Of a stretch of 64,000 bases of DNA, positions 1 through 64,000 are shown piece after piece (positions within the stretch are counted from its first letter, which is position 1; every line of letters begins with the position of its first letter). Location of the stretch: positions 124,001-188,000 of IMG/VR virus record IMGVR_UViG_3300048997_000130; one strand, written 5' to 3'. Both the position numbers and the translations under genes were made by a program. The stretch comes from a virus. Under the pieces are notes generated by a model. It was not told where the DNA came from. It worked only from the letters and a program-made list of their open reading frames with translations, and made no database searches.

Positions 1-155
1 TAACTATTCCAAGAGATTTTGAATTTCCGTTTGAAAAGTGCCCCGGTCACGCAGCCGAATGCAAAAATCGCAGCGTGCAGCGCCCCATAAAGCCCGAACC
101 AAAAGCCGGCAAAAGCTACGGCGAACATGATGAGCGCAAGATCACGATTTTGCAT
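1..155 (-). CDS. small membrane protein, partial (runs off left edge)
   Basis: An open frame of 51 codons reads leftwards from an ATG and leaves the window without a confirmed stop. The product MQNRDLALIMFAVAFAGF... is almost entirely hydrophobic, with two likely membrane segments (about residues 6-22 and 24-41) and a basic end rich in Lys and Arg. Its start overlaps the end of the upstream minus-strand gene by 14 bases, as expected for coupled phage genes. The family is not recognised. The overlap and hydrophobic pattern are the only support. Confidence 0.5.
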   Translation of the reverse strand, partial: MQNRDLALIMFAVAFAGFWFGLYGALHAAIFAFGCVTGALFKRKFKISWNS

Positions 156-441
156 GATTGTCCAGATAAACTTGGAAACCCCGCAAGGCTCCCGCAATGG
201 ATTCAAAATCATTACAAATGGCAGACATGGGCCGGTTGCCAACTTTTGGGAACCGGGGTCTCAAGAAATCTGAATAATCACCCAAGAAATTTTGCATGTT
301 CCGCACGCGCTGAAGCCGTAAACTGTGTCGAATTTCAAGCAGGAGCAAAACTTGGAGTTCGAACGCTTCGGGCCCGCCCCAGTTGCGAGGATGCTCAAGC
401 ATCATTTCTATGCGCGTCTCAATGAACGATTCGATGTCCAT
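142..441 (-). CDS. hypothetical phage protein, 99 aa
   Basis: The product begins MDIESFIETRIEMMLEHP and contains WGGPEAFELQVLLLLEIR. This helix-rich pattern is like that of small proteins often encoded in large phages, but I cannot name a function. The ATG at 441 is preferred over an upstream TTG at 507 because the extra 22 residues look unlike protein (low complexity, Pro/Gly) while the sequence after MDIES is well formed. It lies just upstream of the partial membrane gene on the same strand. Confidence 0.6.
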   Translation of the reverse strand: MDIESFIETRIEMMLEHPRNWGGPEAFELQVLLLLEIRHSLRLQRVRNMQNFLGDYSDFLRPRFPKVGNRPMSAICNDFESIAGALRGFQVYLDNHAKS

Positions 442-773
442 GGCTTTTTCAAAAACAAAAACGGGCAACGCACCCCGAGGACTAAAATGTCCTCTTTCCC
501 CCGGCAAGAGGCGATCGATTCGTACCTTTGGACATTTTTGCCGAATGCCACGTCTTATCGATCCTTACTTTGGGGTGCGTTGCCCGCGAATTTAATTTTC
601 CTTTTATAACTGTGCTTTATTTTACATTTAAACCGACAAGACTGTCCAAGACTGCTTAAATCAAAACTTTACTGAAATTTTTTGGTGTTCGATTTCTGAA
701 AATTCTTACAACATCACTCCGGAGATTTACAAATTTGGTTCACGTATTTTTCGAAAACCAAATTACGACGCCG

Positions 774-817
774 TCAACGGTTGATTGAGACTTCAAACCG
801 TAAACTTCAACGGTTGA
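774..817. repeat. two 11-bp direct repeats, possible operator
   Basis: The sequence TCAACGGTTGA occurs at 774-784 and again at 807-817, 33 bp apart (about three helical turns). Each copy is nearly its own inverted repeat. They lie in the 454-base gap (442-895) between two minus-strand genes, in which I see no convincing gene. Spacing on one DNA face fits a repressor or activator site, but this is inference only. Confidence 0.35.
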
Positions 818-895
818 ATGCAATGGAAACTTGGCTTCCAACGCCGTGACTGGACCTCTCGAAACCGCCGACAATTTCAATGGGACTGGGCATTT

Positions 896-1096
896 TTAAT
901 TTATTTGACCTTTGCAACACGGGCACGAGATTTTTCGCATTTGACTCGAACAATAAATGCGAGTGGAACATTCAGGACAACACACGGAACGCAGTGTCTT
1001 TTGAACGGGAGATTTCCTGCGAGCCAGCCAGGTTTGAGAAACCACGAAGCTGAACAACGCAAGAGTTATGAGGAGGAGGACCACTGAAAAATTCAT
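896..1096 (-). CDS. membrane-anchored zinc-ribbon-like protein, 66 aa
   Basis: One N-terminal hydrophobic helix (residues 4-20, FSVVLLLITLALFSFVV) is followed by a basic stretch and a cysteine-rich tail with CCPEC near residue 39 and SCPCC near residue 57. The paired CxxC motifs look like a small zinc ribbon facing the cytoplasm or periplasm. Its ATG overlaps the stop of the preceding minus-strand gene (ATGA-type overlap), which supports translation of both. Function unknown. Confidence 0.6.
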   Translation of the reverse strand: MNFSVVLLLITLALFSFVVSQTWLARRKSPVQKTLRSVCCPECSTRIYCSSQMRKISCPCCKGQIN

Positions 1097-1329
1097 TTTT
1101 TCAAAATAAGAGTGGGGGATTCCAATTTGCGAAGACCTTCACGCTCGAGCTCCCACAACATTGCATAGACAATGATGGGAGGTTTGCGTGCGTCCTGGAA
1201 ATGGATCCACCAAGACAAAACTGATTGTGCAGGTTCGAAACGAATGGCCCCTAAAAGCTTGCCCGTTTTCCGGGCGATTTCAATTTTGCCCTTCCAAATT
1301 TGCCGAACCGGCTTTGTGATTTCTGCCAT
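1093..1329 (-). CDS. hypothetical protein, 78 aa
   Basis: The product starts MAEITKPVRQIWKGKIEI and contains FEPAQSVLSWWIHFQDARKPP, a small beta-rich protein ending in a charged helix. The start at 1329 is chosen because GGAGCGGGAAAA sits directly before the ATG; a 35-residue longer version lacks such a site. It overlaps the zinc-ribbon gene by four bases, forming a two-gene unit. Family not recognised. Confidence 0.65.
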   Translation of the reverse strand: MAEITKPVRQIWKGKIEIARKTGKLLGAIRFEPAQSVLSWWIHFQDARKPPIIVYAMLWELEREGLRKLESPTLILKK

Positions 1330-1418
1330 TTTTCCCGCTCCAAATTCTATAAATTCGCCCATTGGATTTACGGTTGGCGGAGTTTGTAAATTAATGGGCG
1401 GGCCGGTTAGGAGGGAAC

Positions 1419-1652
1419 ATGGAAAAGAATTCAACTCAAATCGTTTGGTCCGGCGTGGTTTTCAGTGCACACAGCGGGAAGGAATTCCCTGTTCAAATTC
1501 GACAGGTGAACGCCGACCCGGACGATGGACTGGTCGAAATTCAAGTGGACGAGAAATGGGTGGCCGCTGACGACACTTTGGCCATGAATGCCTACATGCA
1601 AGCTTTCTTCGACGCTCGCAAGCAATTGCTTCTTCAAGAAGATAATCTGTAG
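1419..1652 (+). CDS. hypothetical protein, 77 aa
   Basis: A strong ribosome-binding site (TAGGAGGGAAC) precedes the ATG. The product has a beta-rich first half (IVWSGVVFSAHSGKEFPVQIRQV) and a helical end (AYMQAFFDARKQLLLQEDNL) with many acidic residues. It is divergent from the 1093-1329 gene, so promoters for both directions probably lie in 1330-1418. Function unknown. Confidence 0.7.
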   Translation: MEKNSTQIVWSGVVFSAHSGKEFPVQIRQVNADPDDGLVEIQVDEKWVAADDTLAMNAYMQAFFDARKQLLLQEDNL

Positions 1653-1676
1653 GAAACCGAGACATAACTAAGCTTT

Positions 1677-1709
1677 TCATGTAGGTGACAAAGTGCGTTA
1701 CCTACATGA
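1677..1709 (+). promoter_or_regulatory. hairpin covering the start codon of the C1-like peptidase gene
   Basis: TCATGTAGGTGAC (1677-1689) pairs with GTTACCTACATGA (1697-1709), with one G-T pair, around a 7-base loop. The likely ATG at 1706 is inside the 3' arm. In RNA this would hide the start codon, so it may control translation. No clear ribosome-binding site is visible for this gene, which makes structure-dependent initiation plausible. Confidence 0.45.
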
Positions 1710-2608
1710 TAAAGCAAATTTTTTCGCCGCACCACGGAACTCATGTCAAATTGGGTCGGAAACATCCGACCTCCCGGCCGAAGCTGCATCTCAAAAATTA
1801 TTTGAGTCAGCTTCCTCTCCCGCCGGCTTCCTGTGATTTCAGCGCCAAAGCTCTCCCCGTTTTGTCCGATATTATGGGCAACGATAATTTGGGCGACTGC
1901 GTTATTGCTGGCGGTTACCATATTGTGGGCGTTGAAACTGGCAACGCTTCTACTTTATATCATGCAAATCCCGCTCAAATTATTCATGATTACTCGGCCA
2001 TTGGTGGATACGTACCGGGCGACGTCAACACTGATAATGGTTGCGAACTGCCGGTGGCTTTAGCCTATTGGCAAAAGCATGGCTTTAGCAACGGCACTAA
2101 ATTGCTCGGCCATTTGGCTGTTGATGCCACTGACAAGCAAGAAGTTGCGTTGGCCTGCTATTTGTTTGAAAATCTGTACTTTGGAATGGCGCTTCCGGAC
2201 AAATGGATAAACCCGTTCCCGACAGGCAACGGTTTCATTTGGGACGTGGCTGGCGCTCCAGACATGAACAATGGACACTGCATCATGGGCATGGGTTTTG
2301 ATTCTCACGGTGTCAAAGTGGACTCATGGGGGCTCGTTGGCACTTTGACCTGGGAAGCCGTGGCCAAATATGCAAGCGCTACAGCTTCCGGCGAACTGCA
2401 TGTGATGCTTTCTCCGGATCAACTGGCTAGGGGCCAATCTAAAGCCCCTAATGGCGTCAATTGGGCGGATTTGCTCGACGATTTCAATCAACTTGGTGGA
2501 AATGTTCCAATTCCCCCGGTTCCTGTTCCAATTCCTCCTACGCCAGTTGTTAAATCACTTTCGCTCACGCAAGTCCAAGCGTTGCTTGCCACGACTTGGC
2601 CGAAATGA
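1706..2608 (+). CDS. C1-like (papain-fold) cysteine peptidase-like protein, 300 aa
   Basis: The motif GNDNLGDCVIAG puts a candidate catalytic Cys at residue 65; NGHCIMGMGF gives a candidate His at 191, followed by DSWG at about 206-209. This Cys/His/SWG arrangement is that of C1-like peptidase-fold proteins that occur in many phages and bacteria, usually of unknown substrate. The C-terminal part has a Pro-rich linker (IPPVPVPIPPTPVV) and a short end containing LSLTQVQALLATTW. Two starts are possible: GTG at 1685 or ATG at 1706; neither has a good ribosome-binding site and the ATG lies in a hairpin. A lysis, virion or host-takeover role is possible but not shown. Confidence 0.75.
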   Translation: MIKQIFSPHHGTHVKLGRKHPTSRPKLHLKNYLSQLPLPPASCDFSAKALPVLSDIMGNDNLGDCVIAGGYHIVGVETGNASTLYHANPAQIIHDYSAIGGYVPGDVNTDNGCELPVALAYWQKHGFSNGTKLLGHLAVDATDKQEVALACYLFENLYFGMALPDKWINPFPTGNGFIWDVAGAPDMNNGHCIMGMGFDSHGVKVDSWGLVGTLTWEAVAKYASATASGELHVMLSPDQLARGQSKAPNGVNWADLLDDFNQLGGNVPIPPVPVPIPPTPVVKSLSLTQVQALLATTWPK

Positions 2609-2609
2609 T

Positions 2610-2801
2610 TCAAGCGGCAAGCTCATAATCTATCACAATCGCATATACATAACCAGCGTCGTCTTGGAAAATTTCGCCAGTCATTTTCAATATTTCCAAA
2701 CCAAGTAGAGTCCCTACTCGGCCGATGTTATCCGACAGGAAATCTTCATGGGCCATTCCCCCGAAATTCAAAAGCAAATCCATGATATTTTGTGAAAACA
2801 T
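2610..2801 (-). CDS. hypothetical protein, 63 aa
   Basis: The product MFSQNIMDLLLNFGGMAHEDF... is an acidic small protein, mostly helical, ending in a beta-like VYAIVIDYELAA. The start is preceded by GGAG and AAAGGA in the minus-strand reading direction. Its stop is one base from the convergent peptidase stop, so the two genes use the DNA completely. No family recognised; the compact fit and ribosome-binding site are the support. Confidence 0.5.
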   Translation of the reverse strand: MFSQNIMDLLLNFGGMAHEDFLSDNIGRVGTLLGLEILKMTGEIFQDDAGYVYAIVIDYELAA

Positions 2802-2851
2802 TCCTTTAAATCTCCAAAGAAATCTTACCTAGGAATCCTTGGAATTTACCC

Positions 2852-3008
2852 TATGGCATATATTGCTGGATCCTATGCCATACCCAAACGAAATCTAATA
2901 CAGAGTATCTCTTGAATAATCTATTTTCAAGAGATACTCATCAAAATGTTTTCAAATAGATTATTTGAAAACAAAATTTTTGAAGAGATATGTCAACATA
3001 ATCTATTT
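2852..3008. repeat. inverted repeats and iteron-like repeats in an AT-rich gap
   Basis: Three inverted repeats follow one another: TATGGCATA/TATGCCATA (2852-2860/2874-2882), GAGTATCTCTTGA and its complement (2903-2915/2927-2939), and TGTTTTCAAATA and its complement (2947-2958/2962-2973, loop of 3). ATAATCTATTT occurs at 2916-2926 and 2998-3008 and inverted at 2954-2964. The first copy is exactly the loop of the second hairpin. No gene is credible here. This arrangement fits an origin of replication or a cluster of protein-binding sites. Confidence 0.5.
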
Positions 3009-3094
3009 GAAAATCAAATACTCCTTCAAAAACCAGTCATATTCCTTTTTAAAATCAGTCATATTAATATAAATCTCCGAGTTTCTTTGATTGA

Positions 3095-3132
3095 CTGTGA
3101 ATTGTTATGGGTTTTTCTGTGAATTGTTATGG
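3095..3132 (+). repeat. 16-bp direct repeat pair
   Basis: CTGTGAATTGTTATGG is present at 3095-3110 and 3117-3132, separated by six bases. A G-rich stretch (about 3130-3230) follows and then an abruptly C-rich stretch (about 3235-3420). The 88-codon open frame across this segment has no ribosome-binding site and a Pro/Phe-rich product that looks like translated skewed DNA, so I treat 2802-3698 as non-coding. Confidence 0.45.
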
Positions 3133-3590
3133 TTATTGGAGGGGTTTTTGAAGGGATTTGTAATGGGTTGTGGGGAGACTATGGAAGAGTTTCTCGGATT
3201 ATTGTGGATTTTAGACGGGACTTTTTAGGATTCCTTCAATCTATTCCCCGTTATCCCTTTCCGAATCCATTTTATTCCCCTATCCAACTCCCTTCGTATG
3301 ACCCATTTTCTCCCCGTATTTGGAATCCGGTTAGGACACTCCTATTTATAACCGGATTATTTATATCATTTTCCTTCATTTCCAAAGCCTCATGAAGCTG
3401 TCTTGATTTTTCCTAATCTCTTTTAATTTCGTCCTCTAGAATAAATATTTACGAAAATTTCGCTCCTTGGATTTTAAAGATTCTTCCTAACAATTCAATT
3501 CTAATATGTTGAATATTTACAAATGATTACTATTTTGAATTTAAATAAGATTATAAGATTGGATTTTCCGGGATTTTGAAACCCCTTATG

Positions 3591-3610
3591 CGGTCTTCGG
3601 GCCGTTTTTT
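3591..3610 (+). terminator. rho-independent terminator-like hairpin
   Basis: CGGT-CTTCGG-GCCG forms a short GC-rich stem-loop followed directly by six T residues (3605-3610). It stands about 90 bases upstream of the first C-tail gene and would insulate that operon from the repeat-rich gap. Confidence 0.5.
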
Positions 3611-3698
3611 AGTGGTTATTCTCACCCCCATATTCCGTTAAAATTCATAAAATATGTAGGGTTAGAACATCATTTCCTTTGTATATTTGGGTTAAATC

Positions 3699-4340
3699 AT
3701 GACCTTCGTAGATTCGGTCTTCAAGTCCGGGCATGGCGCCAAGTTTTTACAGTCCGTTCTGGACCATCCTGAAATAGCTTCGGACATTGAAGCTTTCCCG
3801 CACCTTTTGCAACAAGCCAAAATTTTGGACATCCACTTCGTTCCATCGTCAATGGGAAAAGAAGACTGGAGGCCGAGCTTTTCCATTCAAGTCAAAGACC
3901 GCCAGTTCATTCAACAGGGTTTAAGCCTTCCATTTTTCTCCGTTTGTCCGGGTTCCGGCAACCTTGTTCACATGCTTTGTTTGGAACATGGGCGCTCCCT
4001 CCAAAAATTAAGCTCGGGTTCCGAATCACTCAAACATGCTGGCTCATCGGTCCGAAAGTCCGCGGTCGTTTCAGGTCCGGACCTTCCCACCATTTATCAA
4101 TCCGTTGATCGCTTCGTCACCCACAATTGCCCGCAAGTTGAAGAAACTCGTCTTCGTCTTCACAACGAAGTTTTCGGCCAGCTGCATCCCTGGCAGTTTG
4201 AACAGCGTCGCATTTCGGCTCTCCGAGCCGCCGCCCTTGAGCAGTTTTTTGAAATTCTTTCCAATTTCGAGGAGCTTGGCACGCAACATTTTCGCGATCT
4301 TCTCGACCAGTTTCAAGTCCATTCCGTCATGTCCTCATAA
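3699..4340 (+). CDS. C-tail family protein, long coil type, 213 aa (HSVMSS end)
   Basis: First gene of the C-tail family as defined in the summary. The N-terminal half is mixed alpha/beta (DIEAFPHLLQQAKILDIHFV marks the strand typical of the long group). Residues ~140-205 form a long amphipathic helix region with FEQRRISALRAAALEQFFEIL, then EELGTQHFRDLLDQFQVHSVMSS at the end. The body resembles the next gene in order of elements but has low identity. The next gene begins 36 bases on. Function unknown. Confidence 0.8.
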   Translation: MTFVDSVFKSGHGAKFLQSVLDHPEIASDIEAFPHLLQQAKILDIHFVPSSMGKEDWRPSFSIQVKDRQFIQQGLSLPFFSVCPGSGNLVHMLCLEHGRSLQKLSSGSESLKHAGSSVRKSAVVSGPDLPTIYQSVDRFVTHNCPQVEETRLRLHNEVFGQLHPWQFEQRRISALRAAALEQFFEILSNFEELGTQHFRDLLDQFQVHSVMSS

Positions 4341-4376
4341 TTTTTGGAAATCGACCGTTTTTCTCAGTAAGTTCCA

Positions 4377-4955
4377 ATGACCCCGATGGTTCCAATGATC
4401 TCAAATTCCATTCTTGATCAGGTTCAAGCTTTTTTGGCTCGGTCCGACGTCGTTTCGGCCATGGCCCGATTCCAAGCCGTTTTGTCCAACGTTCAACTTT
4501 CGGACATCGATTTCTCTTGGAACACGCATTTTAACAGCCTGCACGTTGAAAATCCGGCTCCTTTGGACATCACTTACACTTTGGTCGCAGATAAAGAAAC
4601 TTTTCGAACTGGAAATTTAGAAGTTCCTTTCCGGGATCTTCATGAAGTTCTCATTAACGCGTTTTGCGATCACCAAACAGCGTTGGAACAAAAGCGAATT
4701 CAACTTTTTAACGCCATAAATCTCGCCATAAATCAACGTTTTTTGACGCAGCGCGTCGAAGCTCAATCCCGGCTCACGGCCCAGTTCGACAAAAAAATCC
4801 TTGAACCATCCTTCCAACAAAAGCGTCTTGAAGTTTTGCGTGAACGGTTCACCGTTCAGTTCAATCATGTTTTGTCAAGCAGCGTTGAACTCGGCCCACA
4901 GTTCATTCAGCAAACTTTAGATGCGTTTTGGGTTCAATCCGTCATGCATGAGTGA
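4377..4955 (+). CDS. C-tail family protein, long coil type, 192 aa (QSVMHE end)
   Basis: Three in-frame ATGs lie close together (4377, 4386, 4395); the first is used here without strong evidence. The strand NVQLSDIDFSW matches the equivalent LDIHF/FSDVRF strands of other long members. Residues ~100-170 are a Gln/Arg-rich coiled-coil region (QQKRLEVLRERFTVQFNHVL). The end is ELGPQFIQQTLDAFWVQSVMHE, which aligns position by position with the end of the preceding gene's product. Confidence 0.8.
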   Translation: MTPMVPMISNSILDQVQAFLARSDVVSAMARFQAVLSNVQLSDIDFSWNTHFNSLHVENPAPLDITYTLVADKETFRTGNLEVPFRDLHEVLINAFCDHQTALEQKRIQLFNAINLAINQRFLTQRVEAQSRLTAQFDKKILEPSFQQKRLEVLRERFTVQFNHVLSSSVELGPQFIQQTLDAFWVQSVMHE

Positions 4956-4966
4956 GGCCAGTCGCC

Positions 4967-5545
4967 ATGTCTTCCAATCTTTTCTTCCATCCGCACATTC
5001 AAGAGCTTCGCACAGTTTTGGAAATCAGCACCCGTTTTGCTCGCATTTCCGGGTTTTCTTTTCAAGTTCAGTTCAAACCGGGTTCCAGTCCGAGTCCAGG
5101 TTTGCACATTGAGGAAATTTGGCACATTTCTTTCCCCAACGGTTTCAAACCCCACCACATTCCTCAACGGTTCCTCACATCTTCAAACACACCTCCGCCC
5201 ATTTGGTTAATTCAGCCCAAAGCCTTGGAAGTCCCCGTTCGCGCCATTTTGGCCGCTTTGCCATCTGATCAACTTCGTCAAACTCTCAAACTCGAAACTT
5301 CTCAAATCATTTCTCAGCTCAAACAAATTCTGCGGCCCGCCAACAATGATGCCGTTCTAGACATTCAGAAGCAAGCTCTGACATTTTGGAAATCTCCACA
5401 TTTCCTTCAAACCAGGCACCAAGCCGTTCTTGATGCCGCTCGAAGCACCCTTTCTGACGTTCTCCAAGCTTTTGGCGGGTTTGACTCCTCCTTGCCGTCC
5501 CAGCTCACGGGCGAGCTCGTCGCGCGCCACATCATGCATTCTTGA
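4967..5545 (+). CDS. C-tail family protein, long coil type, 192 aa (RHIMHS end)
   Basis: The start ATG at 4967 has GAGG about ten bases upstream; a GTG at 4952 would overlap the previous stop. A beta-rich N-terminal region is followed by a Pro-rich loop (SSNTPPPIWLIQP), a helical region (RAILAALPSDQLRQTLKLET) and AARSTLSDVLQAFGGFDSS before LTGELVARHIMHS. The coding strand is rich in T and C and GC-richer than later members, like its neighbours up to about 6,100. Confidence 0.78.
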   Translation: MSSNLFFHPHIQELRTVLEISTRFARISGFSFQVQFKPGSSPSPGLHIEEIWHISFPNGFKPHHIPQRFLTSSNTPPPIWLIQPKALEVPVRAILAALPSDQLRQTLKLETSQIISQLKQILRPANNDAVLDIQKQALTFWKSPHFLQTRHQAVLDAARSTLSDVLQAFGGFDSSLPSQLTGELVARHIMHS

Positions 5546-5552
5546 TCAAATC

Positions 5553-6113
5553 ATGTCCCATCTTCCATTTAATTTTCCTTTTGAGGTCAAAAACATTTTC
5601 TTTCTCATAAACACTTTGCAATTTTGCGTGGAATCATCCAAACTTGACGGTTTTGATTTTGAGTTCAATCTCATTGAAGAAACTCTTCAAACCCAAGTTT
5701 GGTGGAAAATTTCCATGCCAGGTCTTCCTCCCTTCACTTGGCTTTTTCCATTCGTTCAAAGTTCCAATTCTCCCAGTCGTTTCATTCATTCGAATCTCAT
5801 TTTCCCACACGTTCAGCGTCTCATCCAAGGTTTTCCTCCTTCCTTCGTTGAAAACAAACTTTGCATTTCTGAAAACGTTGAACGAGTTCAACTGGCACTT
5901 GATCCCCTTTACACGAAAGTTCTCATCCGTTTGGGTCAACAGGCCACGGAAATTTCATTGACCAATCAATTTCAATCCGCACGACATTCGGCCGTGAAGG
6001 ATTTTGCAACTTTCCACATAAAATCGGCCTTCCAGGCGTTTTCTCAATTTGATCCGCACATTGTGCATGACATCGTTCGTGAGTTCCTTGCCGAAAGCGT
6101 CATGGAAACGTGA
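5553..6113 (+). CDS. C-tail family protein, long coil type, 186 aa (ESVMET end)
   Basis: An open frame begins further upstream inside the previous gene, but the ATG at 5553, seven bases after that gene's stop, gives a product with the family layout: MSHLPFNFPFEVKNIFF, a strand GFDFEFNLI, a WWKISMP segment, a helical Gln/Arg region and FSQFDPHIVHDIVREFLAESVMET. A short inverted copy of its terminal codons (CGAAAGCGTCA / TGACGCTTTCG) sits across the stop and could form a weak terminator without a T-run. Confidence 0.78.
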   Translation: MSHLPFNFPFEVKNIFFLINTLQFCVESSKLDGFDFEFNLIEETLQTQVWWKISMPGLPPFTWLFPFVQSSNSPSRFIHSNLIFPHVQRLIQGFPPSFVENKLCISENVERVQLALDPLYTKVLIRLGQQATEISLTNQFQSARHSAVKDFATFHIKSAFQAFSQFDPHIVHDIVREFLAESVMET

Positions 6114-6177
6114 CGCTTTCGGCAAGGGATGAAATCATTCTTAACTCATGAAATTTTGGAACAGGTCATAATTCTCC

Positions 6178-6693
6178 ATGCACATTCACATGTCTTGGTT
6201 TTCAGACAAAAAAGAACTCTTGGATGGTGAATTTGGAAGCACATCTGTCACGAGTCCGTTGAAAAATGCATTTTTCAACGGACTCGAAATTCGAATTTGT
6301 TTTAAACTGATTCGTTCTTTGGATGGGTTTGACATCGATTTCAAAATTTTTGATTCTAAACAATCTTTTAATATTGACTTTGCTCACCTCGACGTGGATT
6401 TCATCCATCGTTCAGATCAAGATTTTGATAGGGCTTTAACTCTCACAGGCAGTTGGCTTCGGAATCTTTTTCGCCAGCACAATCGAGTTGGCAACGCCAG
6501 TTCTGGAAAGTTCGTCGTAAAGTTGGTTCAGAACATGATTCAAAAGGAATTCGAATCCATGCTTCCAATTCTCGTTTCCCGTTGCATTGAAAAATCTCTT
6601 CAGAACATTTGCCGTTTGGATAAATTCGTTCCAGATGGTTTCATTGAACGGCGCTTGGCCGAAATTCGCATCCAAGACGTTATGGACGGTTAA
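6178..6693 (+). CDS. C-tail family protein, short W-type, 171 aa (QDVMDG end)
   Basis: This begins the short group: an early Trp (HMSWFSDKKEL), a beta domain with LEIRICFKLIRSLDGFDIDF, a Asp-rich middle and the tail LDKFVPDGFIERRLAEIRIQDVMDG. M5 (6190) is an alternative start. It is followed by a deletion remnant of another copy. The 31 bases at its end and beyond (6680-6710) are repeated exactly at 7294-7324, showing recent duplication. Confidence 0.78.
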   Translation: MHIHMSWFSDKKELLDGEFGSTSVTSPLKNAFFNGLEIRICFKLIRSLDGFDIDFKIFDSKQSFNIDFAHLDVDFIHRSDQDFDRALTLTGSWLRNLFRQHNRVGNASSGKFVVKLVQNMIQKEFESMLPILVSRCIEKSLQNICRLDKFVPDGFIERRLAEIRIQDVMDG

Positions 6694-6710
6694 ATCATGA
6701 TAATTTCCAT
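6680..6710 (+). repeat. 31-bp direct repeat at gene junctions, copy 1 (second copy 7294-7324)
   Basis: The last codons of the 6178 gene, its stop, the spacer and the first codons of the following (now deleted) copy are identical to the 6801/7311 junction. It records duplication of a whole gene unit by recombination between junctions. Confidence 0.7.
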
Positions 6711-6769
6711 CCGATTTCATTGAAACCAAGCTTGCAGAATCGCGCGTACGTGCCGTTATGGACGGCTGA
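6697..6769 (+). pseudogene. deletion remnant of a C-tail family gene
   Basis: The stretch opens with the same start as the gene at 7311 (MIISI...), then breaks to a stop at 6723; from 6722 another frame encodes ETKLAESRVRAVMDG and a stop, identical in pattern to the end of the 6801 gene (KLAESRIRAIMDG). The beginning and the end of a family copy are thus joined with roughly 400 bases missing and the frame lost. This is direct evidence of gene turnover in the family. Confidence 0.65.
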
Positions 6770-6800
6770 GTCAAGCCATTTTTATATTTGAATCTACACA

Positions 6801-7307
6801 ATGAAAATCTACACATCTTGGATATCTGGCTTTCTAAAGCTTACACGAGACAGCTTCGAAGCTACTTCTGCCGAACATGTTTTTAAGAATCCGTTTTATA
6901 ACGAACTTGAATTCCGCATAAGTTTCCAATTCACGCGCATTCCCGATTATATTTCTATCGAAATCAAATCTTTAAACGGACAAACAGCACAGGATATGGA
7001 TTTTATTCGAAATTTTGAACATAATTTGGATATAGCCATGCTTGATATTGGAAAATGGCTTGAATATCATATTCAAGAGTATAGTCCCAACGGAATCCCC
7101 GTTGGATTCAAAAGCACTGGGAAAAAAGTCATAAAGCTGCTCGAGAAAACCATTCGAGATGAATTTCAACGCATGTTGCCCGCCATTGCTCGATTTTATA
7201 TTGAAGATGCTATAAAAAGTATTTGTCTATTGGATAAATTTGTTCCGGATGATTTTGTTCAACAAAAACTCGCCGAGTCGCGCATACGTGCCATTATGGA
7301 CGGTTAA
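6801..7307 (+). CDS. C-tail family protein, short W-type, 168 aa (RAIMDG end)
   Basis: MKIYTSWISGF starts a product with NELEFRISFQFTRIPDYISIEI in the beta domain and ICLLDKFVPDDFVQQKLAESRIRAIMDG at the end. It is the closest relative of the 6178 gene: both have KNxFxNxLExRIxF and the same LDKFVPD turn. Lower GC than the 6178 copy, so divergence has gone on at the base level while the tail is kept. Confidence 0.8.
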   Translation: MKIYTSWISGFLKLTRDSFEATSAEHVFKNPFYNELEFRISFQFTRIPDYISIEIKSLNGQTAQDMDFIRNFEHNLDIAMLDIGKWLEYHIQEYSPNGIPVGFKSTGKKVIKLLEKTIRDEFQRMLPAIARFYIEDAIKSICLLDKFVPDDFVQQKLAESRIRAIMDG

Positions 7308-7310
7308 ATC

Positions 7311-7799
7311 ATGATAATTTCCATACTCTGGATTCAATCGAGTACATACATTCGAAGTCTTCGAACGGAGAAAATTCCAGTTCAATATTCATTCCATTCG
7401 CATTTTGAAAGTACTATAACATTCCGATCTTGTGCCCGAAATGAATCTTCTCTTTATCAAATCGAATTCCAGAATTCAGGCGATCCAGCTATATTCAATG
7501 TTGATTTTATTAATAATCATGCTGACAATTTAGATACTATTATCAGTTATGTTCCGAAATTGTTTAATAATTCTACAGTGTGTATGGAAGACCATCCTGG
7601 TCCATGCGTTGATGACGCATCTATAAAACGAATCCAATCACTGATAATAGAAGAAGTTTCAAAATTCGTTCCTATCATTGTATCTGAATATGTAACACAA
7701 GCTCTCCGAAATATTAGTTCGCTTCCACCCATTATGTCTGATGAATCCATTCTACAGAAGCTTGCAGAATTTCGTGTACGCGACGTCATGGATGGTTGA
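7311..7799 (+). CDS. C-tail family protein, short W-type, 162 aa (RDVMDG end)
   Basis: Starts three bases after the previous stop with MIISILWIQSSTYIRSL. The beta domain is shorter than in its neighbours; a central Asp/Asn-rich part (NVDFINNHADNLDT) is followed by the helical SKFVPIIVSEYVTQALRNI and the tail LPPIMSDESILQKLAEFRVRDVMDG. Third member of the 6178-6801-7311 tandem set. Confidence 0.8.
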   Translation: MIISILWIQSSTYIRSLRTEKIPVQYSFHSHFESTITFRSCARNESSLYQIEFQNSGDPAIFNVDFINNHADNLDTIISYVPKLFNNSTVCMEDHPGPCVDDASIKRIQSLIIEEVSKFVPIIVSEYVTQALRNISSLPPIMSDESILQKLAEFRVRDVMDG

Positions 7800-7835
7800 T
7801 TTATAAATCAATGTTCATTCAAAATAATTTGATTT

Positions 7836-8273
7836 ATGGGAATTCAAAATAATAATCTCTTGAAAACTGCCAATTGTAAGATTGCCGATTTCTTGGAAGA
7901 TGGTATGGATGAACATTTGAAGGCGCTAGCCGACAACAGTTTGCAAGCTGCTATTATTAGATTTCGAAGTCCAGTTGTGAGTTATATATCAACCATTGGA
8001 TTTTGGTTCGAACATGGACAATCTTTCCTCGTAAAATTCCAAATTCAAACGGTTTCTAGCGAATCGAGCGATCCAAATTTTGCTCAAGTGCATTTCATTT
8101 TTATGACGCGAATTGACACTGATGTAGATCTTCCGCCCATAGCTCTCAACGTATTCAGTTGTATGCTTGATAAGATTTCGAATCTTGGCATGCATACAAC
8201 TGAATCACATTGTTCCAGGCGATTTTCTTATTCCTCGATAATGATTTCGGAAATCTCCAAATCTTCGCTTTAG
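7836..8273 (+). CDS. hypothetical protein, 145 aa, family-like body without tail
   Basis: MGIQNNNLLKTANCKIADFLEDG begins a product with a beta-rich middle (FWFEHGQSFLVKFQIQTV) like that of C-tail proteins, and a helix with ALNVFSCMLDKIS. The end is SYSSIMISEISKSSL: IM is present but the frame continues nine residues, so the canonical tail is absent. Either a related gene that lost the tail by frameshift, or an unrelated beta protein. Start chosen as the first ATG after the previous gene. Confidence 0.6.
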   Translation: MGIQNNNLLKTANCKIADFLEDGMDEHLKALADNSLQAAIIRFRSPVVSYISTIGFWFEHGQSFLVKFQIQTVSSESSDPNFAQVHFIFMTRIDTDVDLPPIALNVFSCMLDKISNLGMHTTESHCSRRFSYSSIMISEISKSSL

Positions 8274-8291
8274 AAGCAGGTGAGATTTCAA

Positions 8292-8654
8292 ATGAACAAT
8301 CCGCAAAACAAATATCCGTTTCCCACCAAAGCTCAAATCCTTGCCAGTCAGGCGTCAGACGGCACTTGTCTCGAACACTTCGGGATTCTCATGGCTCGCC
8401 AAACCAATGATGAACATGAAGAGAAGACCACCAAATGGAAGAATCGCCGAGGTCTGATGTCTTCGCATGCGGTTCGCGGCACGGAACTGTGGGAGAAAAT
8501 TGTGGCTTGCGAAGATCTCAGTGAGAACGACGTCGCAGAAGTTCGCTCCATCGTGTCTCGCTACGGCAAGCAATTGGCCGCTCATTATCGCGATGAGATG
8601 TTCCGTAAAAACCCTGGAATGCAAGAAGTCGCAGCCATATTCAGCGCTAATTGA
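8292..8654 (+). CDS. hypothetical protein, 120 aa
   Basis: AGGTGAG lies upstream of the ATG at 8292, preferred over a GTG at 8280. The product MNNPQNKYPFPTKAQILASQ... is soluble, helical and charged, with EEKTTKWKNRRGLMSSHAVRG in the middle and MFRKNPGMQEVAAIFSAN at the end. It has GC-richer codons than the neighbours on both sides, suggesting a gene conserved outside this expansion. Function unknown. Confidence 0.7.
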   Translation: MNNPQNKYPFPTKAQILASQASDGTCLEHFGILMARQTNDEHEEKTTKWKNRRGLMSSHAVRGTELWEKIVACEDLSENDVAEVRSIVSRYGKQLAAHYRDEMFRKNPGMQEVAAIFSAN

Positions 8655-8703
8655 CAATTTGACAATCCGGTGTAATTTCTTTCATAAGAGTTGTCGATAA
8701 TCA

Positions 8704-9225
8704 ATGTATTGGAACCGTTGGAATTTAAAAATGAATAATATTAATTGTTATTTGCCTCCTAGTACGTCATCTATCAATATGTCGCAGTCCGGAGTCCGGA
8801 CTCTCGTAATTGAAAATTTAAATCGTCTCGAGCCATATCTTGAGAAATTGGAAAAACGACAGTTTGAAGCATCTTCGGAATATCTTGATAAACATCTGGT
8901 TAATCGATTCCTAAAAACTATCGTGGGAATTAAGTCATTGGAGAAATTCGGACAATATTTGACTTTAATCATGCTTAATCGGGCTCGTATTAAAACTCAT
9001 AACGTTCAATTGGAAGAAAATATCGAGCGATATCGGATTTGCATTAAACGTCTTAAAGACATTTTAAGGCTTTCCAGATTCTCGAAAGTTGTTCATATCG
9101 ATGCTCGGGATTTGCGTTTGCTTGCGTTCGAAGGTTGGGATAAAGAACAAGAGTATATTAGGCAGGCTTTTCCTGAATATTACAAGAATCATAATAACGA
9201 AGTTGATGTGGACAATCAATCGTAA
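8704..9225 (+). CDS. hypothetical protein, 173 aa, paralog of the next gene
   Basis: Mostly helical (LNRLEPYLEKLEKRQFEASSEY). The second half, YRICIKRLKDILRLSRFSKVVHIDARDLRLLAFEG, aligns with YESMIKRIKDLLRMTRHNNTVWISAIDLRIL of the following gene, and both end in a Tyr/Phe-rich segment (FPEYY / YPDYR). ATGs at 8704, 8734 and 8779 are possible starts. The pair arose by duplication; no function is recognised. Confidence 0.65.
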   Translation: MYWNRWNLKMNNINCYLPPSTSSINMSQSGVRTLVIENLNRLEPYLEKLEKRQFEASSEYLDKHLVNRFLKTIVGIKSLEKFGQYLTLIMLNRARIKTHNVQLEENIERYRICIKRLKDILRLSRFSKVVHIDARDLRLLAFEGWDKEQEYIRQAFPEYYKNHNNEVDVDNQS

Positions 9226-9228
9226 ATC

Positions 9229-9253
9229 AATTTATTGATTTTGTAGGAATGGA
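9229..9253 (+). repeat. 25-bp leader repeat, copy 1
   Basis: A 25-base block (AATTTATTGATTTTGTAGGA then ATGGA) sits just before the ATG at 9257 and is repeated exactly at 9728-9752 before the ATG at 9755. It contains TAGGAATGGA, a plausible ribosome-binding site, and the small palindrome AATTTATTGATT. Duplicated leaders imply shared control of these two genes or recent copying. Confidence 0.55.
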
Positions 9254-9256
9254 CTG

Positions 9257-9715
9257 ATGCATCAAATCGTCGCTGGAATATCTCTTGTAGAAATTGAATC
9301 ATCAACAGTTATTCAATTGGCCATCCAATCTTTAAACTTGGTTGAACCATTGCTCAAGAATGTAAAGCGTAAACAGCATGAATTAACATTTACAGCTTTA
9401 GATAATATGACTGTTTGGGAATGGATAAGAGTCCATTTGAAACCCATTCCAATTTGGGGAGTCCAAATTAATAGATCAATTACGGATAGATGTGTGAAGA
9501 AAGCAAGTATTAAAGCCATTAACTCCGCACTGAATAATCAAAGCAATGATTATGAGTCAATGATTAAACGTATCAAAGACTTGCTTAGAATGACTCGTCA
9601 CAATAATACTGTTTGGATATCGGCTATTGACTTGAGGATCTTGCATTGTGAAAACGGTCTTCAAGAACGTGAATATTTCCATACGCATTATCCTGACTAT
9701 CGAGGTCATGATTAG
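9257..9715 (+). CDS. hypothetical protein, 152 aa, paralog of the previous gene
   Basis: MHQIVAGISLVEIESSTVIQ opens a helical protein with LVEPLLKNVKRKQHELTF matching LEPYLEKLEKRQFEA of its partner. A WEWIRVHLKPIPIWG segment is specific to this copy. It keeps the MIKRIKDLLRMTR core and ends YPDYRGHD. Preceded by the duplicated 25-bp leader. Unknown role. Confidence 0.7.
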   Translation: MHQIVAGISLVEIESSTVIQLAIQSLNLVEPLLKNVKRKQHELTFTALDNMTVWEWIRVHLKPIPIWGVQINRSITDRCVKKASIKAINSALNNQSNDYESMIKRIKDLLRMTRHNNTVWISAIDLRILHCENGLQEREYFHTHYPDYRGHD

Positions 9716-9727
9716 TAATTGTAAATA

Positions 9728-9752
9728 AATTTATTGATTTTGTAGGAATGGA
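9728..9752 (+). repeat. 25-bp leader repeat, copy 2
   Basis: Identical to the block ending at 9253 and placed at the same distance (two or three bases) from the next start codon, here that of the small membrane protein gene. The genes behind the two leaders are unrelated in sequence, so the leader itself was copied or is under selection. Confidence 0.55.
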
Positions 9753-9754
9753 TT

Positions 9755-9970
9755 ATGCAGAAGAAACAATCATTGGAAGAATTTTTCAGAGTCTATACCT
9801 GGAAGATTATCGGTATCATGGCTTGCGCCATAATGATTGTTCTTTATGTTGTTGGAGCTCTGTTCATTTTTCCTAAAGAATATTTTCTCCCATCATTCTT
9901 GATGATCATATACTTCAGTTTCCAAGCAGGTATTCTTGTCCAACAATTTAAGAATCGAGGTGCCCCTTGA
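9755..9970 (+). CDS. two-helix membrane protein, 71 aa
   Basis: MQKKQSLEEFFRVYTWKII starts with a short basic cytoplasmic part, then two hydrophobic segments (about residues 18-36, GIMACAIMIVLYVVGALFIF, and 43-60, LPSFLMIIYFSFQAGILV) and a basic tail. Last gene before a structured non-coding stretch. Small inner-membrane phage protein of unknown function. Confidence 0.7.
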   Translation: MQKKQSLEEFFRVYTWKIIGIMACAIMIVLYVVGALFIFPKEYFLPSFLMIIYFSFQAGILVQQFKNRGAP

Positions 9971-10084
9971 AGGTCTGATTAAACCCAATTAAATTCCTCT
10001 ATTTGATATGTGATTGATATGGCATAGTGCCGAATGTTTGAATTAATATTTACTCAGGTGATCGTCATGTGAACGCAATTCTGC

Positions 10085-10140
10085 GCCAACTTTCATGTTG
10101 GCAGGTTAGACTCCTAACCCAAAAATCTGCTAATATTTAT
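10085..10140 (+). ncRNA. structured intergenic element with adjacent hairpins
   Basis: GCCAAC-TTTCAT-GTTGGC and GGTTAG-ACTC-CTAACC form two perfect 6-bp hairpins side by side, and GCAG/CTGC can close an outer stem around the second. It resembles part of a tRNA cloverleaf but no 7-base anticodon loop, T-loop or acceptor stem can be drawn. It may be a small RNA or a leader for 10239; only the stems are seen. Confidence 0.35.
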
Positions 10141-10163
10141 AAAATCAATAACCATTATGGTTC

Positions 10164-10205
10164 AAATTATGGGAGAAAGCCTGGCTTTCTCCCATAATTT
10201 TATGT
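10164..10205 (+). terminator. strong bidirectional terminator
   Basis: AAATTATGGGAGAAAGCC and its exact complement form an 18-bp stem (10164-10181/10183-10200), with A-rich 5' and T-rich 3' flanks. The GC-rich core GGGAGAAAGCC-GGCTTTCTCCC with the T-rich end is a classical rho-independent terminator that would work in both directions. It closes the operon ending at 9970. Confidence 0.8.
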
Positions 10206-10238
10206 GTAAATTAATATAATAGTTATTTAATTACAGAC

Positions 10239-10547
10239 ATGATATCTAGCAAACAAGATTTGGTTTGGCAAGCTCGAATGGTAGCCGCTCGTGGCAAATG
10301 GATCGTAGACAGCATCCATAACGGTAAGAATCGAGACTTCTTATGTTATCTTCCGGAAGCTGCAGAGGACGGCATCTGCGGGATTTACGTGTCAATTATC
10401 GGGAATCGGGCGAACGCTGGATATTACTCCGGTGCGATTCCGCATATCGGAGATGCAATCTTCACAATCGTATGGCAGAAAGAATTCACGACTGTAAATG
10501 AGGCGTTCTCGAGAGTGTTGGGACGTCTTGGTATCAATCTCATTTGA
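10239..10547 (+). CDS. hypothetical protein, 102 aa
   Basis: MISSKQDLVWQARMVAARGKWIVDSIHNG leads into DFLCYLPEAAEDGICGIYVS and a Gly-rich part, GNRANAGYYSGAIPHIGDAIFTIVW, ending in a helix. Codon use is GC-richer than in the tail family, as for a conserved core phage gene. First gene after a terminator, so its promoter should lie in 10205-10238. Function not recognised. Confidence 0.7.
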   Translation: MISSKQDLVWQARMVAARGKWIVDSIHNGKNRDFLCYLPEAAEDGICGIYVSIIGNRANAGYYSGAIPHIGDAIFTIVWQKEFTTVNEAFSRVLGRLGINLI

Positions 10548-10558
10548 AAGAATTATGA

Positions 10559-10798
10559 ATGGCAATCATTGATCATCCGACTCGTAAATGTGGCTATGAA
10601 CTTTTCGATTATAAACCCTCAAAGGTTGTCCAATGCGAATTCTGTCGCGCTTTGTGTTCGCATTCCGGGCATGACGCTGGCGAAGCCGCTGATCAGGCTC
10701 GGAAAGTCGGATGGCAGACTGTGCGTGGTCGTATGCGATCGGATCCCAAACAGTGGGCTTGTTCGGAATGCATTAAGAAGCCTGATATTTGGACGTAA
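10559..10798 (+). CDS. zinc-finger-like protein, 79 aa
   Basis: Two cysteine pairs, CEFC (about residue 27) and CSEC (about residue 68), flank a helical centre with HSGHDAGEAADQARKVGW. The first pair follows KVVQ, and RSDPKQWACSECIKK forms the second knuckle: a likely one-zinc domain, nucleic-acid or protein binding. It follows the previous gene by 11 bases. Confidence 0.7.
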   Translation: MAIIDHPTRKCGYELFDYKPSKVVQCEFCRALCSHSGHDAGEAADQARKVGWQTVRGRMRSDPKQWACSECIKKPDIWT

Positions 10799-10847
10799 AT
10801 TTACTAACTAGTTAGTATTTAAACCAACTATATCTTGGAGTATAAAT

Positions 10848-11213
10848 ATGCCATATTACGTAAAGACTCATCGAATGTTGTTCAATTTGTGTCGTTTGAA
10901 TTTGGCGACATTCGATGAGATTGAACAATGCCGGATTTTGGTTTTGGACGAAGACCTTAAAGAAATCAGCATTCATATTGAACAGCAAACTCGGAATTTG
11001 ATTGAAGATAGACAGCAATTGGCTCTATTGCCCGGAATCGATTTGAAAGTAGAACAAATATATATTATGGAACGCCATCGTGATGAACTCTTGGCGATGA
11101 AACGCCAAACACATAAGCTCACGAGCTCCATGATGAACGTCCTGTATAATGGGATCGTTCCACCATGGGCTCGTCCTAATTCTAATATCAAGTCTTCCAA
11201 AACGATATACTGA
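10848..11213 (+). CDS. hypothetical helical protein, 121 aa
   Basis: The preceding bases (TTGGAGTATAAATATG) hold GGAG before the ATG. The product is nearly all helix (MLFNLCRLNLATFDEIEQCRIL, DLKEISIHIEQQTRNLIEDRQQ, MERHRDELLAMKRQTHKL) and likely a coiled coil. It ends with a basic, Asn/Ser-rich tail. Unknown role. Confidence 0.65.
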   Translation: MPYYVKTHRMLFNLCRLNLATFDEIEQCRILVLDEDLKEISIHIEQQTRNLIEDRQQLALLPGIDLKVEQIYIMERHRDELLAMKRQTHKLTSSMMNVLYNGIVPPWARPNSNIKSSKTIY

Positions 11214-11253
11214 GAAACATCTGATACTCAATATCCGAACAAGAGATTTTCCA

Positions 11254-11706
11254 ATGTCCTATACTACACGGATTCCGGTTGAAGGCGTGGATAATGCGTT
11301 TGTTATTCACAATTCTGATTTCTCAGGCGACGTAGTTGTCTGTTGGGGGAATGTCACCCCTGATAATGGATTGAATAATCCTGCTCACCGGGTGACTTTG
11401 CCGGGTGAGTTGCTCCTTCAAATCAGTGCTTGCGCTGCTTTCGAATATTTCCGAGCCAAGACTATTTCATTTTTGGAGGGGCTCGAACCCAAATTTATGA
11501 TTCGATCTGCGTCTCGATCAGATATCCGGAAGAAAGAGCGAGATAATATAGAAGAATTTGTTCGCAATCTTGGATATTCTATATGCGCCGATAAAATAAA
11601 GGCGCTCGGAGAGCCATTCCAAGCCTTGAATGACAGTTCTCGCAGTGATGCCGGTCTTGGAAATTTCGATGAGCTTCCTTGCAGCTCGGACGAAAAGTCT
11701 CCGTAG
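11254..11706 (+). CDS. hypothetical protein, 150 aa
   Basis: ATG at 11254 with AAGAG upstream is preferred to an earlier start inside the previous gene. The product begins MSYTTRIPVEGVDNAFVIHN, has a compact beta region with VVVCWGNVTPDNG and PAHRVTLPGELLLQISACAAFEYF, and a charged helical region (SRSDIRKKERDNIEEFVRNLGYSI). The end is Ser/Asp-rich and probably disordered. Not recognised. Confidence 0.7.
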   Translation: MSYTTRIPVEGVDNAFVIHNSDFSGDVVVCWGNVTPDNGLNNPAHRVTLPGELLLQISACAAFEYFRAKTISFLEGLEPKFMIRSASRSDIRKKERDNIEEFVRNLGYSICADKIKALGEPFQALNDSSRSDAGLGNFDELPCSSDEKSP

Positions 11707-11734
11707 TAATTTGGACTAAGACCGAAGGAAAGGA

Positions 11735-11777
11735 AACAGCAGCCTGAGGGTAAAAAGGGGAACCTCAGGCTGCTGTT
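11735..11777. other. 15-bp perfect hairpin in a 183-base gap
   Basis: AACAGCAGCCTGAGG (11735-11749) pairs exactly with CCTCAGGCTGCTGTT (11763-11777) around a 13-base purine-rich loop (GTAAAAAGGGGAA). There is no T-run, so it is not a typical terminator; an RNA processing or stability element at the end of the preceding operon is more likely. The loop resembles a ribosome-binding sequence. Confidence 0.5.
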
Positions 11778-11889
11778 AGAGAGGTACTCAATCCGTCGTC
11801 TTGTCTATAGTAATAATAACACTTTCCGTTCCTTCCAACAAGTTGCAAATCGGATACCCATCCCTGTAATCCTCCTAGAGAGATTATAG

Positions 11890-12162
11890 ATGTCCAGTAA
11901 GAAAAAAGCCACTGTCCGCGATTTGTTTATTGGTGCTGTCATTCGAATAATTCCAGAAGATGGCAATATTGACGCGTTCGAAGACGCTATTATTGTCGAA
12001 CAAACACTATTTGGCTGGCGCTGCGTTCGCCCCTATGTGTTTGTTCTTGGCAATGGACAATTTGAAGTCCGAACCGAAATCTACATATTGAGCGAAAATA
12101 CTGTCCAGAAGAGATTAGTGGAAGTAATTTCGCCAAATCAAGATATCGGATTTGCTACCTAG
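11890..12162 (+). CDS. hypothetical protein, 90 aa
   Basis: Preceded by TAGAGAGATTATAG. MSSKKKATVRDLFIGAVIRII begins a small beta-barrel-like protein: strands IIVEQTLFGWRCVRP, YVFVLGNGQFEVRTEIYIL and a final KRLVEVIS. The basic N-terminus and barrel pattern would fit an SH3- or OB-like fold, but this is a guess from pattern alone. Confidence 0.65.
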   Translation: MSSKKKATVRDLFIGAVIRIIPEDGNIDAFEDAIIVEQTLFGWRCVRPYVFVLGNGQFEVRTEIYILSENTVQKRLVEVISPNQDIGFAT

Positions 12163-12173
12163 GGGGTAAATAA

Positions 12174-12695
12174 ATGAAACACTTTCGTAATGTTATGATG
12201 AAATCCGATCCCAATCTATCTACTATCATGAAACTACATACTTCAATGTTCCCGAATGATGAAGAAGTCACAACCATTTACGTAGGTTCTGCAGCCTCTG
12301 CTGTAGAAGAGAAGACTCGACCGGATATCTATATTAGTATCATGGCAGCCGGTCATATTCATGGATTTGCGGAAGCTGAACATTATCCGTGGCAAAAACC
12401 CAGTACATTCTGGAGTTGCGTGGCCGACGCTCAAGTGCCAGAACTCAATTGTGAACAACGCATACAATATATCAAAAATTTTTTGGAAGGGGTTGCACAT
12501 TATTACGAACTCAATAACGTGCCGACTTTGGATGAATATGCGGTTTTGCAACAAATATTGAATAATAAAGATGATGCAGAAGAGGAAGAACTGGATAGGG
12601 TGACAGATTCTCTCATTCAGTCTCTTCCTGCGACGCATGAACACTCTGGCGTATTCGATAGGATTAAAAATATTTTCCAGAGGTTTGTTGCATAA
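12174..12695 (+). CDS. hypothetical protein, 173 aa
   Basis: GGGGGTAAATAA precedes the ATG. The product starts MKHFRNVMMKSDPNLST, has a beta core (TTIYVGSAASAVEE, RPDIYISIMAAG) and later helices (CEQRIQYIKNFLEGVAHYYEL), an acidic stretch (NKDDAEEEELDRV) and an amphipathic end HSGVFDRIKNIFQRFVA, perhaps a membrane-surface helix. Not recognised. Confidence 0.7.
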   Translation: MKHFRNVMMKSDPNLSTIMKLHTSMFPNDEEVTTIYVGSAASAVEEKTRPDIYISIMAAGHIHGFAEAEHYPWQKPSTFWSCVADAQVPELNCEQRIQYIKNFLEGVAHYYELNNVPTLDEYAVLQQILNNKDDAEEEELDRVTDSLIQSLPATHEHSGVFDRIKNIFQRFVA

Positions 12696-12746
12696 ACTGA
12701 AAATTCTGTAGCTTAAGATTTTATCTTGTATAATTTTATAAGATAA

Positions 12747-12956
12747 ATGAAAACTTTAGCCCATTTTGCAATTGATATTCAGCGTGATATGTGTTTAGAG
12801 CTTTCAGGTAGTCAATTTGAAGCCTTAATCACTATGCTCCAGTCGGATCCCGAAGCTGAAACTAAGAGACTATGGGAACTTCGACCCAAACAAGTGATGA
12901 TTGAAATTAATAAACGGATGGAATTCGATAGACAAATATATCAAAATTCGTTCTAG
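12747..12956 (+). CDS. hypothetical protein, 69 aa
   Basis: MKTLAHFAIDIQRDMCLELSG... is a small helical protein (SQFEALITMLQ, AETKRLWELRPKQVMIEINKRMEF). TAAGATAAATG gives a weak ribosome-binding site. Nothing more can be said about its role. Confidence 0.6.
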   Translation: MKTLAHFAIDIQRDMCLELSGSQFEALITMLQSDPEAETKRLWELRPKQVMIEINKRMEFDRQIYQNSF

Positions 12957-12966
12957 TCTTGATGTA

Positions 12967-13013
12967 TGTTGTTGAGATAGGTAATGGAAATGGCCGATAT
13001 TATCTCAACAACA
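12967..13013 (+). promoter_or_regulatory. inverted repeat around the start of the next gene
   Basis: TGTTGTTGAGATA (12967-12979) is complementary to TATCTCAACAACA (13001-13013). The 21-base loop contains GGTAATGGAAATGG, that is, the start codon of the following gene. Formed in mRNA, it would present the start in a loop; formed in DNA, it could be a binding site. Confidence 0.45.
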
Positions 13014-13166
13014 TCTGGTACTACGGATACTAAAATCGCTCTATGGAAAACATTACGAGCACATTGTTCAATGGCGGAAATTGTGGAGTTGCTGCGTTAC
13101 GAACTTGAACAAAATGGTAGTATGGTATCCGAAAGATTGGCTAATATACTTAAGAAATCATTATAA
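12984..13166 (+). CDS. hypothetical protein, 60 aa
   Basis: MEMADIISTTSGTTDTKIALW followed by one helical domain (KTLRAHCSMAEIVELLRYELEQNG, VSERLANILKKSL). The layout is like small phage regulators or inhibitors of one helical bundle. Its start lies in the loop of a 13-bp inverted repeat, and ATG at 12990 is an alternative. Confidence 0.55.
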   Translation: MEMADIISTTSGTTDTKIALWKTLRAHCSMAEIVELLRYELEQNGSMVSERLANILKKSL

Positions 13167-13211
13167 TATATGACATTACTATGTGTAATATATTCTGACG
13201 AGATATGACAT

Positions 13212-13385
13212 ATGTTCCATTGGTGCGGCAATCCATTCCATGATCTTCCGATGCTGTTAATAACGATGTTTCCTGTTCTTGGCTCGATCGTGGAATTTCT
13301 TCGAATACAAATCACTCGCCGTTTTATTTCTCATCACAATTGCAATCATGGATCTACCGATAATAGCCAGAAGGATTGCTCTTGA
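13212..13385 (+). CDS. small membrane-associated protein, 57 aa
   Basis: ATG at 13212 has GACGAG upstream. The product MFHWCGNPFHDLPMLLITMF continues with a hydrophobic segment (PMLLITMFPVLGSIVEFL) and a basic end with His/Asn/Asp. The Trp-Cys-x-Asn-Pro-Phe-His-Asp start followed by a membrane helix is a pattern I associate with small phage membrane proteins, without a known function. It overlaps the next gene start by 38 bases in another frame. Confidence 0.5.
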   Translation: MFHWCGNPFHDLPMLLITMFPVLGSIVEFLRIQITRRFISHHNCNHGSTDNSQKDCS

Positions 13386-13668
13386 TCCGATGCGCAAGTC
13401 GATTTTGACGACGCGTACACGTATGGATTCTACTGCTCCCGGACCTTCTAGGCTTCGTCATTTATCGGAATTAATCCAATATTTAGAGTCAGATATTGAA
13501 CATGCTGTATTGATATGGTCAAATATTGATTGGATAGCTATTTATCGCAACAAATCTTCACCTCGTTACTATATAGTCTCTAGGCTTCCAACCAAAGACA
13601 TTGATAACAAACTGGGAGACAAAATCAAAACGGCTGATGATGCTATCGACGCTGCATTGCAAATTTGA
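13348..13668 (+). CDS. hypothetical protein, 106 aa
   Basis: The ATG at 13348 gives MDLPIIARRIALDPMRKSILTT; a TTG at 13279 would add a hydrophobic leader but lies inside the small membrane gene. A helical part (LRHLSELIQYLESDIEHAVLIW) is followed by a small beta unit WIAIYRNKSSPRYYIVSRL and an acidic helix. Unknown. Confidence 0.55.
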   Translation: MDLPIIARRIALDPMRKSILTTRTRMDSTAPGPSRLRHLSELIQYLESDIEHAVLIWSNIDWIAIYRNKSSPRYYIVSRLPTKDIDNKLGDKIKTADDAIDAALQI

Positions 13669-13693
13669 TATTTCCAGTTTCATAACCGAGATA

Positions 13694-14089
13694 ATGAATA
13701 CAAAAACCAAAACTACGGGCGATTGTTCTCAAGTAGGATCTAACAGAGAATTCTATTTGAAATTTCTCATCGATAACAATGCAGCTACGGAGGCCGAACG
13801 TACTGAATATATGATGATAATACGACCTCGCGTATTTCGGAAATGGACAGAACGGGGGATTTTACCTGGGACGCCACGTACTGCTAGTGGTGAACTGGAA
13901 CGTAATGTTTTACTAAATGTGAACGGGATCGGTGATTACTGCGTCAGTACATTGCCGAAAGGTCGTGGAGAAGAACTCCAGGGAATCATCGATCAACTTA
14001 CGACTTTATCTCCTGAAGAGCTTCTTATTATGAGTGAAGTGATATTTTCTTTGAGTCGTAAATCCGGACTAATCCGAGAAAGACTCTAA
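13694..14089 (+). CDS. hypothetical protein, 131 aa
   Basis: CCGAGATA precedes the ATG at 13694; the frame is open further upstream but overlaps the previous gene. The product is helical: FYLKFLIDNNAATEAERTEY, RVFRKWTERGILPGT, a beta turn, then LQGIIDQLTTLSPEELLIMSEV. FRKWTERGILPGTPR looks like a turn of a DNA-binding helix pair, but no family is recognised. Confidence 0.65.
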   Translation: MNTKTKTTGDCSQVGSNREFYLKFLIDNNAATEAERTEYMMIIRPRVFRKWTERGILPGTPRTASGELERNVLLNVNGIGDYCVSTLPKGRGEELQGIIDQLTTLSPEELLIMSEVIFSLSRKSGLIRERL

Positions 14090-14133
14090 ATAACTTTGCA
14101 AATTCTTATTTATTGTATGTAGTTCACGGTTGG

Positions 14134-14352
14134 ATGATGAACCCTTACCCGAACCCACGAAAAACAGTTTTCCTTCCAAATCTTGAAGGATTCCGATTCA
14201 TTGGTGTTTTTCGTGACAATTCAATTCGTGAATGTGTTATCACAATTAATGAATCGGGTCTACACTCCGTAGATAATTACGATAAATTGGTAGGATGGTT
14301 TGAAATAAATTCAATGGCTCTATGTAGTCCAACCTCCAATTCTTCTATATAG
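14134..14352 (+). CDS. hypothetical protein, 72 aa
   Basis: Start at the first of two adjacent ATGs (14134/14137); a TTG at 14113 would add seven residues. MMNPYPNPRKTVFLPNLEG is followed by a beta-rich domain (FRFIGVFRDNSIRECVITIN, KLVGWFEINSMALC). Last plus-strand gene before the terminator and the minus-strand block. Confidence 0.6.
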   Translation: MMNPYPNPRKTVFLPNLEGFRFIGVFRDNSIRECVITINESGLHSVDNYDKLVGWFEINSMALCSPTSNSSI

Positions 14353-14357
14353 AGCCG

Positions 14358-14430
14358 GCATGAGCTCCCGGAGGTCTAAGCCCAACCTCCAAAACTAAGC
14401 CCCTGATTCTTCGGGGGCTCATGCTTCTTT
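14358..14430. terminator. multi-hairpin bidirectional terminator
   Basis: Three stems can form: GCATGAGC/GCTCATGC (14358-14365/14417-14424) enclosing GGAGGT/ACCTCC (14370-14375/14385-14390) and AGCCCC/GGGGCT (14398-14403/14414-14419), the last two ending in TTCTTT. It lies exactly between converging operons and would stop transcription from both sides. Confidence 0.65.
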
Positions 14431-14862
14431 AATGATGCTTTCAAATCGAACATCCATTATTTCTTGGATTACAGGTTTCCGAAACATAGAAACGACGTCG
14501 TCTTCGGAGACTATTTCATTTAATTCTTGAAATGTAAAATTCAGATATTTCATAGTTGTTAAATATCTGATTTTGGTCAGATATTTAGAAAGATCAACAT
14601 TATTAGGTGTCCAATTAATTATAAGTTGTGATAACTGTGTATTTATTGCTGATATTATAGATAAATCACTATCCAATATATTACAATTCAACAAATGTAA
14701 TTCTTCGTTAGTTTGATCTTTGACTAATGTGAATCTAACGATCATCTGAATGTCATTCCATGGGCCTTTTCCAGAAAGCGAATGAATTTGACCAATGATT
14801 CGGCCTCCTGGAATCACCAATATAGGTTCAAATGGCTCATATATTGTTTCTGATAAAGACAT
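14419..14862 (-). CDS. C-tail-related protein with extended end, 147 aa
   Basis: MSLSETIYEPFEPILVIPGG begins a beta domain (NDIQMIVRFTLVKDQ) followed by helices. Near the end VSMFRKPVIQEIMDV has the family tail pattern, but instead of a stop there are nine more residues (RFESIIKEA). This looks like a member whose stop was lost, or a tail that is functional internally. Minus strand, last gene of the block before the terminator. Confidence 0.65.
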   Translation of the reverse strand: MSLSETIYEPFEPILVIPGGRIIGQIHSLSGKGPWNDIQMIVRFTLVKDQTNEELHLLNCNILDSDLSIISAINTQLSQLIINWTPNNVDLSKYLTKIRYLTTMKYLNFTFQELNEIVSEDDVVSMFRKPVIQEIMDVRFESIIKEA

Positions 14863-14870
14863 AAAATTTG

Positions 14871-14942
14871 TCCACCATGCTGGACTTGAACCAGCCCGCC
14901 AACCTTATAAGAGTCGGCAGCTCAACCCGAGCGTTATGGTGG
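14871..14942 (-). tRNA. tRNA-Ile (anticodon UAU)
   Basis: The acceptor stem CCACCAT pairs with ATGGTGG; D-stem GCTC/GAGC; anticodon stem CGACT/GGTTG with 7-base loop CTTATAA, giving anticodon TAT; T-arm GCTGG-TTCAAGT-CCAGC. Discriminator A, CCA not encoded. It would read AUA codons, frequent in these AT-rich genes but usually rare in hosts, the common reason for phage tRNAs. The D-arm has three bases rather than two before it, a minor oddity. Confidence 0.8.
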
Positions 14943-14979
14943 GGAGGGGGTGTGAATAACTATCTAACGGCCGGTACTA

Positions 14980-15516
14980 TTATTCTTCCATAGTTCCACT
15001 AATTATAGCTTCTGACCAAGCGTCTGTAACATCAGATTCTGTCAGATGTCTACCATATTGTTTCATTGTCGCAATTAACATATGTTTATAAGCTATCGAT
15101 TTACATTTTTTCCAAAGTTCCCATAGACTCGGACCATCAATTATTATTCTATTTGGAGTTTCCGGACATAACAGTCCAACCAATTTAAGATTGAGATTAT
15201 CAAAAAATGATTTCGGATCTTCGCTTAACACACTAAATGATTTTACAATTATGTCTTTATTGTCACATTCTATCGATATATCGACACAAGGTCGAAGCTT
15301 AAAAGTAGCTATTTTTTTATAATCACAATAAATTATGATGCGTAACGTGGCTAGTTCTAAATCAATGATTATTTCATGTGGATTAGTCCTCCCTTCCATT
15401 CTCACAATTGGCGGTATTCCATATAAACTGCCAGTTGTAGCCCCTTGAGCGCCAGCAAAAGACCCAGATATTGGTGTTGGGCCTACAGGGACTGATGATT
15501 TAATGATCGGAATCAT
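14980..15516 (-). CDS. C-tail family protein, 178 aa (SGTMEE end)
   Basis: Ser/Gly/Pro-rich start (MIPIIKSSVPVGPTPISGSFAGAQG) unlike other members, then a beta domain (EIIIDLELATLRIIIYCDYK, VDISIECDNKDIIVKSF), a helical region with LWELWKKCKSIAYKHMLIAT and the tail LTESDVTDAWSEAIISGTMEE, with Thr before the Met. The only complete minus-strand member. Its start overlaps the stop of the upstream gene by four bases. Confidence 0.75.
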   Translation of the reverse strand: MIPIIKSSVPVGPTPISGSFAGAQGATTGSLYGIPPIVRMEGRTNPHEIIIDLELATLRIIIYCDYKKIATFKLRPCVDISIECDNKDIIVKSFSVLSEDPKSFFDNLNLKLVGLLCPETPNRIIIDGPSLWELWKKCKSIAYKHMLIATMKQYGRHLTESDVTDAWSEAIISGTMEE

Positions 15517-15779
15517 TTAAGTAAGAATTGTAACGTATCACGCACTACCGAATTCCTATGTTTAATAGCTTCGGCACTATCCGGATCCATACCGCCTGAA
15601 TATAAATCTGATTCTTCAATAATGGCTTCCATAGAATCCAGTAAATTATCTTTATTAATCATCGACAATCTGGAGAAAAACACATCTTGGACAGTCATCA
15701 CAGGTTGAACTTCTGAAGTGTCAACTTTCTTTTCATTGGACACGGAAGAAATCCTTGGATTCCCGATTAATTCATGCAT
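15513..15779 (-). CDS. hypothetical protein, 88 aa
   Basis: MHELIGNPRISSVSNEKKVDTS gives way to helices (TVQDVFFSRLSMINKDNLLDSMEAIIEES) and DPDSAEAIKHRNSVVRDTLQFLLK. Acidic and soluble. It is translationally coupled to the C-tail gene downstream by an ATGA-like overlap. Role unknown. Confidence 0.65.
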   Translation of the reverse strand: MHELIGNPRISSVSNEKKVDTSEVQPVMTVQDVFFSRLSMINKDNLLDSMEAIIEESDLYSGGMDPDSAEAIKHRNSVVRDTLQFLLK

Positions 15780-15806
15780 TGATCAGCTCCATCATAAATA
15801 TTACAT

Positions 15807-16097
15807 TTACCATCCATTATCAGTGGATTCAGGCTCAGCTTCGATAATCGGACTCCCGCAACGAGGACATTCATCAGGAACGATTCCGGATTCATGGTCT
15901 ATTAATGGGTTCCAACCACAATGTGTTCCTTTTACGGATAATACATGAATACATGGCTGATGTTCCCCACAATCACACGCATATCCAAAATCAATGTTGA
16001 CGTTGGGATCAAATTTTTCAACCATTTGCACAACATAAATATGTCCATGATCCTCGACGGTAGTTGACCATTTAAACCAAGTTGTGCAAGCCCGCAT
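15807..16097 (-). CDS. SWIM-type zinc-finger-like protein, 96 aa
   Basis: ACDCGEHQPCIHVLSVKG has the CxC...CxH arrangement of SWIM zinc fingers; before it stands a beta hairpin (GHIYVVQMVEKFDPN) as in that family. A second pair, CPRCGS, near residue 78 could bind another zinc. SWIM domains bind DNA or protein. The start has AAAAAATG without a strong ribosome-binding site. Confidence 0.7.
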   Translation of the reverse strand: MRACTTWFKWSTTVEDHGHIYVVQMVEKFDPNVNIDFGYACDCGEHQPCIHVLSVKGTHCGWNPLIDHESGIVPDECPRCGSPIIEAEPESTDNGW

Positions 16098-16162
16098 TTT
16101 TTCTCTAAATATTGATAAATAAATCCATCATTAATTTTCGTCTTAATTGTCTTCAGTTAAGA

Positions 16163-16387
16163 TTATTGAGATAACAGAATAGCTAGAATCAAACTCGCTT
16201 GTGCGGAAACATACACCGGATTACCATTCATTACGTTATATATAGTTATCGAAACCAATGGGCTTCGAAACTTAATATATTTTAATCGGAATGGAATTAT
16301 TCCACCGGACATGGAAATTTCCATATCAGCTGAATTATCTGTGTTCCATTGAATTAATTCAACACGATCCGGATATTTATCCGCCAT
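16163..16387 (-). CDS. hypothetical protein, 74 aa
   Basis: MADKYPDRVELIQWNTDNSADM with a following beta domain (ISMSGGIIPFRLKYIKFRSPLVSITIYNV) and a hydrophobic end SAQASLILAILLSQ that may be a membrane helix. The beta part is like the N-terminal domain of the C-tail proteins without helical region or tail, so it may be a truncated relative. Confidence 0.55.
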   Translation of the reverse strand: MADKYPDRVELIQWNTDNSADMEISMSGGIIPFRLKYIKFRSPLVSITIYNVMNGNPVYVSAQASLILAILLSQ

Positions 16388-16419
16388 CTTTTGAAAAAGA
16401 TTTTGAATGACTGTATTAA

Positions 16420-16689
16420 TTAGAATATCCAGCCAAGTTGATGAGCGTTGGGATGATGAAGCTCGATATTCATGTGTGGTACTCCATCTTTAGATTGAGA
16501 ATGGATTACCCCGACAATATATAATTCAAGCATCATAATAGTCTGAGATTCTCCATGCTTATCTTTATAAAAAACCGGGCCCTTCGCTTGGACTCGTTGC
16601 CCGATTTGTGGAACTCCTACGAACAGATTAGGGAATTTAACGAATTTGAAAATATCAATACTAGTGTGACAGTGGCCTTTAATAAACAT
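16420..16689 (-). CDS. hypothetical beta-barrel-like protein, 89 aa
   Basis: MFIKGHCHTSIDIFKFVKFPN followed by VGVPQIGQRVQAKGPVFY and SQTIMMLELYIVGVIHS. The spacing of strands and Gly residues suggests a small OB- or SH3-like barrel. First gene of the minus-strand block; divergent from the 16767 gene, so promoters for both should be in 16690-16766. Confidence 0.6.
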   Translation of the reverse strand: MFIKGHCHTSIDIFKFVKFPNLFVGVPQIGQRVQAKGPVFYKDKHGESQTIMMLELYIVGVIHSQSKDGVPHMNIELHHPNAHQLGWIF

Positions 16690-16766
16690 ATGAGAAAATA
16701 CATAAATTATCAGCCAATTTCCGGAGATTCTACTATCTGATTTATATATGATGATTGGAATATCAT

Positions 16767-17399
16767 ATGAGCCTCAATTGCCAATTAACTATTAAAGGAT
16801 GTGGAGCTGGAGCCAGGAATGGGAAATTGGTGCATGATAAGACGGGCCCAGTATCAGATTTCCTTCGTGATAATCAATATTATTATCGGACAGTTCAGAA
16901 TCATTTAATTGAATGTAAGAAATGCGATCCACAAGAAGCTTTGGAAGGGTTCTTACAAAATCGCAATTCCACTAAAAAATTTGGTCAAACGTCCCAGACG
17001 TTGATATTGATGGCTTTATCATATGAAAAACGCTTTGCTCAATATGTCAAAGAAGAGACTATTGATGAATTCGTCATGCGCGGCCTAATAGAAGCTCCTG
17101 AATGTTTTATCAATGAAGAATTGCGTTTAACAGATAATCAACTTTTGCAAGCTTTGCGCTGGTCGCACTATGCGATTTGGGCTTTTCGTTCACTTAAACG
17201 TAATGTTTCGTATCCTGTCGGATTCGAAAAATTTATTGATATCGTAAAACATGGGATTTGGCGAGGACGTTCTATCGTTATATCTAGACGTGTCCGAACA
17301 CTTTGTGATATTTGTCTGGCGATTGAAGGGTTGGAAGTCTTGCCGTGTGATGAAGACTTGCAGAAATTGGCAGTGATTGGATCGATTATGGGAACATGA
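16767..17399 (+). CDS. C-tail family protein with unusual body, 210 aa (GSIMGT end)
   Basis: MSLNCQLTIKGCGAGARNGKLV starts a body unlike other members: almost all helical with CKKCDPQEALEGFLQ, DEFVMRGLIEAPECF, RWSHYAIWAFRSLKR and RRVRTLCDICLAIEGLEV. It ends CDEDLQKLAVIGSIMGT, with Ile-x-x-Ile-Met two residues from the stop. GC-richer and probably an unrelated protein that carries the tag. Its stop overlaps the next start (ATGA). Confidence 0.7.
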   Translation: MSLNCQLTIKGCGAGARNGKLVHDKTGPVSDFLRDNQYYYRTVQNHLIECKKCDPQEALEGFLQNRNSTKKFGQTSQTLILMALSYEKRFAQYVKEETIDEFVMRGLIEAPECFINEELRLTDNQLLQALRWSHYAIWAFRSLKRNVSYPVGFEKFIDIVKHGIWRGRSIVISRRVRTLCDICLAIEGLEVLPCDEDLQKLAVIGSIMGT

Positions 17400-17917
17400 C
17401 AACCATTGAAATTGATTGGTTCCAAAAACCGGATACTTCGTTTCCAATATTTTCGCATTCCATTCAGCTTGAAATTCAAGGACTGGATGCTGGATTAACT
17501 ACATTCCAAATCAATATAACATTTGATATGAATCTAAATTTTCATATCAATGTGAAATTATGTGGCCCGTTATTTGATATATCTTCTCCAAGCCGGCAAA
17601 TGCAAACGCGATCATATAATAATTTCAGTTCTGTTTTTACGCTAAAGGAACTGTCTAGTCAAGGACTTGACAATAATTTGCATCGACTGGCATCTAATGC
17701 TGTCCATTGTTTCACTTATTTAAATCTCGATGTATCGTTATTCGATCCGGTTCTTGCTCAAATTAAACAATCATTTCAACAGCGTCTATCAATATTGATT
17801 CGAGCGCATATTACTCAACAACTTATCATGGTTGTGGGTTTGAATGCATACATACCGGATGATGAAATAGATTCCATAATTCAAACTATTCGTATTACGT
17901 CTGTTCTAAGTTCTTAA
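17396..17917 (+). CDS. C-tail family protein, short W-type, 173 aa (TSVLSS end)
   Basis: The early Trp (IEIDWFQKPDTS), beta domain FQINITFDMNLNFHINVKL, and helical SILIRAHITQQLIMVV are those of the short group. The tail YIPDDEIDSIIQTIRITSVLSS is the only one with Leu in place of Met at position -3, which shows Met is strongly but not absolutely required. The next gene starts at the base after its stop. Confidence 0.78.
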   Translation: MTTIEIDWFQKPDTSFPIFSHSIQLEIQGLDAGLTTFQINITFDMNLNFHINVKLCGPLFDISSPSRQMQTRSYNNFSSVFTLKELSSQGLDNNLHRLASNAVHCFTYLNLDVSLFDPVLAQIKQSFQQRLSILIRAHITQQLIMVVGLNAYIPDDEIDSIIQTIRITSVLSS

Positions 17918-18448
17918 ATGGCTATTATTAAAGGATCTTGGATAATCAATATTGATGCGAATAAACCCAATATTGTACGAGAATTTGAATATCAATTTAT
18001 TTATTCCAATCAAATAAACGCTATAAACGCTTTGATTATATCTGTTGATTTCATATCAGAGCCTAAAAAAGCATTTGTTGATGTTCGAATGAATATTATT
18101 AGGCATAATTTCTATCAAAAATGTCTTGTTCACTACAATGAATTCAAGAATCCCTATCATTTGCCATTGATACTTGCTTTAAGACAAACTCGAGAGTTCT
18201 TGGATTCAATTGATGCTGCTGGTAGTTATGTAAATATGAATGACGTTTGGAAAGTTGATAAAGATAAATTCATATGTGATATAAAAGATTGTATTTTTAA
18301 GGAACTTTCAGAATTCTTACCAATTGTTGTTCGGAACCATGCTCGGAAGTCCCTTACTGATTTGCATGGTTTTCCTGGGCTTTTATCTGATTCCGATATC
18401 GATGAGCTGATTGCGGAAATCCGAGTTTCTGGAGTTATGAAACAATAA
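17918..18448 (+). CDS. C-tail family protein, short W-type, 176 aa (SGVMKQ end)
   Basis: No spacer from the previous gene. Starts MAIIKGSWIINIDANKP, beta domain with ALIISVDFISEPKKAFVDVRM, helical FLPIVVRNHARKSLTDLHGFP and tail LLSDSDIDELIAEIRVSGVMKQ. The helix preceding the tail has the L-P-I-V-V pattern seen in the 6178 and 7311 proteins, marking a shared ~55-residue C-terminal unit. Confidence 0.8.
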   Translation: MAIIKGSWIINIDANKPNIVREFEYQFIYSNQINAINALIISVDFISEPKKAFVDVRMNIIRHNFYQKCLVHYNEFKNPYHLPLILALRQTREFLDSIDAAGSYVNMNDVWKVDKDKFICDIKDCIFKELSEFLPIVVRNHARKSLTDLHGFPGLLSDSDIDELIAEIRVSGVMKQ

Positions 18449-18472
18449 ATTAAAGAAGGGAATTGGGATTTA

Positions 18473-18961
18473 TTGAAAATTAATACAATCGTTGAACAAA
18501 CCAATCATACTCAAAATTCTTTGATATTATTTCGTGATTCGGATGAATTAGTATATGATTTCCCGTACAATATCGTTAGTTTAGCCAGTATTCAAATAAG
18601 TATTGACCAAGCAACATTGGAAGCGACTATTTCAATATGGATTGAAAGCGGAATAGCAGTTTCCGGATGTTTTTCACCGTCTTCTGACATAAATCTCGAT
18701 GTTATTCTCGAACATCTACAGTATAAATTGAAGATCGAAGCAAAATTGATATATGAGAAACAATATCAATTTTACGCCCAATTTATTGAATATTTAATGG
18801 AACAAACTACGAACTTATTAAATAAATATATTCGAATGGCAATTCGTGATAATATTCGTCAACATTTATCACTGATAAACAATCTTCATCGATATATTTC
18901 AGACGAAGAATATGATATTATACTCTCAGAATCTCGAGTCCGCAGAGTTATGGCTATCTAA
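18473..18961 (+). CDS. C-tail family protein, short type, 162 aa (RRVMAI end)
   Basis: No ATG is available; a TTG at 18473 follows AAAGAAGGG by about 12 bases and gives a product with the right length (KINTIVEQTNHTQNSL). Beta part IQISIDQATLEATISIWI, long helix with EKQYQFYAQFIEYLMEQ, tail YISDEEYDIILSESRVRRVMAI. The last two residues (AI) are unusually hydrophobic for the family. Its stop overlaps the next start by one base. Confidence 0.75.
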   Translation: MKINTIVEQTNHTQNSLILFRDSDELVYDFPYNIVSLASIQISIDQATLEATISIWIESGIAVSGCFSPSSDINLDVILEHLQYKLKIEAKLIYEKQYQFYAQFIEYLMEQTTNLLNKYIRMAIRDNIRQHLSLINNLHRYISDEEYDIILSESRVRRVMAI

Positions 18962-19446
18962 TGACTAAAATTCATATTAAATGGATATCTACTTATAGAG
19001 AATTGCAATCAGAACTTATTTATGAATATCCTATTGATATTCGAGGAGATGATATAATTATCCCTGTCAATTTTAATATTTCTCTTTATTCTTTAAGTAT
19101 TAATATAAAATTGTGTCTGGATGACAAACTAAAATGGGTTTCTGATATTTATTTCCAAGATTTACGAAATAAAAATCCTGACGAACTATTGAAGAACATG
19201 CCCGATATGATCGAAGACTTATTTACTAAAAAAGGATGGATGCAAAATATTGATACGTCTCGAACATTAATAAAAATTATTTGCAATCGCGTTTTGGACG
19301 ATTTACAACAGCAACTACAGAATGTGCTCCAAATTTGGACGAGAGATAATATTCGGCAAATTTGTGAATTCTCTCGTTATATATCGGATGAATTTGTTGA
19401 TAAAACAATCGCTGAATGTAGAATTAAGCGAATTATGGACGAATAA
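18961..19446 (+). CDS. C-tail family protein, short W-type, 161 aa (KRIMDE end)
   Basis: MTKIHIKWISTYRELQSELIYEYP is close to the start of the 6801 protein (SWISGF). Beta strands IPVNFNISLYSLSINIKLCL; helical VLDDLQQQLQNVLQIWTRDNI; tail YISDEFVDKTIAECRIKRIMDE. Very AT-rich coding sequence. Directly abuts the next gene. Confidence 0.8.
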   Translation: MTKIHIKWISTYRELQSELIYEYPIDIRGDDIIIPVNFNISLYSLSINIKLCLDDKLKWVSDIYFQDLRNKNPDELLKNMPDMIEDLFTKKGWMQNIDTSRTLIKIICNRVLDDLQQQLQNVLQIWTRDNIRQICEFSRYISDEFVDKTIAECRIKRIMDE

Positions 19447-19989
19447 ATGGATACTTTTCCTATTATAGCTGTTTGGAGTACCATCAATCCCGATAAAGTC
19501 ATATCTAAAAACGAATATACGACGTTCGGATTCGGACCACAGATTGAAGAAATTAGAATTAATTTCACAGTGAGCTCTTATTCTAATTTGAATGTAGAAG
19601 TGGGAGTAATATTTATCTCTAAAAATCTCGGCCAAATTGATGAATATAGAACATTATATTCATCCGACATGTCTAAATCTGGGATTCAATCATTTTTAAA
19701 TGAATCTCGGAATTCATTATGGGCTGAATGCAAATTAAAACATATTGAGAAATGGAAAATCGCTCCGACAATTAACACAGTTAAAGAAGTCAATCAGCAA
19801 CTATCCAAACTTCTTGATATTATTAACGAGATAATATCAAATGAATTAATGATGAAGCTCCCTGAATGCGCAGCTCGTTATTTGAAATGGATTGTTAAAA
19901 TTATTCATGAGTTGCCTGAATTGTTATCTGATGAGACTATAGACGATTATATTAATAGGTTCCGAGTAAATAGAGTGATGGAATCATAA
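19447..19989 (+). CDS. C-tail family protein, short W-type, 180 aa (NRVMES end)
   Basis: MDTFPIIAVWSTINPDKV; beta core IRINFTVSSYSNLNVEVGVIF; helices with LLDIINEIISNELMMKLPECAARYL; tail LLSDETIDDYINRFRVNRVMES. The stop and next ATG are adjacent. Fourth of a four-gene set from 17396 whose reading order, lengths and elements match, pointing to tandem duplication. Confidence 0.8.
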   Translation: MDTFPIIAVWSTINPDKVISKNEYTTFGFGPQIEEIRINFTVSSYSNLNVEVGVIFISKNLGQIDEYRTLYSSDMSKSGIQSFLNESRNSLWAECKLKHIEKWKIAPTINTVKEVNQQLSKLLDIINEIISNELMMKLPECAARYLKWIVKIIHELPELLSDETIDDYINRFRVNRVMES

Positions 19990-20352
19990 ATGGACAGCCA
20001 TTCTCAACTTATTGCGCTTCGAGATTCTCTTTGGGCACAACGACATCGGAATCATGCACTAGATCCAACTATTTATTTCCTTCTAGAACTCAAGAACATC
20101 ATTCTTAGAGGTGATGAATATGCTATAGATAAAGCAAACTGTAGGAATCATATTCTGCTCAATCTTCAAGTGGATTTGTCCGGATTTGGCGCGGATTACG
20201 GTCCATTTAAAGATGATATTGATATGCTTGTAAACGAAACTAATCTTCTAATTTCCAAAATTTGGAAAGATCTTCAAGATCATATTAGTTCTGGATCTAT
20301 ATGTTCTCACATTTTGCGAACCGTTCTAATACAGTTTCCGAAAGTTCCGTAA
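19990..20352 (+). CDS. hypothetical protein, 120 aa, no tail
   Basis: Abuts the C-tail gene before it but has a different body: helical MDSHSQLIALRDSLWAQRHRNH, ILLNLQVDLSGFGADYGPF, and LISKIWKDLQDHISSG, ending VLIQFPKVP with no tail. It is the last gene before the tRNA-Leu region. Function unknown. Confidence 0.65.
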   Translation: MDSHSQLIALRDSLWAQRHRNHALDPTIYFLLELKNIILRGDEYAIDKANCRNHILLNLQVDLSGFGADYGPFKDDIDMLVNETNLLISKIWKDLQDHISSGSICSHILRTVLIQFPKVP

Positions 20353-20437
20353 ATCTTTATAACTAATTCATAATATATGATGGAGATAAGAGATTGTAAA
20401 TGTAAAGTAAAGACAAGTAATAAAGTTACGAATCACG

Positions 20438-20461
20438 GCCCTTGGTGGAATCGGCAGACAC
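20438..20461 (+). pseudogene. 5' fragment of a tRNA-Leu gene
   Basis: GCCCTTGGTGGAATCGGCAG and the next four bases match the acceptor arm and D-arm of a tRNA-Leu, including the TGGTGGAAT...AGACAC core common in bacterial tRNA-Leu. The match stops before the anticodon arm, and no 3' half with the complementary CAAGGGC follows. The endonuclease gene starts 13 bases later, so this is likely the relic of an insertion or rearrangement. Confidence 0.6.
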
Positions 20462-20474
20462 GATAATAACTAAT

Positions 20475-21182
20475 ATGTATAAGAGCAATAATCATAGATC
20501 TAAATATTCATATAATATCGAGATCTTTGAAAAATCTGACCCGATTGCTTATTATATATTAGGAGTTATTGCTACTGACGGTGCTTTGTTTGAATCATCA
20601 AGATACAGGATGTTTAAGATTGATTCTAAGGATAAAGATTGGTTGGAATCAATACGAGACATTATAGTTCCTGGCAAACCTCTTTACGAATATAAAAATA
20701 AAAATCTTTATACACTGTCTATTTATTGTCGTCCAATATTTGATTGGGTTAAATCTAATGGCATGACGCCAAATAAAACGTTGACTCTAAAGATGCCGAG
20801 GATAAACCATTTTTATTACCGAGATTTTTTGAGAGGCGTGATTGATGGTGATGGTTCCGTAAGTCTTTGCAAAATGAATGGTTACGACAGTGTGTATATG
20901 AAAATAATTACTGCCAGCGAAGTATTTGCAAATGAATTGAATTTTATTTTATCAGAATTATTTGAAAAGCCTACCGCTTTCACAGAAATTAGACATAGTA
21001 AATTGGCTAAGCCAAGTTCTCCTACAACTCGTGCATTCCGAGTTCAATATGGTGGTCGTAGAGCAGTCAAATTTCTAGATGGAATCTATTATGATCATAA
21101 ATTACTTAAATTAGAAAGGAAATTCCAAAATTATATGAAGATAAAACAAATATTTGTTGATACTGATCGTAGGTATGACTGA
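20475..21182 (+). CDS. LAGLIDADG homing endonuclease, 235 aa
   Basis: Two LAGLIDADG-type motifs are present: AYYILGVIATDGAL (catalytic Asp ~35) and FLRGVIDGDGSV (Asp ~125), with the ~90-residue spacing of single-chain enzymes. Such enzymes cut a long specific DNA site and promote their own spread. The gene is flanked by a truncated tRNA-Leu copy on the left and an intact tRNA-Leu seven bases to the right; the open frame also extends through the tRNA relic from a TTG, but the ATG at 20475 is the natural start. No group I intron core is evident, so it may be free-standing. Confidence 0.88.
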   Translation: MYKSNNHRSKYSYNIEIFEKSDPIAYYILGVIATDGALFESSRYRMFKIDSKDKDWLESIRDIIVPGKPLYEYKNKNLYTLSIYCRPIFDWVKSNGMTPNKTLTLKMPRINHFYYRDFLRGVIDGDGSVSLCKMNGYDSVYMKIITASEVFANELNFILSELFEKPTAFTEIRHSKLAKPSSPTTRAFRVQYGGRRAVKFLDGIYYDHKLLKLERKFQNYMKIKQIFVDTDRRYD

Positions 21183-21188
21183 AATAAT

Positions 21189-21274
21189 GCCCTGGTGGTG
21201 GAATGGTATACACTCCGCGCTTAAAACGCGGCGCCTTAGCCGGATTGTGGGTTCGAGTCCCACCCAGGGTACCA
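21189..21274 (+). tRNA. tRNA-Leu (anticodon UAA), CCA encoded
   Basis: Acceptor GCCCTGG pairs with CCAGGGT (first pair G-T); anticodon stem CCGCG/CGCGG is perfect around CTTAAAA, giving anticodon TAA; a long variable arm typical of tRNA-Leu follows; T-arm GTGGG-TTCGAGT-CCCAC; discriminator A and genome-encoded CCA. It reads UUA, the codon favoured in AT-rich genes. Its 5' third is similar but not identical to the fragment left of the endonuclease. Confidence 0.92.
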
Positions 21275-21421
21275 TAGTGGAGTTTAAGATTGCCGAGGGT
21301 TCGAGTAATCGGTCAATTTCCTCCATTAGTTTCCTGTTAGATGATTCATTTATAAATTTGTTTAATATCGAGAGCTCGACATCTTGTAAACGAATGGAAT
21401 GGATTATCTAGACAGGAACCT

Positions 21422-21691
21422 ATGATATTTTTGAATTTTGGATATTTATTTGATACTGTGACAACGTCAAATAAATTATCGATCAATCCAACTGTTCATC
21501 AATCAGGACATACTGTCCTTGATGAGCGTAATGCAAATTGGTTTAAGCGACTCCCTGTCCACAAGAAAGTGGACTATTTTATCAAAAATGGGATGGGAAT
21601 TCGAGCTATCGCTAAAGAACTGCATCTGCCTAAGAAGACAGTTCGAGCTATTCTGCATAGTAACGTTCTGAAGGATGTCATGCAATCGTGA
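21422..21691 (+). CDS. helix-turn-helix protein with C-tail, 89 aa (KDVMQS end)
   Basis: Residues ~55-85 (VDYFIKNGMGIRAIAKELHL then PKKTVRAILHS) form a clear helix-turn-helix of the resolvase/Hin type: helix, GxGIRAIAKEL, turn, recognition helix. The recognition helix leads without a gap into NVLKDVMQS, the family tail. This is important because the body is unrelated to the beta/coil members. Likely DNA-binding; no catalytic domain. Confidence 0.75.
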   Translation: MIFLNFGYLFDTVTTSNKLSINPTVHQSGHTVLDERNANWFKRLPVHKKVDYFIKNGMGIRAIAKELHLPKKTVRAILHSNVLKDVMQS

Positions 21692-21698
21692 AGATTTA

Positions 21699-21827
21699 GT
21701 GAATAAGTTTGACGATTTTACGTATGCACATCCCTTGTTATCTTTGCCTATTGTAGTGGTTTTAGCCGTGTCTTTGCCCATTTATGTTTTCGCTGCTAAG
21801 CGAATTCTTAAATGGCAGCGGTCATGA
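21699..21827 (+). CDS. single-pass membrane protein, 42 aa
   Basis: From a GTG, the frame encodes a hydrophilic start (NKFDDFTYAHP), a membrane helix (LLSLPIVVVLAVSLPIYVFA) and a basic end (AKRILKWQRS), obeying the positive-inside pattern. It fills the gap between two helix-turn-helix genes and overlaps the second. The GTG start and weak ribosome-binding site keep confidence modest. Confidence 0.4.
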   Translation: MNKFDDFTYAHPLLSLPIVVVLAVSLPIYVFAAKRILKWQRS

Positions 21828-22015
21828 ACTGGCAAGAATCTAAATCTTGGTGGTCATTGTCGAACGACGATAAAAATCGACTTCGCTCTCGTATTCAAGA
21901 ACTTCGCCAAGAAGGTTTCATGGTTCGTTCAATCGCTAAATGGCTTGGAATCACTCGTTTAGTTGTTCGAGATTGTTTGCATGAAATTTTGACATCAGAA
22001 ATCATGGATTCTTAG
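21812..22015 (+). CDS. helix-turn-helix protein with C-tail, 67 aa (SEIMDS end)
   Basis: KNRLRSRIQELRQEGFMVRSIAKWLGI then TRLVVRDCLHEIL is a helix-turn-helix, with the same layout as the 21422 protein, followed by TSEIMDS at the end. Two neighbouring DNA-binding proteins with the tail suggest duplication followed by divergence. The short body shows the tail can be a large fraction of the product. Confidence 0.72.
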   Translation: MAAVMNWQESKSWWSLSNDDKNRLRSRIQELRQEGFMVRSIAKWLGITRLVVRDCLHEILTSEIMDS

Positions 22016-22350
22016 TTTACAGCCATACTGCGTAGTCCTCGCTTTAGAGATTCGTTGGCTCGCAATATACCATCTTTGAATTCTTGGACTTGACCCGTAC
22101 ATGCTGCTAAAATAGCAGCACTTATCCATAACGTTGTATCTTGGATAATGTCTTGTGGTAAGTTAATATTAATGGACGCGTCATTTATATTATCCAGCGC
22201 GTCACAAGCTCTCAACACAGTCCTAGGACCATCCAACTTTTCTAATTGTCTTAAATCATAAGCCACATTTGGCATGCCTCTTGATTCAAATATTATGGGC
22301 AAAAATGTGCGAATAATTATATCAGCTTTTGGGAGTAATATGTTTTTCAA
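22012..22350 (-). CDS. hypothetical protein, 112 aa
   Basis: A TTG start with GGAAG seven bases upstream is used; the next ATG would remove 25 residues. The product is helical: LPKADIIIRTFLPIIFES, NVAYDLRQLEKLDGPRTVLRACDAL, TTLWISAAILAACTGQVQEF. Converges with the preceding gene, sharing four bases at the stops. Unknown function. Confidence 0.6.
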   Translation of the reverse strand: MKNILLPKADIIIRTFLPIIFESRGMPNVAYDLRQLEKLDGPRTVLRACDALDNINDASININLPQDIIQDTTLWISAAILAACTGQVQEFKDGILRANESLKRGLRSMAVN

Positions 22351-22468
22351 AATTCGGCTTCCATAACATTATATAAATAACATACACAGAATTAGACACG
22401 GATCATATTATTGTTCGCACAAAACATTAATAAACTCTAATATTGGTAATATCTAATAGATAATCTAA

Positions 22469-23059
22469 ATGTCTAATACTTCTCCATCCAGTCCGAAAGA
22501 GAAAACTCCGGAACAAGTCCGTCAGGAATTTCTGGAGATGATACATTTCAATATTCGATATTGGTCCAGCCATTCATTAGAGAAGTCCGTGGAGGATCGC
22601 TTAAAAGGTCTAGCTTTTTCAATACTAGTGGCTATAGATGGGAATCATGCAGGCCTCCCCGCATTTATTTTGGCCCCTAATCCCGATTCTACTGATAAAT
22701 CTCATCATATTAAGATGAATGAAGATTATTTTCCCGAACAAATCACTAATATCCGATGTAATATTTCAGGATCTCTCCAAGATGCACTTTATGGGATTCC
22801 GACTCCACAATTGATAGAACCAGACAGTAATCCTTATATCTGTATGGATTGCGGTCAAGATGGTTCTAGTGAGTTGGAATGTCTACATTGCCATAGTAAT
22901 CAAGTATTTAATAAATACGATAACGGATGGACTTGTAGGGTTTGTAAAAAGGAGTTATCGAGCAATTACCTATCCATCTGTTCCACAAAATGTCAAGAAG
23001 AATTTATTCAATTCGGAGAAGAGTGCTTTCCAAGTTTGCCTGTTAGCCACCCAAAGTGA
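22469..23059 (+). CDS. conserved phage-type protein with two zinc ribbons, 196 aa
   Basis: The segment TPEQVRQEFLEMIHFNIRYW, then LKGLAFSILVAIDGNHAGLPAFILAP, is a pattern found in small hypothetical proteins of many phages. It is followed by CMDCGQDGSSELECLHCHS and CRVCKKELSSNYLSICSTKC, two candidate zinc ribbons. No enzyme is known. The end overlaps another frame that carries a C-tail protein without its own start; a +1 shift at CCA AAG TGA would fuse the two. Confidence 0.75.
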   Translation: MSNTSPSSPKEKTPEQVRQEFLEMIHFNIRYWSSHSLEKSVEDRLKGLAFSILVAIDGNHAGLPAFILAPNPDSTDKSHHIKMNEDYFPEQITNIRCNISGSLQDALYGIPTPQLIEPDSNPYICMDCGQDGSSELECLHCHSNQVFNKYDNGWTCRVCKKELSSNYLSICSTKCQEEFIQFGEECFPSLPVSHPK

Positions 23060-23384
23060 ACTCGGACTCGAACTCACTGGAGTTCTGGATAGGAATCTTA
23101 TTCATAAGCTCGGTCCAATAGCCTTCTGCGCTAAAGGACTTTATAATTCCGGATGCACTCATTTAATCGATTGGACGCATATTCCTAATATCTGTCAAAA
23201 GCCCGTTGGTCCCATTTTATTATATATTGTCAGCCCAAAAATTCGACCAGGAACCGGATTCTTTGTCCAATCTTGTATTGATCATCATATGCAAGATGTC
23301 CAATTGACTGATCTTTGGTTCATTCGCAAACCAAATATTGAAGAACTCAATTCCTATTATATTCATACCATCATGGACATGTAG
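22860..23384 (+). CDS. C-tail family protein with uncertain start (HTIMDM end)
   Basis: Homology to the next gene begins around position 23,016 (EKSAFQVCLLATQSELGLEL against ALKYSIRQLQQQLNLEP), yet between the ATG at 22860, deep in the previous gene, and 23292 there is no ATG, GTG or TTG in frame. Either translation starts at 22860, at a CTG (23040), or by a +1 frameshift from the previous gene. The end NIEELNSYYIHTIMDM is a normal tail, so the frame is still selected. Confidence 0.55.
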   Translation: MVLVSWNVYIAIVIKYLINTITDGLVGFVKRSYRAITYPSVPQNVKKNLFNSEKSAFQVCLLATQSELGLELTGVLDRNLIHKLGPIAFCAKGLYNSGCTHLIDWTHIPNICQKPVGPILLYIVSPKIRPGTGFFVQSCIDHHMQDVQLTDLWFIRKPNIEELNSYYIHTIMDM

Positions 23385-23386
23385 AT

Positions 23387-23749
23387 ATGGTTTCCGATTT
23401 GATGATAACCAAAGAATCATGTGCTCTTAAATATTCAATTCGTCAACTCCAACAACAATTAAATTTAGAGCCTGATGGCGAACTCACAGCTTTATTGATT
23501 CCAGCTTTGAAACCTGGTTTATTTTTCCCTAAATATTTAAATTGTAATTTTGAACACAGTATAATATGGCGCTGTCAACGGCCAGCTTACGGTTTCGTTC
23601 TATTTCATGATATCAAACCGGAATCACGCATTGTTGTGACATGTTGCGAACAACATCCAATATCAATTGTTAAATTCGGTTGGAATTTCCGATTGTTGAC
23701 GAGTATTGAACGATCAGAATTAATTATTTTGCAAATCATGAATTCATAA
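23387..23749 (+). CDS. C-tail family protein, 120 aa (LQIMNS end)
   Basis: MVSDLMITKESCALKYSIRQ; LQQQLNLEPDGELTALLIPALKPG recalls the repeat of peptidoglycan-binding domains (L-Q-x-x-L...D-G-x-x), though it is too short to be certain. A beta part (YGFVLFHDIKPESRIVVTCC) follows and the end is ERSELIILQIMNS. Paralog of the start-less gene before it. Confidence 0.72.
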   Translation: MVSDLMITKESCALKYSIRQLQQQLNLEPDGELTALLIPALKPGLFFPKYLNCNFEHSIIWRCQRPAYGFVLFHDIKPESRIVVTCCEQHPISIVKFGWNFRLLTSIERSELIILQIMNS

Positions 23750-23796
23750 GTTATATAATGGAAATCTTCCGACATTCTTTGTAAGTTTTTGAATAT

Positions 23797-24351
23797 ATGT
23801 CTCCAAGAACTGGTATTATATTCTTGCTTGAGAATCTTCAAATTGCCTCCGAAATTGGCAGAGTTGCCGAACGTTTGGCCGGAGCTCGATTGTTACATGC
23901 TCAACTGAATATATATGAGCCTCTCATCGATGGTCCTGATAAATCTTTAAGGTTCAGTCATTTTTTCCATATTTCTGATGGACTAGATAATCAGTTCCTT
24001 ACTCAATCTTTGTTATTGAGTTTCCCGCAGTTATGTGATGTTGATCTGGTTCGCAATATTAGTGATACCAATCATATAAATACTCCCGGGAGTAAATCTG
24101 CATATTCCACTCTCATTGACTATGTTGACAATCAATTCCGGACGCAACTTAGAGAAACCAAAGCTCGATTGAATTTGGAATTCGAGAAGTTCCAAAAAAC
24201 TGATGCTTATAAACAGCAACGTATTCGGAAAGTCCAAGATTCCGCTCGTCAAGAACTCCAGAAATACTTGATACGATATGCGGAGCTCGATGATGAATTT
24301 ATCCGCAATACGATGGATACATTATTGATCCGAGATACAATGGAGCAATAG
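23797..24351 (+). CDS. C-tail family protein, long coil type, 184 aa (RDTMEQ end)
   Basis: MSPRTGIIFLLENLQIASEIG; a strand HAQLNIYEPL; then a long heptad-like helix, KARLNLEFEKFQKTDAYKQQ and IRKVQDSARQELQKYLIRY, and the end AELDDEFIRNTMDTLLIRDTMEQ. Thr replaces Val before the Met. The A-x-x-E-L-x-x-x-L-x-x-Y module before L-D-D is repeated in the next three proteins. Confidence 0.8.
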   Translation: MSPRTGIIFLLENLQIASEIGRVAERLAGARLLHAQLNIYEPLIDGPDKSLRFSHFFHISDGLDNQFLTQSLLLSFPQLCDVDLVRNISDTNHINTPGSKSAYSTLIDYVDNQFRTQLRETKARLNLEFEKFQKTDAYKQQRIRKVQDSARQELQKYLIRYAELDDEFIRNTMDTLLIRDTMEQ

Positions 24352-24353
24352 TC

Positions 24354-24938
24354 ATGGGAACCTTATCTGATTTTGAACATTCAACTATCGCTCAAATAGT
24401 ATTTAAGACTCCGGAATTATCGATATTATTGAAAAAACTTCCGAATATTTTGAAGAAGATTCGCCTACTAGATATTACGTTAGATATTTCTAGAGAATTC
24501 AATTCTGATAATAATTCATTCTCATGTTCTATTAAGAGACGCCATTTATTATTGATTAATGGGAAAGAAATTATAAAATATAATATTTCCAATATCGGAT
24601 TTTCAGATACACAACTGGATGCCGACGTCAGGGCTATTATTAGATCAAATTCTCCAATATTCTATACAGAAATGGATTATCAACGAACTATCAATCATTT
24701 AGAAAATTTGATTAATTTGGAATTCCAAGAACATCGATTCCGGAGCCAGACGAGGATCTATCGATTAATTAAACAATTTGTAAATACTTCACAATTCCAA
24801 ACGTATCAAACAACAACCATTCGCAATGCAGCCACTCAAGACATATATTCAGTCTTGTCTGCTTATTCGCATTTGGGAGATGATTTCATAAAATCATCAA
24901 TCGATACTTTTTTGATTCGCCATACGATGGATATGTGA
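24354..24938 (+). CDS. C-tail family protein, long coil type, 194 aa (RHTMDM end)
   Basis: Begins two bases after the previous stop. LLDITLDISREFNSDNN is the characteristic strand; NLINLEFQEHRFRSQTRIYR and TTTIRNAATQDIYSVLSAY form the helical stalk; the end is HLGDDFIKSSIDTFLIRHTMDM. Best alignment is with the 23797 protein over the last ~70 residues, and with 26826 over LGDD. Confidence 0.8.
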   Translation: MGTLSDFEHSTIAQIVFKTPELSILLKKLPNILKKIRLLDITLDISREFNSDNNSFSCSIKRRHLLLINGKEIIKYNISNIGFSDTQLDADVRAIIRSNSPIFYTEMDYQRTINHLENLINLEFQEHRFRSQTRIYRLIKQFVNTSQFQTYQTTTIRNAATQDIYSVLSAYSHLGDDFIKSSIDTFLIRHTMDM

Positions 24939-25502
24939 ATGGCTAAATCGTTCGATTTTGATAAAGGCGTTGCAGCCATTTACGCGTCTGATGAATTTGC
25001 AACGATATCTAAGGGACTGGAATCCAGTATTAAATCTCTCAGATTTTCCGATGTCCGATTTGATGTATTCATACAGGAAAATAAATCTAAGTTAAAGATC
25101 AATGTAATATTTCTAATCCATGCAGGTGAATGCTCTGTTATAGCTCACCGCAATTTTAAGATCCGATGCAGACAAATCATCGGGCCTTTGAACTTATTAT
25201 TGCAATTTGGCCAAATCCTTGAACCATATTGTCAAAATATTCAAATTGATATTGTGAATCAATTCTTGGATACAATGGATATTCGATTTGAAAGCATCAT
25301 TGAAGAAGCCAGTATACGACTCCGGAATCAATTTTGTGAATATTTGGAAAAACCCTATTTTAAGCAAAAGAGAACAGAAGCTGTTGTAAGTTATGCTAAA
25401 CAAGAAATGGATAAATTATTATCTATATTTTCTAATTTGGATTTTGAAACTTTGCAGTCTATATTTAATGAATCAATGGTTCGTAATATAATGGAACAAT
25501 AA
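24939..25502 (+). CDS. C-tail family protein, long coil type, 187 aa (RNIMEQ end)
   Basis: Adjacent to the preceding stop. MAKSFDFDKGVAAIYASDEF; strand LRFSDVRFDVFIQENKSKLK; stalk SIRLRNQFCEYLEKPYFKQK and AVVSYAKQEMDKLLSIFSNL; end DFETLQSIFNESMVRNIMEQ. The KPYFKQKR motif equals EPSFQQKR of the 4377 protein 20 kb away, so distant members share the stalk. Confidence 0.8.
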   Translation: MAKSFDFDKGVAAIYASDEFATISKGLESSIKSLRFSDVRFDVFIQENKSKLKINVIFLIHAGECSVIAHRNFKIRCRQIIGPLNLLLQFGQILEPYCQNIQIDIVNQFLDTMDIRFESIIEEASIRLRNQFCEYLEKPYFKQKRTEAVVSYAKQEMDKLLSIFSNLDFETLQSIFNESMVRNIMEQ

Positions 25503-25503
25503 T

Positions 25504-26118
25504 ATGAATGATCCTGTGATCAATAAAATGATAAGAAAAATTTGTTCTTATCCAGTTATTACAACAGTAATTAATAATCATAAAGACATTATTATTAATT
25601 CAAAAATTATTGAATTCCAGTGCGAATCTGAACTCGGCATGACGCCCAGCAAATCGTTTGTCATTGCTACTACGTTATACGCGATTGTTCAAATTTCTGA
25701 GCAGAATTATCTCATGGCATCTGAGACTATAGAATTACTCTTGGATTGGCATCCGTTTAAGGTTCAAGATATTATGCAATCGTTAGTCAATGAAGTTATC
25801 ATTAAATGCGTTGAAGCGATAACTATCCAGTTCGATAGAATACTGACTGAGTCTGAATTATCATATGTTAAACTCCATATCTATGACTTCATTAATACTA
25901 CCAATTCCGAAGTTCTTAAGCAAAAATTTGATATGTTCAAAACCCAAACCAATGATTTCATAAAATCGGCTGCATTTGAACAACTACGTCGTAAGTCCAC
26001 TATTAAAATTTTTGAATCATGTCTGCATGGATTCATGGGCGCATTTGAAAGCATTGATGATAACGTGATGCGCGCGGCTTTCAATTCATACTTTGTTCAT
26101 ACTATTATGGAATCCTGA
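25504..26118 (+). CDS. C-tail family protein, long coil type, 204 aa (HTIMES end)
   Basis: MNDPVINKMIRKICSYPVIT; strand SKIIEFQCESELG; helices IMQSLVNEVIIKCVEAITIQ and KQKFDMFKTQTNDFIKSAAF; end FESIDDNVMRAAFNSYFVHTIMES. The AAFEQLRRKSTIKIFESCLHGF segment is this member's version of the A-x-x-E-L-x-x-x-L module. Directly followed by the next ATG. Confidence 0.8.
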   Translation: MNDPVINKMIRKICSYPVITTVINNHKDIIINSKIIEFQCESELGMTPSKSFVIATTLYAIVQISEQNYLMASETIELLLDWHPFKVQDIMQSLVNEVIIKCVEAITIQFDRILTESELSYVKLHIYDFINTTNSEVLKQKFDMFKTQTNDFIKSAAFEQLRRKSTIKIFESCLHGFMGAFESIDDNVMRAAFNSYFVHTIMES

Positions 26119-26793
26119 ATGCCATCGGCTATATCTCATAGAGACCCAGTCTATCATTATTTAGATATAGCCAATTTATTATATGAAACTGATACTATTC
26201 AACATTTAGTCAATTCATATATATCATATTTATCAAAATTAGAAGTTTGGGGGTTCACTATCGATTTTAATATTGTATTGCGCAAGGGTTATGCTATGTT
26301 GTCGCCAAAAGTCCTAATGAATATTGGTCAATCTTGCAGTTCTGGGATTCTTGTTTATGATATGTATTCAGGAGCTTCTTTGCATACAATATTAAACTGT
26401 TCCAGTTTATCAATTATCTCGGACAAAATCTTACGTGGTGTTGTTACTAAATATGCAATAACTAAATATTCTGGTCAGGAATTAGAATTATTTATAACTC
26501 AATTTATGGCATATCAAGGTAACATTCAATTTTCCGGAGGATTCCCACAATTTGTGACTACTAAAATCAATAATAATACTTCTTCGTTATTGAATGACAC
26601 AGTCGTTCGATTATATGGAAAAATCGATGTTATCAAGAATAGTGCAGAATATAAAAAGCGCTACAACGAAGCTTTAGAAGAATCTGCTGAATATGATATT
26701 GGTCGATTACTAAATCTATATAAAGATGTTAAAAATTCAGTGCGACAAGAGATCCTTTCTAAATTCATTGTTACTTCAGTGATGACTGAGTAA
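26119..26793 (+). CDS. C-tail family protein, long coil type, 224 aa (TSVMTE end)
   Basis: One of the two longest members. MPSAISHRDPVYHYLDIANL; strand KLEVWGFTIDFNIVLRKGY; helical KIDVIKNSAEYKKRYNEALE and ESAEYDIGRLLNLYKDV; end NSVRQEILSKFIVTSVMTE. The body has an extra ~30 residues before the stalk compared with 24939. Confidence 0.8.
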   Translation: MPSAISHRDPVYHYLDIANLLYETDTIQHLVNSYISYLSKLEVWGFTIDFNIVLRKGYAMLSPKVLMNIGQSCSSGILVYDMYSGASLHTILNCSSLSIISDKILRGVVTKYAITKYSGQELELFITQFMAYQGNIQFSGGFPQFVTTKINNNTSSLLNDTVVRLYGKIDVIKNSAEYKKRYNEALEESAEYDIGRLLNLYKDVKNSVRQEILSKFIVTSVMTE

Positions 26794-26825
26794 ATTCGGA
26801 TTTTCAATTCATATAATATTTTGAC

Positions 26826-27500
26826 ATGGCATCCAGTTATCTCAGGATTTACGAACGATTATATATGACTCCTAAATGTCAAAATATTATCGAAAATTTC
26901 CAATCGGCATTATCTTCGGCTAGAGTTTGTGACTACAAATTCAATGTTCGTATTGATAGCAATGATGATCTCATCATTTCGCCGTCATTTAAAGTATCCG
27001 TTAGTCCATTCTTTGATAATTTCTCTGAACCACCAAATCGCAGACATTCTAATAATGACCATTTTTTCTCAATTGCTAGTCATTCTTACAATTTCATTTC
27101 ACGAGATATTTTAGATAATATTGTTGATTATTATTGGTCCAATCCGAAAGGTTATTGGTCCAATCCGGGAAGCATTCCCACTTATGGATGCGATAAAGAC
27201 GTCGTTAAAAAAGGTCGGAGTTTTACGGGGAAACGTAATGTTGATTCTTTCATAACATATTTTCGAGAGCGTGTTGATGCAGAAACTAAAGAACTCCGGA
27301 CTGAAGCCATAAATCGAACGTCCATTCAAATGGACGCCATGATATTGGATCCACAATTTGCTATTAAACGAGATGAAACAGTTGTGCATCATGCTCAAGC
27401 TGAAATTCGGAAAGTCTTGTCTATTTATAAACATCTTGGTGACGACGTACTCCGGACTGCTATTTCCAGTTTTGTAATTGGTTCAGTTATGGACGAATGA
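26826..27500 (+). CDS. C-tail family protein, long coil type, 224 aa (GSVMDE end)
   Basis: MASSYLRIYERLYMTPKCQN; strand ARVCDYKFNVRIDSNDDL; a Trp/Tyr-containing internal repeat (YYWSNPKGYWSNPGSIP); stalk RTSIQMDAMILDPQFAIKRD and AQAEIRKVLSIYKHL; end GDDVLRTAISSFVIGSVMDE. The tandem WSNP repeat is unique to this member. Stop overlaps the next ATG. Confidence 0.8.
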   Translation: MASSYLRIYERLYMTPKCQNIIENFQSALSSARVCDYKFNVRIDSNDDLIISPSFKVSVSPFFDNFSEPPNRRHSNNDHFFSIASHSYNFISRDILDNIVDYYWSNPKGYWSNPGSIPTYGCDKDVVKKGRSFTGKRNVDSFITYFRERVDAETKELRTEAINRTSIQMDAMILDPQFAIKRDETVVHHAQAEIRKVLSIYKHLGDDVLRTAISSFVIGSVMDE

Positions 27501-27916
27501 TGTTGAACCAGACTTTAATCCTTAATTATATACGTCGATCAGTAGATAATCTGATTATTTCGGAACCTGCTACTGATATGTTTGTGTTAATTAAATTACA
27601 AGATAATAATGTGTTGTATCTTCAACAGTTAGGGCCGATTGAAGATAATGAACATGAATATTGGATATTGGAGCTTCGAAATCAATATAATGGAGTTTTG
27701 GAAGCTATTCGATTTAGTAAAGAAGTCCCATATGCTAGGATTATTAATAGTAGCTTTCATACAGACTGGGTTATGAAAGTCTATGAACATTTCACATTTG
27801 CAATCACGCATTTATTGTCAACAACCATTGATTCGCTTCATGCAGCCGGTCTGAATATTGAAGAAATAAATGACGAAGTTCGACATGTTGTGGTTTCAAC
27901 AGTTATGAATAAGTGA
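27497..27916 (+). CDS. C-tail family protein, compact type, 139 aa (STVMNK end)
   Basis: MMLNQTLILNYIRRSVDNLII; beta sheet TDMFVLIKLQDNNVLYLQQL; YWILELRNQYNGVLEAIRFS; helix VMKVYEHFTFAITHLLS; end LNIEEINDEVRHVVVSTVMNK. This compact layout (helix, sheet, helix, tail) is shared with the 29701, 30121, 35278 and 36202 proteins. Confidence 0.78.
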   Translation: MMLNQTLILNYIRRSVDNLIISEPATDMFVLIKLQDNNVLYLQQLGPIEDNEHEYWILELRNQYNGVLEAIRFSKEVPYARIINSSFHTDWVMKVYEHFTFAITHLLSTTIDSLHAAGLNIEEINDEVRHVVVSTVMNK

Positions 27917-28116
27917 TGCGTGCTAGTTATAAATTCGGAGTGCGCTGGATAGCAGAAAATGATGAACCCATCGCTCAAACTCCTGAAGACGCAGTCGGTT
28001 TAATATCTATCTTGCTTTTAGCTGATCTGTTTGGGAAAACGCCAGAGATAGTTGCTCGGGATGTTTTTGATTATAAGAACAAGATGCTGGTGATACGAGA
28101 CGTTATGGAGTCGTAA
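27916..28116 (+). CDS. C-tail family mini-protein, 66 aa (RDVMES end)
   Basis: ATG at 27916 overlaps the previous stop by one base. MRASYKFGVRWIAENDEP; then LISILLLADLFGKTPEIVAR and DVFDYKNKMLVIRDVMES. Only a short helical body precedes the tail, so this is one of the smallest carriers of the tag. Confidence 0.7.
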   Translation: MRASYKFGVRWIAENDEPIAQTPEDAVGLISILLLADLFGKTPEIVARDVFDYKNKMLVIRDVMES

Positions 28117-28148
28117 ATTTTACGACTTTGTTGATTATTTATGCTACG

Positions 28149-28343
28149 ATGAGTGATAGATTATTGTGCGGTGTTGGACTCGGATTATTTTCTGTGGCAT
28201 TGTTTTTATATTTCATAATCTTGCCACAAACCTCGCCAGCTAAACGTCTCGGGCTGCATCGAGAAGTCATGTTGATGATTCTCCTTGGAGTAGCCTTCAT
28301 AGCTTCTACTTTAATTAGCTGGTGTGTTCGGAATCCAATATGA
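28149..28343 (+). CDS. two-helix membrane protein, 64 aa
   Basis: The ATG at 28149 is preferred over a TTG at 28128. Two membrane segments (LCGVGLGLFSVALFLYFIIL, residues ~6-25; MLMILLGVAFIASTLISW, ~42-59) are joined by a basic loop (SPAKRLGLHRE). No tail. The end overlaps the next start in another frame. Confidence 0.65.
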   Translation: MSDRLLCGVGLGLFSVALFLYFIILPQTSPAKRLGLHREVMLMILLGVAFIASTLISWCVRNPI

Positions 28344-28663
28344 AACTGGTGGATTTGGAACCACAATTCTTGAAGGTTATTGATGCGGATTCTCATTGTT
28401 ACGTAGATACGATTCTAGAAGCTCAAGGTTTATTGTTTTTGTGTCCATTATGTTTTATTAATAATAATGGTCCGATTGGAACACATTCAATATTGACTTG
28501 GTTCCGTGATAGAGGCGTTCCAGACGATCAAATTCCCATCCCTGGCCGATGGATAATGTCTGGTTCCGATTATTCCAATTTGAATTTATATCCTTCCATC
28601 CAACTCACGCTTGGATGTAAATGGCACGGCAATATAATCAACGGTAATATTCAGATATTATGA
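28340..28663 (+). CDS. conserved phage-type protein with zinc-binding residues, 107 aa
   Basis: MKLVDLEPQFLKVIDADSHC; GLLFLCPLCFINNNGPIGTH; WFRDRGVPDDQIPIPGRWIM; end QLTLGCKWHGNIINGNIQIL. The combination FLCPxCF..NGGPxGTHS, PGRW and CxWHG is known to me from small proteins of many phages, where the Cys/His residues probably bind zinc. Function unknown. Overlaps the next gene (ATGA). Confidence 0.75.
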   Translation: MKLVDLEPQFLKVIDADSHCYVDTILEAQGLLFLCPLCFINNNGPIGTHSILTWFRDRGVPDDQIPIPGRWIMSGSDYSNLNLYPSIQLTLGCKWHGNIINGNIQIL

Positions 28664-29061
28664 CATCTAAAGCTAATATATGTTATAGTATACACACTAT
28701 TATCAAGGAATTGATTCATAATATAGAAAGCCATGATATTATCTTATATAAATTCCCGTATAATGTATGTATTAAATTTAGCATGAATTATACATCAAAT
28801 ATGCAAATCAAAATTTGGTCCTTAAGTTGGTCTCGTAATAATGTATTCCAATCCAACATTTGGATTGTAGATTCTACCAGATTACCAGAAAATGTCCAAT
28901 TATTTAATGCATTTTTAAATGAAATTGTTGATCAATTCATATTAGATATGGAATCGATTATTGATAATGCTATCGATAATCTTGCACTATTAAATTTAGA
29001 CGTATCATGTTTACATACAATGATTGATAAAGTTATTGTTAATAAAGTAATGATTACATAA
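28660..29061 (+). CDS. C-tail family protein, compact type, 133 aa (NKVMIT end)
   Basis: MTSKANICYSIHTIIKELIH; sheet YNVCIKFSMNYTSNMQIKIW; helix NAFLNEIVDQFILDMESIID; end CLHTMIDKVIVNKVMIT. Very AT-rich. The Ile at -2 is unusual; acidic or polar residues are the rule there. Confidence 0.75.
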   Translation: MTSKANICYSIHTIIKELIHNIESHDIILYKFPYNVCIKFSMNYTSNMQIKIWSLSWSRNNVFQSNIWIVDSTRLPENVQLFNAFLNEIVDQFILDMESIIDNAIDNLALLNLDVSCLHTMIDKVIVNKVMIT

Positions 29062-29087
29062 ATTATGTGTTGTATATTATTGGAAGA

Positions 29088-29630
29088 ATGAGTATATCAA
29101 AATTAACTGCAGAGTTGAAGGCAATACCATTATCTTCTACTATTGATGAATCAATATTTAATCAAATTATCCATGAATGCCGCATTATAACGAAAATCCG
29201 ATATCATTCATATAATGCAGTTTTAACCCCAGAATTAATCCCGATAATACGAGTTAGATATCGGACTCAACTTTTACATCGGCGTGTGCAGCGTTTTTTT
29301 ATTGCTGGACAACCCATAATTGATCAAATATTATATTCTTTTGAATTGCCGATTCGAACAGCTTTTAAATCGAAAATCGAATTATTCCTTGCTGAATATA
29401 TTGCAAAAATTGAATCTGACGTTCGACAATCTATAATTAAATCCGGTCAAGATGAAAAGTTCCAAGATAAAATCAGATTTAGGCGTTTAGAACGTTATCA
29501 TAAAATCCAATCGGAACAACAAGAAACATTATATACAGAAATTAAACGTGCTTTTGATATTGGAATCACTCGCGATGCTATCGTTACTATCATAGATACT
29601 GTATGTTGCCAAATTACTCATGACGAGTGA
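29088..29630 (+). CDS. C-tail-like protein with diverged end, 180 aa
   Basis: ATG at 29088 (a TTG at 29067 adds seven residues). MSISKLTAELKAIPLSSTID; strand RIITKIRYHSYNAVLTPEL; long basic coiled coil RRVQRFFIAGQP ... KFQDKIRFRRLERYHKIQSE; end RDAIVTIIDTVCCQITHDE. The layout is that of the long group, but the tail lacks V-M: CQITHDE ends the chain, so it is a decayed or alternative tail. Confidence 0.65.
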   Translation: MSISKLTAELKAIPLSSTIDESIFNQIIHECRIITKIRYHSYNAVLTPELIPIIRVRYRTQLLHRRVQRFFIAGQPIIDQILYSFELPIRTAFKSKIELFLAEYIAKIESDVRQSIIKSGQDEKFQDKIRFRRLERYHKIQSEQQETLYTEIKRAFDIGITRDAIVTIIDTVCCQITHDE

Positions 29631-29700
29631 TAAACATGGCGCATTTATCCACTAAGCCGGCTCGAATCACGGGTTTCTGAATCGATGCTGCGAACTAATC

Positions 29701-30120
29701 ATGAATTTTGAATTTAAAATTCGGCAGAAAGTCATTGAATCCCTATCGATCCTACTTGAGAGACATGAACAAAATCCAATTTCCTCGCATATCGCTCCGA
29801 TTGTGTTATTTAATTTCCGTGATATATCGAACATAATTCTATATATTAATCTGAAACATACTGCACATACTAATAGTTTAAGATTTGGATGCGAAATCAA
29901 GCGTGAATTCGATATGGTGACCATGTCAATTCCGAAACCGATTTCATTAAATTGTATTGGTGTACAAGAATTTGTTGATGAAGTGGTCTCTAGATCATCA
30001 TATCATTTAGATAAAGACATCAGAGATTTGATGAATGGTTTCTCTGGATTAGGAATCGGAGCACATGAACTTCATCAACATATGTTGGAATTAATTGCTG
30101 CTGATATAATGGAATCATGA
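29701..30120 (+). CDS. C-tail family protein, compact type, 139 aa (ADIMES end)
   Basis: MNFEFKIRQKVIESLSILLE; sheet SNIILYINLKHTAHTNSLRF; helix GVQEFVDEVVSRSSYHLDKD; end GAHELHQHMLELIAADIMES. Forms an obvious tandem pair with the next gene: lengths 139 and 137, same element order, no spacer between them. Confidence 0.8.
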   Translation: MNFEFKIRQKVIESLSILLERHEQNPISSHIAPIVLFNFRDISNIILYINLKHTAHTNSLRFGCEIKREFDMVTMSIPKPISLNCIGVQEFVDEVVSRSSYHLDKDIRDLMNGFSGLGIGAHELHQHMLELIAADIMES

Positions 30121-30534
30121 ATGTTTGAATCTAATATTCGGCCGCATGTTGAGAAAGCTGTCCGTTGTTTACTTGATAGATTTGATTCCAATCATTTGGA
30201 TTATGATAAAATAAAATTATTGCGAATTCACAATGAATCATGGGTGACTGTTTCCATCAAAGCCGAAATCCATCCTATTTATAAAGTAGCTTTTAGACTA
30301 TATGGTCACTTTTGGAGACCCAATAGGACGATAGAGACTTCGATATTCCATTATCCAGTATTAGATAATCATTCAATGGAGACGTTCATTGAACAAATAA
30401 TTGACGCGATTTCAGATAGAATCCAAACGCATTTATTAGAATTTATTCAAGCTTGTTCCACGGTTGGTGTTGAAAAACAATATCTTAACCAATATTTATT
30501 GGATCATATTGCTCAAGAAATAATGGAGTCATGA
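30121..30534 (+). CDS. C-tail family protein, compact type, 137 aa (QEIMES end)
   Basis: MFESNIRPHVEKAVRCLLDR; sheet SWVTVSIKAEIHPIYKVAFR; helix SMETFIEQIIDAISDRIQTH; end VEKQYLNQYLLDHIAQEIMES. The tail preceding helix (LNQYLLDHI) matches LHQHMLELI in the neighbour, a clear paralog. Stop overlaps the following ATG. Confidence 0.8.
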   Translation: MFESNIRPHVEKAVRCLLDRFDSNHLDYDKIKLLRIHNESWVTVSIKAEIHPIYKVAFRLYGHFWRPNRTIETSIFHYPVLDNHSMETFIEQIIDAISDRIQTHLLEFIQACSTVGVEKQYLNQYLLDHIAQEIMES

Positions 30535-30794
30535 AGGTTCAATTCGAAAACCTCCGATATTTTCTGAAGTGGTATTGGGGGCTAGATTTGCGTCGTGCAG
30601 ATTCCGAATCTGAAACTTCCAGATTCACGGGAATTTATAAAACGGGTTTTATAGTAAGCGGTCCTCGTCCTGGATTTAAATGGAGCAAAGATCGAAGATA
30701 TCGATCTCTTTTAGAAATTGCTAGAATATTTGAATATGATAAATATCGTAGTGATTCGTTGGAACGTTTGGCTGCAGGAGTCATGAATACTTGA
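30531..30794 (+). CDS. C-tail family mini-protein, 87 aa (AGVMNT end)
   Basis: MKVQFENLRYFLKWYWGLDL; RFTGIYKTGFIVSGPRPGFK; DKYRSDSLERLAAGVMNT. The body is small and basic (pattern like a single sheet with Trp residues), not similar to the other groups. ATGA overlap with the previous gene. Last tailed gene before a block of conserved genes. Confidence 0.7.
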   Translation: MKVQFENLRYFLKWYWGLDLRRADSESETSRFTGIYKTGFIVSGPRPGFKWSKDRRYRSLLEIARIFEYDKYRSDSLERLAAGVMNT

Positions 30795-30842
30795 ATTTCG
30801 TAAATCATTCGATATCATTCATAATTACGTCTGGAGATTCTA

Positions 30843-32087
30843 ATGGACGTACAAAGCCGACATCGACAAGAAGACGGGACCTGGAAAATTCCGGACCATT
30901 CGTTGCCAGAGCTCATGCAGCGAGTCGAGAAGCTCAATAAGAGGACCAAGAAGACTAGCGGGAACGGACTTTCACTCGAGAAAGTCGGAGAATGCACGGA
31001 AGAGATTCAAGACGAAGAGAAGGCATTTCCTGACGTCAGGAAATATGTTTTTATCAAAATTTCCGGCGAAATCCCTGTCATTAATGGTCATGCGTTTATT
31101 GCTCGCATTGAACATCATGTTACCGGCAATATCATATCGAAATCCCCACGATTTTTTGATTTCCCGTTGGCCGAGGAATTTCGAACCTGCACTGCAAATT
31201 GCGAACACTGTAATACGCTTCGGCAACGTAAAGACACCTTTATTTTGCGAACCGAAGACGGGACTTTGAAGAAAATCGGCCGGAACTGTCTTGCTGATTT
31301 TCTTCGTGGTTCGAACGTCCAAGACGTGCTCCAGTTGTGGTCTTTGATAGATTCTATTGAGAAGCTTCTGGACGCAGCAGAATCGGATTTGGAAGGCAGT
31401 TCTAGTGGTGGAGGACGGTCTTACGTTCGTTTGTCGAATTATTTGGCTTGTACGGCTTCTGCTGTTCGGAACTTTGGATGGGTGAGTCGCGCAAAAGCTG
31501 AAGAATTTCAGAAACAAGCTACTGCTACGGTGGCAGATTGGCTATGCGGCAAAGCTCCTAAATCGCCTCGAGAATACGAAGAATGGAAGAGTTGCCAACC
31601 CACGGCAGTAGATTTGGCAACGGCCAAATCGGTCATGGATTGGGTTGAGACTTTTTCCGGAAAATCAGATTTGAGTGAATATTTCTGGAATATGAAAGCC
31701 GCTTTTGATTTGGGTTATGTTAGCGCTCGCAATTCTGGACTTATTGCGAGCGCAGTCATTTCCTATCTTAAAGAAATGGAGCTTTTGCAAAAGAAACAAG
31801 CTCGTGCTGACGTTCCGGATGGCGGCCATTTTGGCATTCCGGAGAAGCGTTATGATTTTACTAATTTGACTGTGCTCACTGTTCGTAATTATGAGAACGA
31901 TTACGGCACTGTTACCATGCTTATCATGTCAGATGCTGAAAATCATCAGTTTAAATGGAACGCCAGCGGTTCCAAAGATTTCAAAGCCGGCCAGACGGTA
32001 TCAGGTAAAGGCACTGTTAAGAAGCATGATATGTACGAAGGTCGCCATGTAACGATTTTGACTCGTTGTAATTTGACTATCTCCTAA
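30843..32087 (+). CDS. conserved zinc/OB-like nucleic-acid-binding candidate, 414 aa
   Basis: Residues 116-149 carry CTANCEHCNTLRQRKDTF and KKIGRNCLADFL, a four-Cys knuckle (C116, C120, C123, C149) followed by a helical middle. The C-terminal ~90 residues (YDFTNLTVLTVRNYENDYG, FKAGQTVSGKGTVKKHDMYE, TILTRC) look like an OB-type fold. I know this arrangement from hypothetical proteins of other large phages, with no assigned role; nucleic-acid binding is inferred. It is GC-richer than the tail genes on both sides. Well-formed start with GGAGATTCTAATG. Confidence 0.8.
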   Translation: MDVQSRHRQEDGTWKIPDHSLPELMQRVEKLNKRTKKTSGNGLSLEKVGECTEEIQDEEKAFPDVRKYVFIKISGEIPVINGHAFIARIEHHVTGNIISKSPRFFDFPLAEEFRTCTANCEHCNTLRQRKDTFILRTEDGTLKKIGRNCLADFLRGSNVQDVLQLWSLIDSIEKLLDAAESDLEGSSSGGGRSYVRLSNYLACTASAVRNFGWVSRAKAEEFQKQATATVADWLCGKAPKSPREYEEWKSCQPTAVDLATAKSVMDWVETFSGKSDLSEYFWNMKAAFDLGYVSARNSGLIASAVISYLKEMELLQKKQARADVPDGGHFGIPEKRYDFTNLTVLTVRNYENDYGTVTMLIMSDAENHQFKWNASGSKDFKAGQTVSGKGTVKKHDMYEGRHVTILTRCNLTIS

Positions 32088-32146
32088 ATAATATAATTTC
32101 TTTAGAACTTGATACTGATTTTTTATTATAAAATGGCAGATATAAA

Positions 32147-33163
32147 ATGAAGCTCAATGGGATCCATGCATTCGAATTTAATTATTTGAAAGATGAATAC
32201 CCATTATCACAAGAATGGAGGGATATTCAAGCCTTTGAACATTCTGTGACTGTATGTGATGTTAACATCGTGCTATTTGGAATGTCAGCCACACATAAAT
32301 CCGGAAAAGAAATATCTGCTAGTTCCATTCATGATTTCGAACATATTGCTAGTGGTGGACTAGCTGCAGCATATTTTGAACTGTTGGAAAGGACGGCTCT
32401 TATAGAAGCTTCTTCCGTTCCCCATTTCCCGATTATTAATTATCTTGGCGAAGAATTCGGGCAAATCGATTATACGAGAGTGTTTCCCGGATCACCAGAT
32501 CCACGCTGGAAATATTCATTATCGAATGGCATATCGGCCAATATTGGAAGAGAAGCTGCATGTAAATCAGCCAATTTTGAATTAATTGAACGCGATTTAA
32601 TTTTGAGATCTTGGTATGATAATTTGAAATCTATTAAAGTTTCTAACTGGGTCGAGTTCCCAACATCTTTCAATGATAATTATGACATCCAATCTTATTC
32701 ATTTTCGAATTCTGATCAAGATTGTTCTGTTGTTGGTATATTCGGTTTCCCGAAAATCCATATTCCATTAATCTATGGATTTGGAGCTCGAGCTACTATT
32801 GATGAAGCTATTGCTGTGGCAAAGCGCGAATGCATTCAAAGACTTGGATTTTTGTGGGGCGAATCTATACCTTCGCAAGCTCCGACTTTAAAATGCACTG
32901 CAGAATTCCATCAAGCATTTTATTTATATCCGCCGCATCATATTAAACTTCGGAACTGGTTAGATAATGATCTTGGTCGGATGATGCATGTTCCTACCTG
33001 TAAAATCGAAAATCGACAATTCATCGATTTGACTCCTGATCATTTGAAGCACAAAATGTACGTTGTGAAAGCACTTCTAAAAAGTGAAATCCCTTTAACA
33101 TTTGGACTTCCAAGATCATGCAATCGGATTTATCCGGACAGAACAATTCATCCAATAGCGTAG
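32147..33163 (+). CDS. YcaO-domain protein, 338 aa
   Basis: The three diagnostic helices of the YcaO fold are visible: AAYFELLERTAL (E78, E81, R82), SANFELIERDLILRSW (E145, E148, R149) and AVAKRECIQRLGF (E228, Q231), the ATP/Mg-binding residues. SNGISANIGREAACK and YGFGARATIDEAI are the expected connecting motifs, and the chain ends IHPIA, similar to the Pro-rich end of cyclodehydratases. YcaO enzymes use ATP to activate a backbone amide, making azolines, thioamides or amidines in peptides, or help modify ribosomal protein S12. No partner (E1-like, TfuA) or precursor peptide is recognised nearby. Last ~45 bases overlap the next gene. Confidence 0.85.
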   Translation: MKLNGIHAFEFNYLKDEYPLSQEWRDIQAFEHSVTVCDVNIVLFGMSATHKSGKEISASSIHDFEHIASGGLAAAYFELLERTALIEASSVPHFPIINYLGEEFGQIDYTRVFPGSPDPRWKYSLSNGISANIGREAACKSANFELIERDLILRSWYDNLKSIKVSNWVEFPTSFNDNYDIQSYSFSNSDQDCSVVGIFGFPKIHIPLIYGFGARATIDEAIAVAKRECIQRLGFLWGESIPSQAPTLKCTAEFHQAFYLYPPHHIKLRNWLDNDLGRMMHVPTCKIENRQFIDLTPDHLKHKMYVVKALLKSEIPLTFGLPRSCNRIYPDRTIHPIA

Positions 33164-33438
33164 CTCAATACTGGACTACGCGTTCCGGAGAGAAGATACT
33201 CGTTGAAGAAATGACCGATTCGCATATAAATAACGCTGTCCAATATTTGATTAGACAACTAACTGACTGGGATAGGCAAACTGGGATCGATCTTGGCAAC
33301 ATTGACTCCGAAGCCGGCCCGTCTGTAAATCTTCCGATTTTGTATTTTCCGCAAGTTGAATTGGTGGCTGAAGCGTTAACTAATTTAGAAATGCTTCAAA
33401 AAGAACAAAATAGAAGATCTCGTCAAAATTTCTATTGA
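33118..33438 (+). CDS. hypothetical phage-type protein, 106 aa
   Basis: MQSDLSGQNNSSNSVAQYWT; YWTTRSGEKILVEEMTDSHI continuing NNAVQYLIRQL. The W-T-T-x-x-G-x-x-I-x-V-x-x-M-T-D-S-H motif followed by a helix is common in short proteins of diverse phages that have no assigned function. It is not a candidate YcaO substrate: no leader/core layout, no Cys and few Thr at its end. Confidence 0.7.
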   Translation: MQSDLSGQNNSSNSVAQYWTTRSGEKILVEEMTDSHINNAVQYLIRQLTDWDRQTGIDLGNIDSEAGPSVNLPILYFPQVELVAEALTNLEMLQKEQNRRSRQNFY

Positions 33439-33448
33439 CGAGATAAAT

Positions 33449-34876
33449 ATGGCTAAGCGTTGCATTTGGATACCACTCGGTATTGCATTCTGGATTACTA
33501 ATATCGCACAGGCTCAACAGCCGACTCCGCCGGCTTCTTGTGCTCCAGCTATTGCAGCAGCCACGTCTTGTACGTTAAGTTCGCAGTGTCCTACTGGACA
33601 AATTTGCACACTTGACTATAATCAACAGATAAAACATGCTTGGACGTCTGGGCATTGTTTAGATCCAAGCGGCAAAGTTAACGCGCAACCGGCTGTCCAA
33701 GCCGATTTATGTACTTTGCCCATTCCTTATAACTTTTCCGCCGGAGTCTTATATAATTTGCCTGGACAATCTCGAATTCGAATCGAAAGTCCAGGGCTCA
33801 TTATTTATAGACACACTATATTGGCAGGTAACGGTGCACTTTTAGTATTGCCAAATCAAGCGCCATGGTTTACAGCTCTCCGTGTGGTGGTACCACTCGA
33901 TGGTGAATTTATATATGAAATTAACGGGAAGCATGCCAGTTTTAGTGCAGTAGAAGATCTTGCTATAACTCCTGATGCCAATATTCTTCCCAATCCGTTA
34001 TCTGTTCCCAACCAGCATATTGGACTCCAAGTGGCAGCTCACGGAGTGCGTTTATTCAATATTCAAATTCACAGACTTGGAAAATGCATTGAAGTTTATG
34101 GCGAAGGTGGTCATGCCAATAGTAATGCCACTCAAAGCTATTCCACTTTGATGAATAACTGTTGGGGATACGGCGAACGGATCCGAGGAGGCGATTCTAA
34201 TGGAGGCGTGTTCATTGGAGAAGAACTCATTGGTGGAGTCGGATTGCGCGATAGTGCATTCTTAGGAAATCTCCATCTTGGGCCGATGGTTCAAGGCAAT
34301 GATAAAGTCTCCAATAGTTCAGAAGAGGGGCCGACTCCGAAGAAATATTCATTGGATTTTTCCAGTGGGAATTATTCTACAATAGTTCATCCATATATTG
34401 AACTTTCAGAAGCAAAACCTTTAGGAACGTGGACTAATTTGATTGCTGGAGGCCAAGCTGTTGCGCGTTGGGAACTTGGAGAACGCGTTGGGGGTCAGTA
34501 TTCTCGTTTAGTGTTCAGGAACCAAACCAGTGATCGTCGTTACAAATTCATTCTTGGACGAGAAACCGAACCTATGTTTTGGCAAGCTTACACACCTGAT
34601 AACATTGCTGCAGAACCATATGGTCACAGACTAGAATATCGACCTGAATTTGATGCTTGGCAAATTGGAAGTGAAGCTTTCGTTCCAGCAGGTTTGGGTT
34701 CAGATAGATATGTGCTCCGTTTCCGGACTTCAAAAATTATACTCAATGCTGGGATTTTCTCACCTGGTCCGAAATTAACGCCGCTTTCTGAAAGCGGTTT
34801 ATCAATGTGTACTGATGGAATTGATAATGACGGTGATACTAAAATTGATGCGTTAGATCCTGGATGTTCCCCATAA
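33449..34876 (+). CDS. secreted beta-rich protein with Ca-binding C-terminus, 475 aa
   Basis: A signal peptide (MAKRCIWIPLGIAFWITNIAQA, cleavage after AQA) leads to a Cys-containing segment (CAPAIAAATSCTLSSQCPTG) and a long region of short strands and Gly/Asn turns, like a right-handed beta-helix. The end, CTDGIDNDGDTKIDALDPGC, is the Asp-rich calcium-binding motif often found on secreted bacterial proteins. It should be exported by infected cells and might modify the surface or act in superinfection exclusion, but no catalytic residues are apparent. Bacterial origin is likely. Confidence 0.75.
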   Translation: MAKRCIWIPLGIAFWITNIAQAQQPTPPASCAPAIAAATSCTLSSQCPTGQICTLDYNQQIKHAWTSGHCLDPSGKVNAQPAVQADLCTLPIPYNFSAGVLYNLPGQSRIRIESPGLIIYRHTILAGNGALLVLPNQAPWFTALRVVVPLDGEFIYEINGKHASFSAVEDLAITPDANILPNPLSVPNQHIGLQVAAHGVRLFNIQIHRLGKCIEVYGEGGHANSNATQSYSTLMNNCWGYGERIRGGDSNGGVFIGEELIGGVGLRDSAFLGNLHLGPMVQGNDKVSNSSEEGPTPKKYSLDFSSGNYSTIVHPYIELSEAKPLGTWTNLIAGGQAVARWELGERVGGQYSRLVFRNQTSDRRYKFILGRETEPMFWQAYTPDNIAAEPYGHRLEYRPEFDAWQIGSEAFVPAGLGSDRYVLRFRTSKIILNAGIFSPGPKLTPLSESGLSMCTDGIDNDGDTKIDALDPGCSP

Positions 34877-34908
34877 CGCCTTAGACTTATCGTTGATATT
34901 GTTTAAAT

Positions 34909-35172
34909 GTGATACATAATCCAGTTGTTCCAATTGAATATGTAAGGACTGAACTCGGCGAAGAAGCCATGTTAGAAATAATTTCTATATTCGATACTGA
35001 GCAAATTGAATTTACACGGTCTCCCAGCCGAGTTTTAGCGTCTGAATACAGCCATTCTACTATCGAACAAAATACTCCATCTCGAACATTTGTTGCAGTC
35101 TCATTCGATCGACGATATATCTATCAATATGATATAGATGGTTATGGTGAATGGCGCGAATGTGCTAGATGA
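34909..35172 (+). CDS. hypothetical protein, 87 aa
   Basis: A GTG start gives MIHNPVVPIEYVRTELGEEA; AMLEIISIFDTEQIEFTRSP; ends SFDRRYIYQYDIDGYGEWRE. A small alpha/beta protein, acidic. No ribosome-binding site stands out, and no family is recognised. It lies between the secreted protein and a C-tail gene. Confidence 0.55.
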   Translation: MIHNPVVPIEYVRTELGEEAMLEIISIFDTEQIEFTRSPSRVLASEYSHSTIEQNTPSRTFVAVSFDRRYIYQYDIDGYGEWRECAR

Positions 35173-35277
35173 TTATTTTGGTTGGATTCTGATTGCCAAT
35201 TTCCATGATTGGCTTCTCGAATTGAATCTTCGGTATTCACATCATGTAGATATGAATATTATTTTTATAGAAATATT

Positions 35278-35703
35278 ATGAATTTGACTGGAAATTATGA
35301 AACTATAACAATTGATGATTCGTCTTGGTCTCTTCGATGTAGTTGGTATAAAGAATCTCATCATTGGTCGGTATGTATACGGATTTGTTTGAACAGTAAA
35401 CCTGTGGAAGAACTTGTATATTATGTGATTCCTGGTGGGAATTGGTCTGTGAGCGATTCAAGAATGGTTCCCAATAAACTAAATTCTATGCAAATTGCTA
35501 ATTTGATTGAGAAACGCTTGATTTCCAGTATGGCGCCATTGCCGCGCCCTATTGATATCGCCGAGTTCATGGATCGAGTACACAAACTCGCGCTGGTGGA
35601 AATGTTTCGGCAATTCGCAAAAGAATGGACAGGCGATATTGCAGTGGAAGATATTGCTTGTATTTGGGCCGAAGAACAATATCGCGGAGTTATGGAATCG
35701 TAG
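35278..35703 (+). CDS. C-tail family protein, compact type, 141 aa (RGVMES end)
   Basis: The ATG at 35278 is preferred to a TTG 69 bases upstream. MNLTGNYETITIDDSSWSLR; sheet WSVCIRICLNSKPVEELVYY; helix HKLALVEMFRQFAKEWTGDI; end AVEDIACIWAEEQYRGVMES. The I-A-C-I-W tail helix matches I-E-K-I-W of the 36202 protein, a close paralog. Confidence 0.75.
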   Translation: MNLTGNYETITIDDSSWSLRCSWYKESHHWSVCIRICLNSKPVEELVYYVIPGGNWSVSDSRMVPNKLNSMQIANLIEKRLISSMAPLPRPIDIAEFMDRVHKLALVEMFRQFAKEWTGDIAVEDIACIWAEEQYRGVMES

Positions 35704-35706
35704 ATT

Positions 35707-36183
35707 ATGAATATTGTTTGGTGTAGTGAAAGATCGCTGGAATCGCTGGGTTTGCGCGGTCTGTCGATTTTATCAGAATTGACAGATAATGGTGGAGTTT
35801 TCCTATCAATTAAAACTCCTAACAACCATAAATACTGTGCTACTATCAGCTTTGTAAAGCATATGATATTGTTCTCCACGCCTGAGAATCGTGTGGCTCA
35901 AGTCATTAGTTATGACATATTGATTAAATATATTAAGACTTCGTTCAGCGGGTTTTTATATGAACTCGTTAATACGAATGAAGGTTTGCCTTGGATAATT
36001 ATGTTTCGCGAGGACATTATTTCTAATAATTTGGGCGAAACGCTCGCAGATATAATATCCCCTATTGTGGTTCAAATGTTAGATGAATCAAAAAAGAATT
36101 CAATATTCTTAAGTATTCGTGCTATGGATGGTCAACCACGAGAATTTGTTATTGACGAGCTTTCCATAGAAGCAGTATCTTAG
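35707..36183 (+). CDS. C-tail-related body without tail, 158 aa
   Basis: MNIVWCSERSLESLGLRGLS; sheet GGVFLSIKTPNNHKYCATIS; helix LGETLADIISPIVVQMLDES; end FVIDELSIEAVS. The element order is that of the compact group flanking it on both sides, but the chain ends without V-M-x-x. A relative that lost the tag or never had it; a useful natural comparison. Confidence 0.65.
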   Translation: MNIVWCSERSLESLGLRGLSILSELTDNGGVFLSIKTPNNHKYCATISFVKHMILFSTPENRVAQVISYDILIKYIKTSFSGFLYELVNTNEGLPWIIMFREDIISNNLGETLADIISPIVVQMLDESKKNSIFLSIRAMDGQPREFVIDELSIEAVS

Positions 36184-36201
36184 CTGAATAATTGATTGAA
36201 T

Positions 36202-36735
36202 ATGCAATTTGAACATGATTATTTAATGAATATTGAAGGATTATCTAACGCTACAGTCCATACTTCATTAACAATCAATACCATTCAACTTCATGAACTT
36301 CATGTGACTATGAACATATGTGGTCATACTAATAAATCTACCATCATTTTCTTGCATCCTGATATGGTCCGATTTTCCGTGCAGCACGTATCCATGAGAA
36401 TGATTCCGCATCATCCGACAATGATATTTCTGGAAGTGGTGGATTATTATAAGCAGATGATATCTCATATGTTACTTGGTTTGCTCAAAGATGTCCCATC
36501 ACCCATGTTATTGTGGACAGTATCTTTTAAGCAGCAAATATCATCCGGTAAAATTACTGACAAACTATCTGAACCAATAACTATATTCCTTAAACAGATT
36601 TTCGATGATACTAAGAAACACATTATGGAATTTGCTTTTCGTTCATTTCTGATGAACATTGGCAAATGGGTGAATTTCGAAGATATTGAAAAAATATGGC
36701 ATGAATATGTGGCTAATGATATCATGACCGATTAG
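36202..36735 (+). CDS. C-tail family protein, 177 aa (NDIMTD end)
   Basis: ATG at 36202 (a TTG lies six bases earlier). MQFEHDYLMNIEGLSNATVH; a His-rich sheet IQLHELHVTMNICGHTNKST; helix LKQIFDDTKKHIMEFAFRSF; end NFEDIEKIWHEYVANDIMTD. Several His and Met residues in the sheet (HHPTMIF, MRMIPHH) might bind metal, but they are not arranged as a known site. Confidence 0.75.
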   Translation: MQFEHDYLMNIEGLSNATVHTSLTINTIQLHELHVTMNICGHTNKSTIIFLHPDMVRFSVQHVSMRMIPHHPTMIFLEVVDYYKQMISHMLLGLLKDVPSPMLLWTVSFKQQISSGKITDKLSEPITIFLKQIFDDTKKHIMEFAFRSFLMNIGKWVNFEDIEKIWHEYVANDIMTD

Positions 36736-36764
36736 ATTTTAAGATTATTTATATTCATTGTATA

Positions 36765-37649
36765 TTGTGTGAAGTGGAACAAATATTGATTCAAGATTTT
36801 TTAATTGCAGCCGCTAGAGTATCTGGCGTCATAGATTCAGATTTAGTCGGATTTATAAATGAGTCTGATCCAATTACAGCTGAATTGAACTTCCGAAAGC
36901 TTTGGGACTTAGTCATGCTTTCCAGCCGTCCAGATAGAGGCTTAGATCAATTGCGCGTTGATGGTATTCTAGAACATTTCTTCCCGGAAGTGGAGGAAAT
37001 AGTAGGATTCGGTGGACAAGGCCATAAAGAACTCTGGCCACATACTATTCAAGTCGTACTCCAAACCAAACCTAATATAATTGTCCGCTGGGCAGCATTA
37101 TTTCATGATGTCGGAAAAGTCAAGACATTTGCTGATGATGGAGATAAAATTTCATTCCATGGTCATGAAATAGTTAGCACCAGATTATTCTCTGATGCAT
37201 CGAGAAGGACCGGATTTTTCTCTTCTGACGAGACTAAACACATCAAATTTTTGATCAGGAATCTCGGAAAAGTGGAAAGTTATACCACTATTTGGACTGA
37301 TTCTGCTGTTCGCAGATTAGGTGAACAAATATTGGATAATTTGGACAATATCCTCGATTTGGCTCGAGCCGATGTAACCACTAAACATGAAGACAAGAAA
37401 TTTTGGCATCGTGAAAAAGTCAACGATCTGGAAAAGCGGATTCGAGAACTTCGAGAAGAGGATGCTGTTCCTTCTGCGCTTCCAAAGGGTTTAGGCAATG
37501 CTTTGATGAAAGAATTTGATTTGCCGCCGTCTAAAAAACTCGGCGATCTTATGAAATCATTAGAACAAGATGTGGAATCAGGTACGTTGCCACGTTTGGC
37601 CACGTTTGATGTTTATATTAATTATATCAAAAATGCCGATATTCTATAA
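36765..37649 (+). CDS. HD-domain protein, C-terminal half of a tRNA nucleotidyltransferase-like enzyme, 294 aa
   Basis: RWAALFHDVGKVKTFADDG carries the HD metal motif at residues 114-115, with the preceding His in LWPHTIQVV and HGHEIVSTRLF as further ligands. The flanking DQLRVDGILEHFFPEV (neck) and GLGNALMKEFDLPPSKKLGD (tail) match bacterial CCA-adding enzymes of the HD type. The N-terminal nucleotidyltransferase head with its DxD and RRD motifs is absent. It may therefore be a phosphohydrolase on tRNA 3' ends or nucleotides. A TTG start is used; GTG at 36774 is an alternative. Confidence 0.8.
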   Translation: MCEVEQILIQDFLIAAARVSGVIDSDLVGFINESDPITAELNFRKLWDLVMLSSRPDRGLDQLRVDGILEHFFPEVEEIVGFGGQGHKELWPHTIQVVLQTKPNIIVRWAALFHDVGKVKTFADDGDKISFHGHEIVSTRLFSDASRRTGFFSSDETKHIKFLIRNLGKVESYTTIWTDSAVRRLGEQILDNLDNILDLARADVTTKHEDKKFWHREKVNDLEKRIRELREEDAVPSALPKGLGNALMKEFDLPPSKKLGDLMKSLEQDVESGTLPRLATFDVYINYIKNADIL

Positions 37650-37662
37650 AATATCGGGGGAT

Positions 37663-37902
37663 TCAAGCTGCTTGATTTAATATCGAGTCTTGTTCTTGTT
37701 GGAACTGGATATTATCAAATATTAATTGGAACAATTCTTGGCTTATTCGAAGCCGAACGGTGTTTGCGGCATCTTTAAAAATTAAATCACTATTGATATC
37801 ATTAGGATCCGCTAATTGGGGTTCGAAATGTTCGATTTCCGAAATTAATGAACTGAGTAAGGAATTTTCGGAACATTCGACTATTTCAATGTCCATAATC
37901 AA
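37663..37902 (-). CDS. hypothetical protein, 79 aa
   Basis: MIMDIEIVECSENSLLSSLI; DINSDLIFKDAANTVRLRIS; QELFQLIFDNIQFQQEQDSI. Acidic and helical. Its start overlaps the previous minus-strand gene end by 17 bases; the second ATG (37896) is possible. Converges on the HD-domain gene. Unknown function. Confidence 0.6.
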   Translation of the reverse strand: MIMDIEIVECSENSLLSSLISEIEHFEPQLADPNDINSDLIFKDAANTVRLRISQELFQLIFDNIQFQQEQDSILNQAA

Positions 37903-38437
37903 ATCCTAGTAAATATACTTTACCATCTGGTCCAATTTTTTCTATATCAATTGATCCGCAGCAACCTAATTTATATTGTCTATAATATCTGCGGATCTGA
38001 CTAGATTCGCAGGTTGCTGCCACTCGGAAATTATCACAATTAAATTCCTGACTAGATAATTCCTTAAATTCAATGTTCGCCCATTGCCTGACGTGAGCAG
38101 GGACAGAACTTTCCCAATTTTTGAGTTTGGCAATATAACGTTGCCGCTTAATTTCTTCGAGTACTACAATTGACCAAGAAGCTGCGTCTGGAATAGGTGC
38201 CAGACTTAGCCATATTAAAAACAATCGGATTGATTTCCAATATACTGGATCAAGATTACTTGTTTGGAATTGATATAAAGATATTTTGGAATTTATATGA
38301 TGCAGATTCTCGGATTTAATTATCGATCTAATATTACTCGGGTTCTGAATAGAAAGTAATTGGCCGTTGGATTGAACGTAAATTTTATGCTGGATTTTCC
38401 CTAGTTCGAATTTCAAACAGCACTCGGAACTGGACAC
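37886..38437 (-). CDS. conserved hypothetical protein, 183 aa
   Basis: A GTG start gives SSSECCLKFELGKIQHKIYV. The end, LGCCGSIDIEKIGPDGKVYL continuing LGFDYGH, has the CGxxDxxxxGPDGxxYxLGFxYGH signature I associate with the C-terminus of uncharacterised phage and mobile-element proteins. The middle is helical (SIRLFLIWLSLAPIPDAASW). Role unknown. Confidence 0.7.
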   Translation of the reverse strand: MSSSECCLKFELGKIQHKIYVQSNGQLLSIQNPSNIRSIIKSENLHHINSKISLYQFQTSNLDPVYWKSIRLFLIWLSLAPIPDAASWSIVVLEEIKRQRYIAKLKNWESSVPAHVRQWANIEFKELSSQEFNCDNFRVAATCESSQIRRYYRQYKLGCCGSIDIEKIGPDGKVYLLGFDYGH

Positions 38438-38472
38438 ACTTAATTATACCTGCAGTTATGATTTAATTGACA

Positions 38473-38877
38473 TTAATCTCCGAACGAGAAAAACAAAACT
38501 TGTTCAGTTTGCGTTGGATCAACTGTTGTGATTATTGATACGTCAGTTAATTTTTCAGATCCAGGAGCTGATGGCGAAGCGTACATAAATATTCCGCCAG
38601 CCGCGAGTTTGAAATTATTAGAACCAGCTCCGTTTATTCGAACTCCTACGTCACTAGACATCTTATTTTGAATGACGAGTAGTTTAGTACTGGTAATTGA
38701 TCCAAAAGGAACACTAAATTCTGTTCCTACCACAGTTCCGCTCGGAATATCTATGATTCCGGATTGTCCGGCATTGTAAGTCCCGGCTATACCCAAAACT
38801 GCAACACCTGAGTTTGATGGGCCTCCAGGAGGAGTATATGCTAATGAGGTATTGGCATTAAAATTGGTGGCAGACAT
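38473..38877 (-). CDS. virion-like beta protein, 134 aa
   Basis: MSATNFNANTSLAYTPPGGP; GTEFSVPFGSITSTKLLVIQ; FKLAAGGIFMYASPSAPGSE; end TEQVLFFSFGD. Rich in Ser, Gly, Thr and short strands, without Cys; this is the look of phage decoration, tail or fibre-associated proteins. The PFGSI..(A/K)LLVIxN, LxxGG pattern recurs in phage structural proteins. No specific family can be named. Confidence 0.6.
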   Translation of the reverse strand: MSATNFNANTSLAYTPPGGPSNSGVAVLGIAGTYNAGQSGIIDIPSGTVVGTEFSVPFGSITSTKLLVIQNKMSSDVGVRINGAGSNNFKLAAGGIFMYASPSAPGSEKLTDVSIITTVDPTQTEQVLFFSFGD

Positions 38878-38906
38878 TTTATTCTGTGGAGATATTTAAG
38901 GTTTAG

Positions 38907-39227
38907 CTATTTAACAGGATTATCATATTCTTCTGGAGGTCTCAACGACGCAATCTTAGCTTTTGCTACTTTTTCAACTGCCAATTCTTTAATCGGCTTA
39001 ATCACTTGTAATGCACTAAGTATTGCTATGCAAATAAGTCCTGAAATTGAAATTAACGCAGCGATTTTAGGTCCGTTCATTGTCCAAGAAGCCATTGCGG
39101 CCAAAGCAATGATGATGCAAACAATCATCATTGCTTTGCTCCATTTTTTGACGGTAGCGTCAGAAGTATCTGCCGCAAGAGCATCTGCTATATCAGTGTC
39201 CCATAAATAATCTTTTTTCTCATTCAT
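38907..39227 (-). CDS. two-helix membrane protein, 106 aa
   Basis: A soluble acidic N-terminus (MNEKKDYLWDTDIADALAAD) precedes two membrane helices (MMIVCIIIALAAMASWTM; IAALISISGLICIAILSALQ) and a basic helix (AVEKVAKAKIASLRPPEEY). Located upstream of the virion-like gene on the same strand. Possibly a holin-like or membrane scaffold protein, but no clear sign decides this. Confidence 0.65.
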   Translation of the reverse strand: MNEKKDYLWDTDIADALAADTSDATVKKWSKAMMIVCIIIALAAMASWTMNGPKIAALISISGLICIAILSALQVIKPIKELAVEKVAKAKIASLRPPEEYDNPVK

Positions 39228-39284
39228 ATCCCGCTCCCGGTTAATCCACCAATTAATTATAATTTTTCTATTTAGGTAATTATT

Positions 39285-39518
39285 ATGGATAATTCATTAC
39301 AAGAAGAAAATCAAAGTTCATTACAAGTCTCCGGATATCAAGAACCTGATGATTATCCGACTATTCCATGTAGGCCTTTTTGGTCGGCATCTTACTCGGA
39401 AGAAATTAATGAAGATGAAGGGACATTACCGAAAATCCCTAATGCCATAGAACTTCCGAGATTGGACTGGAATAGTTCAGATTTCATCGTGACTGAAGAT
39501 GACGGAGAAATTGATTAG
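39285..39518 (+). CDS. acidic hypothetical protein, 77 aa
   Basis: MDNSLQEENQSSLQVSGYQE; DYPTIPCRPFWSASYSEEIN; ends DFIVTEDDGEID. Highly acidic with Pro and Ser, probably disordered. DNA-mimic or host-interaction proteins of phages often look like this, but that is inference from charge only. Divergent from the minus-strand gene at 38907-39227. Confidence 0.6.
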   Translation: MDNSLQEENQSSLQVSGYQEPDDYPTIPCRPFWSASYSEEINEDEGTLPKIPNAIELPRLDWNSSDFIVTEDDGEID

Positions 39519-39537
39519 ATGACTGTATGGTTAATTC

Positions 39538-39966
39538 ATGCGGAAGAGTCTGGCTTCCAATCGAACATATGGATATGAAGCAATCATGATCGCTGCTTAT
39601 TCATGGTGGTCATCTGTAAATCCTTTAGTTTTAGACATCATTGATACGACGGATTTAAAAACTAATTCATTAAGCCGAGTCAATGATGCTCTTGGACGAG
39701 ATTTTGACGAGATTTTATGTTTATATGATAGAATAGCCAAATTTTGGACCGATGTTCGGAATATTCCTGCTCTTAAATATATGATTGAAGAGGCTGTTCG
39801 GGATTGGAAAGTTCCAGAGCCCGGGTTCCGTGTTCCTAAAGCTAAAAATTTTTTGTCGAATTTAGTGTTTGAAGAAGCCGGTCAAAAATTGAAAGATTCT
39901 AGGCTCATTGACCAATATTTAGTTCAGCAGAAAAAGAATCGTAAATCATCAAATATCTCGATGTAA
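39538..39966 (+). CDS. hypothetical helical protein, 142 aa
   Basis: MRKSLASNRTYGYEAIMIAA; SSVNPLVLDIIDTTDLKTNS; FDEILCLYDRIAKFWTDVRN; basic end VQQKKNRKSSNISM. Helical throughout with a basic tail that could bind nucleic acid. No similarity recognised. Confidence 0.65.
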   Translation: MRKSLASNRTYGYEAIMIAAYSWWSSVNPLVLDIIDTTDLKTNSLSRVNDALGRDFDEILCLYDRIAKFWTDVRNIPALKYMIEEAVRDWKVPEPGFRVPKAKNFLSNLVFEEAGQKLKDSRLIDQYLVQQKKNRKSSNISM

Positions 39967-39974
39967 TTTCAAAA

Positions 39975-40730
39975 ATGGGCTCAGATATTGAGGAATTTAC
40001 ATTTGATTATGAAGCTGCAAAGTCAGGGAATCCTATTACTCCGATTAGAGAGTATGACGAATTTGTCACATGGAGCAAACATAAAATAAAAAAATCGATA
40101 ATTGAAGATCAATGGCAATATTTGAGCCATTCGTTTTTCCAATTGTTCGAGAATCAATTTCGTGTGAATTTTAATCTTAAAAAAGTTGAATTCAATGATG
40201 ATAAGACGCGTGTGATAGGGACTGTGCATATAACGATTCAATCTATTGCTCAGTTATTTACATTCGATATGGTATTATTTTGTAATGCTGGGATGCTAGC
40301 ATCCCAAATATATCTTAATAATGCACCAATTTTATTTCGTAAGGTTTTGCAAACCACTATTTATCTACAATATCTATCTAAAATCGATGCAATGATTGAT
40401 TTCCAAGGTATTCCGAACATCAAAATTGTACATGTTGTTTCGGACGAAGGAAATTCTGAACAATCCGTTATTATTCAGAATATCTTTAAGAATATTGTTC
40501 GGTATGATAATGAAGGAATTTGGTCCAGGCATTTAAATGACTGGACGTCCCAATTTATGAATTGGATAAACAATCAATATGTAGATGAGTATAAAGCCCG
40601 TATCTATAAATTCGGAAGAAAAATCTTGCTTCGGAATTTGAGGCCTATCGTATCCGCTTGTAAATTGTCTCGTGAAGATATTCATAATATTATCGATGAA
40701 TTCTATATCCAAGACGTCATGAAATCGTAG
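39975..40730 (+). CDS. C-tail family protein, longest member, 251 aa (QDVMKS end)
   Basis: MGSDIEEFTFDYEAAKSGNP; beta domain FRVNFNLKKVEFNDDKTRVI, TVHITIQSIAQLFTFDMVLF; helices HLNDWTSQFMNWINNQYVDE and ARIYKFGRKILLRNLRPIVS; end LSREDIHNIIDEFYIQDVMKS. The end shares Y-I-Q-D-V-M with R-I-Q-D-V-M of the 6178 protein. Directly upstream of the ATPase gene. Confidence 0.8.
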   Translation: MGSDIEEFTFDYEAAKSGNPITPIREYDEFVTWSKHKIKKSIIEDQWQYLSHSFFQLFENQFRVNFNLKKVEFNDDKTRVIGTVHITIQSIAQLFTFDMVLFCNAGMLASQIYLNNAPILFRKVLQTTIYLQYLSKIDAMIDFQGIPNIKIVHVVSDEGNSEQSVIIQNIFKNIVRYDNEGIWSRHLNDWTSQFMNWINNQYVDEYKARIYKFGRKILLRNLRPIVSACKLSREDIHNIIDEFYIQDVMKS

Positions 40731-40797
40731 TTCTTATAATATTCCGTAAATGTTTGAATGAATTTTTTAATGTGGTTTGAAGGAGATACTGAATAAA

Positions 40798-41970
40798 ATG
40801 GCTTTGTTGAATGGCGTTCCCGAATGTGATCAAGAGACTTTGCAAACCCTAATGCGTTTTTCGATTGTTGGCGGTACCAACCTCATGGTTTTTGGTTCGG
40901 CCGGCATTGGGAAGACCGAAATGGGATTCCAATCCTGCGCATCCAATATTCGTCCGGTTGAACTTGGTGAAATTGAGAACCAAGGTAAAGATGATGGTAA
41001 GGGTGCATATGATTATATCTATTTGAATTTGTCAGTGCTTGAAGCTCCCGATTTGATGGGTCTTCCAAGGCTCACTGAAGACGGTAAAAAGTCCACTTAT
41101 GCTTTGCCTGAAAAATTCCCGTTGTTCGGGGAAGATAGACCAAAAGTGCTTATCGTGGACGAACTCGATAAGGCGAAGCCTGAACTCCAGAATCCGATGC
41201 TCGAACTTTTCCAGTTCCGTTCTGTCAATGGCACCCGATTGAATATTCAATCGGTAATTGCAACTGGCAATTTGCCGGATGAAAACGCATTCAGTCAGCC
41301 GTTGTCCCACGCACTGATGAATCGCTGCATGGTGTATAGGGTGACGCATTCATTCGATGCATGGCAAAAATGGGCAGCAGGCAAGGTGCATCCGCTCATT
41401 GTTGGATTTCTGTCGCGCAATACAGACTATCTACTCAAGAAGGCTCCGTCTGGAGACGACACTGCATATTGTCATCCTAGTCCTCGTTCTTGGACTTTGG
41501 CTGGTCAAGACTTGGATATGGCATCAGCTGTAGCACCTGTGGAGTTCCAATCTTTGTTGGTTTCTGGCCGAGTTGGACAGGAAGCATCTGTCAAGTTTCG
41601 AGTATGGCTGGATCATTATCGTCATATTTCTCCAGTCATCGACTCAATTGTCCGCGACGGAAAAATCCCGTCGTCTGATCAACTCAATTCTATCGATAGG
41701 ATTTTCGTATGTGCAATTGCTGGATCGGATGCTATTATGGAAGCATGTCGCAAGGCTGGCTCTGCCAAGAATCAATCCGCAGCACATCAAGAAGTCCATA
41801 AGGTGACGGACAACGTCATGCGCTGGATGGGAACGCTTCCATCAGAGATCGCCATTGGATCGGTCAAGTCTGTGCTCAATATGGATATGATAACCAAATA
41901 TCAACTTATGAAGGTCAAGTCGTTCATGGACGTCTATCTCAAGATCCGCAAGGCGATGAATAAAGAATAA
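40798..41970 (+). CDS. MoxR-type AAA+ ATPase, 390 aa
   Basis: Walker A GSAGIGKT (residues 33-40), Walker B KVLIVDELDKA (~125), sensor-1 region VIATGNLPDENAF and the arginine-bearing LMNRCMVYRV are all in place for a MoxR/RavA-like ATPase. AAGGAG lies 12 bases before the ATG at 40798. These ATPases act as chaperones on a partner with a VWA domain; that partner is encoded at 45277. The pair is frequent in large phages and bacteria. GC-richer, as for a conserved core gene. Confidence 0.88.
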   Translation: MALLNGVPECDQETLQTLMRFSIVGGTNLMVFGSAGIGKTEMGFQSCASNIRPVELGEIENQGKDDGKGAYDYIYLNLSVLEAPDLMGLPRLTEDGKKSTYALPEKFPLFGEDRPKVLIVDELDKAKPELQNPMLELFQFRSVNGTRLNIQSVIATGNLPDENAFSQPLSHALMNRCMVYRVTHSFDAWQKWAAGKVHPLIVGFLSRNTDYLLKKAPSGDDTAYCHPSPRSWTLAGQDLDMASAVAPVEFQSLLVSGRVGQEASVKFRVWLDHYRHISPVIDSIVRDGKIPSSDQLNSIDRIFVCAIAGSDAIMEACRKAGSAKNQSAAHQEVHKVTDNVMRWMGTLPSEIAIGSVKSVLNMDMITKYQLMKVKSFMDVYLKIRKAMNKE

Positions 41971-41974
41971 ATCG

Positions 41975-42547
41975 ATGGCTATCAAAAAGACCGTCAAACG
42001 CAGGACCGTTATTGTTGATTTGGATATTTTCAACGAAATATTAAGGGCTTTCGGACAGGCTCCTGTGAATCCACAATTTGAAGCCCAATATGTGGTAGAT
42101 GATAGATCGAGCTTTGGCCAGAATCTTCGAAATTTGGCCATAGATTTGCGAAAATTTCGGATCGAATTGAATTCAAAACTTCAAATTTGGGCTTATGATT
42201 TTTCTCCATTATCTATTGAGTCTATTGCACACATCATTAATGCAACCTCGCAAATACGAGAGCCTCCATCATTCGAAAAATTAGTGACTGACATATTTGC
42301 TCGTCTTAAGGGATTTGGTCAAATGATTCCTGCCGTTCGACTTGAATCATATCATGATCAATTTAAAGCAACTCTTATGGGTAATAAAGTAAAGCAACTT
42401 ATGCCTCTTCCACCCAGAATGGGCGGCGGATATAGGGACGCTGATACAGAATCCGATTCCGAATATGTAGATATGGATTCTACATATGGTGATTCTATTA
42501 CGAACGCATTAACTAAATTGAAATTGCCAATAGAATCTTCCAAGTGA
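41975..42547 (+). CDS. hypothetical protein, 190 aa, co-transcribed with the ATPase
   Basis: Four bases after the ATPase stop. A basic start (MAIKKTVKRRTVIVDLDIFN), helical middle (QNLRNLAIDLRKFRIELNSK) and acidic, Asp/Ser-rich end (YRDADTESDSEYVDMDSTYG). The tight spacing suggests a role with the MoxR/VWA pair, for example as substrate or adaptor. No family recognised. Confidence 0.7.
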   Translation: MAIKKTVKRRTVIVDLDIFNEILRAFGQAPVNPQFEAQYVVDDRSSFGQNLRNLAIDLRKFRIELNSKLQIWAYDFSPLSIESIAHIINATSQIREPPSFEKLVTDIFARLKGFGQMIPAVRLESYHDQFKATLMGNKVKQLMPLPPRMGGGYRDADTESDSEYVDMDSTYGDSITNALTKLKLPIESSK

Positions 42548-42571
42548 TACTACGAATCTAGGAGTGGACTA

Positions 42572-42901
42572 ATGATATTTATGGTTGATACTGGAAATCA
42601 CGTGTCGGTAATTACCGCAGAGACGTCCGATAAGGCTTTAGAGAGTCTTAAGGAGATTTTTCCGGCATTGCTTCATCGTGGATATACTATTAAACCCGTG
42701 CAATATGCTCAATATGAAACCAAAATATTTGATTCTAAAGATAGCGTTGAATATAAACAACTTGTTCAAAAATTGTCTGATGTGAATGATGAAAATATAA
42801 CGCTTCGAGCCCAAGTATCCACGATCCAGTTCCAATTGGAGAAAATTCGAAACATTGTTAATGCTGGACCCGATTTATTCGTTACGGCGAATCAAAGTTA
42901 A
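42572..42901 (+). CDS. hypothetical protein with coiled coil, 109 aa
   Basis: MIFMVDTGNHVSVITAETSD; SLKEIFPALLHRGYTIKPVQ; VQKLSDVNDENITLRAQVST continuing IQFQLEKIRNI, a regular coiled coil (residues ~65-98). TAGGAGTGGACTAATG provides a good ribosome-binding site. Its end overlaps the next gene in another frame. Confidence 0.65.
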   Translation: MIFMVDTGNHVSVITAETSDKALESLKEIFPALLHRGYTIKPVQYAQYETKIFDSKDSVEYKQLVQKLSDVNDENITLRAQVSTIQFQLEKIRNIVNAGPDLFVTANQS

Positions 42902-43091
42902 TTTGAACTTACGTAGTTTGCAACAAAGCATTGACATTAATGCTCTGGATATAGATAATTTGAATTCATATCTGGTTCGACTGCAGCGTCGATTGAACTG
43001 GTTACAATTCGTTCTGTTTATTGTTGTGATGTTGATTATTGGATTTGCAACTATCTCAATCATCTGTCATATATGTCCATCCAATATGTAA
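42861..43091 (+). CDS. membrane-anchored helical protein, 76 aa
   Basis: MLDPIYSLRRIKVNLNLRSL; SIDINALDIDNLNSYLVRLQ; then a membrane helix near the end (LQFVLFIVVMLIIGFATISI, residues ~50-69) and CHICPSNM. A C-terminally anchored protein with a helical cytosolic part. The start is uncertain (overlap with the coiled-coil gene). Overlaps the macro-domain start by 19 bases. Confidence 0.55.
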   Translation: MLDPIYSLRRIKVNLNLRSLQQSIDINALDIDNLNSYLVRLQRRLNWLQFVLFIVVMLIIGFATISIICHICPSNM

Positions 43092-43576
43092 TCGGTGACG
43101 CTACTCATCCTATTGGGACTGGAATTCGAATCATTGCGCACGTCGTCAATCATTTGGGCGGATGGGGTAAAGGATTCGTTTTATCACTTTCGCAACGCTG
43201 GCCGGAACCTGAAGCCAAATATCGAGATTGGCACAGAACCGGCAAAGCCAAATGTGGAAGTTTCTTGTTCGGAAATGTGCAATTCGTCTCAGTTCAACAT
43301 CATCTTAATTCGAACGGTTTGATTGTTGCCAATATGTTGGCTCAATATGGATATTATAATCAGTATAAACCATATATTATTCCGCTCCGTTATGATGCTT
43401 TGAAAGCATGTCTTTCCAAAGTATCAATATTTGCTCGTGTTAATCAAGCGAGCGTACATATGGGTCGAATCGGATGCGGACTCGGTGGAGGCAAATGGGA
43501 ACTTGTTGAGCCCATTATTCAATCTGAACTCATTGAACAGCAAGTTCCGGTAATCATATATGATTTGCCTCAATAA
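43073..43576 (+). CDS. macro-domain protein (ADP-ribose-1''-phosphatase-like), 167 aa
   Basis: YVIGDATHPIGTGIRIIAHV then NHLGGWGKGFVLSLSQRW is the first macro-domain motif (GDAT..., N..GxWGxGF), and VHMGRIGCGLGGGKWELVEP the second Gly-rich loop. Together they form the ADP-ribose pocket, in the form seen in Poa1p-like phosphatases that hydrolyse ADP-ribose-1''-phosphate, a product of tRNA splicing or RNA repair, or reverse ADP-ribosylation. In a phage it may counter ADP-ribosylating defence or recycle NAD products. Length is normal for the domain alone. Confidence 0.88.
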   Translation: MSIQYVIGDATHPIGTGIRIIAHVVNHLGGWGKGFVLSLSQRWPEPEAKYRDWHRTGKAKCGSFLFGNVQFVSVQHHLNSNGLIVANMLAQYGYYNQYKPYIIPLRYDALKACLSKVSIFARVNQASVHMGRIGCGLGGGKWELVEPIIQSELIEQQVPVIIYDLPQ

Positions 43577-43615
43577 GACTTAGGACTGAGTGTAATTTTA
43601 GGAAAAGGAATTCAA

Positions 43616-44143
43616 ATGAAAACGACTAAAGAATGGTGGCAAGAGACTCGCGATGATTCAACGAAACTGCATGCATGGCTCCGGCGACAGTATGTTGGGG
43701 AACTCGCAGCTGTAAATCTACTGTCTGAATTGCTCATCCGATTTGGTTCAGAAATGACCAATCAACAATGGGGTAATATTTATAAAATTATGCAGCAAGA
43801 AGCTCTGCATGGTAGTTGGATGAAGGATTTACTAGATGTTCGTGGCATAAAACCTGAACCGAATGCGTCAGCTACGCGTAGATATTGGAATGAAGTATTG
43901 CCGGCTGTCAATTCATTTGCAAAGGCTGTTGCTGCCGCGTTCCATGCGGAACACATGAGACTTGCGAGAATACGCGAAATTGCAGATGATAATCAAGCCC
44001 CGGCGGATATTCGCGCTGCGTTCCAACGTATCTTGCCGCACGAGGAATGGCACGAACTTGCATTTTCAGAAATGAAAGGCGATGTCACTCTCACAGAATC
44101 CCATGAGAAGGGACTCCAAGCACTCAATTTGGTGATGGTTTAA
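43616..44143 (+). CDS. ferritin-like di-iron protein, 175 aa
   Basis: Four helices carry the expected ligands: E29 (YVGELAAVN), E62/H65 (QQEALHGSW), E112/H113 (FHAEHMRLA) and E143/H146 (HEEWHELAF). This ExxH pattern repeated on a four-helix bundle is typical of ferritin-like oxidases/hydroxylases. The substrate is unknown. AGGAAAAGG is close upstream of the ATG. GC-richer than the tail genes. Confidence 0.75.
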   Translation: MKTTKEWWQETRDDSTKLHAWLRRQYVGELAAVNLLSELLIRFGSEMTNQQWGNIYKIMQQEALHGSWMKDLLDVRGIKPEPNASATRRYWNEVLPAVNSFAKAVAAAFHAEHMRLARIREIADDNQAPADIRAAFQRILPHEEWHELAFSEMKGDVTLTESHEKGLQALNLVMV

Positions 44144-44152
44144 TATTTATCT

Positions 44153-44776
44153 ATGACTCGATTGCTTGCATTACTAGATAATCCCAATTCTAGATCATTC
44201 GGAATGGTTCCCATCGTAGTATCGATGAATGATGAACTGCGTGTGCTTGGCTTATCTCAAGCGTCCAAACATCGTGCTCATAAATTGGATATTGAACAAC
44301 TTCATAAATTGATTCGCGCAAATCATGCTAGGCATTTGGATTTGGATGGAATCCCAGACAACTTGTCTGACGACACAGTAGCATTGTGGCTCGGTTCGTT
44401 ATTTCTTATGTCAGCGGAAAATATTGATTTGGTTCCAGAACCAATTCCTGAATCTGGAGTCGGATTCCGAGTATTCGGTGGATATGTGCTATTAAGATCG
44501 GCCAAAGAATCTTACGAATTATTGGAAAATTGGATCATATGGGCCTTCCGTAGATTCAATTTTGAAAGGAACATTTTTACTAAAACCATCATCGCGGGTC
44601 TCATGAATTGGACTCTTCCGAACAGACCGGAAACTTTGGCTGCACTTTGGGCAACTTCTAACGATCCTAGTAAGGAATTATCCCATCAAATTAGGGTTTT
44701 TGCCCAAGATCAATCAAAAGATGAACTTTTAGAATCACATATGAATTTGCTTGCATCCGCTGATTATAATTTTTAA
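44153..44776 (+). CDS. hypothetical protein, 207 aa
   Basis: MTRLLALLDNPNSRSFGMVP; RAHKLDIEQLHKLIRANHAR; a beta part FRVFGGYVLLRSAKESYELL; helices NIFTKTIIAGLMNWTLPNRP. It sits between the ferritin-like gene and the VWA region; no family recognised. Confidence 0.7.
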   Translation: MTRLLALLDNPNSRSFGMVPIVVSMNDELRVLGLSQASKHRAHKLDIEQLHKLIRANHARHLDLDGIPDNLSDDTVALWLGSLFLMSAENIDLVPEPIPESGVGFRVFGGYVLLRSAKESYELLENWIIWAFRRFNFERNIFTKTIIAGLMNWTLPNRPETLAALWATSNDPSKELSHQIRVFAQDQSKDELLESHMNLLASADYNF

Positions 44777-44810
44777 AATCATAACTAAATGATAAGAGGG
44801 AGGAATTAAG

Positions 44811-45194
44811 ATGGATTATGTAACATTTTTGACTAAGATTATAGAAGAAGGGACTAATGCGGTTCGCCGTTCATATATCGGGCAACCGATGAAACTGGAA
44901 GGTTCTTTACAAGGCTTTGAAATTTGCCGTGATAAATCTCCAAATGAGATAGCTTCTTTGTTGGAAAAAGCCCGGAAAAACACCAAAGAAGCCCGACATG
45001 ATATATCTCCTGCATATTGGAAGGTTCGACATATTGAACTCCAAATTGAATGGGTCGCCAATTGTATTAGTGCAGCATATTTCCAATCTAATATTAATCA
45101 GATTGTTCGGCCGACTGCAAGAGCTTATATGAGAGTGGCTTCTATTTTAGGAACATCTGCGATAAATTCATCCGGATACGATCTTACTAATTGA
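44811..45194 (+). CDS. hypothetical helical protein, 127 aa
   Basis: GAGGGAGGAATTAAG gives one of the strongest ribosome-binding sites in the window. MDYVTFLTKIIEEGTNAVRR; NEIASLLEKARKNTKEARHD; EWVANCISAAYFQSNINQIV. Helical bundle, high expression suggested by the leader. Unknown. Confidence 0.7.
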   Translation: MDYVTFLTKIIEEGTNAVRRSYIGQPMKLEGSLQGFEICRDKSPNEIASLLEKARKNTKEARHDISPAYWKVRHIELQIEWVANCISAAYFQSNINQIVRPTARAYMRVASILGTSAINSSGYDLTN

Positions 45195-45276
45195 TGCATC
45201 TCGCCAGAACATCTATTCGGAAATGTACCATCCGATTTTTTAATTGAGAGTGCAATTCCATCCCGAGATAAAATAA

Positions 45277-46830
45277 ATGACTAACTTTGGTGCCCGTCTA
45301 GTTGATCCTAATAATCTGGTAAGTTCAGCCAAACTTCGGGAACTCAATACGAAGATTTCAGATTGTTTGACTAGGCTATATCGCAAACCCGATAACGGTG
45401 GGAATCCTTTTCTATTCAGTTATTCGGCTCCTAAGCCTCATATTTTGGCGGCTGATAAGAAACTTGCGAAACATATCAAAGATACCGAAGGTCGTGAAGT
45501 CTCGGCTACTATGCCGGTTCCGACTGCTGCCACTGATGGTCATAGCTATTATTGGCATCCAGAATTCTTGGAAAAATTGCTTATGGATGAAGTCTCGGTT
45601 GTCATGGGACATGAAAGTTACCATATTATTTTGTTTCATCCAGAACGCATGCGTTTTGCTATGAAGCGTATCGCCAATATTGCATTCGATTATGTTGTCA
45701 ACGCTTTACTCGAGAAAGATCATGTTGACACTCATCGCAAAGGTAAACTCTGGGGAGGTAATCTTGGGAAACCGCTTCTTCTAAAAGATTTCCTAGATCA
45801 TATTGACGGGATAACGGACGTGTTCAAAGTCCCGACGGACAATGGACTAGAAGTGCCGATATCGAAAGATGAAGCTCGGATTTTTGTTGACATTAGCCTG
45901 TTTGGACGATCGCCTGAATCGATTTATGACGAAATCATGCGGCATTGGGAGAAGAGTCCTCGAAAATGCTCTGAATGCGGTTCTTTGACTCTAAATCCTC
46001 AGACTCGCAAACCTTATCCGCCCGGTCCGTGTACCGATCGCCCAGATTGCTTGCATGGTGGACTATGTTGTCCTGGATGTGGCCGACAATTAAATCCATC
46101 TTGCAATGATGGATCTTGCAATGATGGAATCCCATTTCCATTGGACAGTCACATTGACGCCAAGATGAATAAACAAGAAATCCAAGCGGACGTTGTACGA
46201 GCGGCTCAAATGACGCAGTCAATGCGTGGCACTGTTCCAGGAGCTATTTCCGAATATTTGGGCGAACTCGAGAATCCGACGCTCAAATTTACTGATTTGG
46301 TACGTAGTGCTTGTCTCCGAAAAGCACAAGAATCGGGCATGCAGAATGATTGGAAGAGGTTCCGACGCCGACTAATTGTTGCCAATCCCCGGCAGTATTT
46401 GCCTCGTCGTCACAACCATAAGCCGCGCTGGCTGTGTATGTTGGATACTTCAGGATCTATGAATGATGATGATCTGACGTACGCAGTATCTCAGATGCAA
46501 GTAATCAGCAACGGGCTTGATGGATATATCGTGCCTGTTGATGCTGAACCACATTGGGATTCGGTCACGCATGTGAAAAATGCTGTTGATTTGCGCCGGA
46601 CTAAAATCACTGGTCGTGGAGGAACAGTTTTCGATGATTTCTTTAAAGAATTCCCGAAAAAGCTTGGCATGGATTTCGATTGTTTGATAATCTGCACCGA
46701 CGGAGATTTTGGAATCATTCCAAATAATCTACGCCCGCCCATGGATTGTGTTTGGGTTTGTACTCGTCCAGTAAAAGAAGTCGTAGTCCCGTTTGGACGA
46801 GTAGCTCCGCTTCGACATGAGAGGGTATAA
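45277..46830 (+). CDS. VWA-like protein with metallopeptidase-like domain, 517 aa
   Basis: The N-terminal domain has MGHESYHIILFHPERM with H112-E113-x-x-H116, a zinc-peptidase-like motif; a Cys-rich insert (CSECGSLTL..., CCPGCGRQL, residues ~230-280) probably binds zinc; the C-terminal domain has LDTSGSMNDDD, the MIDAS metal site of VWA domains, and LIICTDGDFG. This is the architecture of DUF2201-type proteins that work with MoxR ATPases, here encoded at 40798. The complex probably remodels or cleaves a protein; the target is unknown. The next gene overlaps its stop by one base. Confidence 0.85.
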   Translation: MTNFGARLVDPNNLVSSAKLRELNTKISDCLTRLYRKPDNGGNPFLFSYSAPKPHILAADKKLAKHIKDTEGREVSATMPVPTAATDGHSYYWHPEFLEKLLMDEVSVVMGHESYHIILFHPERMRFAMKRIANIAFDYVVNALLEKDHVDTHRKGKLWGGNLGKPLLLKDFLDHIDGITDVFKVPTDNGLEVPISKDEARIFVDISLFGRSPESIYDEIMRHWEKSPRKCSECGSLTLNPQTRKPYPPGPCTDRPDCLHGGLCCPGCGRQLNPSCNDGSCNDGIPFPLDSHIDAKMNKQEIQADVVRAAQMTQSMRGTVPGAISEYLGELENPTLKFTDLVRSACLRKAQESGMQNDWKRFRRRLIVANPRQYLPRRHNHKPRWLCMLDTSGSMNDDDLTYAVSQMQVISNGLDGYIVPVDAEPHWDSVTHVKNAVDLRRTKITGRGGTVFDDFFKEFPKKLGMDFDCLIICTDGDFGIIPNNLRPPMDCVWVCTRPVKEVVVPFGRVAPLRHERV

Positions 46831-47159
46831 TGATTCACAGCGTTGCATATCTTTTCTTTATTTTGCTGTTGAATTATGTCATAATATATCTCATACGTCG
46901 TATTCAGGATTTATTGGTTATTCATGATTGGATTTCCGACAATCCAGCATTTATGTATTCAATATATGTTTTAGCTAGAGCCAGTTGCGTTGGTCATGTA
47001 ACCATTTCTGATATATCTGCTAGCATGATTGCAATTGAAAAACATACATTCTTACCGCATAATAAATTATTTTCATTCAAAAGAAATAGCATGATTTTAA
47101 GCTATATACTTGAAATGACAAAATCATATGATAAAACCCGGCGAACCACCTGTTGCTAG
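46830..47159 (+). CDS. membrane protein, 109 aa
   Basis: MIHSVAYLFFILLLNYVIIYLI is one membrane helix, followed by a basic charged part and a soluble helical region (AFMYSIYVLARASCVGHVTI). It ends KTRRTTCC. Overlaps the VWA stop at its start and the next gene by 32 bases at its end. Function unknown. Confidence 0.6.
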   Translation: MIHSVAYLFFILLLNYVIIYLIRRIQDLLVIHDWISDNPAFMYSIYVLARASCVGHVTISDISASMIAIEKHTFLPHNKLFSFKRNSMILSYILEMTKSYDKTRRTTCC

Positions 47160-47442
47160 CGATGCGACTAATGCTCAGTTAAAAAACTCGGAAGTCGAAG
47201 AAGACTACGCTGTAGTTGATCTGGGCGATACTGTTGTATATTCTTTAATTCATGACGCCCGACATAATCGACGATTTACAGGACTTCAAGAATCTAAATC
47301 ACGTTCCAAGCGTTATGCATTGAAACTTATGTCGGCAATCCAGCCGAATGATAGAATAGTTAGTGCTCCGCTCCGGAAGTCAGAAGCGTCAACCATGGTT
47401 GACGTTCTTAATAATGTTATCCGCGAAGTCATGGAAACTTAA
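47128..47442 (+). CDS. C-tail family protein, 104 aa (REVMET end)
   Basis: MIKPGEPPVASDATNAQLKN; acidic EVEEDYAVVDLGDTVVYSLI; basic RRFTGLQESKSRSKRYALKL; end STMVDVLNNVIREVMET. A body unlike the beta/coil members. It lies right behind the VWA operon and converges on the fibre gene with overlapping stops. Confidence 0.7.
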   Translation: MIKPGEPPVASDATNAQLKNSEVEEDYAVVDLGDTVVYSLIHDARHNRRFTGLQESKSRSKRYALKLMSAIQPNDRIVSAPLRKSEASTMVDVLNNVIREVMET

Positions 47443-49478
47443 GCTTGAAGATTCGATACAGCAACAGCTTTAAACAATTCCAATTCTCCGTCCAATGCTG
47501 TAAATAATACTCGAACAGCAACAGCCGACGATGGAATAGTTATGATCGGACTACTACTGGCGTCATCGATCACATCTATATCAAATGATTGCGGATATAC
47601 ATCGATTGTGACCCCTGTAAGTGGAAGTCCGATTTTCACTAATCTCAAATCTTGGTTTCCAGTTAATAAAGCGGTGTAATATATCCATCTATCATGTCCA
47701 CCAGTTGATGTCACTGATCCATCTGCCGCCATGTACGCATACGGATCGCCCAATGATTTTATGATTGTGCCACTGGAAGTGAACACTCCGCCATTGGTCA
47801 AGAAGTTTCGTTCAGATGCTACGTCCCAAACGAGTCCATTTTGATATGTTAATGTATATGAGCTGGCAAATCTAATATTCCGGAATTCAATGTTATCTCC
47901 GGCAATCGTACTGCCGGATAACTGGAATGCACATCCATCGAACATACTATTGGACCATAGACTGACGTCAATATTTCCTAAATAACATCCTTCAAATATA
48001 ACTGATCCGGTTGTCGGGCCGCCTGCAGAAATTGAATTGATTTGAAGATTTTGGAATCCAATCGATACACCTGATGATCCCACTCCGAAGAACAAGTTAT
48101 CAATTATGGCTTGCGGGCCGTTGCCGTCGATTTTGCATGCAACCATTCCAATGACGTTGACTGGGCCAGCATCTAAAACATCATCATTAATAGATAAATT
48201 CCCAATAGTTCCTGGAGCACATTGGAACGTAAATCCGGCAGATGTCAATAAACCAGCCAATATCATGGCGTCAAATGCTGTTTGAATATCGATATAAGGC
48301 TTCCCAATTGACCCGTCCGGTGACGCCTCTAACGTACCCGGATCTACATACCAAACTCTGGACAGTGGAATCACTCCACCTCCGCCGCTTATTATTGGGA
48401 AAAATGATAATATATTCCAACTGTTGGTGGCGGGTTCAATTCCGATCAGACCAAGAGTCCCGTAATTTTGGTCAATTACGTATGAACCGGTCCCATTGAT
48501 TGATCCAGCTGCAGCAGATATCGTTATATTATCAGTTTCAGCGTTGGCAGCGATATCAGTTATCCATAATTTTTGACCATATTTAAGGATTCCATTAATA
48601 TCTATTTGTCGGGCTCCGGATCCAGTCACCAGGACAATTTCGGACTGTCCATCCCACGGTCCACTATCGATAATTAACTGGACAGCAGAAGATTCACAAC
48701 GCAGCGTGCTCCATACGTTACTACCTTGATAAATGAGTATCACTCCACACAATTCTGATATTATCTTGCTTGTTGCGCCGTCGATAGTATGTCCGCCTGG
48801 TGGATTTATAGTCAGTGATTCCTGACTGTGACTGGCAGAACTGAACGTCAAAATCCGAATGATTTGTCCAACTCGGCCTGCAGTTAAATTAATGGCTCCG
48901 GCTGGACCTATTAAAGCCAAATCTGCTATATATAATGGATAAGTATTGTCGGCGGGAATTGTAAATGGACTAGTATCTATGATGATCCATGGCAAATCAT
49001 CATATGTATTCATGAATTGTTCTAACTGTCCGTCCAGGCGCGTCCCTGCCCATCCTCGTTGTTGATTATCATAATTTTGTTCATCAGGTTTGGCGCCCGA
49101 TGTACTTGATGCTACGTTAGGTAATGGATCTGGGAACCCTTGATATGGAGGAATTATGATTCCTCGGACAGTTCTTATGCCGAAACATCTGATATCAATA
49201 TCTGGGATTATCCCATCGCTGACTGTTAGTTGGATTCGATATGATCCCGGAACATCAGGGAAAAAATCAGCCGTCGGATTGGCATCACTACCGGATGCTA
49301 ATACTCCAACTGTCACTGCGCTACCAGGCGGAACATCAAGTATTTTGATTTCCCAACTAACTACGTCAGTATTATCGCTATTATTGATCGTTGCTGTCTG
49401 ATTAACAACTCCCTCATAAGCGACTCCGGGGCTTCCGACGACGAGTTGAGTGAACGCGATTAACGCTATGGCTGACAT
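47439..49478 (-). CDS. fibre-like protein, Ig-like plus beta-helix domains, 679 aa
   Basis: The N-terminal ~100 residues (VSWEIKILDVPPGSAVTVGV ... GSYRIQLTVSDG) read as an Ig/PKD-like domain. Then come repeated strand/turn units (~150-370), a Gly-rich linker (SGGGGVIPLSRVW), and a pectate-lyase-like beta-helix opening with VWYVDPGTLEASPDGSIGKP and YIDIQTAFDAM. The end (~600-679) is a small beta domain. The composition (Ser, Gly, Thr, Asn, Ile) is that of phage tail fibres or spikes, so receptor binding is likely. It stands alone on the minus strand and is the longest non-CRISPR product apart from none of its neighbours. Confidence 0.72.
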   Translation of the reverse strand: MSAIALIAFTQLVVGSPGVAYEGVVNQTATINNSDNTDVVSWEIKILDVPPGSAVTVGVLASGSDANPTADFFPDVPGSYRIQLTVSDGIIPDIDIRCFGIRTVRGIIIPPYQGFPDPLPNVASSTSGAKPDEQNYDNQQRGWAGTRLDGQLEQFMNTYDDLPWIIIDTSPFTIPADNTYPLYIADLALIGPAGAINLTAGRVGQIIRILTFSSASHSQESLTINPPGGHTIDGATSKIISELCGVILIYQGSNVWSTLRCESSAVQLIIDSGPWDGQSEIVLVTGSGARQIDINGILKYGQKLWITDIAANAETDNITISAAAGSINGTGSYVIDQNYGTLGLIGIEPATNSWNILSFFPIISGGGGVIPLSRVWYVDPGTLEASPDGSIGKPYIDIQTAFDAMILAGLLTSAGFTFQCAPGTIGNLSINDDVLDAGPVNVIGMVACKIDGNGPQAIIDNLFFGVGSSGVSIGFQNLQINSISAGGPTTGSVIFEGCYLGNIDVSLWSNSMFDGCAFQLSGSTIAGDNIEFRNIRFASSYTLTYQNGLVWDVASERNFLTNGGVFTSSGTIIKSLGDPYAYMAADGSVTSTGGHDRWIYYTALLTGNQDLRLVKIGLPLTGVTIDVYPQSFDIDVIDDASSSPIITIPSSAVAVRVLFTALDGELELFKAVAVSNLQA

Positions 49479-49541
49479 TATACTCCAGCAGAGATTAAAT
49501 TTCTACGGAAATGGAATGCGTCTTAAATTATCAAACGTTAT

Positions 49542-49649
49542 ATGGCAGATAACAAAGCTGATGTAGATTTTAAGCGAGGTTTTTGGGTTGGTTTTATTTT
49601 TGGTCTCATGTTATTGTCAATCATACTTTCATGTACATTCCGAATATAA
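49542..49649 (+). CDS. single-pass membrane protein, 35 aa
   Basis: MADNKADVDFKRGFWVGFIF continues GLMLLSIILSCTFRI: a short charged start and one membrane helix. The ATG follows a TTATAT stretch without a strong ribosome-binding site. The frame ends inside the start of the next gene. Small phage membrane proteins of this kind are common. Confidence 0.5.
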   Translation: MADNKADVDFKRGFWVGFIFGLMLLSIILSCTFRI

Positions 49650-50359
49650 TGATTCCAAAATTTAGTGTTGGTAATGATGCAGATCCAAAACTGGTTCGCA
49701 AGGCTATTAATGGCCTTCGAGCCATGGCTAAGTTAGGGAAAATCGCAGAAAAAGCTCTTCGAGATATACAAGAACATGGTTATTGTGAGGATCGTTCATA
49801 TTGGCTTCAGTTGAATCCTTATTCACATAGACGAAATTTCAAACTAACCAATTTTCCGAGATTTAAGCCTTCTGATAGAGATAGTATTCCTGGATATTTA
49901 GATATGTATTTAACGTTTGGAGATTTAAAAGTCGATTCATCGACTTTTCGAACGTATAATATGATAAATATAGATCTGCATCATCCAAAACTGGAATGGG
50001 ATGATTCTGGGAAATATTGGTGGACTCAATCAGTGTCTACTATTGGAAAATTGAAGATTCTATCATCAGGTGGTTCAATATTTTTGACTGCGGTACATTA
50101 TCCACATTTATCTAAAGAGAAGTCTGGAGCTTTGCGCCTTTTCAAGACTTTGCGCCCTTACCAACGAGACTGGATTACTAGAATAGTTTCAATATGGATA
50201 GCTGACTATAGATTACAGGGAGCCCCTACAATAGCTTCTCAATTACGGCACCAATTACCTGTGTGGCTAGTTGAAGACAAATTTATTGACACTTGGCATC
50301 AACAGTTCCAACAGTTTATTGCTAATTACAAATCCATTAAATATGTTATGAATATTTGA
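49631..50359 (+). CDS. C-tail family protein, 242 aa (KYVMNI end)
   Basis: MYIPNIMIPKFSVGNDADPK; RAMAKLGKIAEKALRDIQEH; sheet YLDMYLTFGDLKVDSSTFRT; Trp-rich KLEWDDSGKYWWTQSVST; end HQQFQQFIANYKSIKYVMNI. The tail has Tyr before V-M and Ile last, at the edge of the pattern. The body (helix plus sheet with Trp) is not clearly related to the others. Confidence 0.7.
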   Translation: MYIPNIMIPKFSVGNDADPKLVRKAINGLRAMAKLGKIAEKALRDIQEHGYCEDRSYWLQLNPYSHRRNFKLTNFPRFKPSDRDSIPGYLDMYLTFGDLKVDSSTFRTYNMINIDLHHPKLEWDDSGKYWWTQSVSTIGKLKILSSGGSIFLTAVHYPHLSKEKSGALRLFKTLRPYQRDWITRIVSIWIADYRLQGAPTIASQLRHQLPVWLVEDKFIDTWHQQFQQFIANYKSIKYVMNI

Positions 50360-50376
50360 CGTTGATATAGTAAATT

Positions 50377-50484
50377 ATGAAAATTTGTATCGGTATTATA
50401 TTATCGATCGCTGTACTGATAATAACATGGATTATAGTAGATCGTTGGTTTAAAGAACCTGTTCAAAACGATAATGAACGATAA
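50377..50484 (+). CDS. single-pass membrane protein, 35 aa
   Basis: MKICIGIILSIAVLIITWII is a membrane helix or signal anchor, followed by VDRWFKEPVQNDNER, a charged soluble end. It starts 17 bases after the C-tail gene. Too short for family assignment. Confidence 0.5.
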   Translation: MKICIGIILSIAVLIITWIIVDRWFKEPVQNDNER

Positions 50485-50503
50485 TCTTAATTATTGATAA
50501 ATA

Positions 50504-50710
50504 TCAACTATCTTCATTAATTGTTTTATTTTTAGAATCCAAATCATCTACATCATCATTATTTATATTGGAATGAGTATTCAGCATATCAGGATCTGTT
50601 CCAAGATCCGCTGACCTTCCGATTTCTTCCAAAAAATCTAATTGTCGATTTGCCCAAATTGGAATGTTTGAAAACGACGCGACGCGTAATGCAATATCAG
50701 TTAATTTCAC
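50504..50710 (-). CDS. hypothetical protein, 68 aa
   Basis: A GTG start yields MKLTDIALRVASFSNIPIWA continuing NRQLDFLEEIG, a helical unit, then an acidic, disordered end (NNDDVDDLDSKNKTINEDS). Divergent from the zinc-ribbon/HTH gene with a 34-base gap, enough for overlapping promoters. The pair layout resembles a toxin-antitoxin locus but the protein shows no toxin features. Confidence 0.5.
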   Translation of the reverse strand: MKLTDIALRVASFSNIPIWANRQLDFLEEIGRSADLGTDPDMLNTHSNINNDDVDDLDSKNKTINEDS

Positions 50711-50744
50711 ATTGAATACACAATCATTAATATTCCATCGGGAT

Positions 50745-51134
50745 ATGATGAATAAAATAAAGGATCCGTGTATTCGCTGTCATTCGGGACTTGTTTTCAA
50801 TGGATTCCATGGGATACAAGTCAAAATTGGAAAACATTTAACGTCGAATTATTGGGTTACGTTTCCAAAATGCAGTCAATGTGGATATTATGAATTGACA
50901 TATGAGCAAGATAAACGATTGGATGTATATTCAACACTTCATTTCCTGAAGAAATTCGAGGAAATTGATGGTCCAATATTACGTCATGCAAGATCAATAT
51001 TGGGTTTTAAAAAGCCGGTATTCGCCCGAATCATGGAATGCAGTGTTGATCGAATCCGAAGATTAGAATCCTCGCGTTCTATGCCAACATCTCAATACGT
51101 GAAGAAATTAATTCGACTTTTGAGAAATTTTTGA
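50745..51134 (+). CDS. zinc-ribbon plus helix-turn-helix regulator, MqsA-like, 129 aa
   Basis: CIRCHSGLVFNGFHGIQVKI and KCSQCGYYELTYEQDKRLDV form an N-terminal zinc ribbon; ILGFKKPVFARIMECSVDRI followed by RRLESS is a C-terminal Xre-type helix-turn-helix. The same two-domain layout is found in MqsA-type antitoxins/regulators. ATG at 50745 is chosen over 50664, which would overlap the divergent gene. The chain ends without the C-tail. A transcriptional regulator is likely. Confidence 0.7.
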   Translation: MMNKIKDPCIRCHSGLVFNGFHGIQVKIGKHLTSNYWVTFPKCSQCGYYELTYEQDKRLDVYSTLHFLKKFEEIDGPILRHARSILGFKKPVFARIMECSVDRIRRLESSRSMPTSQYVKKLIRLLRNF

Positions 51135-51135
51135 A

Positions 51136-51813
51136 ATGAATGACTTTCGATTGATTTATAATGTGCCTAGAAAGCCTGATGTTGTATATTTTACAGATAG
51201 ATGTCCATATTTTTCGTTGCTTTTAGATAATGGATTGACTGAGATAATGGATTATTATCTAAAAGCATTACTTTTAGCTAAAATGTATTCCATTCGTCCT
51301 AATCGAACAGGAATGCGATTTGATGTTAAATTACGATTTTTTCAACATACTTATAGATGTTCTATTCGACCATATGAAATATGTTTCCCTAAACAATTAA
51401 CGACACCATTCAGGACTCCCGAGAGAATATTACAAGAAGTACTTGAATATCTGATTCCACGCAGTCATTTAATTTCAGATTGTTACAACATACTGAGAAA
51501 AGTTAAAATAGATAACGTCCAAGCAAATATCCCTGATAGATCCGGTATGTCTGAATGGATAATTTCTTGGATGTTAGAACAAAAGGACTTTCATTATGAT
51601 CAACCACTATTTAATGATCTGATTTCCAATATTATTGAGCAAATTGGACTACAAATTTCTGATTTACAAAATCAGTATGATCAGAACATTTATAATGTGA
51701 CTATTAAATCAATGGAAAAGATAATAACACATGCTTTAAAACATGGAGCTTGTCCGGACAAGCTCCATTCATGTTTAGATAAATGCATTATTAAATCGGT
51801 AATGGATGAATGA
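51136..51813 (+). CDS. C-tail family protein, 225 aa (KSVMDE end)
   Basis: MNDFRLIYNVPRKPDVVYFT; sheet GMRFDVKLRFFQHTYRCSIR; helices ERILQEVLEYLIPRSHLISD and LQNQYDQNIYNVTIKSMEKI; end CPDKLHSCLDKCIIKSVMDE. A 12-base inverted repeat (GGAGCTTGTCCG/CGGACAAGCTCC) lies in the codons just before the tail and may form a hairpin in mRNA. Confidence 0.78.
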   Translation: MNDFRLIYNVPRKPDVVYFTDRCPYFSLLLDNGLTEIMDYYLKALLLAKMYSIRPNRTGMRFDVKLRFFQHTYRCSIRPYEICFPKQLTTPFRTPERILQEVLEYLIPRSHLISDCYNILRKVKIDNVQANIPDRSGMSEWIISWMLEQKDFHYDQPLFNDLISNIIEQIGLQISDLQNQYDQNIYNVTIKSMEKIITHALKHGACPDKLHSCLDKCIIKSVMDE

Positions 51814-51887
51814 TTGGTTTTTATGATTTTAGATAACGGAAATCATTGACGTTTTTTTATAGCTAAGGCTGGAGACATCGGAAAAAA

Positions 51888-52748
51888 ATGCAAACTCTCA
51901 ATGCCTTGGACGAACAGTCAACGAACTCATCGACTAATGAAATGTATGTTGCGGTTTCTCATCAGACTCAAGATGTCGGCAACGTTAAATCTGGAGACGA
52001 ACTCTATCCGGATTTGAGTAATCTCACTACCACTAAAATTCCTCATCATAATTTGATCTTGGATGGAGTCTGTACGCATTGTGCGCATTGTGGACATCAA
52101 CTCACGGATAGTATATCGGTCCAAAGAGGCATAGGTCCGATCTGTTCTAAGAAAGGATATTCGGAAGACCCGATCGACGGAGACGAAATGCAGGCCATGA
52201 TTGATCTTGCAGAATTTCCGGAATTGGTTGAATTCTTGACTGTTTATTACAAGCCGCTTGGTATTCGTGGACTTGTGAATGGACTTGTGCGCGCGGCTTC
52301 TTTGAATCGTCCGCATGGGACCGGAATGTTGGAAGGTAATTATAAAGTGCATGCGGCTTGCTGCGATGCTATTGAATCGCTTGGCCACAAAAAGATGGCA
52401 CAATTGCTGCGTGAGACATTGGTGGTCGTCCGAATGGATAAATATTCTGAAGATCCAGCATTCATAACAGTCCTTGTCAAGAAGCGCGATATGCCAGATT
52501 GGTGGTTTAATTCTTTGCGCCGTGACATTTCCAATTTGCGTTGGGATAATGCAACTCGAACTCATATTGTCCGAATTTACCAGCCCGGCGGATCAGCTTT
52601 GTTGGCTGTTTCTACACGGCCGGATGGGATTTCCAATAAACTCGCGCTTTGGAATATGATTTTGAAAGCATTCCCGAATATGATTTTGAAGAACCAAGAT
52701 GGCCAAAATATCCGCATCCGGAAGCCCCGTTCAACATCTTCCGTCTGA
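51888..52748 (+). CDS. DUF6011-type zinc-binding protein, 286 aa
   Basis: Residues 62-87, CTHCAHCGHQLTDSISVQRG then IGPICSKK, are the DUF6011 signature (CxxCGxxLTD..S...GIGPxC), a small zinc domain frequent in phage and plasmid proteins. The helical middle (LVNGLVRAASLNRPHGTGML) and C-terminal beta domain (WWFNSLRRDISNLRWDNATR, HIVRIYQPGG) are uncharacterised. DNA or RNA binding is inferred. GC-richer than nearby tail genes. Confidence 0.8.
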   Translation: MQTLNALDEQSTNSSTNEMYVAVSHQTQDVGNVKSGDELYPDLSNLTTTKIPHHNLILDGVCTHCAHCGHQLTDSISVQRGIGPICSKKGYSEDPIDGDEMQAMIDLAEFPELVEFLTVYYKPLGIRGLVNGLVRAASLNRPHGTGMLEGNYKVHAACCDAIESLGHKKMAQLLRETLVVVRMDKYSEDPAFITVLVKKRDMPDWWFNSLRRDISNLRWDNATRTHIVRIYQPGGSALLAVSTRPDGISNKLALWNMILKAFPNMILKNQDGQNIRIRKPRSTSSV

Positions 52749-53013
52749 TAAATACATGAAACTCGCGGCTTGCATTAAACGTGCAAGCCGCTATGCCAAA
52801 GGCGATGAATCCAGTACGTCAGAGATTTATTGGCATACGCGGGAAGCTGTCTTTGAAATGTCGCGTGTTGAGCACGGATCATTCTGTAAGATCATTGCGA
52901 ATCTAGATTTGTTGACATGGACATTCGATAAAGAATTGGCTCAAATGTCTGAAGAATACTGGCCGCAAGTGGCTTCCCCAATAATATTAGTTCAAGAAGT
53001 TATGGATTCTTGA
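52699..53013 (+). CDS. C-tail family protein, 104 aa (QEVMDS end)
   Basis: Two starts are possible: 52699 (overlapping the previous gene by 50 bases) or 52756, MKLAACIKRASRYAKGDESS, just after it. The body is helical (IYWHTREAVFEMSRVEHGSF, CKIIANLDLLTWTFDKELAQ) and ends YWPQVASPIILVQEVMDS. Not related to the beta/coil members; a further unrelated carrier of the tail. Confidence 0.7.
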   Translation: MAKISASGSPVQHLPSDKYMKLAACIKRASRYAKGDESSTSEIYWHTREAVFEMSRVEHGSFCKIIANLDLLTWTFDKELAQMSEEYWPQVASPIILVQEVMDS

Positions 53014-53025
53014 ACTTCGTATAGT

Positions 53026-53406
53026 ATGTTAATGGATTCCCAAGTTCACGAATCTGAGATATTTCCATCAGTATTTACTACTGAAGTCACTGAACATATT
53101 GATTCAATCAATCGAACTCTAGATAAAATTATTGAACGAAATCCATCAGAAATTGCTATTATACGACGATTAGCCGTATTGAATATCGGCGATATTCAAG
53201 ATAAAGACATAGCAAAAAAGATAATATCCAATATTATTGGAACTCCCAACATCATTGATTTTCTAAATCAATTCCGGATTGATGGAAAAGATATGACATT
53301 GGTGGATTTCGGATCATCACGAATCCGCAGAATTCGCTTGGTGTATTCTCACATAAATACAAATCTGTTCAACTTATTCACAGTGAACGCAATCATGGAT
53401 TCTTAA
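53026..53406 (+). CDS. C-tail family protein, 126 aa (NAIMDS end)
   Basis: MLMDSQVHESEIFPSVFTTE; helices IDSINRTLDKIIERNPSEIA, AKKIISNIIGTPNIIDFLNQ; end HINTNLFNLFTVNAIMDS. All-helical; ATG at 53032 is a second possible start. Followed 17 bases later by a membrane protein with the same tail. Confidence 0.72.
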   Translation: MLMDSQVHESEIFPSVFTTEVTEHIDSINRTLDKIIERNPSEIAIIRRLAVLNIGDIQDKDIAKKIISNIIGTPNIIDFLNQFRIDGKDMTLVDFGSSRIRRIRLVYSHINTNLFNLFTVNAIMDS

Positions 53407-53423
53407 ATGGCCGTATTAAGATT

Positions 53424-53774
53424 ATGTCCAATGATGGCAAAATCCCGATATCTGATTCCATTCGGACAATTGGGTTCACTTTTTTGTTATTGTTCATTAT
53501 TTCGACATGTACTCCAGCATTGATCATTGATAATTTTATGGATAAATTATCTATCTATATATATAAACGCATTGTTGGAGTCCGAATAATACTTATCACA
53601 ACTCATAGTTGTTCAATGTTAATTGGAATTATGTTATGCTGGATGCTTCGGACATATTTACCACTAATTGGTTGTTTCATATGTATCATATCATTTTTGT
53701 ATTTAAATAAAATTATTAATGAACTTTGTCGTCGTAATCAAACCAATTTGATCCGTAATATAATGGAATCGTGA
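53424..53774 (+). CDS. membrane protein with C-tail, 116 aa (RNIMES end)
   Basis: Three to four hydrophobic segments (TIGFTFLLLFIISTCTPALI; IILITTHSCSMLIGIMLCWM; LPLIGCFICIISFLYLNKII) followed by a cytoplasmic ELCRRNQTNLIRNIMES. By the positive-inside rule the tail faces the cytoplasm. It shows that integral membrane proteins also carry the tag. Confidence 0.72.
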   Translation: MSNDGKIPISDSIRTIGFTFLLLFIISTCTPALIIDNFMDKLSIYIYKRIVGVRIILITTHSCSMLIGIMLCWMLRTYLPLIGCFICIISFLYLNKIINELCRRNQTNLIRNIMES

Positions 53775-54193
53775 GATTCATAGATATTGAAAACGGGAAG
53801 CTAATCAATACTGTTTCCTATTTATCGCTCCAATATATATCATTGATCATTGCGATATCGGAATTCATTTCTTACGGGTCCGTATATTCTTTTTTATTAT
53901 ATGGAATATTTCTCATTCCATTTGGTCCAAAAGAAAATTGTAGTGGGAAAGAATACGAAATCAAGGACTTGATTCGGCGCATCCGCTGGATGTCATCATT
54001 AATAATTTTTGCCATTTGGTTGGCCGTATTGATACTGTTTCTGACTGTTTGGAATAAATATTATCGATTCACTCCGTTACTATATGTGTGTATTCCGATT
54101 AATTGTATAATTACTGGATATATGTCGTTTTGGAACTATAAAATTATATATTTCATGAAAAATCGCATTCTCCGAGATATCATGGAATCGTAA
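53771..54193 (+). CDS. membrane protein with C-tail, 140 aa (RDIMES end)
   Basis: A GTG start overlaps the stop of the previous gene. Four hydrophobic segments (LSLQYISLIIAISEFISYGS; YSFLLYGIFLIPFG; SSLIIFAIWLAVLILFLTVW; LLYVCIPINCIITGYMSFW) and the end KIIYFMKNRILRDIMES, again probably cytoplasmic. A tandem pair with the preceding membrane protein in type, though sequence identity is low. Confidence 0.72.
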   Translation: MRFIDIENGKLINTVSYLSLQYISLIIAISEFISYGSVYSFLLYGIFLIPFGPKENCSGKEYEIKDLIRRIRWMSSLIIFAIWLAVLILFLTVWNKYYRFTPLLYVCIPINCIITGYMSFWNYKIIYFMKNRILRDIMES

Positions 54194-54198
54194 ATTTC

Positions 54199-54627
54199 AT
54201 GAAGGATTCCGTAATTTATGACGGATCGCCAACTCGGAGAATAAATTTAATGTCGAACGTCATTGTTAATGTAAATCTCGCAAATATTCTGATGAACCTC
54301 TCCAATTCTATTGAATTTGTCGGGGTTTTGAAAAATCATCCTGATTCTCTCAACGAAGCTGTTGTTGCTACATACGAAATTCTGAAGACTTGTGCAAAAA
54401 TTTCCAAATTCTCGGGCCTAGTAGGTAAATTGAACGACGGGACTTTGAATGCTTCAGCACAAGTTGAATGTGTGAAGTATAATCTACGGCTTGCACATAA
54501 TTGTCTTAACCAAATGATTGGTGACGTCGTACCTGATGACGTTATTGACAGTATTGAACAGATTAAAATCGCCACCGATCTGTTTTTGAATGCCACTGTT
54601 GGAGTTGGTGGAGTCTGTATTGATTGA
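54199..54627 (+). CDS. hypothetical helical protein, 142 aa
   Basis: MKDSVIYDGSPTRRINLMSN; helices NEAVVATYEILKTCAKISKF, AQVECVKYNLRLAHNCLNQM; contains VVPDDVIDSIEQIKIATDLF, which resembles the start of a C-tail helix (P-D-D-x-I-D-x-I) but continues as LNATVGVGGVCID. Possibly a relative with another end. M at 54250 is a possible later start. Confidence 0.65.
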   Translation: MKDSVIYDGSPTRRINLMSNVIVNVNLANILMNLSNSIEFVGVLKNHPDSLNEAVVATYEILKTCAKISKFSGLVGKLNDGTLNASAQVECVKYNLRLAHNCLNQMIGDVVPDDVIDSIEQIKIATDLFLNATVGVGGVCID

Positions 54628-54755
54628 TACTGATTTTGATTTATACTGATTTTGATTTGCTCGGAATTTCGAATGCGAGGCCATTATGGGCTAGAGACAT
54701 TTGCGGCGCTGTCTTATCAAAAGTAATATTCCAAATCCATTATGGACACATATAT

Positions 54756-55052
54756 ATGGATAACAAAATCAATATATGTGTGTCTAATTGTCTAAATATT
54801 GCTATTCAAGAACAATGCGAATTGCGTTGTATCCGGCCTCCAGTTCAAGAAATCCGAGAATTAATATCTCAAATTAATATTAATATAATTCATGATCAAT
54901 TGAATATTGAGATACCAGAAGATTTATATCGGAAGATAGATGCTTTATTGTTTAATGAGATATGTCCGGTATGCGGATCACTTATCCCGGCCGGCAAGCA
55001 TTCTTCTTTAGAATGTTCAGAAATTCTGATAATTAAAATTATGCATAGTTAA
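54756..55052 (+). CDS. C-tail family protein with zinc ribbon, 98 aa (IKIMHS end)
   Basis: ATG at 54756 gives MDNKINICVSNCLNIAIQEQ; helices VQEIRELISQININIIHDQL; CPVCGSLIPAGKHSSLEC is a candidate zinc knuckle, directly followed by SEILIIKIMHS. The frame is open upstream to a TTG at 54624, but that part does not look like protein. Another unrelated body carrying the tail. Confidence 0.68.
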   Translation: MDNKINICVSNCLNIAIQEQCELRCIRPPVQEIRELISQININIIHDQLNIEIPEDLYRKIDALLFNEICPVCGSLIPAGKHSSLECSEILIIKIMHS

Positions 55053-55074
55053 ATTGATTGTATCGTACGTTGAT

Positions 55075-55293
55075 ATGCGGCGCGACTTATTCTGGAGTCT
55101 AATATTCTTAGTATGTCCTATAATATGGTTGAAACTACAACCATTATCAATAATCCGGCATACCAGCCATATCGTCATGTCCAGCATTAAAAATTCCGAT
55201 GCTGGATCTAATGATTGTCCTTGGATAGTTATGTCACAAGAGCCTAATTTAATATTGATACAGAAATATCAAAACTGTATTGTTGATGATTGA
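55075..55293 (+). CDS. membrane-anchored small protein, 72 aa
   Basis: MRRDLFWSLIFLVCPIIWLK is a signal anchor (basic start, hydrophobic helix); the soluble rest includes HIVMSSIKNSDAGSNDCPWI and ends IQKYQNCIVDD. No ribosome-binding site stands out, and a TTG at 55054 is possible. Unknown. Confidence 0.5.
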   Translation: MRRDLFWSLIFLVCPIIWLKLQPLSIIRHTSHIVMSSIKNSDAGSNDCPWIVMSQEPNLILIQKYQNCIVDD

Positions 55294-55333
55294 ATATTAG
55301 GCTTGACGTTCTTAATCGTTGGGTGTCATGGAT

Positions 55334-55765
55334 TTACCCATTCTCTAATTCAATCATATTATCAATCTGTTCTAATAATTTTTGTGGATCTCCACCCCAG
55401 ATTTTTATGAATTGATTGACTCCATGTTTTTCTAAATATAACTGGATTACTTTTTCTTCTAAATTAGATTCTATGACGTCCGCATTGGAAGATTCGCAAA
55501 TGGTTTGGAGTACCAGTATTGGCCAAGGTATTTCAGGTTCTGAATCATGGAACTGCATTGGATATCGTTCTAAAGTTTCATGCATCAATTTTTGTGCTGC
55601 ATAAACACGAATCCTTGAGAAATCTTTTTCGTCAGGTTCTTTGGTTGAATTTTTCCAGTCTTCTCGTTTAAATAGTTCTAAATCTCCTAGATAATAATCT
55701 TTGTAATGTACTGGTTTAAAAATTGGCATTTTTAACCGTACATATTCATGATCATTAAAACACAT
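55334..55765 (-). CDS. hypothetical protein, 143 aa
   Basis: MCFNDHEYVRLKMPIFKPVH; LELFKREDWKNSTKEPDEKD; YAAQKLMHETLERYPMQFHD; end KLLEQIDNMIELENG. Acidic and mostly helical. The ATG at 55765 is preferred over TTG 55777. Converges on the small membrane gene. Unknown. The 162 bases upstream (55778-55939) show no feature. Confidence 0.65.
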   Translation of the reverse strand: MCFNDHEYVRLKMPIFKPVHYKDYYLGDLELFKREDWKNSTKEPDEKDFSRIRVYAAQKLMHETLERYPMQFHDSEPEIPWPILVLQTICESSNADVIESNLEEKVIQLYLEKHGVNQFIKIWGGDPQKLLEQIDNMIELENG

Positions 55766-55939
55766 AACTTTATACAAGAAACTTGCAGTGAACTAGGATT
55801 GAACTGGGAGTATAAATGCAAGATATGTGGTATTCGAATGCGCACGGATTTATTAAATGGACATTTAATATTCGTCTACAATCCAGGCGACGTAGTAAAC
55901 TGTGTTCCGTTAAATATTATATAGTTATCCAAATTATGA

Positions 55940-56176
55940 TCATGGACCACAATATTTAAATCGCGGTACTCCAGATCCATCATGTGCTATAATAATATCA
56001 TCCCAAGAATCTTTGCCTGGTGTGCACATCTCCAACGTATATAGTCTACCGCTATTTAATGAAACATAAACTACGAACTGTTCACCGGTTTCATAATGCC
56101 GTGTGACAAATAATGCTCGATATATTATTCCCGTATTACTTTGATATAAGCCGATCTGGAAATCTGAATCGATCAT
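55940..56176 (-). CDS. DUF1653-like protein, 78 aa
   Basis: IYRALFVTRHYETGEQFVVY followed by a second strand pair (RLYTLEMCTPGKDSWDD) resembles the DUF1653 pattern (GxYRVLGxARHSETGEELVVYxxL), a small beta fold found in bacteria and phages with no assigned role. First gene on the minus strand here; promoters for it and for 56326 lie in 56177-56325. Confidence 0.55.
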   Translation of the reverse strand: MIDSDFQIGLYQSNTGIIYRALFVTRHYETGEQFVVYVSLNSGRLYTLEMCTPGKDSWDDIIIAHDGSGVPRFKYCGP

Positions 56177-56325
56177 TTTATCTAAGATTATATGTAAACG
56201 ATTCAGTTGTGTACTTGTATCCCTAAATAGAAGAAAAAATAGAAAGTCTGATACGAAATTACTTCATAAATCGATAAACTATATATTATTGCAAGGGCAT
56301 TATTCATTGATTGTATTGTTGGCTT

Positions 56326-56835
56326 ATGATGAACTCAGTAGTATATTCTTTAAAGAAATCTGATGGGACATGGGGTACTAGGAATAATAAAGATGAATTA
56401 CTATTATTTAATCAGGAATCAATAGCTCAAGCAGAATGTCAAAACGATGAAACAATTGTTCCAATTCGAATCATTGGAATCCCTGATGAATTGCTGGAAT
56501 CCGATGATATCAGCATGATGGATTTATGTGCTGAATCTAGTAATACGGCCAAATCCAAAGGTTTTGTGGAACAGACTTTTTCAGAATTTATCGCTTTGAT
56601 GCATACTGAACTTTCCGAAGCTTTCGAAGAATGGCGTTCTGGGAAAGGCATTGATGAAGTTTATGCTTCCGAAGGCGGGAAGCCTGAAGGGATCCTGACA
56701 GAACTGGCTGATGTTCAAATCCGACTGGCTCACTTTTTAGGAGAACGTGGATTAGTCACTAAATTCATCAAGGTCATAAGGGATAAACTGGCTTACAACA
56801 AAACTCGAGCCTTCCGTCATGGAAAAATTGTTTAG
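56326..56835 (+). CDS. MazG-like nucleotide pyrophosphohydrolase, 169 aa
   Basis: The C-terminal ~90 residues hold FIALMHTELSEAFEEWRSGK (E..ExxE) and GILTELADVQIRLAHFLGER (ExxD), the metal-binding helices of MazG/all-alpha NTP pyrophosphatases. These hydrolyse dNTPs or (in phages) may lower ppGpp-related alarm signals. The first ~75 residues, including VVPIRIIGIPDELLESDDIS, are unrelated to MazG and unknown. Start at the first of two adjacent ATGs. Confidence 0.75.
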   Translation: MMNSVVYSLKKSDGTWGTRNNKDELLLFNQESIAQAECQNDETIVPIRIIGIPDELLESDDISMMDLCAESSNTAKSKGFVEQTFSEFIALMHTELSEAFEEWRSGKGIDEVYASEGGKPEGILTELADVQIRLAHFLGERGLVTKFIKVIRDKLAYNKTRAFRHGKIV

Positions 56836-56882
56836 AAGCTTTAGATTCTAGTCCAGTCTGATAATATAGGTAATGTTATTGT

Positions 56883-57230
56883 ATGGAAACATTAAATCGA
56901 GCATATTTATTGGAGAGATTATTGAGATGGTATGCAATACTGCATTCATCCGAAAATTCAACCTACCCTATTCCGTATTCAGCTTCGTCACCTACAACTA
57001 TTGAACTGAGCAAATATGCACAGAAAGCTTGTGCTGCTCGACACAACGGGCAATTGTTAGTTGTTGTATGCGATATGTGGAATATTCCATTAAACTTATT
57101 AGCCGGATCCGCAAATATACCGAATACTTTACTATCTATTTTCATTAATAGTGGATATGGAATATCTATTCAAGAAGAAGACCGAATCGCGCAAGCTTTA
57201 GATAGTATTATCGTAATTAAGACAGGATAA
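56883..57230 (+). CDS. hypothetical helical protein, 115 aa
   Basis: METLNRAYLLERLLRWYAIL; TIELSKYAQKACAARHNGQL; LVVVCDMWNIPLNLLAGSAN; end EDRIAQALDSIIVIKTG. Follows the MazG-like gene by 47 bases and precedes the next gene by three, so the three form a unit. Not recognised. Confidence 0.65.
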   Translation: METLNRAYLLERLLRWYAILHSSENSTYPIPYSASSPTTIELSKYAQKACAARHNGQLLVVVCDMWNIPLNLLAGSANIPNTLLSIFINSGYGISIQEEDRIAQALDSIIVIKTG

Positions 57231-57233
57231 TGA

Positions 57234-57545
57234 ATGGCGACTGAAAAAGAAATGCTTACTGAACTTATACACGATAATCGTTTATCCGATGATGATCAAA
57301 AAGCCTTCCAGTCTATGCTCGAGTATTTGGATTCAGGCGGACGTAAGCGGCTTTCAAGAAAACAACATGAATGGGTTGCCGAAAAGCATAAACGGCTCGA
57401 ATTAACTGTAGAATCTTCTCTTAATTTACATAGTTCCGGGAAAGTCCCTGATGGAGTCCCTAAAGGCAAGACTTTAACAACATTGCCTTGGGAGCAACCG
57501 GGATATAATAAACCTTTACGACCTCCTGGAAAGAAAACTGGTTAA
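57234..57545 (+). CDS. hypothetical phage-type protein, 103 aa
   Basis: MATEKEMLTELIHDNRLSDD; FQSMLEYLDSGGRKRLSRKQ followed by HEWVAEKHKRLEL; basic Pro/Gly/Lys-rich end. The LSxxQxxWVxxxxxxL element is familiar from small phage proteins of unknown role; the basic tail suggests nucleic-acid contact. Last gene before the CRISPR operon. Confidence 0.65.
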   Translation: MATEKEMLTELIHDNRLSDDDQKAFQSMLEYLDSGGRKRLSRKQHEWVAEKHKRLELTVESSLNLHSSGKVPDGVPKGKTLTTLPWEQPGYNKPLRPPGKKTG

Positions 57546-57675
57546 TTCAATTATTATGATTTGGATGTAAAATTTTAGATAGATTTCCTTCGTTCATATC
57601 AATTCATTCGATTTTCATCAGATTCCTGGATTAAACAGGGATCTTATATATTCATATTTCATAGGATAATTAGCA
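57546..57675 (+). promoter_or_regulatory. leader region of the CRISPR operon
   Basis: A 130-base AT-rich gap separates the preceding gene from cas5, the largest spacing within several kilobases, so the operon promoter is expected here. TAGGATAATTAGCA before the ATG gives a moderate ribosome-binding site. I see no CRISPR repeat, no palindromic repeat and no strong -10/-35 pair. Confidence 0.35.
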
Positions 57676-58347
57676 ATGCGTTCTCGTGATTTTACTTTGA
57701 TTTGTCGTGGTCCGCTGGCATGTTTCACGCGCGTCGAATTTCGAACAGACCGGCTTTCATATGAAGCCCCGACTCATGCCGCATTAGTCGGAATGTTAGA
57801 TCAATTTTTATCTAATTCCAAAATGATGTGGTCTGTCCATGAATGTCATATTTTGAAACCGATTCGCTGGATGAATTTTTTGCGTAACGAACTCCTGTTC
57901 ACTCAACTTAATAACGAAGTAGAGATCGGTAATACTATCAAACCAACGCAGCGCAATACTACTTGTTTACATGATGTCGAGTATAGATTCACAGCCCATT
58001 TTGAACTCACAGCCAAAGGCCAAGATAAATATTCTGATAATATTTATGGAGCTGTTCAAAAATATGAAACAATGTTTTTGAGTCATATGGCTTCAGGACA
58101 TTTTGTGGGAAGTCTTCCATATTTCGGATTTCGTGAATTTGAAGCTGACGTATTTTTGGATAATGGAGAACATGGAACATTCGGAGATGCCATAGATTTA
58201 GATTACGACGTTGGACTCATGCATCATAGCGTTGTAAAGACTTCGAAGAAATATAAAAATTATTTCTTCGATGCTAATATTCGGAATGGAATTATTAAAT
58301 ATCCATCTCGCGCAGATGTATTAAATAAAAATATCGCTATTGGTTGA
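57676..58347 (+). CDS. cas5c: Cas5c (Cas5d), type I-C crRNA-processing/Cascade subunit, 223 aa
   Basis: The start RDFTLICRGPLACFTRVEFR then TDRLSYEAPTHAALVGMLDQ matches the Cas5c pattern (GxxACFTRPExxxERxSYxxxTPSAAxGxLEAI), including the conserved Tyr at residue 29. ILKPIRWMNFLRNELLFTQL equals the LNPIRFTNIRRNE motif, and SLPYFGFREFEADVFL the PYLGxREFPAxF motif. In type I-C Cas5c replaces Cas6: it cuts pre-crRNA repeats and caps the 5' handle. Length is normal. The stop overlaps the next gene region. Confidence 0.92.
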   Translation: MRSRDFTLICRGPLACFTRVEFRTDRLSYEAPTHAALVGMLDQFLSNSKMMWSVHECHILKPIRWMNFLRNELLFTQLNNEVEIGNTIKPTQRNTTCLHDVEYRFTAHFELTAKGQDKYSDNIYGAVQKYETMFLSHMASGHFVGSLPYFGFREFEADVFLDNGEHGTFGDAIDLDYDVGLMHHSVVKTSKKYKNYFFDANIRNGIIKYPSRADVLNKNIAIG

Positions 58348-58352
58348 AAATT

Positions 58353-59669
58353 ATGACTTTAAATGTTAATTTGCACAAAGCCCTGATCAATTTAGCTGAA
58401 CGTAAAAATTTAAATCCTACCCCATTCCGATCGAAGCATATTCAACTTCGAGTTTATTTCGATAAAAATGGGCAATTAGATAAAGTCGTTGCAGACTCCA
58501 GTTCTTATTCATTGCCCGTTGAACAAGACAGAACAGCTCAAATTGCTCCTAACTTCGGATATGATTCTCCAAAATATGTTGTGAGTACAGACTTAACACA
58601 AGCCGCTCCTAAGAGCGCTAAACCACAGTTATTTGAGGCATTTTATTCACAACTCCACCACAGCTTACTTAACTGTGGTGATCAAGCTCGAGCTTCAATT
58701 GTTTCCAAAATCATCAATCTTGGTCCTAAGACATTAAGCCGCCGATTTATTCAGTTACTATCTGGAGTGGATGTTAATCCATCCCACATGTCTTGGATTT
58801 TGGTTGTCCTTGGAGACGATGCAGATCCGGTTGTCTTATTGAAAGATGTTCGAGATGATTGGGCTCACCAGTTTAATAAAACTCTTGGATCTGGAACTCG
58901 TGCCACGTGCATGATAACTGGTAAAAAAGATGTTCCATGCAGCCGTGTTATGTCTAAAGCCCGAAAAATCCCTGGAGCTAATAAAGCTCCGTTGATATCA
59001 TTCAATCAACCGGTTTTTTGTTATGAAGATAGAGTCCAAGGAGAAAATTTTCCTATCGCACGTGATGTTGATATCTCGTTAGCCAACGCTTTGACTTGGC
59101 TATTTGAACAATCAGAAAATCGACAACATAGGAATGGATTTTCATTTTGCGGATCGGATCCACGGCAACCAGCTGTTGCTATATGGGGAAGTTCGGATGA
59201 TGCAGATTCAATTATCGAGAATATTTTAAATTTGGTTCAACTTCCTCGCTTGGGAGTTAAATCTGACGATTATTTGAAATGTTCTATGGCTTTTTATGAT
59301 AAATGCTTAGAAGATCTCGAAAAAGCTTCGGATACTCAACATTGGGCTTATATTCTAGGCATCGTTGGTTCAAAAGGTCGAATTGCTATCACAGCTTGGT
59401 ATCCGATTGCACTGCGTGATTTGATATCTTCGTTCTTTAAAGCGTTGGATATAATCCCCGACGCGAGACCATTCGGTCTTTTGAATGCATTACGTAAAAT
59501 CACTGGAGAACATTTATCCGGTCAAGCTACTTCCCGATTATTGATTGATATACTGTCTGGGAACTCTTGGACATGTGAATTCCGAGAAGCCGCTTGGGCA
59601 TACGCTAATATTGCTTATAAAGATATTCATTCGGTATCGAAATCTATTGAAATGGCTGGAAGGATTTAA
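58353..59669 (+). CDS. cas8c: Cas8c (Csd1), type I-C large subunit, 438 aa
   Basis: ATCMITGKKDVPCSRVMSKA then RKIPGANKAPLISFN is the Csd1 motif (CMVTGxxxPxxRxHPxIKGVxGAQxxGAxLVSFN), followed by ANALTWLFEQSENRQHRNGF and the VAIWGSSDDAD strand. Near the end LSGQATSRLLIDILSGNSWT corresponds to the LAGALLRAILTGxPYP segment. Cas8c recognises the PAM in the type I-C Cascade. At 438 residues it is clearly shorter than usual Csd1 (~570-600); the missing C-terminal part, which normally yields Cas11c by internal initiation, is encoded by the next gene. Start ATG 58353 is preferred to TTG 58344. Confidence 0.92.
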   Translation: MTLNVNLHKALINLAERKNLNPTPFRSKHIQLRVYFDKNGQLDKVVADSSSYSLPVEQDRTAQIAPNFGYDSPKYVVSTDLTQAAPKSAKPQLFEAFYSQLHHSLLNCGDQARASIVSKIINLGPKTLSRRFIQLLSGVDVNPSHMSWILVVLGDDADPVVLLKDVRDDWAHQFNKTLGSGTRATCMITGKKDVPCSRVMSKARKIPGANKAPLISFNQPVFCYEDRVQGENFPIARDVDISLANALTWLFEQSENRQHRNGFSFCGSDPRQPAVAIWGSSDDADSIIENILNLVQLPRLGVKSDDYLKCSMAFYDKCLEDLEKASDTQHWAYILGIVGSKGRIAITAWYPIALRDLISSFFKALDIIPDARPFGLLNALRKITGEHLSGQATSRLLIDILSGNSWTCEFREAAWAYANIAYKDIHSVSKSIEMAGRI

Positions 59670-59671
59670 TA

Positions 59672-60151
59672 ATGTCTAAGATTAATGTAAATGATGTGGT
59701 TGACGTATCTAATTTTTACAAGGCAAATGACGTTCATATCGGATATCATTTGGGCGCATTGATTGCAGTTTTCAATCGCCTTCAGTTAATAGGTCTTCGA
59801 GGTCGTCGCCCTGGGAACGGATTTAGTTCTAAATTGGGAGTAATTTCCCTCAATCCGTCTCAAATCGTATATCTGGAAGATCGTGCGGTTACATATTTGG
59901 AATCGGCAGACAAAAAACCGGCTTGTCGTCCGTTAGTGTTTTTGGCAAGACAAATTCAGTCTAAAATTCATGAAATGGGAATCCCTATTTATTTTCATGA
60001 TATGGCCAATCAACATGCTGTTTATGCTGGTCATGCAGATATTTGTAAATATTTGAATGCTCGAGCTGAATTTTTCCAAGACGATAAAGAAGAAATCGAA
60101 ACTGCGACTGCATCAGACGACGCGGTTTCCAGTGTACCTATGACTAATTGA
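59672..60151 (+). CDS. cas11c: stand-alone Cas11c-like small subunit, 159 aa
   Basis: IGYHLGALIAVFNRLQLIGL matches AYxLGRLFAVLExxQ, the opening of the C-terminal part of Cas8c that is also made separately as Cas11c. CRPLVFLARQIQSKIHEMG matches the later PxLLRLAQHHLxK helix. Cas11 subunits line the belly of Cascade and hold the displaced strand. Here it has its own ATG two bases after cas8c, so the large-subunit gene has been physically split. A longer acidic, Thr/Ser-rich end (EEIETATASDDAVSS) is extra. Confidence 0.82.
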   Translation: MSKINVNDVVDVSNFYKANDVHIGYHLGALIAVFNRLQLIGLRGRRPGNGFSSKLGVISLNPSQIVYLEDRAVTYLESADKKPACRPLVFLARQIQSKIHEMGIPIYFHDMANQHAVYAGHADICKYLNARAEFFQDDKEEIETATASDDAVSSVPMTN

Positions 60152-60196
60152 TTGAATTTATACGAATCTAAATTTATACGGAGATAATTATTTATT

Positions 60197-61186
60197 ATGG
60201 CAAACGCATTTGATATCTATGATCCAGTTCGAGAAGATTTGATGAAGTTGGCACAAGACCGGACTCCGCTCCAAAAACGACGGGATCTGTGTGTTATTGT
60301 TGAAGTGCCGGCCGGCGTGATTGCTCAAGGCGATCCAGATATGGATAACATGCCACGCATGGATCCAATCAATCGACGTGGTTTTATGACTGATAGTGGT
60401 TTGAAGCGTCAGATTCGCGATGCGGCAGTGTTACATATGTATGACATTCCTGGTTATGATGTATTTGTAACGCGTCGAGCTGTTCAAAATTTGAAAACTG
60501 AAGCATTATGCTCTACGCTTGGCATTACAGCACCAAGTGGTGAAGAAGAAGTTGAAGAAGATGACGACTCCAAAGACGTTGTTAAGAGTGAGAAGAAACC
60601 GGGCAAGAAACCGAGCAAAAAAGCCCGATTCAATGGTGATAACATTGAATTGCTACATAAAGGTTTGTGTGAGAAATACTTTGATGTGAGAGCATTCGGA
60701 CAAGTAACTGGTACTGAGCCTATCCGTGCTCCATTTGTAGTCACCATGGGCTGGAGCGTATCCCCGATTGTGCGCAACATCATCAGTATCACCAACGTCT
60801 CGGTCCGAACCGAACGCGAAGCTGATAAACAAAATAATCAGAATCGTACGATGGGCAAGCGTCCATATAATGGATATGGATTATACGTATTCCATGTCAT
60901 GGCTGATGTTTATCAAGCACGCCGTTGTGGATTCAGTGAAGGTGATTTTGCTGTCACAGTTGAATTGCTGCGTCGAGCTTGGCAAGAACGAACTTCAACA
61001 TCCAAGCTTGGAATGAATGTGCGTCAAATTGCATGTTTTGAGCACGAAGGTGCTGGACGAGCTCTGCCAGCTGCAATTTATCGATTAGTAAAAATCCAGT
61101 CCAATACGGAAAATCCGATGTGTTGGGAGGATTATACTATTGATGTTGATGCTCCGCCCAACGGCGTACAATTTAGTTGGCTGTAA
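60197..61186 (+). CDS. cas7: Cas7 (Csd2), type I-C backbone subunit, 329 aa
   Basis: QGDPDMDNMPRMDPINRRGF then MTDSGLKRQIRD is the Csd2 signature. KYFDVRAFGQVTGTEPIRAP, RPYNGYGLYVFHVMADVYQA and VRQIACFEHEGAGRALPAAI fit the rest of the family. Multiple Cas7 copies coat the crRNA. At about residues 113-140 there is a charged insert, GEEEVEEDDDSKDVVKSEKK then PGKKPSKKARF, at the site where normal Csd2 has a short loop. GGAGATAATTA before the ATG is a good ribosome-binding site. GC-richer, in line with a conserved gene. Confidence 0.95.
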   Translation: MANAFDIYDPVREDLMKLAQDRTPLQKRRDLCVIVEVPAGVIAQGDPDMDNMPRMDPINRRGFMTDSGLKRQIRDAAVLHMYDIPGYDVFVTRRAVQNLKTEALCSTLGITAPSGEEEVEEDDDSKDVVKSEKKPGKKPSKKARFNGDNIELLHKGLCEKYFDVRAFGQVTGTEPIRAPFVVTMGWSVSPIVRNIISITNVSVRTEREADKQNNQNRTMGKRPYNGYGLYVFHVMADVYQARRCGFSEGDFAVTVELLRRAWQERTSTSKLGMNVRQIACFEHEGAGRALPAAIYRLVKIQSNTENPMCWEDYTIDVDAPPNGVQFSWL

Positions 61187-61198
61187 ATTACTAGACTA

Positions 61199-63400
61199 AT
61201 GCAACCGCATGCTTATCAACAGCGTGATTTGGATGACTTGCTTGAAGCTGCCAAATCACATCGTAGACTAGCTGTTGTTCACGCAACAGGGGCTGGTAAG
61301 ACATTAGTATCAACCCTGTTCGTGCAGAACACACTTGGAAGTTTGTTCACGCATGTGATTAGTGCTACTCCAATGGACAGCATCCGAGTTGGATTTGAGC
61401 GTGCTATGTATGATATTGGAGCACGAACAGGTTCATCATGGAACGAACTTGTGCATTATTTGCAAGCCGATTCTCTAGCAAATGTGAGTTATATATGTTG
61501 TCACGCATCTATTAATAGACAAGATTCTATATATCAACTACGCCAGTTATTGGACTCCCGTCCCGATTTTTTAAATGGCAAACTACTGATTGTTGACGAA
61601 GCCCAACACGCTGGTGCTGATGGTTTGTCGGAGTTCGTCGAGCTTTGGTATCAAGGTGGCGGTCATATCCTATATTTAACCGCCACCCCATATCGAAGTG
61701 ATGGCCGAACAGTGATTCCTGAAGGAACATTCACTGTATATCGGACAATGTGTCAACAAATGCGGAATGGTTTTGCTCCTCGAATACTTTGTAGCGAAAT
61801 CATTGACGTGGGTGGAAAGTTTGTTGAATGTGCTGGCGTAGTTGGTGCTCCGGAAGCCATTGCGAAAACCGCAGATGCAATGGTGAGCACTTGGGATAAA
61901 GACAAACGCCCATTCTTGATCATTCGAGTCAAGAATCATTCGGATAGTGGATATAACAAACGCGTAATCAACACGCTTGTCCAGAAATTTTCGGATAGCG
62001 GAGCACGTGTTCTGAATGCCACAGATCATCAAACTGAATCGTGTGTGGTTGAACTCCGGAATTTATTGCAGAAAACTTCCGAAGGGATTCCGACTCACGA
62101 CGTAATTATCGGGATCCAAAGAGTGGCTGAAGGACTGGACTGGCCAATTTGTTCCCACATTTATTTATGGGGAGTTCCCAAGTCATTGCCCATGCTCGTT
62201 CAAATTCTTGGACGAGCGATGCGAAGGAAATCTGGGATTGTGGCCGAACAGTGGCGTGATTGTTCCAAATTAGTATTATTCACTGCCGGGGTAAATGCGT
62301 TAGCACATAGTCGATATATATTACTCACTGCTTATTTACTTTCGGATTTTGCATCCAGCCGTCATATGTCAGCATTCGAAGAATTGCACGGGCTCATTGA
62401 TGGACTCCCTGTCCCTGTGCGCCGAGCCGCTAGTGCTGGGCTCTCTTATATCCATGTGCCTGAAGATCTCAGGCAAGCTATTCGTATTCGAATTGACGCT
62501 ATATTCAATCGGTTTCGAGACGATCCCGCACGTATTTCTCCGAGACAATTATTGGAAGTGTTGATCCCAGAATTCCCGGAGCTTTCCAAGAAAGCCGTCC
62601 AGCAATTAGTATTGGAGACTTATATGTCTTCAAATCCCAAGGCATTGAATTTGTTCCGAGAACAGCTGCAAGACCGATTGTTGTCTGGGAATGATATATC
62701 TAAAACTCTGAATGACGCTGTGGAATCAGTACTCATGGAATTTCGTGAGGAAACTATTATTGTTCCACAAAGCCTCATAACGTGCCAGATGCATGGGCTT
62801 TCTGGAGAATCCATTCAACTGCATTCAGACAAATTACGGCTATATTTATCACCATTATCCGAACAAGATATGTTGCGTGGTTTTGATCATTTCTTCAGGA
62901 CTTACAAGCGTTTCCCAAATTTAGGAGATGTGAATCCTATAAACCCATTATATACGTTCGAAACTTATGACAGAGCGCTTCGTGACGGTGATCGCAGTCT
63001 TAAGCAAGTAGACGGCGGATTCCGGCAAGTTGTGCATGAAAGATTCTGGAAGACGCATTCGGTTGGTTCGAATGCTACTTGGGCTGAATTATGTGATGAT
63101 ATTCTAGAAAGACTTAAAGATGTTCCGGATCCTAGAAAGATCATGCAACATATTCAAAATACTGGTTGCCCGACGTTCCATTATTATGGTGCGATTTACA
63201 AAGCTTCAGAATTTTTAGAAGTCGCAGATTTATTGAAATTCGGACCGGACGTTGCAGAGTGTATGCTTAAATTAAGTAAAGTACGATTAAATAAATGTTT
63301 GGAAGAACTTATTCAGGCGGAAAGTCCTGAAGATGCTCTTCAAGTCTTATATGCACAGTTCCCTAATAAGACACGTCCAGACCAACGTCTGGCTTCTTAA
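61199..63400 (+). CDS. SF2 (DEAQ-type) helicase in the cas3 position, 733 aa
   Basis: Starts 12 bases after cas7. Walker A VVHATGAGKTLV (residues ~31-35), DEAQHAG (~132), LTATPYRSDG (~160), motif V GIQRVAEGLDW and motif VI QILGRAMRRKSG (~335) define a SF2 helicase of the type III restriction/DEAQ type. No HD nuclease domain is present at either end, and it lacks Cas3 C-terminal features. The last ~350 residues are helical (YKRFPNLGDVNPINPLYTFE) and unknown. Taken with its place, it probably acts with Cascade on target DNA, either clearing protein/R-loops or blocking transcription. Confidence 0.88.
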   Translation: MQPHAYQQRDLDDLLEAAKSHRRLAVVHATGAGKTLVSTLFVQNTLGSLFTHVISATPMDSIRVGFERAMYDIGARTGSSWNELVHYLQADSLANVSYICCHASINRQDSIYQLRQLLDSRPDFLNGKLLIVDEAQHAGADGLSEFVELWYQGGGHILYLTATPYRSDGRTVIPEGTFTVYRTMCQQMRNGFAPRILCSEIIDVGGKFVECAGVVGAPEAIAKTADAMVSTWDKDKRPFLIIRVKNHSDSGYNKRVINTLVQKFSDSGARVLNATDHQTESCVVELRNLLQKTSEGIPTHDVIIGIQRVAEGLDWPICSHIYLWGVPKSLPMLVQILGRAMRRKSGIVAEQWRDCSKLVLFTAGVNALAHSRYILLTAYLLSDFASSRHMSAFEELHGLIDGLPVPVRRAASAGLSYIHVPEDLRQAIRIRIDAIFNRFRDDPARISPRQLLEVLIPEFPELSKKAVQQLVLETYMSSNPKALNLFREQLQDRLLSGNDISKTLNDAVESVLMEFREETIIVPQSLITCQMHGLSGESIQLHSDKLRLYLSPLSEQDMLRGFDHFFRTYKRFPNLGDVNPINPLYTFETYDRALRDGDRSLKQVDGGFRQVVHERFWKTHSVGSNATWAELCDDILERLKDVPDPRKIMQHIQNTGCPTFHYYGAIYKASEFLEVADLLKFGPDVAECMLKLSKVRLNKCLEELIQAESPEDALQVLYAQFPNKTRPDQRLAS

Positions 63401-64000
63401 TGTCTCATATTAAACATAACTTTGTTGGAGAAGAAAAGCGCTCCTGGAGGATGCGCAATTTAGAATTTTTACTGCGTCATCAATCTGATTTATTACTCGA
63501 AAATAAGCTTCGAGGTTCCTATATGGAGCTTATTGGAATGAGTGGTAGTGAATTCTATGCATTATTGACGCCATATTTACAAAAGCCAACAGATTTTATA
63601 GCTGTGGATAGATGTTGTCGAGTTATCCTTGATCATAGGGAAGACATGTCAGCATTTAAGACTATTTTTTCAACCAGTATTATTGCTGTTGCGCAACGAG
63701 AAATACCTATAATACTCAATTATGATGGATATGGGTCAGCCAACAGTCCAAGCTTTTGGAAAAAAGAAAGCTTTGGAATACAAGATGTAATCCATAAAGG
63801 TATCAAAAAATATGGGTGTTTTGCATTTATTTTAAATAAAGTGCTTGGCAAAGCAGATAACGAAACTACACACAAGACGTTGTTGGGTTTCAAACAAAAA
63901 ATCCTCGAACTTGGTCATGGATTTCGCATGTTAGATGCTTTTGAACCAAGTTCTGATTGTATGATTCTAGATATATATCGGGGTAATGGCCCTAGGATGA
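63400..64000 (+). CDS. hypothetical protein, partial (runs off right edge), at least 200 aa
   Basis: The ATG overlaps the helicase stop (TAATG), so this gene belongs to the CRISPR operon. The open frame continues to the window end. MSHIKHNFVGEEKRSWRMRN; NLEFLLRHQSDLLLENKLRG; FIAVDRCCRVILDHREDMSA; GHGFRMLDAFEPSSDCMILD. A mixed alpha/beta fold with a Gly-rich strand-turn (IPIILNYDGYGSANSPSFW). No nuclease, integrase or Cas family is recognised. Its place makes it a candidate accessory component. Confidence 0.7.
   Translation, partial: MSHIKHNFVGEEKRSWRMRNLEFLLRHQSDLLLENKLRGSYMELIGMSGSEFYALLTPYLQKPTDFIAVDRCCRVILDHREDMSAFKTIFSTSIIAVAQREIPIILNYDGYGSANSPSFWKKESFGIQDVIHKGIKKYGCFAFILNKVLGKADNETTHKTLLGFKQKILELGHGFRMLDAFEPSSDCMILDIYRGNGPRM

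Follow-up and report, generated by a model that had tools for sequence, protein, structure and literature searches.

Varied binding modules joined to a brief terminal stretch, through which each docks to a single machine, are known from SspB-type ClpX adaptors, F-box proteins and poxvirus ankyrin-PRANC proteins. In phage T4, about 10 N-terminal residues are enough for the packaging of internal proteins that are diverse and poorly conserved (PMC9026906), and import into the phage nucleus by the PicA pathway uses surface features and no terminal signal (PMC11087766). MoxR-VWA pairs bind clients via an acidic residue at the MIDAS (PMC9976466, PMC4660213), and the MoxR-vWA-metallopeptidase pair of jumbo phages has been proposed to act in virion assembly (PMC7824862). 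In the phage described here, as in T4, a short terminal peptide is attached to unrelated proteins, but it is C-terminal in every case rather than N-terminal, and a MoxR-VWA pair with an intact MIDAS is encoded together with the putative clients.

The window analyzed was a 64,000-nucleotide stretch, bases 124,001-188,000 of the 196,676-base IMG/VR virus record IMGVR_UViG_3300048997_000130 (G000). The record is a tailed phage that codes for major head protein, terminase, portal and head-protease-like proteins, and it also encodes ribonucleotide reductase and DNA ligase. About 42 proteins of the window, and about 50 in the 197-kb record, carried a C-terminal tag of the approximate form [VI]xx[VI]M[DE]S-stop. 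Typically, two hydrophobic residues are followed by one that is acidic or polar and then, in most cases, by Ser (V/I-M-D/E-S, then stop). A literature search, most subscription journals lying outside it, returned no paper describing such a tag. The tagged genes of the window are as follows.

3699-6113, plus strand: four family-A tagged genes (stops 4340, 4955, 5545, 6113)
6178-7799, plus strand: three family-B tagged genes, ends VMDG/IMDG (stops 6693, 7307, 7799)
14980-15516, minus strand: tagged gene, SGTMEE
16755-17399 (alternative start 16767), plus strand: tagged protein, GSIMGT; orthologues in 5/6 other tag phages, most with tag-like ends
17396-19989, plus strand: five family-B tagged genes (stops 17917 with the weak end VLSS, 18448, 18961, 19446, 19989)
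21422-21691, plus strand: helix-turn-helix (HTH) protein, tag KDVMQS; residues 54-79 align to HTH models (best E 5e-4, short of the curated cut-offs)
21812-22015, plus strand: HTH protein, tag SEIMDS; AlphaFold pLDDT 82, three helices, PDB match 2x48 (prob 0.98)
22860-23749, plus strand: two related tagged genes (stops 23384, 23749)
23797-27500, plus strand: six family-A tagged genes (stops 24351, 24938, 25502, 26118, 26793, 27500)
27497-28116, plus strand: two tagged genes (VMNK, VMES)
28660-30794, plus strand: five tagged genes (stops 29061, 29630 with the weak end THDE, 30120, 30534, 30794)
35209-35703, plus strand: tagged gene, YRGVMES
36196-36735, plus strand: tagged gene, NDIMTD
39975-40730, plus strand: tagged gene, IQDVMKS, immediately before the MoxR gene
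47128-47442, plus strand: tagged gene, REVMET
49583-50359, plus strand: tagged gene, KYVMNI
51136-51813, plus strand: tagged gene, KSVMDE
52699-53013, plus strand: tagged protein, QEVMDS
53026-53406, plus strand: tagged protein, NAIMDS
53424-53774, plus strand: multi-pass membrane protein, tag RNIMES; three hydrophobic segments (Kyte-Doolittle)
53771-54193, plus strand: membrane protein, tag RDIMES; one segment over threshold (Kyte-Doolittle) and several hydrophobic stretches
54624-55052, plus strand: zinc-knuckle-like protein by sequence (CPVCG..H....C), tag IKIMHS

Eight proteins of this list had been named in an earlier sequence-only reading as sharing one tail, and the ending was found on all eight. 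The open reading frame (ORF) of the zinc-knuckle-like protein, for which a Pfam search gave no match, can begin at 54624 (TTG) and not only at 54756. The 21422 ORF is overlapped by a longer minus-strand ORF (21503-21781); it was taken as real because of its tag and its resemblance to the 21812 protein, with which it shares 27% identity and the same HTH region. Outside the window, tagged ends were located at record positions 16259, 23599, 80556, 89695, 92293 and 94221, and three more lay at the far end of the record (195513, 195887, 196288).

To delimit the tag, we examined information content along the protein ends. It was high at -7, -4, -3, -2 and -1, with E preferred at -10 and an acidic residue (D/E) at -2 in 47-62% of tags, giving the fuller form E..[IV or T]..[VI][M/Q/H or V/I/L][D/E]S-COOH of about 10-12 residues. 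In the related phage G001, information fell near sampling noise upstream of about -12, and the additional hydrophobic positions upstream of the tag in G000 are due to its paralogue families. A helical end of 35-40 residues was confined to these two families, and outside them the common part is the last 10-12 residues. The earlier reading had allowed for a tail as long as the last 60 residues; the widely shared part proved far shorter. The tag sat on the last helix in both AlphaFold models, those of the 21812 protein and of the family-A protein at 26826-27500 (pLDDT 72, tag on helix 206-223).

The tag was found in six further large phages (G001, G002, G003, G012, G013 and G014), giving 227 tagged gene calls in all. 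Relatives were found via the MoxR ATPase and via terminase with a two-sequence alignment, while a single-protein IMG/VR search and a query with the terminase containing a putative intein retrieved no relatives. In the window, Met occupied position -3 in 56 of 471 stop-terminated plus-strand frames, compared with 13 of 613 minus-strand frames. For G000, interior positions of its proteins predict 3.4 ends of the pattern [VIL]x[DEN][SGAET]-stop; 28 were observed, and 21 of these 28 ends had Met at -3 (0.1 expected). The same pattern was in excess in G001 (49 vs 6.4), G012 (31 vs 4.2), G014 (14 vs 2.4), G002 (27 vs 2.5) and G003 (14 vs 2.3), and weakly in G013 (8 vs 3.7). Six tagless relatives, pooled, had 14 tag-like ends against 15.0 expected, which is chance level, and no excess was seen in Bacillus phage G (12 vs 9.3), which has a head protein with 35% identity. 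The scanned portion of W01, G008 and W02 was 200-260 kb. The tag regular expressions varied between these counts and were partly post hoc, the controls being interior positions and tagless relatives; chance as the source of the tag was rejected. A small conserved minus-strand protein in the tag island (window 38473-38877), with homologues in G001, G002, G003 and G012, was found only in tag phages; it and its homologues end FFSFGD, FVFGD or WVYGD.

Several other features of the record were noted. Type I-C-like CRISPR-Cas genes are carried on the phage (window 57676-63400), matching Cas5c (E 9e-23), Cas8c (E 1e-24), Cas7c (E 4e-46) and a helicase; an untagged protein (59672-60151) lies between cas genes, and a CRISPR-like array of about 7-10 repeats with a spacing of 72-75 lies just outside the window (L009 1367-1978, record 188,367-188,978). 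A PurZ-like succino-amino-deoxyadenylate synthase gene (L005 16021-17202, E 1e-57, under the curated cut-off), kept in all tag phages, suggests that the phage DNA contains 2-aminoadenine. The head-protease-like protein, portal, terminase and ribonucleotide reductase are overlong with interrupted homology (L003 843-3551, 7791-12206, 13105-16707; L005 4112-8212), which suggests inteins in these proteins. A YcaO-domain protein (window 32147-33163, PF02624 E 5e-8) possibly modifies peptides. Shine-Dalgarno-like motifs upstream of genes were scarce (18% in G000 vs 39% in Tunturi_5), which may say something about the host. A MoxR search of GTDB genomes found no relative, so no host was assigned, and scanning for promoters gave no distinction between early and late regions.

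We next considered whether the tag could reflect the DNA or common descent rather than a shared peptide function. A gene end might double as a ribosome-binding site or other signal for the next gene, with ATGGA preceding a start codon; many tagged genes of G000 indeed abut the next start, with the GGA of ATGGA at the position of a ribosome-binding site. However, across the phages Ser at -1 was written with both TCN and AGY, and D/E and V/I with all their codons, while about half of the tagged genes had no start codon within 25 nt downstream. These varied synonymous codons and distant starts show that ribosome-binding sites or translational coupling do not explain the tag. G002 and G003, moreover, hold the rest of the protein pattern with V/I/L in place of Met and thus no ATG. 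Translational coupling, marked by constrained codons with an adjacent start, was accordingly rejected, and a DNA-level effect of any kind is extremely improbable. The tag is encoded at the protein level.

Descent from a single family is hardly more plausible. After trimming of the last 14 residues, the 50 tagged proteins of G000 formed 36 clusters at E<1e-3, of which 32 were singletons. Two paralogue families, of nine and five members at this threshold, fused at E<0.01 into a loose group of 18-19 of the 50, an observation that favours all tagged proteins being diverged members of one family. Against it, the bodies adopt different folds. The 21812 model is a three-helix HTH, with PDB matches that are almost all DNA-binding HTH domains (none below E 0.001), and the family-A model is alpha/beta; a Foldseek search of the latter against viral models gave nothing significant. 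Zinc-ribbon and membrane proteins are also tagged. In relatives, the tag is found on ankyrin-repeat proteins, of which the set has five members (two were tested, E 8e-41 and 2.5e-27), and on DUF4116 repeats (E 9e-18). Binding-type bodies (ankyrin, DUF4116/HEAT-like, zinc ribbon, HTH) are frequent. One homologous domain family was therefore rejected for want of a shared sequence or fold, simple homology is very unlikely, and the earlier view that the bodies lack a common ancestor is borne out by the clustering and by the models. In PADLOC, tagged proteins matched PDC-M72A and MzaA (five members each); these hits probably stem from ankyrin repeats and were not read as a defence function.

A few tagged bodies have untagged homologues (in G008 for record 92293, in W01 and G002 for G012:34568, in G012 for G001:242813), indicating that tag and body are separable. 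Of the proposed mobile module, it is this separability that is shown; tags may have spread by recombination or arisen anew by point mutation. In one or two paralogue families, which account for about 14-19 of the 50, the tail is ordinary homology. In G002, a 750-aa helicase-like protein (73083-75335) ends KTEDVVDG, in the manner of that phage's own tags, and its G000 homologue is untagged; on sequence, it may represent a gain of the tag by a core gene. The tagged proteins are small (median 125 aa; 4 of 227 above 320 aa), 173 of the 227 genes are ORFans within the panel, and conserved genes are strongly depleted among them (p 5e-23). Family A was present in 7/7 tag phages, in 0/5 tagless records and not in phage G; a search of cultured phages found none.

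The tags fall into two dialects. In G000, G001, G012, G013 and G014, position -3 is mainly M/Q/H and -7 is I/V, whereas G002 and G003 have V/I/L at -3 and T/A/S at -7 (147:13 vs 8:44, Fisher p 1.4e-25). A MoxR tree parted the two groups with full support, indicating that the dialect change was one evolutionary switch carried by all tags. Such a joint change of tags on unrelated proteins is best explained by one partner with an altered binding site, and the tags very probably have one shared reader. The concerted dialects, together with positively charged segments seen by inspection beside the C-termini of both membrane proteins, fit the earlier placement of the binding partner inside the cell.

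Two untagged proteins encoded inside the tag island form the candidate reader.

40777-41970, plus strand: MoxR-type AAA+ ATPase (phrog_1297, E 6e-43)
45277-46830, plus strand: DUF2201 metallopeptidase-VWA protein (PF13203 E 2e-17, PF09967 E 2e-11)

Both were present in 7/7 tag phages, with tagged genes near MoxR in relatives as well, and neither was found in nine to ten tagless records or fragments, several of them partial. In DUF2201, the HExxH, DxSGS, GGT and TDG residues were invariant, and the MIDAS (DxSxS..T..D) was intact (D390, S392, S394, T450 and D475 invariant). Its N-terminal and Cys/Gly-rich inserts are missing from the DUF2201 proteins of tagless phage G and schitovirus KpCHEMY26. 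The ratio of between- to within-dialect divergence was 1.76 for DUF2201 and 1.56 for MoxR, the top values among 66 shared families being 1.80 and 1.73. However, phage G carries MoxR and DUF2201 without the tag, as does the Klebsiella phage KpCHEMY26 (tag-like ends 0/54), so the pair alone does not imply the tag. Other proteins, among them those encoded at window 8280, 38473 (minus strand) and 51888 and at record 19586, 78415 and 81780, are equally limited to the tag-phage clade, and since the seven phages form one clade and six were found through MoxR, co-occurrence is confounded by ancestry and ascertainment. It also weighs against this reader that -2 carries an acidic residue in no more than about half to 60% of tags and that the dialects changed once. 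We tentatively regard the MoxR-DUF2201 pair as the leading candidate for the reader, at somewhat less than an even chance.

Other roles for the tag were weighed against this assignment. The strongest rival, though itself rather unlikely, is a C-terminal counterpart of the T4 capsid-targeting sequence. The packing of diverse internal T4 proteins by about 10 terminal residues (PMC9026906), the small and mostly ORFan tagged proteins, the head-protease-like protein of the phage and the virion-assembly role proposed for the jumbo-phage pair (PMC7824862) all speak for it. Conversely, targeting peptides and propeptides of T4 and SPN3US are mostly N-terminal, multi-pass membrane proteins are not likely to be carried in the head, tagless relatives also conserve the capsid and protease genes, and small size is usual for phage ORFans (untagged median 108.5 aa). 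The tag might instead be a C-terminal degron through which a protease of phage or host destroys the tagged proteins at a set time. C-termini that are short and hydrophobic are a classical type of degron, and the tag island encodes an AAA+ ATPase and a metallopeptidase; but we know of no ssrA-type or other ClpX/Lon C-degron that resembles the conserved acidic and Ser end, and phage-specific dialects disfavour a host reader, which would be expected to keep the motif fixed. A degron is improbable on this evidence. A signal by which proteins are anchored at a replication compartment, or at some other phage structure within the cell, would explain one tag on HTH, zinc and membrane bodies; no chimallin appeared among the annotated genes, however, core replication proteins are untagged, and known phage-nucleus import works without a terminal signal (PMC11087766), which makes this reading a little more improbable still.

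Under the MoxR-DUF2201 assignment, the tail would serve for docking: many small, fast-evolving proteins would carry this amphipathic, helical C-terminus of about 10-12 residues, and one conserved cytoplasmic phage partner would collect them by it. The VWA metal site of DUF2201, or a neighbouring pocket, may bind the acidic, hydrophobic C-terminus. The repeat, zinc-ribbon, HTH and membrane bodies could then recruit a range of targets, which the machine would remodel or cleave; alternatively, the tagged bodies themselves may be remodelled by MoxR/DUF2201. By analogy, the phages may thus possess an adaptor system in which dozens of fast-evolving binding modules share one dialect-specific tag and the MoxR/DUF2201 unfoldase-metallopeptidase acts on what each brings, a proposal that we consider possible but doubtful. 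With a single partner, the tag would identify between about a tenth and a fifth of the genes in a phage as its clients. Most phage ORFans are without a functional handle, and the tag would then offer a first functional hint for hundreds of proteins; the dialects provide a ready test of partner specificity. Should MoxR/DUF2201 prove to be the reader, a pair of phage genes that has so far attracted only guesses would be accounted for too.

Among known systems, the T4 capsid-targeting sequence (IPI-III, Alt) likewise places a terminal peptide of about 10 residues on diverse proteins with an exchangeable body. It is N-terminal, cleaved by gp21 and borne by few proteins, whereas the tag described here is C-terminal and occurs tens of times per well-sampled genome. 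PicA import shares the selective sorting of phage proteins and species-specific recognition, but it relies on surface features without a terminal signal (PMC11087766), in contrast to the terminal tag. MoxR-VWA pairs (NorQD, CbbQO, RavA-ViaA and the jumbo-phage MoxR-vWA-metallopeptidase) have their counterpart in the pair of the tag island, with HExxH and MIDAS intact; elsewhere we found no link of such pairs to a shared client tag, and phage G and the schitovirus have the pair without it. In their logic, the tag phages can be likened to the SspB, F-box and PRANC systems, in which varied modules carry a short terminal element, the reader here being a candidate.
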